A stretch of DNA of 33,756 nt, taken from the NCBI GenBank assembly GCA_003604975.1, contig QZIR01000009.1, forward strand, positions 1 to 33,756, read 5' to 3'. The notes under the pieces are model-generated. The model was not told the DNA's origin. It was given only the letters and a program-made list of their open reading frames with translations, and did no database searches. The first letter of the stretch is position 1, and every line of letters starts with the position of its first letter. Below, piece by piece: positions 1 through 33,756 of this stretch. Source of the stretch: Desulforudis sp. Lineage in GTDB: Bacteria; Bacillota; Desulfotomaculia; Desulfotomaculales; Desulforudaceae. Both the position numbers and the translations under genes were made by a program.

Positions 1-369
1 CTCCCGCTGCCCATATCTGTCCGTCCGTGCCTGTGGTGAGAGCGGAGATGCCGTTACTACCGCCTGTCCACTGGCCGGTGCTTACCCAAGAGGTGCCGTT
101 CCAGCGGGCGGTATAACCATAGGCTCCCGCTGCCCATATCTGTCCGTCCGTGCCTGTGGTGAGAGCGTAGATAACGTTACTACCATGTGGCCACTGGCCG
201 GTGTTTACCCAAGAGGTGCCGTTCCAGCGGGCGGTGTAGCCATTGTCTCCCGCTGCCCATATCTGTCCGTCCGTGCCTGTGGTGAGGGCACGGATGTGAT
301 TGATGCCGCCATGTGGCCAACTGTTTACATTCGTCCAAGTAGACGCGTCTGCTTTACCTACAGGCAAAG
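1..369 (-). repeat. Three tandem 123-bp coding repeats
   Basis: An identical motif (CTCCCGCTGCCCATATCTGT on the plus strand) recurs at 1, 124 and 247, giving an exact 123-bp period, i.e. 41 codons. Most of each unit is identical at DNA level. Changes concentrate in the short stretch encoding W-P-H-G-S-N-V-I-Y versus W-T-G-G-S-N-G-I-S. The array continues past the left edge. Confidence 0.9.
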
Positions 370-445
370 ACACCATCATCAAGAAAACCGCCACAAAAAT
401 GGTTATCTTTAAAAATTTTATTGCCTGAAACAATTTACTTTTCAC
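1..445 (-). CDS. Exported protein with 41-residue tandem repeats (partial, runs off left edge)
   Basis: Read on the minus strand from a GTG at 445, preceded by an AAAGGAG ribosome binding site about 10 nt away. The first ~34 residues form a Sec signal: Lys-rich start, then a hydrophobic core ending near VGKADAS. After it come 41-residue repeats containing the motifs WNGTSW, TGQW, ALTTGTDGQIWAAG and GYTAR. Such W/G-rich units with an 'IWAAG' strand resemble beta-propeller blades, as in two-component-regulator propeller and Kelch-like families, but I do not recognise a specific family. The frame is open to the window edge, so the C-terminus and full repeat number are unknown. No upstream partner is evident: the divergence from the next minus-strand fragment is only about 30 bp. 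Likely a secreted or surface protein; ligand unknown. Confidence 0.8.
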   Translation of the reverse strand, partial: MKSKLFQAIKFLKITIFVAVFLMMVSLPVGKADASTWTNVNSWPHGGINHIRALTTGTDGQIWAAGDNGYTARWNGTSWVNTGQWPHGSNVIYALTTGTDGQIWAAGAYGYTARWNGTSWVSTGQWTGGSNGISALTTGTDGQIWAAG

Positions 446-477
446 TTATTTACTACTCCTTTCTAGAATATCTGAAC

Positions 478-954
478 TTAGTCCCTACCCTGAAGAACCA
501 CGAACCAGTCTTCATACACACTTCCCTGAGTAACTACCACCCCCTCAGCATAAGGAGGTGCATTCAGTTGAGTTGCTCCTGCCACACCGCTGCCGGAAAC
601 CCTCATCTGAACTACTGTCCCGCTCGGGCATACTGCTAAATTAGGAGATGTCCAGAACTCTACAGACCACCTGTTCGTAGCACTACCTAACGCATATAAA
701 GGATTATTTAATACTCCGTCAGGTAATCTTGCTGGTGTATTAGTTGAAGACACCAGACTGCCCTGTAGTCCCGTATATGGAAAAGTCCAGGATATAGTAC
801 TTAAAGGGCCAATAGAATCAATAAGAACTGTTACACTAGCACCAGCTTTCGCCTTGGGTAGTTGGTTGACCAACATTCCAGGGGTGGTGGGCTGCTTATC
901 CTGGCTATTTAATAGCACCACCCTCATGAAGATTACGACCGTTTTTCCAGGCAA
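478..954 (-). pseudogene. Truncated paralogue (C-terminal part) of the exported protein at 1396-3600
   Basis: From about residue 11 onward this reading frame aligns along its length with the last ~150 residues of the 734-residue exported protein next door. Shared landmarks are QLPxxxAGAxVTxLxDSxGP, the FPYxxxxxxLQGS block, RWxVEFWT, PSGTxVxM and the terminal WFVVLQGR. Nothing corresponding to that protein's signal peptide, propeller-like half or FN3-like domain is present. The sequence immediately upstream is a glycosyltransferase fragment instead. No convincing ribosome binding site precedes the ATG at 954. I infer a gene relic left by recombination. An expressed stand-alone domain is possible but unlikely without an export signal. 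Confidence 0.7.
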
Positions 955-967
955 GGGAAAAATACTG

Positions 968-1380
968 CTACATTAGCCTTCCGTACCTCAGCTTACTTTT
1001 CCCTCCACTTCGGACCGTAAGCCGAAGTGGTATTTCAGCAAAACGAGCGTCGGCCAGCCTGAGGATGATTTTCCCTTGAACATCAAAACCTGCTGGCAGG
1101 TTCTCAAGGTGTTTTACCAACTCCCTCCTGTAGGCCCGGAATCCCGAGGTGCCGTCACGCACCGGCCAGCCCATCAGCTTTCCGAAGACGCGATTGCCGA
1201 TAATGCTGGCCGCCTGTCGCCACCTGGGGACGCCGTCCATGCCTCCGCCCTGCCAAGACCATCTCAAGGACGAGGCGGGGATCGTGCGTCCCGTCGGCGT
1301 CCATGGTGACAACCACTATCTACCCCCTCTCTTCTGCTTTCCTATTGAAGTCCCAAGGTTGAAAAGGGAGCCGCCGGCGG
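968..1380 (-). pseudogene. Decayed family-2 (DPM1-like) glycosyltransferase fragment
   Basis: Minus-strand translation gives the family-2 hallmark TMDADGTHDPR just upstream of 1300. It then jumps frame to GGGMDGVPRWRQ, GNRVFGKLMGWPVRDGTSGFRAYRREL, and finally AEIPLRLTVRSGGKSKLR. These are the DAD metal/nucleotide motif, the VRDxTSGFRAY block and the GxSKLR tail of polyprenol-phosphate mannose synthase-like enzymes. The two halves are in different frames, with several tens of residues missing between them. A TAG at 1322-1320 interrupts the strand just before the DAD motif, and the N-terminal half is absent. It is clearly nonfunctional. It is wedged between two paralogous exported-protein sequences, which suggests a deletion or rearrangement at this point. 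Confidence 0.75.
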
Positions 1381-1395
1381 CGGTACATCTGAGAC

Positions 1396-3600
1396 CTATT
1401 CGTACCTGCCTTGAAGTACCACAAACCAACTATGGTATATCGATCCGTCAGTTACGATGACGCCGGCAGCATATTTTGGGTCCCCAAAAGGAGTGGCCCC
1501 TAATGTAGATAGCCTTGTTCCCAGAGCACCACCTTCGCCTAAGTGACCATCCAACTCCATATCGACCAGCGTTCCAGAGGGTACAACGTCCAGCGACGCC
1601 TCGGTCCAAAATTCTACCTGCCATCTCTTATTGGTGCCGTGGTCAAGGATTTTTGCCGGAGACCCTTGAAGTTCTGCTTCTTTATCCAGGTACGGGAACC
1701 GCGCCGCAAGAACGAGATTGTCAGGGCCTACGCTGTCCACCAAGAGAGTCACCTTAGCTCCGGCCTGGGTTCTAGGGAGTTGTTCTTCAGTCATATTAGG
1801 AGTGATAACAACCGGCAGGTGATCTGGGGCACCAATAATTCCGGTTACACGCGGTCGCTCAAAGGCTCTGATGCAAAAAGGCATGTCGGCTGACATCTCA
1901 GATTTTACGTCAGCCTTGTCCCAAATCTCGATCCGGGCTTTAAACTGGTAAGTCCCCGTATCCCACAAAAGCCCTGGTATGTCGGGTTCATAGCTTGTTG
2001 GAATTGTGTATTCCAAGTCACTACTTGTTACTTTACCGGTGTCCCAAACGACTGTATCATCGGAAGCTTTAAGGATCACAAGGCGGAATGCCGATTGAAA
2101 ATCGTTTGGCAGGTCAGGGTCGTTAAACGTCCATTGTAACGTAGGTGTCGTAGTGGTATAGCAACTCCCCGGGGCAATAAGTGTCGGTGGCTCCGGCCGG
2201 GAATTGACATCCCACCTTACGGCCACGTTATCATCAACAGGGTTTATAACAATCCTCGGAGTGTTATCAGGGTTTAGCGTGGCCAGCGTAGCTCGCCAGC
2301 CAATATCCTGACCAGGAGTTACTTCTGCCCAAAGCTCAACAGTGTCATCAACATTCGGGTAAGCCTTGGATGCATCCCCGATCGTTTCCCAGCTCTTTCC
2401 GTCGCCGACCTGTAGCATCGGGGCGCTGCCGTCCTCGTCCGGATGAATCACCCGCCACTTTGTTGTCCAGTTATCCCCGTCTGCGGTGACTGCCCAGGTT
2501 ACAGATGTTCCTCTCGGGAGTTCGGCATGGTATGCGCGTGCTCTGACGTGAGTTACATCTATGGTGTGCGAAACAAGGGTGCTTTGCACAACCGCCGAGG
2601 GCAGGTATTTACCCATATCTTGCAGACCTGCAACCGTTACAGACAGGCTCGGGTTGTACACCAGGCCAGATCCATCATACATAAAGTATTTGACGTCGTC
2701 GCCGTCTACAATTAACCGGTCCTGACTCCCTGGACGAAGGGCCACTGCTGTAGGCCGGGTCAGCCCTTCGGTAATTGATAAGGCAGCAACATACGAGAAA
2801 CTGCCACCGGATAAGTCATAGTGTTTAACCTGACTGCCCTCAACGATAGCTATGTTGCCCTCGCTTCCAGCCGCCACGCTTTTGGCTCCCTGAACCGTAT
2901 GAGTTGCGATCGGAGTTCCTGCGTTGTAATAACGCGATTGAGTCCCGTCCAAAATCACACAATCGTAGTTGTCAGGAAAGAGAGCGAAGTCAATAGGATT
3001 CGTCAGGCCAGTGGTAACAGACAGCGCCCCCACTTCGACCATACCGGCTCCATCGAAGGCCCGATAATGTAGCCCTTCAGTATTGAGGTAGGCCCAATCC
3101 AAATTTCTTGAGCCGATGCTGAAGATAGATGTTAGGCCGGTTGCCGATAATGCAGGGTTAGGTTGCATACCCTCCCCGGTAAAAGAATAGTGGGTCAGCT
3201 TACTGGCACCACCTTCTGTGCCTTCGGCTACAATTACGTCCGGATACGGAGAAGATGTAAAGGCAGCTAATGGGTTGGTTAGAGACACACCGAGGATGGT
3301 GTTCTCAATCATAGTGGCACCATCAAATGAATAATGAACCAACTCCGGGGATACCCCGGGCTTGAGTACCACGTAATCGAGACATTCATCGCCCCAGAAA
3401 GCGGCAACTTTGGGAGCAAATTTAGGAAGGCGGATCTCCCGGTTCTCCGTGTCTACTACGGCCGACGTCTTGTCTTCGTTAATTACTGTTTCAATTTCTG
3501 TGATCCGGTACTCCCAAGTGTTTGGGGCGGCTAAAGCGGAGTGGGGCAGCATTAAGAGCACTGCAACCCCCAAGAGTAGCGCGACACTCCATGAGCGCAT
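1396..3600 (-). CDS. Large exported protein: propeller-like repeats, FN3-like domain, C-terminal module
   Basis: The ATG at 3600 begins a clear Sec signal (MRSW, then a long Leu/Val/Ala core ending SALAAP), giving about 734 residues. An in-frame GTG at 3621 falls inside the AGGAGGTG box, and a CTG at 3612 has the best spacing from it, so the exact start is open. Residues ~70-330 carry imperfect repeats of the form HYSFDGxxMxxNxxLSxTxGLTxPxxxAxxP followed by VxDG, suggesting beta-propeller blades. A proline-rich FN3-like strand pattern (PEPPTLIAP...TPTLQWTFNDPD) lies near residues 480-570. The last ~150 residues match the truncated fragment at 478-954, so they form a discrete module. Position downstream of Tad module A suggests a surface or pilus-associated protein; this is inference. 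Confidence 0.85.
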   Translation of the reverse strand: MRSWSVALLLGVAVLLMLPHSALAAPNTWEYRITEIETVINEDKTSAVVDTENREIRLPKFAPKVAAFWGDECLDYVVLKPGVSPELVHYSFDGATMIENTILGVSLTNPLAAFTSSPYPDVIVAEGTEGGASKLTHYSFTGEGMQPNPALSATGLTSIFSIGSRNLDWAYLNTEGLHYRAFDGAGMVEVGALSVTTGLTNPIDFALFPDNYDCVILDGTQSRYYNAGTPIATHTVQGAKSVAAGSEGNIAIVEGSQVKHYDLSGGSFSYVAALSITEGLTRPTAVALRPGSQDRLIVDGDDVKYFMYDGSGLVYNPSLSVTVAGLQDMGKYLPSAVVQSTLVSHTIDVTHVRARAYHAELPRGTSVTWAVTADGDNWTTKWRVIHPDEDGSAPMLQVGDGKSWETIGDASKAYPNVDDTVELWAEVTPGQDIGWRATLATLNPDNTPRIVINPVDDNVAVRWDVNSRPEPPTLIAPGSCYTTTTPTLQWTFNDPDLPNDFQSAFRLVILKASDDTVVWDTGKVTSSDLEYTIPTSYEPDIPGLLWDTGTYQFKARIEIWDKADVKSEMSADMPFCIRAFERPRVTGIIGAPDHLPVVITPNMTEEQLPRTQAGAKVTLLVDSVGPDNLVLAARFPYLDKEAELQGSPAKILDHGTNKRWQVEFWTEASLDVVPSGTLVDMELDGHLGEGGALGTRLSTLGATPFGDPKYAAGVIVTDGSIYHSWFVVLQGRYE

Positions 3601-3640
3601 TGCTTGAGACAGGGCAACCACCTCCTAAAAACAAGTCCGA

Positions 3641-3690
3641 GTGACATCCTCCCCTCAATTCATTGAGGGGGATTACAGCCCCCTCACGTT
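3641..3690. mobile_element. Solo IS200/IS605-like terminal hairpin, no transposase
   Basis: The stretch starts GTGACATCCTCCCC and contains a near-perfect palindrome (CCCCTCAAT, 2-nt loop, ATTGAGGGG, 3651-3670). A GGGG-ATTACAG-CCCC stem overlaps it and ends CCCCCTCAC. 'GACATCCTCCCC + hairpin' is the familiar look of an IS200/IS605-family (TnpB-associated) end. No tnpA or tnpB lies beside it, so it is a relic or a non-autonomous element. It could also act as a transcription barrier after the lipoprotein gene. The identification is from recall of the family's ends, not from a database match. Confidence 0.45.
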
Positions 3691-3722
3691 CCCCTGTTTT
3701 TCTAAAAAGCCGGGCTGATAGC

Positions 3723-4451
3723 TTACCTTTGATAGATGTCAACGAGTTTCCATTGATCTGTCGGGGTTCTCCAAAAGGTACCTATCGTACAGACCTTCCT
3801 TTCGTCGATCCGGTAGGAGAATTCCACAACAGCCAGGTTATCTTGAGTCCAAAGTGCTCTGGTTTGCATCCCATGGAATTCCTTAATGGTCGGCCCCGCT
3901 TTAAACATCTGAGCGTTTTGTTGGTGGCCTTTTAGCGCTGACCCCGCAAGATACTTGCTGGCGTCATCATATTGCCCACTTAAGGACTTGAGATAGTCAG
4001 TGAAGGTTTCTTTGATTTCGTTAAGGGTGGTTTGGGGTAGGCTCTTTCCTACTCCCTGCGTGTCAGGCAGTTTATCGGCTATATGTACCACGCGCCAGCC
4101 GTCATTATCATTGTTCACGAGGTCTAGTGAATACCAGCCGATATCCGGCCCAGTAGGGGTTTCCATCTCAATAGTCCCCTCTATCCTGGCCCAATCTTTA
4201 CCCCAAGCAGCCGTGCGGGTTTTGACCCTTAAGGCTTTTGCTTTCGGAACGTCTTTTCGTTGTGACAGGTTAAATAGGACCTGCCCGGCCGAGAGTTCCT
4301 GGGCCTTTACAAGGTCTCCTTCCGTAACTGCGGAAAGAAATAACTCAGCAGTCTTGCACGATGACTTCTGGGTAACAGCCTGCAGGTTGCACCCACTGAC
4401 GGCCATCAAGATAATTAGGCACACAGGAACGATTATGAAGCGCTGTCTCAC
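3723..4451 (-). CDS. Lipoprotein of the Tad module, NTF2-like appearance
   Basis: The GTG at 4451 follows AAGGA by about 9 nt. The N-terminus is a lipoprotein signal: MRQR, a hydrophobic stretch, then the lipobox AVSGC with Cys at ~21. The mature part begins with KTAELFLSAVTEGDLVKAQELSAGQ, a helical opening typical of secreted NTF2-like/DUF4878-type domains. A second similar helix-strand segment follows around residues 140-230 (IKETFTDYLKSLSGQYDDASKYL), suggesting two tandem domains. It lies 22 nt downstream of a TadE/F-like gene and appears to be the last gene of the module A operon. Membrane-anchored on the outer face; a pilus accessory role is inferred from position only. Confidence 0.8.
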   Translation of the reverse strand: MRQRFIIVPVCLIILMAVSGCNLQAVTQKSSCKTAELFLSAVTEGDLVKAQELSAGQVLFNLSQRKDVPKAKALRVKTRTAAWGKDWARIEGTIEMETPTGPDIGWYSLDLVNNDNDGWRVVHIADKLPDTQGVGKSLPQTTLNEIKETFTDYLKSLSGQYDDASKYLAGSALKGHQQNAQMFKAGPTIKEFHGMQTRALWTQDNLAVVEFSYRIDERKVCTIGTFWRTPTDQWKLVDIYQR

Positions 4452-4473
4452 TTAACCACATCCTTCTTAAAAA

Positions 4474-5079
4474 TTAAAAATTGGTCTTTATTGTTGCCGC
4501 AGCCCACCGGTTGGCATCTGGAGTCCGGTTGCTGATTGCGGGTTTTAAGGGACTCTTCACAAAGGCAATACAGCCTGGCTCGTTAAATGTGACAGCGCGA
4601 CCGTCCGATTCGTAAGTGATCCCGTCTGAGTTTACGGAAAAAGTCTTAGGGAGCCCATCAAAAGGTAATAACTCCTGACTGAAAGAATCAGATAAGTAAT
4701 AGGCCTTAGCCCCTGGCGTAAAAAGGTCATCACCGTTATAGACGACTAAAACATAAGAAGGTGCTTCCCTTACACCTGAGTGCGTGAGGGGCTCAAGTGT
4801 TATTTCGTGCAGCTGCAGGTTACTCGCAAGGATGCGCCTGAATACCTCGTGGGCGCGATCAGGGTTGATCCGGGGGGTTCCGTGTGCCTGACTTGCTTCA
4901 TTAACACACATCGCCGCGGCTCGGGTGGCATCAACTACGGCCTGCTGCAGATCGATGTCGGACCCGTGGACCAGACGAGGGTGTTCTGTAGTTAAGACAA
5001 TGCCGATTAAAACTAAGGGGATTAGGATCAGGAGTAGTACAGTACCTACGCTCCCCTGCTCATTCCGCCACACGTTCAC
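4474..5079 (-). CDS. TadE/TadF-like pseudopilin
   Basis: I choose the GTG at 5079 because GGGAGGG lies about 6 nt upstream. This also gives a 20-nt overlap with the preceding gene's stop; an in-frame ATG at 5115 has no such site. The protein starts with a short polar head (WRNEQGS) and one long hydrophobic helix (VGTVLLLILIPLVLIGIVL), then a ~170-residue extracytoplasmic domain of mixed alpha/beta character with AAAMCVNEASQAH. This single-N-terminal-helix layout after a K/R/Q-G-S motif is that of TadE/F minor pilins. The usual Glu after the cleavage glycine is absent. Translational coupling with the upstream TadE-like gene supports a shared complex. Confidence 0.7.
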   Translation of the reverse strand: MNVWRNEQGSVGTVLLLILIPLVLIGIVLTTEHPRLVHGSDIDLQQAVVDATRAAAMCVNEASQAHGTPRINPDRAHEVFRRILASNLQLHEITLEPLTHSGVREAPSYVLVVYNGDDLFTPGAKAYYLSDSFSQELLPFDGLPKTFSVNSDGITYESDGRAVTFNEPGCIAFVKSPLKPAISNRTPDANRWAAATIKTNF

Positions 5080-5509
5080 TGAGAGCCCTCCCTGCCACAA
5101 CAATTTCAAATTCACCTTCGGAGTCTACACGCAGCAGTCGCCCCATTAGAAAAGGCTTGGTATTAGGCTGCACCTTGACGCGGAGTGCTACTTCAGATGT
5201 TGTGGGATCCGCTACGTTGCGCAAGACCCGAGCTGCTCCCAGCGAAGCTACTGTTCCTTCTAGGACGACAGACTCTCGTTTAAATCCGGCATCTTCAAAA
5301 CGATCGAGCAGACCTACCTCGTCCGTCGCTGTCAAATGTCCTTCGACCCGCATCCGATCTAGGTAGTAATTTTTGATATGCTCGGCGTGCTGCGCCTTAA
5401 CCTGGATTAGCCAATAATCCATTGCGCCAAAGGCCAGGATGACCACCATGATTGTAACAATTAGAAACTCGACACTAAGCACAGATCCCCGCTGGTCTTC
5501 TTTAATCAT
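5060..5509 (-). CDS. TadE-like minor pilin
   Basis: The ATG at 5509 lies one base past the TAG of the upstream small pilin gene, so I prefer it to the ATG at 5527, which would overlap that gene. The first 40 residues read MIKEDQRGSVLSVEFLIVTIMVVILAFG. This is a short charged leader, RG cleavage-like site, Glu six residues after the Gly, then a transmembrane helix, as in TadE family pilins. The remaining ~110 residues form a soluble domain with a predicted helix (KAQHAEHIKNYYLDRMRVEGH) followed by strands. TadE/F proteins are processed by the Tad prepilin peptidase and are needed for Flp pilus assembly; the peptidase candidate here is at 9795-10328. Confidence 0.75.
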   Translation of the reverse strand: MIKEDQRGSVLSVEFLIVTIMVVILAFGAMDYWLIQVKAQHAEHIKNYYLDRMRVEGHLTATDEVGLLDRFEDAGFKRESVVLEGTVASLGAARVLRNVADPTTSEVALRVKVQPNTKPFLMGRLLRVDSEGEFEIVVAGRALSERVAE

Positions 5510-5510
5510 G

Positions 5511-5690
5511 CTAAAACCCCGTTCCATGTATTTGCGTAATTCCGGATTCGGTGTGGGTGTGCAGGTCCTGAAATGCTGGGGTTAGCATCCCGACAATAGT
5601 TAGTGCCAGCAGGGCTGTACACGCCACCAGTAGTAGAAATTCAACCGTTCCGTACGAACCGCGTGTGTCGCTCCAAAACTTCTTAAGCAC
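5511..5690 (-). CDS. Small Flp-type pilin-like protein
   Basis: The GTG at 5690 follows GAAAGAGG by 8 nt and gives a 59-residue product. The longer in-frame ATG at 5711 has no ribosome binding site. Sequence features are a leader (LKKFWSDTRG), then SYGTVE and a hydrophobic helix LLLVACTALLALTIVGML, then a short polar tail rich in His/Thr. This matches Flp/Fap-type pilins of 50-70 residues. It sits just after a strong terminator that follows the 68-residue pilin gene, so it would be made at a lower, read-through level than that pilin. Whether it is a major or minor subunit cannot be told from sequence. Confidence 0.75.
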   Translation of the reverse strand: MLKKFWSDTRGSYGTVEFLLLVACTALLALTIVGMLTPAFQDLHTHTESGITQIHGTGF

Positions 5691-5724
5691 TGCCGCACCC
5701 TCTTTCCGCATTTTTACTTGCTAC

Positions 5725-5758
5725 ATAAAAAAGAGGTGTAGGTTAATCCTACACCTCG
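5725..5758 (-). terminator. Intrinsic terminator after the main pilin gene
   Basis: A perfect 10-bp stem (GAGGTGTAGG / CCTACACCTC, 5733-5742 with 5748-5757) with a 5-nt loop is followed, in the minus direction, by a run of six T. It lies directly downstream of the 68-residue pilin gene and upstream of the 59-residue pilin gene. This would let a short pilin mRNA accumulate with partial read-through into the minor pilin genes. Confidence 0.85.
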
Positions 5759-5774
5759 AAGTGGGGTATATTGC

Positions 5775-5981
5775 TTACGGGGTCCCAGTGGCACTATTGA
5801 TAGAATCGGTAACAGTAGTGATGGTTGTTTGCGCAGCGCTCGGTAGTCCCGTAGTGTTGCTGCTAAAGGTGCCCATGACGCTCATGGCGACGACCACAAC
5901 AATGGCTACAATGAACATCATCTCGACGCCGCCGTAGGCGCCCCGCTGATCCTGAAAAAACTTCCTAACCTTGTCTCGCAT
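5775..5981 (-). CDS. Flp-type major pilin candidate
   Basis: 68 residues from an ATG at 5981 with AAAGGAAGG about 9 nt upstream. A short basic leader (MRDKVRKFFQDQRG) precedes AYGGVE and a long hydrophobic helix (MMFIVAIVVVVAMSVMG), then a Ser/Thr-rich tail of about 30 residues. Leader, processing glycine, Glu and N-terminal helix are the layout of Flp pilins cleaved by class IV-B prepilin peptidases and polymerised by TadA/TadB/TadC. It is the first gene after a 159-bp gap following tadC and has its own strong terminator, both common for the major pilin. The Glu is at +6 from the Gly rather than the usual +5. Confidence 0.8.
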   Translation of the reverse strand: MRDKVRKFFQDQRGAYGGVEMMFIVAIVVVVAMSVMGTFSSNTTGLPSAAQTTITTVTDSINSATGTP

Positions 5982-6140
5982 TGGTGATTTACCTTCCTTT
6001 CAAAATTAAAATTGGAGTCGCTTTTGGGTAGGCATGTCCCCATTAATACGCAAACCTTAAAGCCCGCGAGGGACATACATGCCGCTTAGGAATACACCCC
6101 CTTTCTGGAGTAATTAAGTGAACATCCCAAGAGAAAGTGA
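5982..6140 (-). other. Intergenic leader between tadC and the pilin gene, with inverted repeat
   Basis: This 159-bp gap separates tadC from the pilin gene. It holds an imperfect inverted repeat (GGCATGTCCCC near 6030-6040 with GGGACATACATGCC near 6070-6085). That repeat could fold in the transcript or be a regulator site. I see no clean -35/-10 pair. It is a reasonable place for a separate pilin promoter, but that is inference. Confidence 0.35.
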
Positions 6141-6917
6141 TTACCCGAAAAGGCCAGCCTCTCTCATTACCTGCATTGCGTACATAAAAAAAGTCCCCGC
6201 GACCATACCTAAACAGGCCATCAGGGGCAGAGCACGATACATCACGATGAACAGGGGCCGGGCGTTGATCCGGGCGCGATCTGCGGCAGTACGCATCTGC
6301 TCCAGGCGTTTTCCTTCTCGACGTACCACGCCCTCAAGGTGCTCGATCCCAACCTGGTCGATCTGCATAAGCAGTGAGGCCAGAATATCGCCTTCTGAGA
6401 GGTCGATCCGCTCGCGTAATATTTCAAGTGCCTTTGCCGGACCTGATGGCCAATACCCCAGCGCGTAGGTGATGTCTTTCCGCAGTGAAGGCGTAAGTAC
6501 TTTGGCGACGGCCAGGGCGTGATGGAGAGGCATTCCGGCCCGCATATACAACTCGACGGTTTCAAAAAGAATGATAATATCTCTCTTACGTGCGGAGCGA
6601 ATGCCATTAACGCGCCAGCGAAAGAGCAATTTAGCGCCGACAGCCATACCTACGCCAAAGACACAAACCGCTGTTGCTTCATTACCCGTACCCCAGGTTG
6701 TGAGAAGTGCAAAGATAGTGCCGATGAGGCCGGCGATAACCGATGCCCGATCACTGTCATCCCACTGTCGCGGATGGGTGAACTGAAACGACGCAGCCTT
6801 GAATACGGCAGGTTTGGGATAACGCTGTACTAATGGGTTTACAAACATCCACATAACGGCTGCGGCGCCTATCCCAATGCCGGACGCAACTACACCGATT
6901 AATGCTTGTTCAATCAT
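6141..6917 (-). CDS. tadC: TadC-like inner-membrane platform protein (module A)
   Basis: 258 residues with hydrophobic segments near 5-28, 65-100 and 225-250, and a central cytoplasmic stretch. The central part has the type II secretion F (GspF) pattern: FETVELYMRAGMPLHHALAVAKV, later GDILASLLMQIDQVGIEHLEGVVRREGKRLEQMRTAADRARINARPLF. TadC pairs with TadB as the membrane platform against which the TadA ATPase works. The ATG at 6917 overlaps the stop of the upstream TadB-like gene by one base, indicating translational coupling. Length and topology are normal for TadC. Confidence 0.85.
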   Translation of the reverse strand: MIEQALIGVVASGIGIGAAAVMWMFVNPLVQRYPKPAVFKAASFQFTHPRQWDDSDRASVIAGLIGTIFALLTTWGTGNEATAVCVFGVGMAVGAKLLFRWRVNGIRSARKRDIIILFETVELYMRAGMPLHHALAVAKVLTPSLRKDITYALGYWPSGPAKALEILRERIDLSEGDILASLLMQIDQVGIEHLEGVVRREGKRLEQMRTAADRARINARPLFIVMYRALPLMACLGMVAGTFFMYAMQVMREAGLFG

Positions 6918-7756
6918 TAGGCTTCGCTCACCATCCTGTCTACAAAAAACCAGCCGATGGCCGACAAAAAGCTAAGCGTCACAATGGTCTGCCCCGCACC
7001 GGTTTGGAAAAACTCCCTAGCTTCTGGCAAATAATACTGAAGTGTAAAATACAAAGGTAAAGGAGCGATGGTTAGCAGTAACCCGATATGGCGCTCCCCG
7101 CTCAACTCTCCCTTGTTGTACTGGCTCAATTCCTGAGCAACTGTAATTCTGCTCACCAGGTCGTGGAACAACGGAGCAACAACGCGTCCCTGTTTCTGTG
7201 CGGTGCGCAGGAGCTGTACGAACATATGGCCATACGGCGAATTGAACTCCCGAATCATTTTTGCGAAAACCTCGTCCGAGTTGGCTCCGTAGGTCAACTG
7301 CGAGTGCGTCCGGCGAAAAATCTTTCCTACCGGGTCAGGAATACGGCGTCCAACAGCCACAAGACCACGTTCAATCTGCGGGGTAACCGCAAACTCAGCG
7401 GCAAAGATTCGTACAGCCGAGGAGAGCTGCTCCAAAACCATATCCCGGTGTTTTTGCTGGTGTCGATGAAGTAGCTGATTTGGAATGAGAACGATTAAGA
7501 GGGCCCCAAAGAAAGCAGGCAAGGGGCTGTTGAACAACCAACACCCCAGCAGGAAGACAGCCAAACCAAACAACTGCCAATGTTTGCTGACCTTAAACTG
7601 TGAAGGGATGTTTTTTTCCGCCTGGGTTACCCAGCGCTGAAAAGAATCGCCGGTTTCTTTGACCCTTCTCTTACTCGACTCAAAGAGCAATAACATAGGG
7701 ATGGCGACGGCCACCCCTAAAGACAGAGCAATAATCCCAAGCAGTAGATTACTCAA
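6917..7756 (-). CDS. tadB: TadB-like inner-membrane platform protein (module A)
   Basis: I choose a TTG at 7756: GGGAGGTG sits 7 nt upstream, and the start overlaps the tadA stop by 8 nt. An ATG at 7780 is in frame but has no site. Hydrophobic helices lie at the N-terminus (NLLLGIIALSLGVAVAIPMLLL), around residues 60-90, and twice at the C-terminus. Between them is the GspF-like cytoplasmic domain, with QLSSAVRIFAAEFAVTPQIERGLVAVGRRIPDPVGKIF and LLRTAQKQGRVVAPLFHDLVSRI. The protein is the expected size for TadB and lies in the canonical tadA-tadB-tadC order. Confidence 0.85.
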   Translation of the reverse strand: MSNLLLGIIALSLGVAVAIPMLLLFESSKRRVKETGDSFQRWVTQAEKNIPSQFKVSKHWQLFGLAVFLLGCWLFNSPLPAFFGALLIVLIPNQLLHRHQQKHRDMVLEQLSSAVRIFAAEFAVTPQIERGLVAVGRRIPDPVGKIFRRTHSQLTYGANSDEVFAKMIREFNSPYGHMFVQLLRTAQKQGRVVAPLFHDLVSRITVAQELSQYNKGELSGERHIGLLLTIAPLPLYFTLQYYLPEAREFFQTGAGQTIVTLSFLSAIGWFFVDRMVSEA

Positions 7757-9080
7757 CCGTAAACACCTCCCGAATATCATCGGGGGTTACCCCATACCGA
7801 TTCATTCTCTGGCAAAGCGGAGGGCTGGGTGCTTTCTCGAAAACCCACTTGCCGGGGCCGAGGTAATCCTTTCCGAACGGCTCCCATCTGATTAGTTCGT
7901 GGAAGAAGATGTTGCCTTCCTTCTCTTCAACCTCTGTTACCGAAACGACTTTCTTGATACCGCGTTTGGAGTCCGCAAAAGTCTGAATGACGATGTTGAA
8001 GGCCTGTGCCACCCGGACCTGGGCCTGGTCAAGAGAGAGGTTTAACCCTTCCTCCAGCATCAGCATTGCAGTGCCTCTGATTGACTCCGCGGGTGACGTA
8101 AAGTGTGCGGTGGCCATTGACCCATCGTGGCCTCGAGTACAGGCTCTGATGGCCTCCTGCGCCTCACCGACGCCTCTAAACTCCCCAACAATGATAACGT
8201 CCGGCGAAAGACGCAGAATTGTCAAAAACAGCTGTTTCATCGGTGCATTTGCTTCCGGATGATCTTCCATCTCGATGATGTCCCGATCCGGATAGATCTC
8301 CGAAGCCCGAATCTCGTTGTCGGTATCGAGAACGCGAATCGAAAGCCCAGGGGGCAGCTCCCCGATTAACTTACGAAGTAAGCTGGTTTTGCCGGAGTTA
8401 ACGCCCCCGCATATGAGGATGTTGGACCTTCCGCGAACCAGGACAGCCAGGGCCTTCCATACCCGGTCATTCAAGGTTCCCAGACGCGATAGATTTTTGA
8501 TACTCATATCAACCGTGCCGTGTTTTCTCAATGCAAAGCAGAACCCCTTGGTTACCGGTGGACATAGCGCGGTCAGACGAGATCCATCAAGTCGTATCGC
8601 CTCCAGGCGGGGGGAGCTTTCATTCAAGGAAACACCGGTGTCATGCAGCACCATGCGCTTAATTAACTGCTCAATCTCATGGGAGTCGAGTTTTATGTCG
8701 GTAACGGCATTCTGGCCCCGCCGGGAGACGTAAACTTTACCGTTAGGAAGTACGCGAATCTCGTCAATTGCGGGATCATCGTAAATCTCCTGAATGCGAC
8801 CCATACCCCATAACTGCTGATAAACGATCTCGGCAACTTCCGCTGAACTCTTTCCTTTGACGATGATTAAATGCTGATCAATAAGGTTGACCAGTATCTG
8901 CTTTGCTTTGGCTATGGCGAATTCAACGCCGGCAGTGGCGTCACTGAATATTTGGGCTTGATTGTCGTCCTCGCTGTCAGTCAGTGTTTTCTGTAGAGCG
9001 CTGGCAACTTCTTGCAGGTTAAGGTGTTGCTCTTGTGGCTGCTCATTCGTTTCTTTACTCTTCCTCAACGCCCTCAGCAT
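7749..9080 (-). CDS. tadA: TadA/CpaF-type pilus assembly ATPase (module A)
   Basis: 443 residues, ATG at 9080 with AAGGAGG 9 nt upstream. The type II/IV secretion ATPase core is complete: Walker A GGVNSGKTS (~225-232), Asp-box region around 250-275, Walker B PDVIIVGE (~293-300), and a conserved His in TAHFTSP (~325). An N-terminal domain of ~200 residues with the DEIRVLPNGKVYVSRRG signature is typical of CpaF/TadA. It powers pilin polymerisation on the cytoplasmic face by ATP hydrolysis. The start overlaps the cpaB-like gene by 26 nt and the stop overlaps tadB. It is only distantly similar to the second TadA-like ATPase at 15981-17336, so the two are not recent duplicates. Confidence 0.92.
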   Translation of the reverse strand: MLRALRKSKETNEQPQEQHLNLQEVASALQKTLTDSEDDNQAQIFSDATAGVEFAIAKAKQILVNLIDQHLIIVKGKSSAEVAEIVYQQLWGMGRIQEIYDDPAIDEIRVLPNGKVYVSRRGQNAVTDIKLDSHEIEQLIKRMVLHDTGVSLNESSPRLEAIRLDGSRLTALCPPVTKGFCFALRKHGTVDMSIKNLSRLGTLNDRVWKALAVLVRGRSNILICGGVNSGKTSLLRKLIGELPPGLSIRVLDTDNEIRASEIYPDRDIIEMEDHPEANAPMKQLFLTILRLSPDVIIVGEFRGVGEAQEAIRACTRGHDGSMATAHFTSPAESIRGTAMLMLEEGLNLSLDQAQVRVAQAFNIVIQTFADSKRGIKKVVSVTEVEEKEGNIFFHELIRWEPFGKDYLGPGKWVFEKAPSPPLCQRMNRYGVTPDDIREVFTVE

Positions 9081-9762
9081 GTTGGATTACCTCCTTAGTC
9101 TTAGTGGGTTTAGTTTTCTTGGCCAGGGCGATTGATGTGTTTTTTGGGGCTGCCCCGCTAATCACTTTGGATACGTCCTTGGGTTCGATCATCAGATAAA
9201 CCACGGATGGCCCTTTGATTGCAGAAACGGAAGCGATTGTGCCCTGTGCAATGGAGCCGGCCTCATTTGTTGACACCCCACGATCATCTACGATCCGGAT
9301 AACCCTGGCATTTTGAGCAATAACGTGGGACGCTCCGGCGGGGCTCCAATTCCCTTGATCCGGGGTCAACCAGTACACATCTACTACATCCCCCACTTTT
9401 ACGTCCCCAGCGCGAGCAACGTCGACGTTAACACCGACCACCTGCTGATCGCCAATGAACTCTTTACTGGCTAGAGAGCGCTTGTCGATCTGCCAGCCGC
9501 GGTTTAGCTTGCCGGTGGCAAGTCTTCCAACTACCTCGCTTACTTCCGTAGCAGCGGTGGACTCTTCGGCACCTTTAAGAAAAGACTTCATAATAATGTC
9601 ATTAGCTGTAATCGTGGTGTATGGCTCAATGTCCCTTACGGGCACCGGCAGAGAGACCATCTCTTTGTTTAAGGCCTGATACTGTTGAAGGTAAACCCAT
9701 GCTCCTGCAGCAACGCCTAAAGCGATAATGCTGACGAATATATACGGTAGAAAACGACGCAA
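9055..9762 (-). CDS. CpaB/RcpC-like SAF-domain protein (module A)
   Basis: The TTG at 9762 follows AAAGGAGG by 7 nt and directly precedes an N-terminal anchor (RRFLPYIFVSIIALGVAAGAWVYL); the 262-residue version starting at 9843 has no site. After the anchor comes a SAF-type domain: VPVRDIEPYTTITANDI...GRLATGKLNRGWQIDKRSL, then the V(D)VARAGDVKVGDVVDVYW block common to CpaB/RcpC. The C-terminal ~20 residues are Lys/Thr-rich. CpaB/RcpC proteins stabilise or gate the assembled pilus outside the inner membrane. In a monoderm it would face the cell wall, perhaps binding peptidoglycan. Confidence 0.8.
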   Translation of the reverse strand: MRRFLPYIFVSIIALGVAAGAWVYLQQYQALNKEMVSLPVPVRDIEPYTTITANDIIMKSFLKGAEESTAATEVSEVVGRLATGKLNRGWQIDKRSLASKEFIGDQQVVGVNVDVARAGDVKVGDVVDVYWLTPDQGNWSPAGASHVIAQNARVIRIVDDRGVSTNEAGSIAQGTIASVSAIKGPSVVYLMIEPKDVSKVISGAAPKNTSIALAKKTKPTKTKEVIQHAEGVEEE

Positions 9763-9794
9763 GCAAATACCTCCTTTAACGATTGTCTCAGAAC

Positions 9795-10328
9795 TTAGAT
9801 AATCCCGATCCCAAAGACTGCCCAGGCGCTTGCGGCAAGGCATACGCCGAAGGCATACGCATTCTTTGGGGTTTCCCGGTAATCCTCAGGGAGCTTAGCG
9901 ATTTCAATGGTCCCCTGCACGTTAAGCACAAAGCGTAGGTACACACTCCGGCCGAAGTCCTTAATCCAGCGCTTGAAAACCCGCTCCCGGATCATTCTGG
10001 CAAAGGCCCAGCAGGCACCAAGAACGGATGCCAAAAGAAAAACTATCAGCACATCGAAAAGCCCAAACCACGCAGCGAGAGCAATCATCATCTTCCAGTC
10101 CCCGCCACCCATTCCGCCGATGCTGCACAAAATAAACCCGAGCACAAAGACGAATGCGACTCCGGCCAGGGCCGACGCAAGGCTCCCATATGCGACAGCG
10201 AAAACAATCCCGGCGAGAAACACCGGGATTGTAATATAGTTCGGAATACGGTAGGTCCGCCAATCGATATACCCTGCAACTGCCATTGGGATTAAGCAAC
10301 CAATTAGTACCAACCCCTCAGTCGGCAC
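9795..10328 (-). CDS. Prepilin peptidase, A24 aspartic protease (CpaA/TadV type)
   Basis: 177 residues from a GTG at 10328 preceded by GAGGGGGGG. Six or so hydrophobic helices are visible. The two catalytic aspartates sit in AGYIDWRTYRIPN (~23) and the GxGD-like GGGDWKMM (~76), the signature of type IV prepilin peptidases. It lacks the N-terminal methyltransferase domain of PilD, as TadV/CpaA enzymes do. It would cleave the leaders of the small pilins and TadE/F-like proteins at the conserved glycine. It is the only such peptidase in the window and so may serve both Tad modules. A residual IS200/IS605-like end lies between it and the upstream CpaE-like gene. Confidence 0.88.
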   Translation of the reverse strand: MPTEGLVLIGCLIPMAVAGYIDWRTYRIPNYITIPVFLAGIVFAVAYGSLASALAGVAFVFVLGFILCSIGGMGGGDWKMMIALAAWFGLFDVLIVFLLASVLGACWAFARMIRERVFKRWIKDFGRSVYLRFVLNVQGTIEIAKLPEDYRETPKNAYAFGVCLAASAWAVFGIGII

Positions 10329-10359
10329 CGTAGACCCCCCCTCTCATTCATAAGATTTC

Positions 10360-10399
10360 GGCGGTAGATACCCCTGCCTTCAGTCAGGGGTAGTTGACT
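10360..10399. mobile_element. Second solo IS200/IS605-like terminal hairpin
   Basis: On the minus strand the sequence reads GTCAACTACCCCTGACTGAA then GGCAGGGGTATCTACCG, with a stem CCCCTG/CAGGGG at 10371-10390. 'TCAACTACCC + hairpin + stem complement + CTACC' is the usual form of IS200/IS605 (OrfB/TnpB) ends. No transposase gene is adjacent. It lies in the short gap between a CpaE-like gene and the prepilin peptidase and may also attenuate transcription there. Confidence 0.5.
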
Positions 10400-10403
10400 G
10401 ATC

Positions 10404-11396
10404 TTACTTGCGCTTTAGTCTTCCAAATAAGCCACCGCCGTTTTTCTCCTCGGCCTTCCAGTCGGGGTTCAGTTTGCCGAGCAACACCTTAACCTCTGCG
10501 ATAAAAGGACCACTGGGTCGATTTAGGGCATAACTTACCTTATCGGCATTAACCAGCGATGCTTCATGTGGCAAGAAGGCATCAATATAGATCCCGGAAA
10601 TGGCCTGCTCTACGATCCGGCGGGCTTCCTTTTTGTTCAGATTCCCTTCCCGACCGACGTTGTTTAAGATGAACATTGTCTTGTCGGCCAGGTGAAAGTG
10701 GTCAAGCGCAAAGGGTATCCGGTAGAGACCAGAGAGGGATGCGCGGTCTGAATCACAAATCATCAGCATAAAGTCGATATCTGCAACACAATCCTTCAGC
10801 AGGGCGGGGTTCACCGGCAGATCGACAAAGATGGTTTCAAAGTAATTGCTGAGTACGTGAAGTATTTGGCGGCAGGTTTCCTCGGACATCTGCCGGTGTG
10901 CTTCCAGAGTCGGGGCCCCGGGCAGAAAGTACAGGTTCTCTAGCGCTGGGTGAGAAATCAACAGCTCCTCGAAGACCTGATCTTTACGATCTTTACTCGG
11001 AGTGAACCCTTCCCACATGCTGGGTGATGGAACAATGTAGTCTTCCGCAAATTGGCCAATGGCCAGATGGTGGGCCAGGTTTGCGGTTTCTGAGAAATCC
11101 ACTACGGCCACCGGTCGTTGGGTGTGGATCGCCGCATTGATCGCCAGCGAGGCTAATACTGTTGTCTTTCCCGACCCTCCATTGGGGGCCATCGCCGCGA
11201 TGGTACGATGTCTCACGTAACGGATCTTTTCAATCACCTGAGACTTCGGGAGTGCCTTTTCTTGAGGCTTGACCTGGCCATCCAGTACATCCTGAATAAT
11301 ATCCGGTGGTAACTTAAAAACTGCACCGATTTTCTCATTGTTCATGTACCGCGACATGTGTTTAATGCGCTCGATTGTTTCCTTGTCTAAGCTCAT
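10404..11396 (-). CDS. CpaE/TadZ-like ParA-superfamily ATPase with altered P-loop
   Basis: 330 residues. The ATG at 11396 overlaps the upstream stop as ATGA, so it is translated by coupling. A ~60-residue helical N-terminal region precedes a MinD/ParA fold. The deviant Walker A motif is APNGGSGKTT (~70-79), where the signature Lys of KGGxGKT is replaced by Asn. VAVVDFSETANLAHHLA and TIFVDLPVNPALL correspond to the Walker A' and B regions. It lacks the receiver-like domain of its neighbour. CpaE/TadZ proteins localise Tad machines to a pole or site. Two CpaE-like proteins side by side suggest a heterodimer or one per Tad module. Loss of the signature Lys, which contacts the partner nucleotide, may alter dimer-dependent ATPase activity. 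Confidence 0.82.
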   Translation of the reverse strand: MSLDKETIERIKHMSRYMNNEKIGAVFKLPPDIIQDVLDGQVKPQEKALPKSQVIEKIRYVRHRTIAAMAPNGGSGKTTVLASLAINAAIHTQRPVAVVDFSETANLAHHLAIGQFAEDYIVPSPSMWEGFTPSKDRKDQVFEELLISHPALENLYFLPGAPTLEAHRQMSEETCRQILHVLSNYFETIFVDLPVNPALLKDCVADIDFMLMICDSDRASLSGLYRIPFALDHFHLADKTMFILNNVGREGNLNKKEARRIVEQAISGIYIDAFLPHEASLVNADKVSYALNRPSGPFIAEVKVLLGKLNPDWKAEEKNGGGLFGRLKRK

Positions 11397-12805
11397 TTGA
11401 GAAGCGCTCCCCCCAATCCTAAGATTCTTCGAATGCTTTTCTTCGGCTTTTGGGCATTGGGATTCCGGTACCGGAAACCGGCTACCAGAGCAATTTCCTC
11501 CGCTAAGTTATGCCACTGATTTCGAGCATCATCAAGACCTACCGCCTCCCCGCAATATCCCTTAAGGCCGTGTGCGTCCCAATCATTGGGAATCGTAACC
11601 GCGATACGGGGCAGTTCTTTCGTCGGAACAGTCTCTTTGAAGCCGGAGCAAAACGCCTTTTCTAGCAGCTTTGCGTTGTGTAGTCTCGGCGAAAATCGGT
11701 TAAGTACAATCTTTATCTTCTTTGGATCTACTCCCATACTGAGGATGTATGGGGCATATTCCTCGGAGTCCTGCTTGGAGAAGGCTGACTGATCCACGAT
11801 GGCTAGTACGATGTCTGCGGCCATGAAGACCTGCGGTAGCCAGGGTTTAGCCCAGAAGCCCGGCGGGGTGTCAGCAATCACAACCGGGGCATTTTGACGG
11901 ACTGCATTGATTATGTTAACGATCTGAGTGGATCCAAAAAGGGTATCGGGTGAGGCGGTTTTACTCACCATCCCTGGTAGCACCCTGAGGTGTTTGTATT
12001 TTGTTTCCCAGAGTAGTTGATCGGTCAGGTACTTTAATCCCTGTTGCCGGCTGGCAAGCGATTCGATTCCCTTCTGAGGGGTGATTCCAAAAAAGCCGCT
12101 TACATTTGGGCCTTCAAGGTCCAGATCAGCAACAATTACGTCTATGCCAACATTTGCGAGGGCGATAGCCAGGGTGGTTGCAGTAGTGGTCTTCCCTACC
12201 CCGCCTTTATTTGCGGTGGTTATAACGAGTAGCCCTTTTTCTGCGAGTTCATCCCTCACAAACAACGGCTCCAAGGGGTCCTCTATGCCACCCCCGATGT
12301 ATGCGGGTTCGCATCGTACCATTGGGGGTTCGGGCTCCGGGAGCTTCTCTATGGCCTGACTTGTACTCGGTTCAGAAGTCGCCTCTATGGGTTCTGTCGT
12401 TTCGCTATTTGTTTTGATTTCCAAAGCGTTCCCAGTTTCGCGCTCCTGGGACAGTGCAATTGGAAGAGTGTAAGGCCGATCCCCAGGTAGCACACCGGTG
12501 ACGTAGTTGGTAAGGCCGTGTTCCCGCGCCAAGCGAATGTATGTACGCCCTTCTTCGTCCATTTCCCCGACTAGTAGAACAATGTGCGTGGTGGAAAACA
12601 GAACAGGCACTTCCTTAAGCAGTTTCCGTGCATCTTCGCCGGGAAGAAAGCGGCTGAGCAACAGAATGTCAGGTCTCTTCTTGCTTAAAGTGAAAAGCTC
12701 AGAAACATCATCGCATGCTTCAAATACGATATCTGGACGCAACTTACGCAGATTGTTTAGGATAACTTCGAGAGAGTCCTTTTCCACAGCTACTAAACAG
12801 TGCAT
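11393..12805 (-). CDS. CpaE/TadZ-like protein: pseudo-receiver plus ParA ATPase
   Basis: 470 residues in three parts. Residues 1-115 look like a response-regulator receiver fold, but the phosphoacceptor position reads PDILLLS, a Ser at ~51 where Asp is expected, so it is a pseudo-receiver. Residues ~120-185 are a Glu/Pro/Ser/Thr-rich linker. Residues 190-450 are a ParA/MinD ATPase with canonical ANKGGVGKTTTA (~198-210), VADLDLEGPNV and VIADTPPGFW. This is the typical CpaE/TadZ plan, used to place the pilus machine in the cell. The ATG at 12805 lies one base past the stop of the SAF-domain gene at 12806, and its own stop overlaps the second CpaE-like gene. Confidence 0.88.
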   Translation of the reverse strand: MHCLVAVEKDSLEVILNNLRKLRPDIVFEACDDVSELFTLSKKRPDILLLSRFLPGEDARKLLKEVPVLFSTTHIVLLVGEMDEEGRTYIRLAREHGLTNYVTGVLPGDRPYTLPIALSQERETGNALEIKTNSETTEPIEATSEPSTSQAIEKLPEPEPPMVRCEPAYIGGGIEDPLEPLFVRDELAEKGLLVITTANKGGVGKTTTATTLAIALANVGIDVIVADLDLEGPNVSGFFGITPQKGIESLASRQQGLKYLTDQLLWETKYKHLRVLPGMVSKTASPDTLFGSTQIVNIINAVRQNAPVVIADTPPGFWAKPWLPQVFMAADIVLAIVDQSAFSKQDSEEYAPYILSMGVDPKKIKIVLNRFSPRLHNAKLLEKAFCSGFKETVPTKELPRIAVTIPNDWDAHGLKGYCGEAVGLDDARNQWHNLAEEIALVAGFRYRNPNAQKPKKSIRRILGLGGALLK

Positions 12806-13450
12806 TTATTTTGCCCCCTTGTCGCTCTTAACCAGGTAGACCCCTTTGTGAGCGGCGTAATACACGACGGTTTCTGCTTTATCCTTCGGAACTTCCAGGC
12901 TCACAGCGGCAATGCTCTGATTGGTCGATCCACCAACTAACCCTTGATCTTCGGGCGTAAGTGGCTTATCCGTACCATCGGAGATTACGGTACGAAGGAC
13001 CTTTACGCTTTCGACTACGATCGGGGCTATGCTGCCTTCGTGTTCGTGACGATCAACTACGTGGATGTCCACCAGGTCTCCCGCTTCAGCGCCGGCCGAA
13101 CTCGCCAGATCAACCGCAATCATAATGCCTACATTTCCAGGAGCCATTTCGGCGCCGGTACGCAGTGCGTACGGATTGATATAGTTCCCTTTCAGAATCC
13201 CGACAGCGGCAACCTTGTCAGTTACTTCAGAAGAATCCGTAAGCCAATTACCGGCCATGGATTCAGGAATGGAAACCGATTTTACGTCCGATTCCTTGAT
13301 CTTGGCATCGGCCGGAATGTCTCTTGTGGCTACAAGCACGTCGACCGTCTTGGATACCTCCCGATAAGCCTTGTTGCCATTGCTGACAATGAGCCCCGTC
13401 ATTAGTAGTGCCAATACCAATGAAACAATGATTCCGACTTTGCGACTCAA
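12806..13450 (-). CDS. Second CpaB/RcpC-like SAF-domain protein
   Basis: 214 residues from a TTG at 13450, with AAGGAGG 8 nt upstream. An N-terminal membrane anchor (GIIVSLVLALLMTGLIVSNG) is followed by a SAF domain: VDVLVATRDIPADAKIKESDV...PESMAGNWLTDSSEVTDKVAAVGILKGNYINP. Then come the IAVDLASSAGAEAGDLVDIHVV block and a C-terminal strand VVYYAAHKGVYLV. Same family as the module A protein at 9055-9762 but clearly diverged. It starts the run of CpaE genes (1-nt spacing), so it may belong with the positioning proteins rather than with module B. Role: pilus accessory protein outside the membrane. Confidence 0.8.
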   Translation of the reverse strand: MSRKVGIIVSLVLALLMTGLIVSNGNKAYREVSKTVDVLVATRDIPADAKIKESDVKSVSIPESMAGNWLTDSSEVTDKVAAVGILKGNYINPYALRTGAEMAPGNVGIMIAVDLASSAGAEAGDLVDIHVVDRHEHEGSIAPIVVESVKVLRTVISDGTDKPLTPEDQGLVGGSTNQSIAAVSLEVPKDKAETVVYYAAHKGVYLVKSDKGAK

Positions 13451-13476
13451 CTGTTTTTCCTCCTTAAAGATTAGGT

Positions 13477-14067
13477 TTAAGATTGGAGTTTGGGGTTGAG
13501 GGTATTATTCTTTGGTGCTTTTAGAGAGTGAAAGACTGCACCATAATGTCTTTTTCTGCGCAGCTCCATCTCGGTACCTGGGAACCGCGGGATGGGGTAC
13601 CCTCCTTTATCCCAAAACCCAATACCGTTCTTTTTGGCCTTACGCAGCTCAAGGCGAATTGGACATGGTATCGGAGCAGATGTTTCCCAGAGAAATAGAC
13701 CGGGAATATGCTCCTTAATAGTCAGGAGATCCTGGCTGACTTGGTACCAAAGGTCTTCACGCGAAAGGCCTTTGGTACGCGCAATGTGAACCTCGTAGGC
13801 TCTTGTGGGATGTGTACCAATGTCCTTGCCTGAAATCCATAAGAGTAAACTGGCCCAGTGGTAGCTGATGGGGATTAAAACAACTGTCTGTAGCCCCATT
13901 TCCTTGCTTTTTTTTTTGGCGCGGGGCAAATTAAAGATCCACCCTTTAAATAGCAAAAGAGCAAGGAGAACAAGGACCCAGAACATTATCTTAATGGAAA
14001 AGGCTAAAGCGAAAAGCAGGCCAATAAAGAACACCCATAAAACCAAGGACTGCAACTTTGTTCCCAT
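13477..14067 (-). CDS. Membrane protein of unknown function in the Tad locus
   Basis: I take the ATG at 14067, 7 nt after GAGGTG; the GTG at 14076 would overlap that site. About 196 residues. A strongly hydrophobic N-terminal hairpin (LVLWVFFIGLLFALAFSIKIMFWVLVLLALLLFKGWIF) precedes a basic patch (PRAKKKSKEMG) and a soluble ~140-residue domain. That domain contains WYQVSQDLLTIKEHIPGLFLWETSAPIP and KKNGIGFWDKGGYPIPRFPGTEMELRRKRHYG. I do not recognise the family. It lies between the module B pilin terminator and the cpaB-like gene, so it probably opens the downstream transcription unit. Confidence 0.7.
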   Translation of the reverse strand: MGTKLQSLVLWVFFIGLLFALAFSIKIMFWVLVLLALLLFKGWIFNLPRAKKKSKEMGLQTVVLIPISYHWASLLLWISGKDIGTHPTRAYEVHIARTKGLSREDLWYQVSQDLLTIKEHIPGLFLWETSAPIPCPIRLELRKAKKNGIGFWDKGGYPIPRFPGTEMELRRKRHYGAVFHSLKAPKNNTLNPKLQS

Positions 14068-14083
14068 AGTAAACACCTCACAC

Positions 14084-14126
14084 TTAAAAAGGCCGGAGAG
14101 AAAGCTCTCTGGCCTCTCTCCGGCCT
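14084..14126 (-). terminator. Intrinsic terminator after the module B pilin-like gene
   Basis: A perfect 11-bp stem (GGCCGGAGAGA, 14091-14101, with TCTCTCCGGCC, 14115-14125) is followed in the minus direction by TTTTT. It sits just after the stop of the 61-residue pilin-like gene, the same arrangement as at the module A major pilin. Confidence 0.85.
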
Positions 14127-14156
14127 GTCTAGATGCCCAACTGTCTAGATGCCCAA
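14125..14156 (-). repeat. Exact 16-bp tandem duplication at the pilin-like stop codon
   Basis: CTGTCTAGATGCCCAA occurs twice without a gap (14125-14140 and 14141-14156). The right copy encodes the final residues and stop of the pilin-like gene. The left copy duplicates that end between the stop and the terminator stem. Confidence 0.9.
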
Positions 14157-14330
14157 GTTACCAGTTAACCAGCCGGTCATGCGAGTCCATAGCTGTTGTG
14201 CAGTATCCGGCGCAAAAACCATGGCCGCAAATAGAACAAGTCCTGTTACGACTGCGGCCCCGATGACCCAAACCATCTGGGCAACACTACCTTTTTCATC
14301 TTCAAGAAGACGAGTGAAGACTTTACGCAT
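14145..14330 (-). CDS. Small pilin-like protein (module B)
   Basis: 61 residues from an ATG at 14330 with AAGGAGGTG about 10 nt upstream. A charged leader (MRKVFTRLLEDEKG) precedes SVAQMVWVIGAAVVTGLVLFAAMVF, one hydrophobic helix, and a ~20-residue amphipathic tail (DTAQQLWTRMTGWLTGNLGI). Size, leader and the K-G-S motif resemble the module A pilins, but the Glu that normally follows the cleavage Gly is missing (Met/Val there). It is followed by its own terminator. It may be the pilin-like subunit of module B, or a small membrane protein of different function. Processing by the peptidase at 9795-10328 is plausible because only the Gly is essential in many prepilins. Confidence 0.7.
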   Translation of the reverse strand: MRKVFTRLLEDEKGSVAQMVWVIGAAVVTGLVLFAAMVFAPDTAQQLWTRMTGWLTGNLGI

Positions 14331-14373
14331 CTGCGAAGTTCACCTCCTTCCGCCAAACTTGATTAGGATAAGC

Positions 14374-15189
14374 TTAATTAAACTGCGTCCCCATTTGGTG
14401 AACAATCCACATGGCTCCCGGATATCCGATTACTAACATGGAAGTGAACAGCCCCATCAGAAGGACGACAGCTAGAAACCCGCTTTTAGCAGTCGTAGCT
14501 CTTGTGGCCGCCATCTCCTTAATCTCGTCAACCTGGTCCGAAAGGTCTGCAAAAATATCCGTATTAACCCGGGTGTCCCACGCAGAACTCAGACGGAAGC
14601 AAATTGCATCGATGGCTGGGTGTTGCGCCCGGTTTGCCAGAGAGTTAAAGGCTTCTTTCGCATTGCCGGTTCTTGCAATTCTGTCGCAGACGCTCCACAT
14701 CTCACTTTTCAGGGGCTCTGGCAAGAAGGAGAGTGTGTGCTGCATTGCTTCGCGTGGCGTGATACTGCCAATTTCCAGGAAGGCAGGCATGAAGTTGATC
14801 AGAGCGGGGATGCCCTCAAAGAGCCGAGCCTGGGCCTGCTTGTATTCGTTCTGAATCAGAACATCGGTAAGCAGCATTCCGCCAATGAACCCAAAGATGG
14901 CGATGATAAAGGCCCACGGGCCAACTAGGATCCAGCCGAACAGCAGCGAAACCACACCAATTCCGCCGCCGATCAAAAAGGCGGTGTTTACGACCTCTTT
15001 AGAGTGTTTGGAAAGCACCGCCAGGCGGGTAGCACGGTGACCTTTGGTAAGGCGTTCTTTCAGCTGCTGACGTACAGCGTCGATGCCTTTGGTGGCCGGC
15101 GACACCGAGTAGGTGCCCGAAAGCGTGAAGAGGAGAAGTAAAACCAGGAAGCTGAAGAATAGACCGATTGTTAATAGCACCTTGCCCAC
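14374..15189 (-). CDS. tadC: TadC-like platform protein (module B)
   Basis: 271 residues. A lone N-terminal helix is followed by ~50 cytoplasmic residues (DAVRQQLKERLTKGHRATRLAVLSKHSK), two adjacent helices around 75-110, a GspF-like cytoplasmic domain, and a C-terminal helix. The GspF-like part has EGIPALINFMPAFLEIGSITPREAMQHTLSFLPEPLKSEMW and SSAWDTRVNTDIFADLSDQVDEIKEMAATRATTAKSG. The start lies 3 nt from the stop of the TadB-like gene upstream, matching tadB-tadC order. Diverged from the module A TadC. Confidence 0.75.
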   Translation of the reverse strand: MGKVLLTIGLFFSFLVLLLLFTLSGTYSVSPATKGIDAVRQQLKERLTKGHRATRLAVLSKHSKEVVNTAFLIGGGIGVVSLLFGWILVGPWAFIIAIFGFIGGMLLTDVLIQNEYKQAQARLFEGIPALINFMPAFLEIGSITPREAMQHTLSFLPEPLKSEMWSVCDRIARTGNAKEAFNSLANRAQHPAIDAICFRLSSAWDTRVNTDIFADLSDQVDEIKEMAATRATTAKSGFLAVVLLMGLFTSMLVIGYPGAMWIVHQMGTQFN

Positions 15190-15192
15190 CTC

Positions 15193-15981
15193 CTAATCGA
15201 TATCTGTTGAGCTTGACAGCCGGATGGTCATTATAATCATCCCGACGATCATCATAGAGCTGATGGTCAGTGCAATCGTACCGGCTACCGAAGCAAACAA
15301 ATGGCTTCCCCAAACTCCGTCGGCAAAGAGTGCCAGGCTCAAAAGCCCGGTTACAACGTAGGCAGCTAGATTGGTTTCAAACATCGTTTTCTTCCGTTCG
15401 GCTTTGAGCTTATCTCTCAGTCTCAAGGCACGCCCGAGTCGCTTTAGCCCTTTGGACGCTGCCGTAGGACCACCTGCAGATTCTGCCGCGGAGATGATCG
15501 CGGCCATGCCGTTCAGTTCGGGGAGGTCGTATTTACTGCCCATATCCGAAAACATCTTTTTGAATGAGGCGTTTGGATCTAGCTTTCTGCGTCCCAGAAT
15601 ATCTTGCAGGTCAGACATAAAAGGTTCCGGCATGCGCTCCATACAGGTTGCAACTGCTTCAGTCGTGGTCTGCCCAGCGCCGTATAACCCGCCCATTGAC
15701 GTGATAAGGCTCTTGGCTAGCTCACGAGTTCGATCCAGCTTGCGATGCCGAATTCCGTTCATAATCCAAATTGGAACGAACCACCCCAAGACGGCCCAAA
15801 CAACCCCTACGAGCTTACTCCCAAACAGAGCCGAAACCGCCAGCAAAAAGAAGGCAGCCGAGATTGCCGGGATGCCAAACTGAAAAACGACGTTATTGAG
15901 CGTCGTTTTCTCGGGGAGCTTTCCGCCCGTTAGGATATAGAACAGTAATGCAAGACTGCCAAGCAAGAGAATTACAAGCAT
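15193..15981 (-). CDS. tadB: TadB-like platform protein (module B)
   Basis: I choose the ATG at 15981, which shares a base with the TAA of the upstream ATPase gene and has GAAGGGG 7 nt away; a start at 16002 lies inside that gene. Helices at ~1-20, two around 35-80 and two at the C-terminus enclose a GspF-like domain: RTRELAKSLITSMGGLYGAGQTTTEAVATCMERMPEPFMSDLQDIL...IISAAESAGGPTAASKGLKRLGRALRLRDKLKAERKKTMFE. With TadC it would form the platform for the second ATPase. About 262 residues, normal for the family. Confidence 0.8.
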   Translation of the reverse strand: MLVILLLGSLALLFYILTGGKLPEKTTLNNVVFQFGIPAISAAFFLLAVSALFGSKLVGVVWAVLGWFVPIWIMNGIRHRKLDRTRELAKSLITSMGGLYGAGQTTTEAVATCMERMPEPFMSDLQDILGRRKLDPNASFKKMFSDMGSKYDLPELNGMAAIISAAESAGGPTAASKGLKRLGRALRLRDKLKAERKKTMFETNLAAYVVTGLLSLALFADGVWGSHLFASVAGTIALTISSMMIVGMIIMTIRLSSSTDID

Positions 15982-17336
15982 TAAGCATCCCCTTCCCAAC
16001 AAGAAAGGATTCTTTGATGAATCTCCCGATATTCCGGTTTGATCTCTGCTCCTCTAAAGGCTAGGGCGTTCAATCTCTTTTCGCTGATGGGGTTTTCATA
16101 CACCCACTGCCTAACCTCGCCTTTGGTCTGAGCAAAGGTATCTTCATCGAAGCGAATGATGGTTTGGTAACCGTCATCGGTGACTTCTACCAGCTCCATA
16201 AAGGTGCGTTTTGCGTCCCATGCCTTATCCACAAAGACCATGAAGTGAAACATCGTGCGGATCTGGGTGTCCACGTCATCCCGGTCCAGTGGCATCCCGC
16301 CGCTCTTGAACATCTTGGGAAATCGGGATCTTACGCCCTCGGTGTCGCCGGCGTGTAGCGTGGTCCAAAACCCGCCTGACGTGGACTCGGCAATGTTTGC
16401 GGCATCCACGACCTCGCCTCCCCGGATCTCACCGACGATGGTTCGGTCGGGGTTGTGCCGGTTAAACGATGCGCACAGGTCCGACATACTAACTGTAACT
16501 TCACCGCCGTACCCAACCATAACCAGGTTGACGCAGTTAGCGAGGTGAGGAAACGAAAGCTCAAAGCTGGTTTCCGCGATCAGCACCCTGTTACTTGGTT
16601 CAATGTATAACCCCAAGGCCCGCATAACTGTTGTTTTACCGCTGTCCGTGCGCCCGCATACCGCCAAGTTCGCGGCGCCCTTCACGATCAGGTTCTTAAA
16701 CAGATCCATCGCGAAGTGTGGAAACATCTGATACTCTACCAACTTCTCCATTGGCAGAGGAGGCCGTACCAGGGGCGATTTTCTGATGGTCAGGCAAGGA
16801 CCAATAGGCGTAGCCTTGTAACCGACAACAGCAATTCGGGAGCCATCTCTTAGCCAGGCGTCCACGATGGGACCGTCCTCGGTAAATGGCCTGCCAACGT
16901 CCTCGCAGATTTTCCGAAGGTACTGAAGTAGGTCGTCTTTACTGCGAAAGAGCGTTTTATCGATCAAGTGCTGGCGGCCGTGTTTACCGATGAATACCCT
17001 TGGAGGGCCTTCGGGCACCGAGTTAATCATTATCTCTGTGATCTCTTCCGCGCCGGGGCCAACGAAGAACTCTTCCAGGGGACCATAACCGGTGGCCTGC
17101 CCAATAATCGCCCGGATAGCTTCTTCTCTTTCTTCTAAGGTAAGCTCGCTAGAAGCCTCAACAATGCCGCGAACAAGTTGTTCGGCCTTTTGTTTCTCCT
17201 CGCCAACCAAGGTCTTTGCGAAGATCTCAGGGTGTTTTCTGGCAATCTCTGAAGCAAGGCGTTCGATAGTGTGGTCTTTCTGGCTTTCCAGATATGTCGC
17301 CCAATCTTCAGATGTTACTTTAAGTTTGTTGCCCAT
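15981..17336 (-). CDS. tadA: Second TadA/CpaF-type secretion ATPase (module B)
   Basis: 451 residues from an ATG at 17336; GAAAGGAG lies 12 nt upstream, a slightly long spacing. N-terminal helical region, then the GYGPLEEFF and ITEIMINSV...VFIGKHGRQ signature of CpaF. Motifs are Walker A CGRTDSGKTT (~227-236), Walker B NPDRTIVGEIRGGE (~295-308) and the His box TTLHAGD (~328). An elongated insertion with SMSDLCASFNRHNPD precedes Walker B. It provides the motor of module B. It is much less similar to the module A TadA than paralogues from a recent duplication would be, so the second machine was probably acquired or diverged long ago. It could equally serve a conjugation-like or secretion role, which CpaF-type ATPases also do. 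Confidence 0.9.
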   Translation of the reverse strand: MGNKLKVTSEDWATYLESQKDHTIERLASEIARKHPEIFAKTLVGEEKQKAEQLVRGIVEASSELTLEEREEAIRAIIGQATGYGPLEEFFVGPGAEEITEIMINSVPEGPPRVFIGKHGRQHLIDKTLFRSKDDLLQYLRKICEDVGRPFTEDGPIVDAWLRDGSRIAVVGYKATPIGPCLTIRKSPLVRPPLPMEKLVEYQMFPHFAMDLFKNLIVKGAANLAVCGRTDSGKTTVMRALGLYIEPSNRVLIAETSFELSFPHLANCVNLVMVGYGGEVTVSMSDLCASFNRHNPDRTIVGEIRGGEVVDAANIAESTSGGFWTTLHAGDTEGVRSRFPKMFKSGGMPLDRDDVDTQIRTMFHFMVFVDKAWDAKRTFMELVEVTDDGYQTIIRFDEDTFAQTKGEVRQWVYENPISEKRLNALAFRGAEIKPEYREIHQRILSCWEGDA

Positions 17337-17466
17337 TTGTGCGAATTGCTCCTTTCACGTTAAACCCAAGGGTTTTGCCGATGGGAACCACCTTCTATCT
17401 TTGTATCTTTGATCGTGGGGGCGTAAGTGACACTGAGCAGGAATGCATATTTGTGCCAAAAGAAGG

Positions 17467-17982
17467 CTAAATGCGATCATAACCCTGGCGAACCGAAAAG
17501 ACAGTCATTGGCACTTGAACAATATCCACTTGGCCCCAAAAGGGAACCCTTCCCGCCCAAAGCGTAACCTTTAACTGAACTAAAAATCCGAGATCATCAG
17601 ACCGGGCACCACTTGGCAACCGTTCACCTTTCGCCACCGCACGGAAGTTAGTCAGCTCGATTGGGCCGGGGTAAATCGACCCGGCGTTAGGTTGAAAACG
17701 CGTTCCCGAAAAGGTTGTGTTGGTCATCGACTCGTAGCTCTCGATAAACATGCGCCTTGCTGCGTTCTCGTGGGCCTTAAACTGGCCGCTAGCATCCTGG
17801 GTAATCGTGTCTTGGGTGGCGTAAACCATTGAGGCGTCAAGCCATTGGTATGTGGCTTGGCCTTTGGTATATACCCCGTAGCCCAAGGTCAGCATTACCG
17901 CAAACATCACCAACCACAATACTCCTGCAAACACCAGGAGCCACGCTGAAATAAACCCGCGTTCGTCTTTTAGCAGCTGCAT
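17467..17982 (-). CDS. TadE/F-like pseudopilin (module B)
   Basis: 171 residues. MQLLKDERGFISAWLLVFAGVLWLVMFAVMLTLGYGVY forms a leader with an R-G motif plus a transmembrane helix. A ~130-residue extracytoplasmic domain follows, with helix KAHENAARRMFIESYESM and strands ending VDIVQVPMTVFSVRQ. The layout matches TadE/F-type proteins, but the Glu after the cleavage Gly is missing. The start lies 8 nt from the stop of the next upstream gene, which has the same layout, so the two probably act as a pair like TadE and TadF. A 130-bp gap without recognisable signals separates it from tadA. Confidence 0.65.
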   Translation of the reverse strand: MQLLKDERGFISAWLLVFAGVLWLVMFAVMLTLGYGVYTKGQATYQWLDASMVYATQDTITQDASGQFKAHENAARRMFIESYESMTNTTFSGTRFQPNAGSIYPGPIELTNFRAVAKGERLPSGARSDDLGFLVQLKVTLWAGRVPFWGQVDIVQVPMTVFSVRQGYDRI

Positions 17983-17990
17983 ACGCCCTC

Positions 17991-18404
17991 CTAATATGAC
18001 GGGTGGGTATAGGTGACGCTATACAACCCAGGCCAGTAACTGGATACAGCCTGGCCTTTCCCCACAATTGGAACGCGAACCAGATCCAGAGTCCCTGCGG
18101 TGATCTTGTAATCACACCGCACCTCGGCCGTTACGGTCGTACCGTAAACTACCGGAGTCCCTGCAGCCGATACGCTTACCCCAGTAATCTGGAGGCTGTC
18201 ACCCTTGTCATGATTCCATTGGCTTAAGGCGGTGTTAGCAATGGTGGTGTACCCGCCATACTTAGCCTGACTGTTCGCCAGGAACTGCGCCAGATTCTGA
18301 ACCTGAAACCATTCTCCGATCAGGCCCACGGTGCTGGCACACATTATGACCCACACCATCAACACGAAAACGATACCAAATGAAGAGATTACCCTAGCGA
18401 GCAT
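17991..18404 (-). CDS. TadE-like/DUF4320-like membrane-anchored protein (module B)
   Basis: 137 residues from an ATG at 18404 with AAGAGGGGGGTG upstream. N-terminal helix (ARVISSFGIVFVLMVWVIMCASTVGLIG), then EWFQVQNLAQFLANSQAKYGGYTTIANTALSQW and a strand-rich C-terminus ending VPIVGKGQAVSSYWPGLYSVTYTHPSY. The helix followed by an 'AQFLA...KYGGYT' segment resembles DUF4320/TadE-like proteins of Clostridia; I hold this from memory only. A relic of a second copy, reduced to the start codon joined to the last 30 residues, lies at 24551-24647, showing this gene was once duplicated. First gene of module B, just after a terminator. Confidence 0.7.
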   Translation of the reverse strand: MLARVISSFGIVFVLMVWVIMCASTVGLIGEWFQVQNLAQFLANSQAKYGGYTTIANTALSQWNHDKGDSLQITGVSVSAAGTPVVYGTTVTAEVRCDYKITAGTLDLVRVPIVGKGQAVSSYWPGLYSVTYTHPSY

Positions 18405-18427
18405 TATTTCACCCCCCTCTTAAATAG

Positions 18428-18462
18428 CGAAACCCTCTCCGATGATTCGAGAGAGGGTTTCG
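18428..18462 (-). terminator. Terminator between the exported-protein gene and module B
   Basis: A perfect 12-bp stem (CGAAACCCTCTC at 18428-18439 with GAGAGGGTTTCG at 18451-18462) lies right after the 526-residue gene's stop. The following T-run in the minus direction is weak (CTATTT), so read-through into module B is likely. A degenerate copy exists at 24671-24704. Confidence 0.7.
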
Positions 18463-18470
18463 TGGAGATG

Positions 18471-20051
18471 CTATGCTCCTAAGCCGATTGTCCCGGCGCC
18501 GTCGACCAGGAGCGGAGCGGTAACAGACTTGGTGTACGATCCAGAGCTACGCTCCCACCGCCAATTCCAGGTACGAGCCTCAGGCGGGCCCGTACGGTAC
18601 CAAACCTTATAACGGTACGAGTAGCTGATCTTGTAATCGGCTTTGATGTTGTAGTTGGTCGGCCCAGGCACCATCTGGCCTTTAAGCCGGTCATAGATAG
18701 GGGCGCCGTTAACGCTCCAATTCTGCAAAAAATCTACTTTACTCGTGTGGCCACCGGCGGTCATGTTGACCGTTAACGTACCCCACGGCTCGACCGGGGA
18801 ACCAAAGACAAAGTCCGGATGCGTCTTGGGATAAGTGAGCTTTGCCCAGTCAATCCGCCAGCTAGTAATTTCGCCGCGAGGCGCCGTTGGTGCGGCCGGC
18901 CTTAGGGTGGCTGTTACCGTGTCCGTCCACCTGGCCGTGTTCGGCACCCGCATTTTACCTGACCGACTCACCGCCTGGAAGGTCAACTCACCAGAGGCAG
19001 GTGGGATCACCGGTGCAGGCGGTGCGGTAACATTGATTTCAGCCTCGTCCGTGTTATTACTCCAGTCCCGATCTTTATCAGGAGTGATCTTGACGATCAA
19101 TACGGTGCTGGTATCTTGGGCCGTGGCCCTGTAACGATACGCTTTACTCTCACCTGGTGCAAACTCGATCTCACCACCAGGAGCCAAGGCATCTGCTGGA
19201 TCAACAGGCTCCAAAGGCATCAAGTAAGCCGTGCCACTGGGGACATTGTGCGCCAGGCTTAGCTTTGCTAATTCGGGCTTCGGGTGGTCGGCAGCCAGGG
19301 TGAAGGTTACCGTTGATTCAACTGCCTCTCCGGGCTTGCGGTCAAATTGGGCCTGAGCGAATTTAACCGAGAAGTCCGGGCCGTCAGCTGGGGCGTACGG
19401 AGCCATTGGCACGGTCTTGTAGTACAATCCACCATCACTACCGATGTTCCACATTCGGCCCATTCCCCAGGTGGTGTAAGTTGGGGGACAGTAAACGAGG
19501 ACGTATTTCTCCCATGCGACATTGTCCCCCCGCAGGATGGACTTACTGGGATCGTTGGGATTGCGCTCCTGCTGCAGGCCGGCGCGCATGGATTCCCGGA
19601 TGATGCGTTGGTTGTTGAATAGATTATTTTTTATTGTCCCGCCCTCAGACGCCACCTTATTCTTCACCCGAGGGTCATCCCACGGTTGCTCAATCCAGTT
19701 GTAATCCTCTAAGTAATTTCGCCCCCAGACCTCAATTGGAAGGTAGATGTTGGTGAACGGAGTACCATCCCTTGAGTAGCCCAAGAATCGATGGTAGCCT
19801 GAATTCGGGTGGTACTCGTAGGGCTGTCCATAGGCAAACACGCTTCTGCCCCTCCAAGTGTCTTCGTTGATGTCCTTATCTTGGACATTTTTCGTTCGGA
19901 AATAATTAGGTTCACCAAAATCCTTTTCGATATCTTGGTTTGCTGATTGGCGTGCTTCTTCGAAGGTCATAGCACCTGCCTGTGTTCCCAAGGGGAGTAA
20001 TAACAAGAGCAGTGCCATAAACGAGAGTAGTAAGCGTTTTGAAAATCTCAT
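18471..20051 (-). CDS. Large exported protein of unknown family (526 residues)
   Basis: Begins with a signal peptide (MRFSKRLLLSFMALLLLLLPLGTQAGA). Residues ~28-230 are rich in Tyr/Trp/Asn (PYEYHPNSGYHRFLGYSRDGTPF, IYLPIEVWGRNYLEDYNWIEQPWDDPR, WGMGRMWNIGSDGG). Residues ~230-350 look like a CARDB/Ig-like beta sandwich (FDRKPGEAVESTVTFTLAADHPKPELAKLSL...VLIVKITPDKDRDWSNNTDEAEINVT). A Pro-rich linker and a further strand-rich domain follow. 'W/D-SNNTDEAEI' is typical of CARDB repeats. No catalytic motif recognised. It follows the stalk-domain gene after a terminator and precedes module B. Remnants of two further copies occur at 21806-21880 and 24717-24775. Likely a surface or pilus-linked adhesin; inference from context. 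Confidence 0.8.
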   Translation of the reverse strand: MRFSKRLLLSFMALLLLLLPLGTQAGAMTFEEARQSANQDIEKDFGEPNYFRTKNVQDKDINEDTWRGRSVFAYGQPYEYHPNSGYHRFLGYSRDGTPFTNIYLPIEVWGRNYLEDYNWIEQPWDDPRVKNKVASEGGTIKNNLFNNQRIIRESMRAGLQQERNPNDPSKSILRGDNVAWEKYVLVYCPPTYTTWGMGRMWNIGSDGGLYYKTVPMAPYAPADGPDFSVKFAQAQFDRKPGEAVESTVTFTLAADHPKPELAKLSLAHNVPSGTAYLMPLEPVDPADALAPGGEIEFAPGESKAYRYRATAQDTSTVLIVKITPDKDRDWSNNTDEAEINVTAPPAPVIPPASGELTFQAVSRSGKMRVPNTARWTDTVTATLRPAAPTAPRGEITSWRIDWAKLTYPKTHPDFVFGSPVEPWGTLTVNMTAGGHTSKVDFLQNWSVNGAPIYDRLKGQMVPGPTNYNIKADYKISYSYRYKVWYRTGPPEARTWNWRWERSSGSYTKSVTAPLLVDGAGTIGLGA

Positions 20052-20072
20052 TGCATAACCCCATTCCCTTTA

Positions 20073-20105
20073 GAAAAATAATGGTCCCCTGCAGAGCAGG
20101 GGACC
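20073..20105 (-). terminator. Terminator after stalk-domain gene 1
   Basis: A perfect 10-bp stem (GGTCCCCTGC, 20083-20092, with GCAGGGGACC, 20096-20105) is followed in the minus direction by ATTATTTTTC. It lies between the stalk-domain gene and the large exported-protein gene. The homologous copy is at 21904-21938. Confidence 0.85.
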
Positions 20106-20145
20106 GCACGGTTGATCAGTTAGACTAACTGCATCACTTTTAGCT

Positions 20146-20946
20146 TCAGGTAGAGCACCTGATGAGAATGTCAATGTAGGAGTTCCCGGCGTTCGACCCG
20201 ATTTCAATAGTTCTGCCATTAGCGCTAATCCGCTTGTCTGGCAGATTATCGTAGGCATCGGTCTTTTGTTTGACGTAGTTCACGACCTCGTCAACCGTGG
20301 CGCTGTCAAACTTGCTACCCAGAATGACTCGGAGGTCGGCATACTGGGGTTCCAAGGGCTTATAGACTTTTACCGATATACCAAATTCTGCACCCGTGGA
20401 GGGCGCCGGCACACGAACCTCGATATCCGTCTTAATCGGCACGGTGTAACCATTGATGACCTTTGTGTCGCCTGTGGGCGGCGGCGTGGGCGGGCTGGGC
20501 GGCGTATCCGGGACCGTGGAGTCGATATAAACACTACCCGGCGGGACCCAATCCACCTTGGTACCTAACGCTTCAGACACGAAACGAAGTGGTACCATTG
20601 TTCGTCCGTTTAGCAGCAACGCCGGCGCATCGAGGGTCTTGGTCTTGCCGTCGACCGTCGGCTTGTTGGAGCCGATCTTCATAGTAATGACTTTGCCGTC
20701 CTTTTTTACGATCGCAGTTTGTTTGGCGCCGTCCCAGTCTACCTCAGCACCGAGAGATTCAGACACAAACCGCAGCGGAACGTAAGTACGGTTTGCCTTG
20801 GTGTCTACAAAGGGCTTCTGATCCGGGAACGCTACCAACCCGTCCTTGACGTAAACGCTGACATTGTAGTTGTACGATGCCCAGGCCGGTACCGCCAGGA
20901 CCATCATAAGCAATAGCGCCATAACGATAATAATGGTTTTCCGCAT
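20146..20946 (-). CDS. Exported stalk-domain ('copper amine oxidase N-terminal') protein, copy 1
   Basis: The ATG at 20946 is about 10 nt from AAAGGAG; an in-frame GTG at 20955 touches that site. Signal peptide (MRKTIIIVMALLLMMVLAVPAWAS), then two copies of the stalk repeat: YVPLRFVSESLGAEVDWDG...ITMKIGS and MVPLRFVSEALGTKVDW. A Pro-rich hinge (PPSPPTPPP) and a ~110-residue C-terminal domain with KPLEPQYADLRVILGSKFDSATVDEVVNYVKQKTDAY follow. Pfam calls the repeat Cu_amine_oxidN1, but no oxidase catalytic domain is present; in Firmicutes it serves as a wall- or surface-associated module. About 85-90% identical to copy 2 by eye, except in the domain after the hinge. Confidence 0.88.
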   Translation of the reverse strand: MRKTIIIVMALLLMMVLAVPAWASYNYNVSVYVKDGLVAFPDQKPFVDTKANRTYVPLRFVSESLGAEVDWDGAKQTAIVKKDGKVITMKIGSNKPTVDGKTKTLDAPALLLNGRTMVPLRFVSEALGTKVDWVPPGSVYIDSTVPDTPPSPPTPPPTGDTKVINGYTVPIKTDIEVRVPAPSTGAEFGISVKVYKPLEPQYADLRVILGSKFDSATVDEVVNYVKQKTDAYDNLPDKRISANGRTIEIGSNAGNSYIDILIRCST

Positions 20947-20976
20947 ACTATCCACACTCCTTTATTAATTGTCTAC

Positions 20977-20994
20977 CTAACGACCAAGCCGCCG
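20977..20994 (-). pseudogene. Last codons of a lost PIN-domain gene
   Basis: In the minus direction this short stretch reads codons for R-R-L-G-R-stop. The end of the intact PIN gene upstream of copy 2 reads R-R-F-G-R-stop, and the DNA on both sides down to the stalk-gene start is homologous (GCGGCGG..TTGGTCG.TAG). The rest of the PIN gene is missing and a HicA-like gene abuts instead. This shows copy 1 once had the same PIN gene upstream. Confidence 0.75.
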
Positions 20995-20998
20995 CTGA

Positions 20999-21220
20999 TT
21001 ATAAGCGCTTCCAAAACTCCTCTTCGGTGACTCTCAACTGCTTTAAAATCTTTCTCCACAGGTGACCACCGATTTCTTTCCCTACTGAGTGGCTGACCCG
21101 GGTACGTAGCACTTCCCCCGTTGATAACACTTTTTCGTAGTACCAGTGATCGGTGTTCCTGATCAGCACCCAACCAGTCTTGTCGCAGAATTTCTTAAGT
21201 TGGCCAAAGGTAGGCGGCAT
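20999..21220 (-). CDS. HicA-like mRNA interferase toxin
   Basis: 73 residues, ATG at 21220, three nt after the partner's stop, with GGGGA about 8 nt upstream. The double-stranded-RNA-binding-like HicA pattern is visible: FGQLKKFCDKTGWVLIRNTDHWYYEK, GEVLRTRVSHSVGKEI, LWRKILKQLRVTEEEFW. The His of TDHWYY occupies the position of the catalytic His in HicA, and 'VSHSVGKEI...LRKILKQ' is the standard second half. HicA toxins cleave mRNA and are neutralised by the adjacent antitoxin. Here the antitoxin gene comes first, the reverse of the classical hicAB order. Confidence 0.75.
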   Translation of the reverse strand: MPPTFGQLKKFCDKTGWVLIRNTDHWYYEKVLSTGEVLRTRVSHSVGKEIGGHLWRKILKQLRVTEEEFWKRL

Positions 21221-21223
21221 TGA

Positions 21224-21643
21224 TTAAATCCCCAATAACGATCTCACTTCACGCTCATCATCACAGAGCCACACGCGCAAGATGTACGGAAAGTGCCCTC
21301 TGCGATTAGGTGCGTTTAGAAAGACCTGAATGCGTTCTTTATAATCTACGGCATACACTGTCATTTCTTTAACCATCTCAGAGACGGCTTCCTCAAGCGT
21401 CGGAGCATTGACGACCAATTCAAGCTCTTCAAGAGCTAGTGTGATTGATCCATCTTCCTCTGACAATACTTCCGGCTCGAACGTGTAAGCCTTTAGGATA
21501 TCCTGCTGCAGGTCTCGTCGTAGCAATAGGATTTCTTCGTTTCTGCGACGTGTCACAATAGTCGGTAGAGACCGATGCCATACACCGTCAAATAGATCGG
21601 TTAGGGATCTACGCGCATTGGTAAACCGGATTTCAGCCAACAT
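21224..21643 (-). CDS. Antitoxin partner of the HicA-like toxin, Phd-like N-terminus
   Basis: The ATG at 21643 is preceded by AGGAGGAG with 6-nt spacing; the ATG at 21649 is too close to it. About 139 residues. Residues 1-50 (FTNARRSLTDLFDGVWHRSLPTIVTRRRNEEILLLRRD) resemble the Phd/YefM antitoxin fold: small strand, 'ar.sL..l...V', then 'p.ivTRr..e..lL.'. Residues ~60-139 (DGSITLALEELELVVNAPTLEEAVSEMVKEMTVYAVDY) resemble a partial HicB RNase-H-like fold. Such a composite would bind both DNA and the toxin. A TGTACA repeat operator lies just upstream, consistent with autoregulation. The module replaced the PIN/Xre-ImmA pair found at the same place in the other copy. Confidence 0.65.
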   Translation of the reverse strand: MLAEIRFTNARRSLTDLFDGVWHRSLPTIVTRRRNEEILLLRRDLQQDILKAYTFEPEVLSEEDGSITLALEELELVVNAPTLEEAVSEMVKEMTVYAVDYKERIQVFLNAPNRRGHFPYILRVWLCDDEREVRSLLGI

Positions 21644-21680
21644 TGTCATCTCCTCCTAGTACCTCCACCATATCACAATG

Positions 21681-21695
21681 TGTACACAATGTACA
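21681..21695 (-). promoter_or_regulatory. Candidate operator of the HicA-like TA module
   Basis: TGTACA-CAA-TGTACA, two self-palindromic hexamers with a 3-nt gap, lies about 40 bp upstream of the antitoxin start in an A/T-rich stretch. Repeated palindromes at this place are typical binding sites for the antitoxin's DNA-binding domain. Confidence 0.5.
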
Positions 21696-21773
21696 TACTT
21701 ATCATATGCTGAATTGGAGGATTTATGTACCCAAATTAGCTGACTATATATCCAGCGAGGATTGTCCCCTCCT

Positions 21774-21816
21774 TATCACCCCCTACATTTTGAACTCAAG
21801 TGAAATCAAGAAGTCC
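21774..21816. repeat. Junction repeat J1
   Basis: Plus strand TATCACCCCCTACATTTTGA, then ACTCAAGTGAAATCAAGAAGTCCC. It is related to a sequence at 24443-24475 (TATCGCCCCCTATATTTTGA then AATTAAAAGTCCC), in the same orientation and likewise placed upstream of a TA module. Homology of the exported-protein relic to its parent stops exactly inside this element. It looks like a mobile-element end or recombination point; I cannot name the family. Confidence 0.6.
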
Positions 21817-21880
21817 CAAGGGGGAGTATTATCAAAAGCAGCGCTATGACTGTAAGCAACAATCCCGTTGGAGACCTCAT
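21806..21880 (-). pseudogene. Signal-peptide relic of a second copy of the 526-residue exported protein
   Basis: The ATG at 21880 reads MRSPTGLLLTVIALLLIILPLGTS-stop. The intact gene at 18471-20051 starts MRFSKRLLLSFMALLLLLLPLGTQ. The upstream spacing, terminator and stalk gene are also homologous, so this is the start of a former paralogue whose remaining ~500 codons are gone. The break falls at junction repeat J1. Confidence 0.85.
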
Positions 21881-21903
21881 GGCATAACCCCCATTCCCTT
21901 TAG

Positions 21904-21938
21904 GAAAAAATAATGGTCCCCTGGCAGAGCAGGGGACC
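21904..21938 (-). terminator. Terminator after stalk-domain gene 2
   Basis: A GGTCCCCT/AGGGGACC stem (21915-21922 with 31-38) is followed in the minus direction by ATTATTTTTTCC. It is homologous to the terminator at 20073-20105, with one inserted base in the loop side. Confidence 0.8.
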
Positions 21939-21979
21939 GCACGGGTGATTCAGTTAGACTAACTGTACCAAATCTAGTT

Positions 21980-22780
21980 TCAGGTAGAGCACCAAATCAA
22001 AATCACGATGTAGGAGTTCCCAGCGTTAGACCCGATCTCAATAGTCTTCCCATTGGCACTGATCCGCTTGCCTGGCAGATTATCGTAAGCATCGGTCTTT
22101 TGTTTGACGTAGTTCACAGCTTTATCAACCGTGGCGCTGTCAAACTTGCTTTCCAGCACCACTCGCAGGTCCGCATACTGTGGTTCCAAGGGCTTAATGA
22201 CGTTTACGCATATACTAAGCTCAGGATAGGTAGGACCTGTGGGTGTTCCTTCAACCTTCAAATCCGTTTTGAGCGGTACCGTGTAACCATTAATGATTTT
22301 TGTGCCTGCGGGCGGCGGCGTAGGCGGGCTGGGCGGCGTATCCGGAACCGTCGAATCGATGTAAACGCTACCCGGTGGAACCCAATCCACTTTCGTCCCC
22401 AGGGCCTCGCTTACGAAGCGGAGAGGTACCATGGTTCTCCCGTTCATTAACACCGCCGGCGCATCGAGGGTCTTAGTCTTACCGTCAACGGTCGGGGTCT
22501 TTGACCCTATCTTCATAGTAATGACTTTGCCGTCCTTTTTTACGATCGCAGTCTGTTTCGGCCCATCCCAGTCCACCTCAGCGCCCAGGGCCTCGGACAC
22601 AAAACGCAGCGGAACGTAAGTCCGGTTTGCCTTCGTGTCGATGAAAGGTTTCTGGTCCGGGAATGCTACCAACCCGTCCTTGACGTAAACGCTGACATTG
22701 TAGTTGTACGATGCCCAGGCCGGTACAGCCAGGACCATCATAAGCAATAGCGCCATGACGATAATAATGGTTTTCCGCAT
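21980..22780 (-). CDS. Exported stalk-domain ('copper amine oxidase N-terminal') protein, copy 2
   Basis: The ATG at 22780 has AAGGAGTG upstream, exactly as in copy 1. Same signal peptide, the two stalk repeats (VPLRFVSEALGAEVDWDG and VPLRFVSEALGTKVDW), the Pro hinge and a C-terminal domain. The first ~145 residues are nearly identical to copy 1, while the stretch just after the hinge (KTDLKVEGTPTGPTYPELSICVNVIKPLEP) differs. The protein therefore has a conserved stalk and a diversifying outer segment. Both copies end ...SNAGNSYIxILIxCST with a single Cys. Downstream the transcription unit stops at a terminator and a decayed paralogue. No oxidase domain is present; function is probably structural or binding at the surface. 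Confidence 0.88.
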   Translation of the reverse strand: MRKTIIIVMALLLMMVLAVPAWASYNYNVSVYVKDGLVAFPDQKPFIDTKANRTYVPLRFVSEALGAEVDWDGPKQTAIVKKDGKVITMKIGSKTPTVDGKTKTLDAPAVLMNGRTMVPLRFVSEALGTKVDWVPPGSVYIDSTVPDTPPSPPTPPPAGTKIINGYTVPLKTDLKVEGTPTGPTYPELSICVNVIKPLEPQYADLRVVLESKFDSATVDKAVNYVKQKTDAYDNLPGKRISANGKTIEIGSNAGNSYIVILIWCST

Positions 22781-22823
22781 ACTTCCCACACTCCTTTATT
22801 AATTGTCTTTGTCAATTATCTAC

Positions 22824-23348
22824 CTAGCGACCAAACCGCCGCTTTGACAACTGGCTCCACTTTTTGATTCGTCGTTCACACTCGTTTCGTGGAAGCCGTC
22901 TGCCTTCTTCAACCATAGCCTTCAACGACCTTGCCAGGACTGGAGGTTGAGCCAATCCCAGACTATACATTTGATCCAGTACCCAGAGCGTACTCTGAAC
23001 AACCACTCCTTCATTTTCTGCGGCCTCTCGTAAAGGCCTGTCGCCGGTTAACAGTACAGCGCTTTCTGCCTTGGCCAACGCCAGGGCGAATAGGTCAACG
23101 CGACCCGGTCCCCTATACAGTTGCGCCATTCGTGAAACTTCCATAACCTGTTTCCCTGGCAGTTCACGGCTTCTCAGCCCCATCTCCACAAGTTGTCTTC
23201 CGTCCGGCTCCCGCAGTTCTCCAACGATTACGTCGGGAGCTAACAGTTCACAGGGAAGACTAAAAACGGCAATCAATATTTGCCCGCGATCCATATCAAT
23301 CCAGAAGTTAGTGTCCGTTACACATTTCGGCGGGAAGCTGATGCTCAT
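22824..23348 (-). CDS. PIN-domain ribonuclease toxin
   Basis: 174 residues, ATG at 23348, 6 nt after GGGAGG. Acidic PIN residues are in order: D12 (TDTNFWID), E44 (IVGEL), D85 (GRVDLFALALA) and D103 (LLTGDRPLREAAE), forming the metal-binding quartet of PIN nucleases. A ~50-residue basic helical tail follows (LKAMVEEGRRLPRNECERRIKKWSQLSKRRFGR). The gene overlaps the Xre-ImmA gene by 41 nt, so the two are co-translated as a TA pair. PIN toxins cut RNA (tRNA, rRNA or mRNA); the target cannot be told here. The tail's last residues survive as a relic upstream of stalk gene 1. Confidence 0.82.
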   Translation of the reverse strand: MSISFPPKCVTDTNFWIDMDRGQILIAVFSLPCELLAPDVIVGELREPDGRQLVEMGLRSRELPGKQVMEVSRMAQLYRGPGRVDLFALALAKAESAVLLTGDRPLREAAENEGVVVQSTLWVLDQMYSLGLAQPPVLARSLKAMVEEGRRLPRNECERRIKKWSQLSKRRFGR

Positions 23349-24369
23349 TCTTCACCTCCCGCCAGTACTCTGCCAACGACTTACCCAGTAATTCCGCAGA
23401 TCGGGACTCAGAGATTAGCCCGTCTGCATATGCACGCATAATCATCCGTTCCATGCGCTGAGGTACCTCGGACGGCAGCTGGTCTCCCGGTTCAGTTTTG
23501 TGCCATCCCTCGCTACGGAAAAGGTGAAGAAGGCTTCTGGCAACACCGTCAGCCACGATTCCCAACTCCGCCGCCCGGTGAATCCATGCCTGCATACTCA
23601 GTCCGTACTTGTGTTTCAATAGATGGAGTTCGTAGGAATGGATGCCCCGGCGGCACAGGCCCAATTCACGCCGGGCGGCTTCTGCCGGAACCAGAAAGGC
23701 TCCGGCAAACCGGTTTGATGCCTTCTCAGGATCAACATTTTCACAGGGATCCATAACGATGTGCCCCAACTCGTGCGCCAAACTGAAGCGCTGCCGATCA
23801 CCCGGATGTCCGGCCCTAATGGCGATTACCGGAAGACCTTCATCAGTCTCTAAGGTACAGGCGTCGAAACGCTCCACTCCCTGGATCAAGCCGATTTTGA
23901 TTCCCTTGTCTTCCAACAATTCCATCAAGTTGTCTATCGAATCAAAACCGATCTGCCAGTGTTCCCGGAGTTGGTTTGCTGCTGATTCAACATCCTCTAG
24001 CTTCTCAATCGTATAGGTCGGAAGGTCCGGGTTATTCATTTCGTTCGGCCAGAGGTCTTCAACCTCCAGATAACGCTCCAACCACTCTTGCACCTGGTTC
24101 AGCACTATACTCTGCTGCTTCTTTGGCATTTTAGGGTGCCGACTACGAAAGACCGCATTCACGAGAACAGGTCGGCGAGTCCGGAAAAAGTATTCCACTT
24201 TGACGCCAAGTACTCTCGCCAAACCCTGAAGCACCCCAGAACTTGGGGTATCCAAGTCGCGCTCGTACTTCGAGATGGCCTGGGCGCTAATACCAACTTT
24301 TTGGGCAAGGGAACGCTGGCTCTCACCCGCTGCTTTTCGTGCCTGCTTGAGTCGTTCTCCGAGCATCAT
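23308..24369 (-). CDS. Xre-type regulator fused to ImmA/IrrE metallopeptidase (antitoxin)
   Basis: 353 residues from tandem ATGs at 24369/24366 after AAGGGGTG. Residues 3-60 are a helix-turn-helix (LGERLKQARKAAGESQRSLAQKVGISAQAISKYERDLDTPS). Residues ~120-330 are a COG2856/ImmA domain with the zinc motif FSLAHELGHIVMD (HELGH at 199-203) and downstream Glu in DPEKASNRFAGAFLVP. Such Xre-peptidase proteins act as antitoxin and/or regulator and pair with varied toxins; here the partner is the overlapping PIN gene. An inverted-repeat operator lies over its promoter at 24382-24422. The intact zinc motif suggests an active protease, which could couple derepression to a signal, as ImmA does for mobile elements. 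Confidence 0.88.
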   Translation of the reverse strand: MMLGERLKQARKAAGESQRSLAQKVGISAQAISKYERDLDTPSSGVLQGLARVLGVKVEYFFRTRRPVLVNAVFRSRHPKMPKKQQSIVLNQVQEWLERYLEVEDLWPNEMNNPDLPTYTIEKLEDVESAANQLREHWQIGFDSIDNLMELLEDKGIKIGLIQGVERFDACTLETDEGLPVIAIRAGHPGDRQRFSLAHELGHIVMDPCENVDPEKASNRFAGAFLVPAEAARRELGLCRRGIHSYELHLLKHKYGLSMQAWIHRAAELGIVADGVARSLLHLFRSEGWHKTEPGDQLPSEVPQRMERMIMRAYADGLISESRSAELLGKSLAEYWREVKNEHQLPAEMCNGH

Positions 24370-24381
24370 AAATCACCCCTT

Positions 24382-24422
24382 CGGTTTACAGTTTATCAGA
24401 TAGTATCTACATTTGTAAACCG
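24382..24422 (-). promoter_or_regulatory. Promoter with inverted-repeat operator for the Xre-ImmA/PIN operon
   Basis: CGGTTTACA (24382-24390) and TGTAAACCG (24414-24422) form a perfect 9-bp inverted repeat, 23 bp apart. In the minus direction one arm contains a TTTACA -35, and about 17 nt on lies ATAAAC/TAAACT as a -10. The start codon is ~20 nt beyond. An Xre dimer bound here would occlude the promoter, so autorepression is likely. Confidence 0.7.
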
Positions 24423-24442
24423 AAAAATACACTTTAGTTCGA

Positions 24443-24475
24443 TATCGCCCCCTATATTTTGAAATTAAAAGTCCC
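24443..24475. repeat. Junction repeat J2
   Basis: Partner of J1 (21774-21816). It has the same TATCGCCCCCTATATTTTGA core and ends AAAAGTCCC, in the same orientation, between the Xre-ImmA promoter and the block of gene-end relics. J1 and J2 are 2.6 kb apart, roughly the length of one duplicated unit. Confidence 0.6.
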
Positions 24476-24489
24476 CCGGACTAACAAAC

Positions 24490-24545
24490 TTACCCAGCGA
24501 ACAACTCTCCGGCAACTGCCTGCCAGGCCTGCGCCTCATCCTAAA
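24490..24545 (-). pseudogene. Relic of the 3' end of a GGDEF-fusion gene
   Basis: In the minus direction it reads D-E-A-Q-A-W-Q-A-V-A-G-E-L-F-A-G-stop. The gene at 27004-29568 ends D-E-V-Q-A-W-Q-A-V-A-R-E-L-F-A-G-stop, with near-identical DNA over about 45 bp. A TAG codon sits immediately before the matching stretch. It proves a second copy of that gene's end once lay here. Confidence 0.85.
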
Positions 24546-24550
24546 CCCCC

Positions 24551-24647
24551 TCAGTGGGACGGGTAGGTATAGGTGACACCTGTACAACCGGGGCCAATAG
24601 CTGGGCACTGCTTGCCCTTTGCCTACAATCGGGACCTGAACAAGCAT
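24551..24647 (-). pseudogene. Internally deleted, frameshifted relic of the DUF4320-like gene
   Basis: The ATG at 24647, preceded by GGGAGGTG, reads MLVQVPIVGKGQAVPSYWP. It then needs a one-base shift to continue VTYTYPSH-stop. This equals the start codon region plus the last ~30 residues of the gene at 17991-18404 (LVRVPIVGKGQAVSSYWPGLYSVTYTHPSY). Roughly 105 codons between are deleted. The preceding TAAATAG and terminator stem are homologous too. Confidence 0.85.
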
Positions 24648-24670
24648 GCTGCACCTCCCGGTCTAAATAG

Positions 24671-24704
24671 AGAAGCCCCCTCTGATCGAGCTCAGAGAGG
24701 GCTT
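24671..24704 (-). terminator. Relic terminator of the duplicated locus
   Basis: GAAGCCC..CTCTG and CAGAG.GGGCTTC pair around GATCGAGCT. It lies between the two gene-end relics exactly as the terminator at 18428-18462 lies between the parent genes. Confidence 0.7.
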
Positions 24705-24716
24705 CGCCAGAAGAAG

Positions 24717-24775
24717 TCAGGCCCCTACACCAATGGTCCCGGCACCATTTACCAGCAAGTTATGAGTCAGTAGGG
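24717..24775 (-). pseudogene. 3'-end relic of a third copy of the 526-residue exported protein
   Basis: The minus strand reads ...NLLVNGAGTIGVGA-stop. The intact gene ends APLLVDGAGTIGLGA-stop. Upstream sequence (to 24818) is no longer recognisable and abuts the HEPN gene. Together with the terminator and DUF4320-like relic downstream, it preserves the parental gene order. Confidence 0.8.
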
Positions 24776-24817
24776 TGAAAAAAGTCAGCAAATAAGTCAG
24801 GCTCAGGAAACCTACGA

Positions 24818-25228
24818 CTAGTCGGAGCCAAGCTTGTCGCGGACGAAAACCACCGCCCGCTCGGCCAGGCTGTAGGCAAGTTCGGCATCCCGCAGGCTAA
24901 AAGCGTCAGCCGGGATGCCGCCGGGTAAACCGTTGGGATAGCGCGTGGGAATGTAGTACTTGTCCAGCGGGCCGACATTCTTGCCCAACGCCCTGAACGC
25001 AGGGTCAAAAGCAGTAGCGTCCCGGCAAAGCTCAGCAACCGAGTGCCCCCAGACGTGGCTTGCGCCCTGCGCGTAAATGTATGCCTTCAGGGCTTTCTCG
25101 GCGCACTGCTGAGCGAGGAAGCAGGCCAGATTGTACCTTTTCCCCCGCAGAGCAAAAAGGGTATCGTCTAAATCCCTTTCGGCCTGGGCGAACCATCTTT
25201 GCCCCTCACGGAGGCTATCACGCTTCAT
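24818..25228 (-). CDS. HEPN-domain protein (MNT partner)
   Basis: The ATG at 25228 overlaps the nucleotidyltransferase stop by 11 nt; longer starts upstream lie inside that gene. About 137 residues, all-helical, with WFAQAERDLDDTLFALRGKRYNLACFLAQQCAEKALKAYIY and HVWGHSVAELC, the classic HEPN (PF05168) helices. Later DAFSLRDAELAYSLAERAVVFVRDKL. HEPN/MNT pairs are widespread in thermophiles and Firmicutes. In characterised MNT-HEPN modules the HEPN protein is an RNase toxin silenced by the nucleotidyltransferase through AMPylation. The strict Rx4-6H RNase motif is not evident here, so its activity is uncertain. Confidence 0.85.
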   Translation of the reverse strand: MKRDSLREGQRWFAQAERDLDDTLFALRGKRYNLACFLAQQCAEKALKAYIYAQGASHVWGHSVAELCRDATAFDPAFRALGKNVGPLDKYYIPTRYPNGLPGGIPADAFSLRDAELAYSLAERAVVFVRDKLGSD

Positions 25229-25556
25229 ACAACACCTTACCTTCCCGCAGAGTCTGCCGGACAAAGCTGTTTGTTTCCGCAAGCGATGCGATCTCATCAG
25301 GTGTATAGACAAGGATATCTAGGGCCGGGCGCTCGTCAAACAGGTCGTAAAACTCGTCTAGCCTAGCCATAAAGGGCTTGTGAGTCTCCTGCACAACCAA
25401 AAGGTCGATGTCGCTGGACGGGCCTACATCGCCGCGGGCCAGCGATCCGAAGAGAATAATCCTCCGCACGCCCCTGATCTTAAGACGTTCCACTAAGCCG
25501 GCCAGGTCGGCCTGCAGGCGCTCTTTGCGGCCTTCATCGCCTATACGGAACCCCAC
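25218..25556 (-). CDS. MNT-type minimal nucleotidyltransferase (antitoxin)
   Basis: 112 residues from a GTG at 25556 with GGAGGTG upstream. The polymerase-beta-like core is plain: ILFGSLARGDVGPSSDIDLLVV, i.e. GSx9-10DxD, with a third acidic residue in PALDILVY. These minimal nucleotidyltransferases modify or bind the HEPN partner encoded by the overlapping gene. All catalytic residues visible in this family are present. Confidence 0.88.
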   Translation of the reverse strand: MGFRIGDEGRKERLQADLAGLVERLKIRGVRRIILFGSLARGDVGPSSDIDLLVVQETHKPFMARLDEFYDLFDERPALDILVYTPDEIASLAETNSFVRQTLREGKVLYEA

Positions 25557-25752
25557 GGCGGCACCTCCTGCAGGTAAATAATCCCTTCTTAATCATAACC
25601 GATCCAGTCTCAGTAATAAAGCCTCTGAATGCTTTCCACGCTCCATCAGTATCGGTGCTTTACCTTAAGGAAAGGTTAAGGCTCTGGGCGTGAGGATATT
25701 TCACGCGAAATATCGTCTCCCTCATTACTGCCTCCTTGTAACCCCTAGTTTT
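25557..25752. other. Intergenic segment between MNT and mazF
   Basis: No gene is visible. The first bases carry the MNT ribosome binding site. Further on are a CCTTAAGG-containing inverted repeat (about 25662-25680) and the 20-bp palindrome listed separately at 25695-25714. This gap separates two minus-strand TA modules, so it must hold mazF's end signals and the MNT promoter. Confidence 0.5.
25695..25714. promoter_or_regulatory. parS-like perfect palindrome
   Basis: GATATTTCACGCGAAATATC is a perfect inverted repeat. Its central 16 bp (TATTTCACGCGAAATA) match 13 of 16 positions of the bacterial parS consensus TGTTTCACGTGAAACA. A parA-parB pair lies about 4 kb away, making it the best centromere candidate in the window. 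It could instead be an operator for a neighbouring TA module. Confidence 0.45.
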
Positions 25753-26094
25753 CTAAAGACCAAGGCTTATTCGAATTGCCTGGTCCACATCTCGCATTTT
25801 CTTTCCCGCCAAAGATCCGACTTTCTTGATCAAGCGTGTTTGATCTATGGTTAAGATCTGTGCCGCATTAACCACGCTGTCTTTAGCTAAGCCACCTTCG
25901 CCTGCTTCCAGCAGTACCAGAAAGGGATACGATTTGTGGATGGCCGTTGTGATAGCTGCCACAGTCGTGGTCGGACTGGTTCGATTCCCTACGTCGTTCT
26001 GAATAACGAGGGCCGGCCTCAAGCCAGCCTGCTCGCTACCCCTTGCAGGGTTGAAATTAACCAGAAACACGTCCCCACGCCTAACTTCTGTCAC
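25753..26094 (-). CDS. mazF: MazF/PemK-family mRNA interferase toxin
   Basis: 113 residues, GTG at 26094, with GAGGTGATT upstream. Family landmarks: VRRGDVFLVNFNPARGSEQAGLRPALVIQND at the N-terminus, then NRTSPTTTVAAITT, KDSVVNAAQILTIDQTRL and a C-terminal helix. The R of 'GSEQxGxRPALVIQN' and the T of 'SPTTTVAAIT' are the expected active-site residues. It would cleave RNA at short motifs. The start overlaps the antitoxin gene by 14 nt, a standard TA arrangement. Confidence 0.93.
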   Translation of the reverse strand: MTEVRRGDVFLVNFNPARGSEQAGLRPALVIQNDVGNRTSPTTTVAAITTAIHKSYPFLVLLEAGEGGLAKDSVVNAAQILTIDQTRLIKKVGSLAGKKMRDVDQAIRISLGL

Positions 26095-26320
26095 GGAGAA
26101 TCACCTCTGCTTGTGCAGGAAGAAATACTTCGGCGTCAGCCTGGTTGAGGGCCGTACAGGCGGCATATCCTTCCTCCAACTGGCGTTCCATCTCTTCCCT
26201 TTCGGCCCGCCGCAAAAGCTCGGCAACAGCACCGCTTCTGGTTGTTGTGAACCTCTCAGCAAACCGATCAAGGACCTTCAATAAAGACGGAGAAAGGCTA
26301 ATGGTAATCTTCGCTGCCAT
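26081..26320 (-). CDS. Ribbon-helix-helix antitoxin of MazF
   Basis: The ATG at 26320 has GGGAGGTGG about 6-8 nt upstream, favouring it over the TTG at 26326. About 79 residues. The N-terminus KITISLSPSLLKVLDRFAERFTTTRSGAVAELLRRAER is a CopG/MazE-type ribbon-helix-helix. The Glu-rich C-terminal half (EEMERQLEEGYAACTALNQADAEVF) would wrap MazF. It likely autoregulates the operon; no clear operator was found in the short upstream stretch. Confidence 0.85.
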   Translation of the reverse strand: MAAKITISLSPSLLKVLDRFAERFTTTRSGAVAELLRRAEREEMERQLEEGYAACTALNQADAEVFLPAQAEVILRDRS

Positions 26321-26496
26321 TTCCAACCACCTCCCGGTTTAAAGTTACCACACCGGGAGCCATACCGTCAAGCATACTTTTGATCTCACCCCTTCCTGCT
26401 TCGTTCTGACCACCAGCCGCACCGAAGACTGTGCCCGACGGAGCATCCCCTTGACGCCGACAACGACAGGCATCACTCCTTTGAAAGAATGGTCCT

Positions 26497-26537
26497 GAAA
26501 AAGAAAACCGGGCGAGGGCGTTAACACCCTGACCCGG
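26497..26537 (-). terminator. Terminator after the 124-residue membrane protein gene
   Basis: In the minus direction CCGGGTCAGGGTGTTAACGC then CCTCGCCCGG forms a stem (26508-26512/26533-26537 plus AGGG/CCCT inside), followed by TTTTCTTTTTC. It lies just downstream of the stop at 26556. The remaining ~175 bp to the MazF antitoxin contain nothing I recognise. Confidence 0.8.
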
Positions 26538-26555
26538 CTCCTGGTAAACTCGGTT

Positions 26556-26930
26556 TTACCTCAGACTACCCAGAGCAACCCAGATAGCAAAGCCCACGGT
26601 AAAACCGATAGCAAACCAGACCTTGGAGCTTTTTCCCAAACCACGTTCTTTAATGAGTCTTTCGTAGAATATCACCGGCACCACTACACTCAGAACCAAT
26701 AGTGCAAAAAAGGAATACAGAAACCAACCTGATACAGCTACAGGGGCATCCGGCATAACGTCGAGGAAAGCTGTGCTACTTACTGCCCAAGCACTTCCAA
26801 CTAGAAACCAGATGAATCCGCCCAGAGGCAAAGACGCAAGGAATCCCAAAACAGGTGACGAATACAGAAACCTATCGAACAGGGTGCAGCAATGCCGCTG
26901 GAGGTGGAGAAATAGTGAACGACCCGTCAT
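26556..26930 (-). CDS. Small membrane protein, unknown function
   Basis: 124 residues with three hydrophobic helices (VLGFLASLPLGGFIWFLVGSAWAV, FLYSFFALLVLSVVVPVIFY, VWFAIGFTVGFAIWVALGSL) and a basic loop RLIKERGLGKSSK. AGGAGG is about 13 nt from the ATG at 26930, longer than ideal, so the start is uncertain. I do not recognise the family. It ends in a strong terminator and lies immediately downstream of the GGDEF-fusion gene (about 70 bp), so it could be co-transcribed with it and with parAB. Confidence 0.6.
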   Translation of the reverse strand: MTGRSLFLHLQRHCCTLFDRFLYSSPVLGFLASLPLGGFIWFLVGSAWAVSSTAFLDVMPDAPVAVSGWFLYSFFALLVLSVVVPVIFYERLIKERGLGKSSKVWFAIGFTVGFAIWVALGSLR

Positions 26931-27003
26931 ATCTTCTTAATGACCTCCTCGACCTGTTAACAGGCTTGTTCTTCAACCTTTTTGAAGATTGCTCCCCGCG
27001 CCG

Positions 27004-29568
27004 TCATCCAGCGAACAACTCTCTGGCAACTGCCTGCCAGGCCTGCACCTCATCGTCCGAAAAGCCTTCCCCGATCATTCTCTCCCGGACCTGTACCCGC
27101 CGGTCAAAGCATTGCTTTGGAGACTTAGCGCCTCCAGTTTCCCAGTAAAGTTCAACCACCTTTGCGGCATCCAAGACGCCTGCACGGGACAATTCCGAAA
27201 CCTGTCGCTTGGCCAGGTCAATCTCTTGCGGTGTGGCAAACGGAACAACCACCATATCTGCGCTCCGCAGAGCGACGACAGTTGCCGAGGTGTCATGCTG
27301 GGCACATGGGCTTACGACCACCAATTCGGCCTCTCGGACCAGTTCGTCCAACACGGCTTCCAGGATGTGTTGGGGCAATTCGGGAACCCCGATGTGTCCA
27401 AGCTTGTAGCCTACGGCGAGATACCTGATCCCCATCGGCCTGCTGCGTTTTACCATTGGCAGTACCATGTCAACCGTCAGCTCGTCGCCCATCGTCACCA
27501 AGCCGACGTCAGCCGGGGTGCATTCCCCGTCGTGTGATACGCCAAACCAGTAATCCAATTCAGGACTTGCAAAATTCAGGTTGGCCAGGATGGTATCTCG
27601 GGAAGCGCCCAGGGCCAGGCCCAGGCCAGCCCTGGTCATATGTTGACCGGTAGGGTTCCATACGGCTACAAGCGAAACACTGGATGTGAGCCCGTCGCTT
27701 GTTGAGATATGCGGCATCTTGGCTTTTCCCAACTTCGGTAGGGCAAACCAGGAAGATCGTCCTGATCTGCGCCGTTCATCCGGCGGCGGGATCTCCGTTG
27801 CCTTTGACCCACTCGGCTCTTCGGGCTCTTCCGGTTCTTCCGTAAGGGAAAACATCGGCAACCTGGTTCCAACGATCGTTGCCCGTTCGGTGGCATCGTG
27901 TTTTGTCGGCACATGGTCTTCGCCGCCGGTCGGTTCAATCCGGTCATCAGCCGATTCAACCGATTCAACCTCAGGTAATCGATCATCAGTAGACCCCTTT
28001 TCCTCACTGCCGCTGCGGGCAATGGAATCATCCAACCCAAGCCAGTAGATCAGGGCATCCTGATCAAACTTCGTACTAACATGGGTGGTCGCGCAGTTGG
28101 CCAGCACCTCCCGGACCTCCTGAGATGGTTTAGATGCGAAAACCACCACCATCTCAGATCCCGGATACAAGTCCGCAAAAGCTTGTACGCTCTCTGCCCA
28201 TCCCAGTGAATTGTAGCCACAGAACAAGAATTTGTCCGGCCGTTCCTCGATGACCAGCTCATCAAGCGAAGCAGATCGAGCGACAATTGAAACCGCTTCT
28301 TGGAGAGCCATCGCGATGTCATCCGTCTGCCGGCCGAAGCAAATGCACAGACTTGGGCGTTCGCTCACAGTCTTACATACGACACGGTTCTTGCCGGATT
28401 TCTTAGCGCTGTATAACGCCTTGTCCGCATTGTCCAGGCTATCGGCCACACCTACGGAGAAGGTCACTTTGACTTGGGTATGCTCCTTCCGGTTCCACTT
28501 ATCAAGTATCTTCTCGAATATCTGTGACGCAACGGATGGGTGAGTATGCGGAAAACAGATTACGAACTCTTCCCCGCCCCATCGTGCTACGATGTCCGAA
28601 GCCCGCACCGCCTGCCGAAGGAATGAGCCGACTTCGGAAAGGACTTTGTCTCCCGCGATGTGGCCATGAGTGTCATTAATCGCTTTGAAGTCGTCAAGGT
28701 CGAGAACGGCAACGGCCGGAGCCGTGCTCTGTTCATCCATCCACTCGGCCAGAAAAGACCTGGTGTAGCACCCCGTCAAAGCGTCAGTATTTGCTTTGGC
28801 CCACAGTACCTTGGCCTTCTCGGCCCTAGATCTAATGCGGCTCAGGGCCATTTCATCCAATATTTCAACGTAGTCGTCGGCAAGCGTAACCAGTTCTGTG
28901 TCCGGCTGCAGCTGCACGTTGTCTCCGACCACGGCGATGGACATTGTCTTGTACCTGATATCACGCCTAATGCGTTTAATGTCCGAGACGTTTACCAATT
29001 CAGCGCTCACTGCCATCGCATCAGGCACGTTGTCGCCGAGGGCTTCCAGAGCGGCATCCAGATCCGGAAACGTCGCGATAGAATCCTTGAATATCAAAAC
29101 TACATTCGCTGTATTACTTTCAAGAGCATCCGGGAGCGTGTCCGTTACCACGATTGTTTCCAGCAACCGTAAAAGGCCCACCAGTTCTTCGCCAGTTTGA
29201 TCATGATCAATAACTCCGTACGCAACGGGTTTTGTTCCAACCAGCCGTCGTATATGTACATAGAGATCCAGGGTGGGCCTACCGAGTACATATACTGGGA
29301 GCAACAGGTGTCCGGCCCGGGCGACGGCATCTTCCCAATTGCCGTTTTGGGCAACCAAAACGGCAATCAGACCGCGGTCCCGATCAATAGCGTTGAGGTC
29401 GTCTGAGACCACAGTCTCATAGCCTGACGCCATTGCGTATTCTTGGATCTTCCGGCAGTCAGTCCGGTCTGCCTGCTCCTGCCGGCCTGGGTAAAAAATC
29501 AGTACTCTGTTCAGTTTTCCCACCACCTCTCCATTACCGGAGCGCATCAAGTAGTTGCTGTAATTCAT
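27004..29568 (-). CDS. Diguanylate cyclase (GGDEF) fused to a degenerate ParA-like domain
   Basis: 854 residues in five parts. Residues 20-140: alpha/beta domain (RVLIFYPG, GLIAVLVAQ, LLLPVYVLG) of unknown family. 150-250: second region ending in a helical linker (ADDYVEILDEMALSRIRSRAEKAKVLW). 258-400: complete GGDEF domain with TDALTGCYTRSF, AVLDLDDFKAINDTHGH, the active-site GGEEF (331-335) and an upstream RxxD inhibitory site (RASD, 322-325). 505-615: acidic/Pro-rich linker. 625-800: MinD/ParA-like fold (SLVAVWNPTGQHMTRAGLGLALG, ELVVVSPCAQHDTSATVVALRSADMVVVPF), with the P-loop Lys lost. It should make c-di-GMP with product inhibition. The ATG at 29568 overlaps parB by 35 nt; in-frame GTG codons at 29526/29523 near GGAGAGG are alternatives. 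Confidence 0.85.
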   Translation of the reverse strand: MNYSNYLMRSGNGEVVGKLNRVLIFYPGRQEQADRTDCRKIQEYAMASGYETVVSDDLNAIDRDRGLIAVLVAQNGNWEDAVARAGHLLLPVYVLGRPTLDLYVHIRRLVGTKPVAYGVIDHDQTGEELVGLLRLLETIVVTDTLPDALESNTANVVLIFKDSIATFPDLDAALEALGDNVPDAMAVSAELVNVSDIKRIRRDIRYKTMSIAVVGDNVQLQPDTELVTLADDYVEILDEMALSRIRSRAEKAKVLWAKANTDALTGCYTRSFLAEWMDEQSTAPAVAVLDLDDFKAINDTHGHIAGDKVLSEVGSFLRQAVRASDIVARWGGEEFVICFPHTHPSVASQIFEKILDKWNRKEHTQVKVTFSVGVADSLDNADKALYSAKKSGKNRVVCKTVSERPSLCICFGRQTDDIAMALQEAVSIVARSASLDELVIEERPDKFLFCGYNSLGWAESVQAFADLYPGSEMVVVFASKPSQEVREVLANCATTHVSTKFDQDALIYWLGLDDSIARSGSEEKGSTDDRLPEVESVESADDRIEPTGGEDHVPTKHDATERATIVGTRLPMFSLTEEPEEPEEPSGSKATEIPPPDERRRSGRSSWFALPKLGKAKMPHISTSDGLTSSVSLVAVWNPTGQHMTRAGLGLALGASRDTILANLNFASPELDYWFGVSHDGECTPADVGLVTMGDELTVDMVLPMVKRSRPMGIRYLAVGYKLGHIGVPELPQHILEAVLDELVREAELVVVSPCAQHDTSATVVALRSADMVVVPFATPQEIDLAKRQVSELSRAGVLDAAKVVELYWETGGAKSPKQCFDRRVQVRERMIGEGFSDDEVQAWQAVARELFAG

Positions 29569-30436
29569 CCATCAGTGTCCTTAGTTCGCGCTGATAGCGT
29601 GTGCGCACTTCGGGCGAGGCCTTGACCGCCTTTCGGCGTAAACGCTTTAGCTGGCTGCGCTGCTTGTCTAGTGTTTGAGTTACCGTATCCGGCCGTAACC
29701 GTTGGAGCAGAGCATTCGCGCGCTCGGTAGCCTGTTGTCCCGAAAGTGATCTGCCTTTTATCTCTCCGAACAGCAGCTGCTGGGCTTCAGGGAATTTTTT
29801 GAGCATCATTAAGGCCCGAGAATGTATCTCGTTCATCTCCAGCCGGGCACTACAAAACTCAGCCAAAAGGTCATCCGGTAGATTGAAGATGTTAAGCATT
29901 TGGCTCACTCGTGATTTGCTCATTCCCATCTTCTTGCCCAACTCATCATAGGTCATCGGCTGACCGAGCGCCTCGGCACGCTCTAAGATTGTCCGGAAGG
30001 CCATGGCCGTCTCAATGGCCGACAGATCCTCCCGTAGGATGTTCTCCAAAAGAGAGTCAATGATCACATCTTGCTCCGATAAACCCTCTGTGACAATGGC
30101 GGGAATAGTCTCCCAGTTAAGAGAAGTGATGGCTCTGAACCTTCTCTCTCCCCAGATCAGCTCATACTTGCCGTCCGGAAGCGGACGTACTCCAACCGGC
30201 TGCTTCAAGCCGCGTTCGGCAATCGATGCCGCCAATTCCATAATGGATGCTTCAGAGAAGTACTTGCGAGGCTGATCTTTCCTTGGGATTACACTAGACA
30301 GTGGGATCTCACGCAACCCCAGCTGTCTGCCAACACCCGGACGAGACAGAAAAAGCGAGACCACCCCTGCTGTCCTGCGCGGTCTCGCACTCCCTTCTCC
30401 GTGTAATTGTGTCTGGTCAGCAGATTTTTCAACCAC
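29534..30436 (-). CDS. parB: ParB-family centromere-binding partition protein
   Basis: The GTG at 30436 follows GGCGGTGAT by about 7 nt and overlaps the parA stop by 8 nt; a longer form from 30466 is possible. About 300 residues. N-terminal ParB/Srx domain with IPLSSVIPRKDQPRKYF, ASIAERGLKQPVGVRPL and the CTP-binding GERRFRA box. Then LLENILREDLSAIETAMAF and the helix-turn-helix TYDELGKKMGMSKSRVSQMLNIFNLP. A basic coiled C-terminus (LKRLRRKAVKASPEVRTRYQRELRTLMDELQQLLDAL) would dimerise. With ParA it segregates the replicon carrying this window. The parS-like palindrome at 25695 is its candidate target. Confidence 0.93.
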   Translation of the reverse strand: MVEKSADQTQLHGEGSARPRRTAGVVSLFLSRPGVGRQLGLREIPLSSVIPRKDQPRKYFSEASIMELAASIAERGLKQPVGVRPLPDGKYELIWGERRFRAITSLNWETIPAIVTEGLSEQDVIIDSLLENILREDLSAIETAMAFRTILERAEALGQPMTYDELGKKMGMSKSRVSQMLNIFNLPDDLLAEFCSARLEMNEIHSRALMMLKKFPEAQQLLFGEIKGRSLSGQQATERANALLQRLRPDTVTQTLDKQRSQLKRLRRKAVKASPEVRTRYQRELRTLMDELQQLLDALR

Positions 30437-31232
30437 GGACTTGATCACCGCCGTCCACGCCTTCAATCTCCCTGGCTAAATCCGCATAGTCGTGGCTACC
30501 GACACAGCTTCGGTCATGGTGATGGACAGGAATACCGAGCCGTGCTGCTTCGATAAGTCGGGTGTTCGTCCGGATCTCCGTATCAAACACCTGGCTTCCA
30601 AAGCGCTCGCGCATGCCATCCTTCATGGTCCGGTCCTCGTTTCGCCTCTTGTCAATCATTGTCATCAGAATGCGCCAACCGACCAGATGGGGGTTTACGC
30701 GTTCCTGAACCGTACCAATGATGTTAATAAGTTGTTCCAATCCGGATATCGCAAAGGCGGCCGGTGGTGTCGGAATAATCACATCGGTAGCCGTGGAGAG
30801 TGCATTCACCATAAGTATCCCCAGTGTGGGTGGAGTATCTATGATGATGTACTTGTACTCATGACCGGAGTTTCTGCGCACGATACCTGATAAGGCATGC
30901 TGAAGCCGCCGTTCCCGGCCTATCTCCCCGATCAATTCCGTTTCAGCGCCGGCAAGCTCGATCCCTGAGCGAACGACATCCATGTTCTCGTTAGGTCCGG
31001 TTTGGATGACATCATCAGCACGTACACGGTTCATGACCAAGTCGTATGAAGAAACACTATCGTCGGACGTATGAAACCCCAAGCCGCTTGTAAGGTTTGC
31101 CTGTGGGTCCAGATCCACGACCAAGACCCGCCGACCCAACTCTGATAACGAAGTAGCCAGGTTGATCACAGTTGTTGTCTTGCCGGTCCCGCCCTTTTGA
31201 TTTGACACTGCTATAATCCTGGTACCGATCAC
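30429..31232 (-). CDS. parA: ParA-family partition ATPase
   Basis: 267 residues from a GTG at 31232, with GGAAGGAG 10 nt upstream. IIAVSNQKGGTGKTTTVINLA is a canonical deviant Walker A with its signature Lys. VLVVDLDPQANLTSGLG and YIIIDTPPTLGILMVNAL are the A' and B motifs. The protein lacks an N-terminal DNA-binding extension, so it is of the Soj/type Ib form. The gene overlaps parB. The chromosomal soj-spo0J neighbours (gidB, rnpA and others) are absent, which fits a plasmid or integrated element rather than the origin region. Confidence 0.95.
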   Translation of the reverse strand: MIGTRIIAVSNQKGGTGKTTTVINLATSLSELGRRVLVVDLDPQANLTSGLGFHTSDDSVSSYDLVMNRVRADDVIQTGPNENMDVVRSGIELAGAETELIGEIGRERRLQHALSGIVRRNSGHEYKYIIIDTPPTLGILMVNALSTATDVIIPTPPAAFAISGLEQLINIIGTVQERVNPHLVGWRILMTMIDKRRNEDRTMKDGMRERFGSQVFDTEIRTNTRLIEAARLGIPVHHHDRSCVGSHDYADLAREIEGVDGGDQVRG

Positions 31233-31271
31233 GATGTTTACACTCCTTCCAATCTCTTTCCCCAGTCCTGC

Positions 31272-31901
31272 TTAGCGGTGGTCTCCGATAATACTCAATA
31301 CCTCGCTAGGGGTTGATGGTTTCGATGGTTTCCGTGTGATAGACTCTCCGTGCAACCGCCCGGCTTTGGGCGTCGTAGGGCTTCGTCCCTTAAGACCTTC
31401 GTCAATTAGGTAGCCACGAACCCACGTGAACCACTCACGGTAATGTGCGGACCGGCAAAGGTAACCGCCCTGCGCGTTGCGCATCCGGTACTCCGCCAGT
31501 TCTCCGCTGGCCCAGGCCCTGGCTAAGTAGAACCACCAGGGCTCATAGCGTATCGACAGTTTATCGGCGTAGCACAGACGGCTCGGTTGCCGGTCCGAGG
31601 CCCGTGCGTAATGCCGGCTGTGGTACAGGCAAAGATCCCGGTACTCCGGCCCTAGGAGCCTACCGGCAATCTGTGCACCCAGCTCGGGATGTCTTTTTCC
31701 GTCTTCGCCGTCAATGGTGGTGCAGGACCAGTAGCCCCAGTCGTGTACCACAATGCATATTACTTCCCGCCAGCTGGGCCAGCAGCCGTATAGATGCCGC
31801 CAGGCCAGCATCACCGTTACCGGGTGACAAATCACGTGGTGCACGCCGATGAGCAGGCTGAGCCGCCCAACGGGAAATACGCAGCGCATCCAGTGTGTCA
31901 T
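31272..31901 (-). CDS. HD-domain metal-dependent hydrolase-like protein
   Basis: I take the ATG at 31901 (about 209 residues); a GTG at 31961 would extend it by 20 residues, and neither has a strong site. The order of motifs is HD-like: His in GVHHVICHPVTV, VVHDWGYWSC (the HD pair), GKRHPELGAQIAGRLLG, LYHSRHYAR and ADKLS. These supply the His/Asp ligands of a divalent metal site. The C-terminal ~40 residues are Ser/Pro/Lys-rich (RKPSKPSTPSEVL). The substrate is unknown; HD proteins cleave nucleotides or cyclic nucleotides. Position just downstream of the decayed dnaC-like sequence and upstream of parA suggests it belongs to the replicon's maintenance module. Confidence 0.65.
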   Translation of the reverse strand: MTHWMRCVFPVGRLSLLIGVHHVICHPVTVMLAWRHLYGCWPSWREVICIVVHDWGYWSCTTIDGEDGKRHPELGAQIAGRLLGPEYRDLCLYHSRHYARASDRQPSRLCYADKLSIRYEPWWFYLARAWASGELAEYRMRNAQGGYLCRSAHYREWFTWVRGYLIDEGLKGRSPTTPKAGRLHGESITRKPSKPSTPSEVLSIIGDHR

Positions 31902-32125
31902 TAGTACCCGGCCCCCTGTATTTAAGTCTTCAACGGCTAACCTTAGAAGTGCGCCTTGCACCGGTAGCCTTTATCGATTCCTTTGGTCGTTCCCAGAACC
32001 CCACCAAAGCTCTTGCCAGGAATAAACCGCATCCATGGTATTCCGGAGACCGACGTCTTCTTGTCAGTGATTCTATAGTGATCGCAGCTTACGGCTCAGG
32101 AATAGACAAAGCTCTGGACTTCCCC

Positions 32126-32401
32126 TCATCCTTTTACCAGCCTGCAGACAGCACCCTTTCCCGCCGATCGTTGGGCAACACGTATGTCGACGTCTGCCAC
32201 TAATCGAACCGGGCGACACATTTCACATAGCCGCGATACCGTGCGTTCGCCTAGGTCGTCTCTCAGCTCCATAAGGGGTGTGTTGGTGGTGATCACCACC
32301 GGAAGACGGTGATTTAGTCGATAGTTGAGGATCGTATATACTTTTGCACTATCCTTCTATCGTTACAAACCGGACACTCTGCCACGAGGTACCAACTCCC
32401 C
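32126..32401 (-). pseudogene. Broken DnaC-like helicase loader
   Basis: From about 32346 down, the minus strand reads VYTILNYRLNHRLPVVITTNTPLMELRDDLGERTVSRLCEMC, then ADVDIR, ending in TGA at 32126. 'RLPVVITTN...LGERTVSRL' is the sensor-1/sensor-2 region of DnaC/DnaI-type AAA+ helicase loaders. Just upstream, in a different frame, is WYLVAECPVCNDRRIV, resembling the N-terminal Cys-pair of such loaders. The Walker A and B portion is missing, so a deletion joined both ends. The gene is dead; it shows this locus once carried its own replication loader beside parAB. Confidence 0.7.
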
Positions 32402-32429
32402 ATTTGTCATGCTCGAGGCCTCAACAATA

Positions 32430-32987
32430 TTAGACCGACACTTGCTCCCGTGCTAGACCGTCTCCCAGATCATTAACAATCAACGGAACTGATTGATTCT
32501 GTACGATTATGACTACCGAGGCGACACCCAGAATTCGTGATCGCCTCAGCCATCGTAAGGCGTCTCTAGCAGATTGAGTATCCCACCATACTCCGGGATG
32601 ATATAGAGCTATAGTGCTTCGGAAACAATCTGAACAATTTGCTGACCGCCCGGTCATTTGGTCTAGCATCTCTCCCATAGGTACATAGTCCTGTTCTCTC
32701 GATGCAAGGAAGCAGAAACCATCTCGTTCAACGATATCGAACAAAGTTACCTGTAGTACCCGAGCTATGCAACTCAACTCTCGCCTTAGCAAATCGGTCG
32801 TTGCGACTGCCGAGTCTTCTGACACGAAAACAGCCAAGCGATGAGTAAGCCGGCCAAGGGTAGTTGTCACCTTCCCGTTAAGCAGCCGTATGGTTGTGTG
32901 GGCCATCTGCAGGTGGTTAAAGTCTAAACCTCGAAATACGGTATCAAAAGAAGATGAAAGGCCGGACCGAGAACCATGCAGAACCAC
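32430..32987 (-). CDS. Hypothetical protein
   Basis: The GTG at 32987 lies 8 nt after GAGGAGG and gives about 185 residues; a GTG at 32993 is also in frame. No transmembrane segment and no family I recognise. Visible features: HTTIRLLNGKVTTTLGRLTHRLAVFVSEDSAVATTDLLRRELSCIARVLQVTLFDIVERDGFCFLAS, two CxxC-like Cys (SANCSDCFRS) and a basic patch RWLRRSRILG. The 5' end overlaps the start of the plus-strand acetyltransferase by about 12 bp, an unusual head-to-head overlap. One of the two starts may therefore be wrong, or one frame not a gene. Confidence 0.45.
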   Translation of the reverse strand: MVLHGSRSGLSSSFDTVFRGLDFNHLQMAHTTIRLLNGKVTTTLGRLTHRLAVFVSEDSAVATTDLLRRELSCIARVLQVTLFDIVERDGFCFLASREQDYVPMGEMLDQMTGRSANCSDCFRSTIALYHPGVWWDTQSARDALRWLRRSRILGVASVVIIVQNQSVPLIVNDLGDGLAREQVSV

Positions 32988-33617
32988 ATACACCGCCTCC
33001 TCAATCGAATGGGGCTATTCACGTCTCAAGACATAGCTGAGCTTTTAGTGCGTGAAGGCGACCGATATCGTACCATCTTAAGCGACGAACTGAGAAAGAC
33101 AACTCAAGTCTATGTGGAACTATCTGAACGGGGACTGAAACATATCCGGAGCACCCACGCCCTGTCACAATGCCGTCTCTATCTGGCTACGATCCATATG
33201 CTTAAGAACGGTAAACCATTGATGGTAACAATCGACATCCCCGATGAATTTCCACTACTTGGACGTCTCCACCTTACCAACTGCACGATCCAATGCTTCC
33301 TGCCCAAACACCAAGAACGCGTAGCATTCCTATTCTTCGAACTGAAGCAGGAGAAAGTCCACATTGTGGATCTTCATGTTGAACGGTTTTGCCGCCGCCA
33401 AGGAATGGGAAGCCTAATGGTCGGACTACTGGAAGACATATCTTCAGGTTTTGCGATGAAGGAGATCAGCGGATGGCTTTCATCCGTTGATTTTCACATC
33501 CGGGACATACAGATTGCCTTCTACCAATCAAACGGTTACAGCGTAAAGTGTCACGATGAACAATGTACAGAGGGATATGTCAGGAAAGACATTTCCGACC
33601 TGCTTGCACAGAGGTAG
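32976..33617 (+). CDS. GNAT-like N-acetyltransferase
   Basis: 213 residues, the only convincing plus-strand gene. The C-terminal half has the GNAT motif A: VHIVDLHVERFCRRQGMGSLMVGLLEDI, with RRQGMG as the acetyl-CoA pyrophosphate loop. The motif B region IAFYQSNGYSVKC follows. The N-terminal ~90 residues are not typical for the family and contain a helix (DIAELLVREGDRYRTILSDELRKTTQVYVELSE). No strong ribosome binding site precedes the ATG at 32976; the ATG at 33009 is an alternative. A GGGG/CCCC hairpin (about 33621-33640) follows the stop. The substrate is unknown. Opposite orientation marks the edge of the minus-strand block. Confidence 0.65.
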   Translation: MQNHIHRLLNRMGLFTSQDIAELLVREGDRYRTILSDELRKTTQVYVELSERGLKHIRSTHALSQCRLYLATIHMLKNGKPLMVTIDIPDEFPLLGRLHLTNCTIQCFLPKHQERVAFLFFELKQEKVHIVDLHVERFCRRQGMGSLMVGLLEDISSGFAMKEISGWLSSVDFHIRDIQIAFYQSNGYSVKCHDEQCTEGYVRKDISDLLAQR

Positions 33618-33756
33618 AACAGAAGGGGGCTAGTCCCCTCTGAATCCCATTAAGTCTAACTTGAGTTTGACACCAACCCCGTGAAAAACAGTGCCACAAA
33701 TGCTAGATCCCTTGATAATCCTGAACAGACCTTCGCCAAAACCAGAAAACGCGGTG
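33618..33756. other. Right-end noncoding stretch
   Basis: Apart from the short hairpin AAGGGGGCTAGTCCCCTCT just after the acetyltransferase stop, which lacks a T-run, I see no gene or signal in the last 139 bp. Confidence 0.5.

Follow-up and report, generated by a model that had tools for sequence, protein, structure and literature searches.

The 854-amino-acid protein encoded on the minus strand at positions 27004-29568 of a Desulforudis sp. contig belongs among the TadZ/CpaE-type proteins rather than representing a new kind of system. It is probably a diguanylate cyclase mounted on a TadZ/CpaE-type pseudo-ATPase, which would let c-di-GMP be made at the ring around the Tad motor in a Tad/T4SS apparatus of mobile-element type; we infer its activity, docking, location, and effect from domain composition and gene neighbourhoods. 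The stretch of DNA that was analysed (33,756 nucleotides, hereafter the window) is the entire contig C33 of a 3.14-Mb draft genome. Its termini do not overlap, which gives no sign of a circular contig.

The open reading frame was confirmed, and its longest frame opens at the ATG at 29568, which is preceded by AAGGA. With this start, the gene overlaps parB by 35 nt, as given in the initial annotation. The overlap is nevertheless doubtful because two in-frame GTG codons, at 29526 and 29523, follow both the parB stop codon (TAA, 29536-29534) and a Shine-Dalgarno sequence (GGAG, 29532-29529). Translation from either GTG would place the N-terminus just ahead of the first strand, as in several homologues, and would abolish the overlap; thus, either the ATG or one of the GTG codons may be the true start. 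Whichever is used, the gene lies directly behind parA-parB on the same strand, downstream of parA as originally described.

Several domains can be delineated along the protein (all coordinates on the minus strand). Residues ~16-140 (29149-29523) form a probable receiver-like region (pseudo-receiver 1), recognised from the sequence pattern by inspection only; a single-sequence structure model of residues 15-399 had a pLDDT of 38.5 and was too poor for use. A second, family-specific pseudo-receiver (residues 166-257; 28798-29073) precedes the GGDEF domain and is detected by a local HMM; a profile built from residues ~160-257 and relatives (A6) matches the FrzS pseudo-receiver (E 1.5e-5) and PhoB. 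The GGDEF diguanylate cyclase domain itself (residues 258-397; 28378-28797) is delimited by a Pfam match and by alignment. Between it and the long acidic linker reported earlier (residues 516-629; 27682-28023; low complexity, model pLDDT ~30) we found a third receiver-like domain that adds to the previous domain reading (residues 403-515; 28024-28362). It matches the N-terminal domain of stand-alone TadZ/CpaE-like relatives, and a profile built from that domain and residues 403-515 (A5) matches CheY/YycF (E 4e-5). In the window protein this domain is diverged (10% identity to the first alignment row) and weakly conserved; in the structure model, strands and helices alternate over residues 401-497 with a pLDDT of ~70. 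A degenerate ParA/MinD (SIMIBI) domain (residues 631-852; 27013-27678) completes the protein. On inspection, the usual phospho-acceptor Asp is absent from all receiver segments. Given these receiver-profile matches, the protein reads as a putative cyclase unit (two pseudo-receivers and GGDEF) joined to a complete TadZ/CpaE-type protein (pseudo-receiver, linker, and ParA/MinD domain), with a receiver-like domain ahead of the ATPase-type domain as in TadZ/CpaE.

The sequence-family match of the C-terminal domain is weak (NCBIfam ParA_partition, E 0.0037), and a profile of its homologues matches Soj, ParF, and MinD chains, the best ParA-type rows having E ~1e-4. An AlphaFold2 model of residues 400-854, built with relatives L078-L083 and one CpaE-like protein of the window, reached a pLDDT of ~85 across most of the domain. 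In a fold search, this model aligned with Soj at Z 21.0 (205 residues, 2.4 Å); the Soj/MinD matches lay at Z 21 with an rmsd of 2.4-2.6 Å over 205-212 residues, and Eubacterium rectale TadZ (3fkq) was matched at Z 17.2 (212 residues, 3.4 Å). The domain therefore has a SIMIBI/ParA fold, and the MinD/ParA-like fold proposed in the initial annotation was correct.

The surroundings of the gene point to pili. The window contains two Tad-like sets, both on the minus strand: set 1 (14374-17336) comprises a TadA ATPase (15981-17336), TadB (15193-16002), and TadC (14374-15189), and set 2 (6141-10328) comprises a TadBC pair (6141-7780), TadA (7749-9080), CpaB (9055-9843), and a prepilin peptidase (9795-10328). 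The two sets differ, stand in tandem, and have a TadA each. On the same strand are two stand-alone CpaE/ParA-like proteins whose sequences keep the P-loop Lys (10404-11396 and 11393-12805, the second of which carries a receiver-like domain at its N-terminus), as well as a block of Tad-linked surface genes identified by Pfam/NCBIfam and local HMM matches (18471-22789). This block, which encodes a protein with an Athe_2463 domain (18471-20051) and a pair of Cu_amine_oxidN1 proteins (20146-20955 and 21980-22789), is conserved beside homologues of the C-terminal domain. The Tad genes are separated from the fusion by defence/toxin-type genes (23308-26094), namely an XRE-ImmA/IrrE protein (Pfam) together with a nucleotidyltransferase/HEPN pair and a MazF-like protein that were recognised by inspection.

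An association with Tad genes holds beyond the window. The C-terminal domain has stand-alone homologues in 10 other genomes of the order, to which Desulforadius tongensis and Peptococcaceae MAGs belong, and in all 10 the homologue lies upstream of an operon of the window type (Cu_amine_oxidN1, Athe_2463-domain, TadA, TadB, and TadC); TadA itself falls inside nine of the 10 fetched regions. A gene for an SLT/M23 peptidoglycan hydrolase and one for a VirB4/HerA-like ATPase are often found upstream of the stand-alone homologue, and in two genomes (L049 and L053) a long ParB-like protein is encoded there instead. At one locus (L047:11427-12971), a group II intron-type reverse transcriptase, recognised by inspection, is encoded directly upstream of the degenerate ParA gene. 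Another protein joins such a domain to a transfer-machine part: the 636-aa product of L052:8757-10667 (= L079:8831-10738) has an N-terminus that, by inspection, resembles a T4SS membrane subunit of the PrgI type, followed by a degenerate ParA domain.

The fusion also recurs. A profile of the pseudo-receiver and the start of the GGDEF domain has matches in 16 of 113 genomes of the class and in eight genomes outside the class within a 398-genome sample of the phylum; in local HMM scans, most of the matched proteins also contain a ParA-like domain. Altogether, HMMs detect a GGDEF domain together with a ParA-like domain in 22 proteins, including that of the window. All but one of these adjoin TadA, VirB4, SLT/M23, or Athe_2463 genes (21/22), and the exception lies on a 4.3-kb contig and is the same protein as that encoded by another counted locus (L112 and L058). 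For comparison, a modest control set of 20 other GGDEF loci was drawn from the same hit list as the first search, covering these genomes and related ones: 17 are without the Tad/VirB4 gene set (one has PilB/PilT-type genes), and the remaining three are further fusions in the same type of locus (L131, L132, and L134, counted among the 22). GGDEF-ParA fusions thus recur in Tad/VirB4 hybrid loci of Bacillota. The junction of a GGDEF domain with a P-loop-less SIMIBI domain and the option of a role in Tad pilus placement are both supported, and neither result that the initial annotation named as refuting it was obtained, since the fold is of the ParA/MinD type and homologues are found together with tad genes. 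The initial annotation knew of no described system with such a fusion. Searches of the open-access literature agree, as no description of this fusion was found for GGDEF with CpaE/TadZ, for GGDEF with ParA-like or MinD-like domains, or for Tad and VirB4 with GGDEF, but the architecture is not unique to the window.

In the hybrid loci (L047, L048, L051, L054, L060, L061, L117, L120, L123, L125, L131, and L134), genes for a VirB4/HerA-like ATPase, an SLT/M23 peptidoglycan hydrolase, and ParA-like proteins are followed by TadA-TadB-TadC; VirB4 was not recognised in every locus. Such loci look like a transfer or adhesion machine that mixes T4SS and Tad parts. Therein lies an alternative in which the fusion would serve a mobile element's Tad/VirB4 transfer machine and local c-di-GMP would license DNA transfer (mating-pair formation) rather than adhesion. 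The VirB4/HerA-like ATPase and SLT/M23 hydrolase genes that precede the fusion in many relatives would fit this proposal, as would a locus (L167) where 20 kb hold a T4SS coupling protein, parAB of the window family, and Tad genes, and the plasmids of Cutibacterium acnes, described as combining a tad locus with VirB4 (PMC5696575). However, the window shows no recognisable VirB4, coupling protein, or relaxase, and the best coupling-protein match of the source genome is on another contig (C20). A transfer-licensing role is unlikely on this evidence but deserves consideration, because the contig ends near both sides. Among plasmid records, none covers 80% of the fusion protein and the matches are ordinary GGDEF genes; no relative of the C-terminal domain was found among viral contigs.

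The initial annotation also proposed that c-di-GMP synthesis could be tied to replicon partition. The genes concerned, both on the minus strand, encode ParB (29534-30466; PF02195, 8.6e-25) and a ParA with an intact KGGTGKTT motif (30429-31232; PF13614, 7.7e-54), and they form a second set in the source genome, distinct from a Soj/Spo0J-like set on contig C18. The KGGxGK[ST]T signature of partition ATPases is intact in this separate ParA and is not found in the fusion. Spo0J-type parS sequences occur in the window at chance level, and the window ParB may use another site. The closest relatives of this ParB (36-44% identity, E 1e-49 or better) are found in eight genomes, at least six of which also have Tad/VirB4 or fusion loci; thus, parAB is best read as a putative maintenance module of the element type that carries Tad/VirB4 loci, not as a dedicated partner of the fusion. 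Serine recombinases are close to window-family parAB in several other genomes. At L167:4030-19900, within 16 kb, the T4SS coupling protein and window-family parAB are accompanied by homologues of window genes 1396-3621, 4474-5115, and 5060-5527 and of the prepilin peptidase.

If the dead ParA domain docked on the upstream ParA or ParB, c-di-GMP would be coupled to segregation or copy-number control. The tight, co-directional order parA-parB-fusion in the window speaks for such an arrangement, and so does the long ParB-like gene that precedes the stand-alone homologue in the two genomes mentioned above. Nevertheless, a ParA-ParB pair beside the fusion was seen in the window alone: no other examined GGDEF-ParA fusion adjoins one, relatives having VirB4/SLT-M23 genes or the long ParB-like gene, and where close relatives of the window ParB occur in other genomes, a different contig or a distance of 40-50 kb separates them from the fusion or its stand-alone relative. 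Moreover, the C-terminal domain groups with Tad-linked domains, and the window ParA falls outside this group. Coupling to partition is thus weakened to an improbable reading, and the genomic evidence favours a Tad/VirB4 machine over partition.

The GGDEF domain, described earlier as complete, bears out that description. It matches PF00990 over the full length of the model (6.4e-29; residues 259-395 against positions 1-161 of 161), GGEEF occupies residues 331-335 (28564-28578), the RxxD inhibitory site is R322-D325 (28594-28605), and the DLDDFKAINDTHGHxxGD block retains its Mg/GTP residues. Judged by these motifs, the domain should make c-di-GMP. It might instead bind GTP or c-di-GMP without cyclising and pass an allosteric signal to the pilus motor, given that its loops are ~20 aa shorter than those of relatives in the alignment and that the partner domains of the fusion are pseudo-enzymes; yet this protein retains GGEEF, RxxD, and the metal-site block unchanged, and the whole family conserves them, which makes such a sensor or scaffold role quite improbable. 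Counting against the pilus reading, among the scanned window proteins Pfam recognised none of the c-di-GMP receptor domains PilZ and MshEN, and no Rfam c-di-GMP riboswitch family scored above threshold in the window.

In contrast to the GGDEF domain, the nucleotide site of the C-terminal domain is degraded. The P-loop reads NPTGQHMT (27634-27657), and the absence of its Lys noted in the initial annotation is due to a change of K to M (codon 27637-27639). The Walker A' Asp is replaced by Asn at N665 (27574-27576), where the window protein reads NLNF and all other rows keep Asp; the Walker B region is VVVSPC, with Ser at a position where relatives have D or N. The usual reading in stand-alone homologues is [VI]WNP[TS]Gxx-K, in which the P-loop Lys is kept and the MinD-type signature Lys is gone family-wide, and the window protein, reading WNPTGQHM-T, has lost the P-loop Lys too. 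ATP binding in the usual mode is thus unlikely. As the site departs from the deviant but nucleotide-binding Walker A of TadZ/CpaE (with Met for Lys and Asn for the Walker A' Asp), the domain is called TadZ-like and not a TadZ ATPase. The P-loop Lys is kept in five of 22 fused ParA domains and in 32 of 41 stand-alone ones, a difference (Fisher 3e-5) that is indicative only because the relatedness of the sequences is ignored. This recurrent loss of the ATP site points to a putative adaptor role as a pseudo-ATPase. In a further group of stand-alone ParA-like proteins (L058:7162-8193, L061:6146-7372, L114:4283-5293, L131:7035-8060, and L134:11842-12888), the P-loop Lys is replaced (GCD, GTT, GRT, GLT); these look like a second pseudo-ATPase lineage of Tad/VirB4-type loci. 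In Desulforadius tongensis (L050:9421-10794/L078), an in-frame stop at the P-loop splits a stand-alone degenerate ParA gene. Such broken relatives, together with the three nucleotide-site positions at which the window protein differs from stand-alone relatives, might suggest that the gene has begun to decay into a pseudogene, but this is very improbable, as the 854-aa frame is intact, the GGDEF motifs and the structural motifs PELDYWFG and GIRYLAVGYKLGHIGVP are kept, and loss of the Lys is the rule across fused members.

The two halves of the protein appear to have different histories, as their trees disagree. In the tree of GGDEF segments, the fusion proteins cluster apart from other GGDEF domains, with one outlier (L132), in a clade that also holds several proteins without a detected ParA domain; the window protein is sister to a paralogue from its own genome, encoded on contig C48 (support 0.985). 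The tree of ParA domains instead groups that of the window with stand-alone WNP-type domains (0.99) and then with L060/L113 (0.86), and the ParA domain of the C48 paralogue is placed elsewhere. Domain exchange or a separate fusion may explain this discord, as judged from single trees with modest supports.

For the preferred reading, a cyclase carried on a TadZ/CpaE-type adaptor, the following mechanism can be proposed. The dead ParA domain and the receivers would bind the TadA motor of the same cluster, its intact CpaE-like proteins, or both, so that the cyclase would be held against the Tad machine on its cytoplasmic side. GGDEF enzymes function as dimers. Ring assembly could pair the GGDEF domains, concentrating and orienting the cyclase, and because these domains must dimerise, c-di-GMP would be made locally upon assembly of the pilus machine. 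Local c-di-GMP may then tune pilus extension and retraction or a surface or mating response, and the pulse would be kept short or small by product feedback at RxxD. With its ATP site dead, the fusion would serve as a permanent adaptor, and cycling would be left to the CpaE-like proteins of the locus that are intact. It is tentatively possible that this describes a general, hitherto undescribed class in Bacillota with Tad/VirB4 hybrid machines, in which the CpaE ring has a c-di-GMP synthase built into its structure, a pseudo-ATPase adaptor pairs with active CpaE, and assembly switches on synthesis.

How pilus machines obtain and sense c-di-GMP, and whether this signalling is local or global, is an open question in the field. 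The recurrence of the fusions suggests that in cells carrying them the signal is produced at the pilus motor itself, and a synthase covalently joined to a ring component of the Tad type offers a direct way to test local signalling. Moreover, the setting of Tad, VirB4, and peptidoglycan hydrolase genes, with a coupling protein and parAB nearby in one genome, suggests a little-described transfer or adhesion machine of anaerobic Bacillota.

Among known systems, the fusion resembles TadZ/CpaE in fold (E. rectale TadZ, PDB 3fkq; Caulobacter CpaE). In Caulobacter, CpaE dimers have been modelled as a ring around the CpaF motor in which REC domains make the contacts, and TadZ reportedly dimerises by binding ATP (PMC13170226); in contrast, the fusion adds a diguanylate cyclase unit and is without the P-loop Lys and the Walker A' Asp. 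Like cyclases of the PleD/WspR type, it has receiver-like domains before an intact GGDEF domain with an I-site, but its receivers are without the phospho-acceptor Asp, and the C-terminal ParA-like domain and the pilus-locus setting set it apart. The MinD-like proteins BcsQ and FleN, both among the fold matches, are partners in c-di-GMP-dependent secretion or gene control; however, these are separate proteins without GGDEF and belong to different systems. The tad and VirB4 plasmids of Cutibacterium acnes share the combination of a tad locus with a conjugation-type VirB4 on a mobile replicon, whereas the available part of that report mentions no GGDEF-ParA fusion (PMC5696575). In Caulobacter, c-di-GMP likewise acts on Tad pili, its level controlling pilus number and retraction, but the cyclases there, such as DgcB, are separate and linked to the flagellar motor (PMC6581867), whereas in the window protein cyclase and Tad-type component form one polypeptide.
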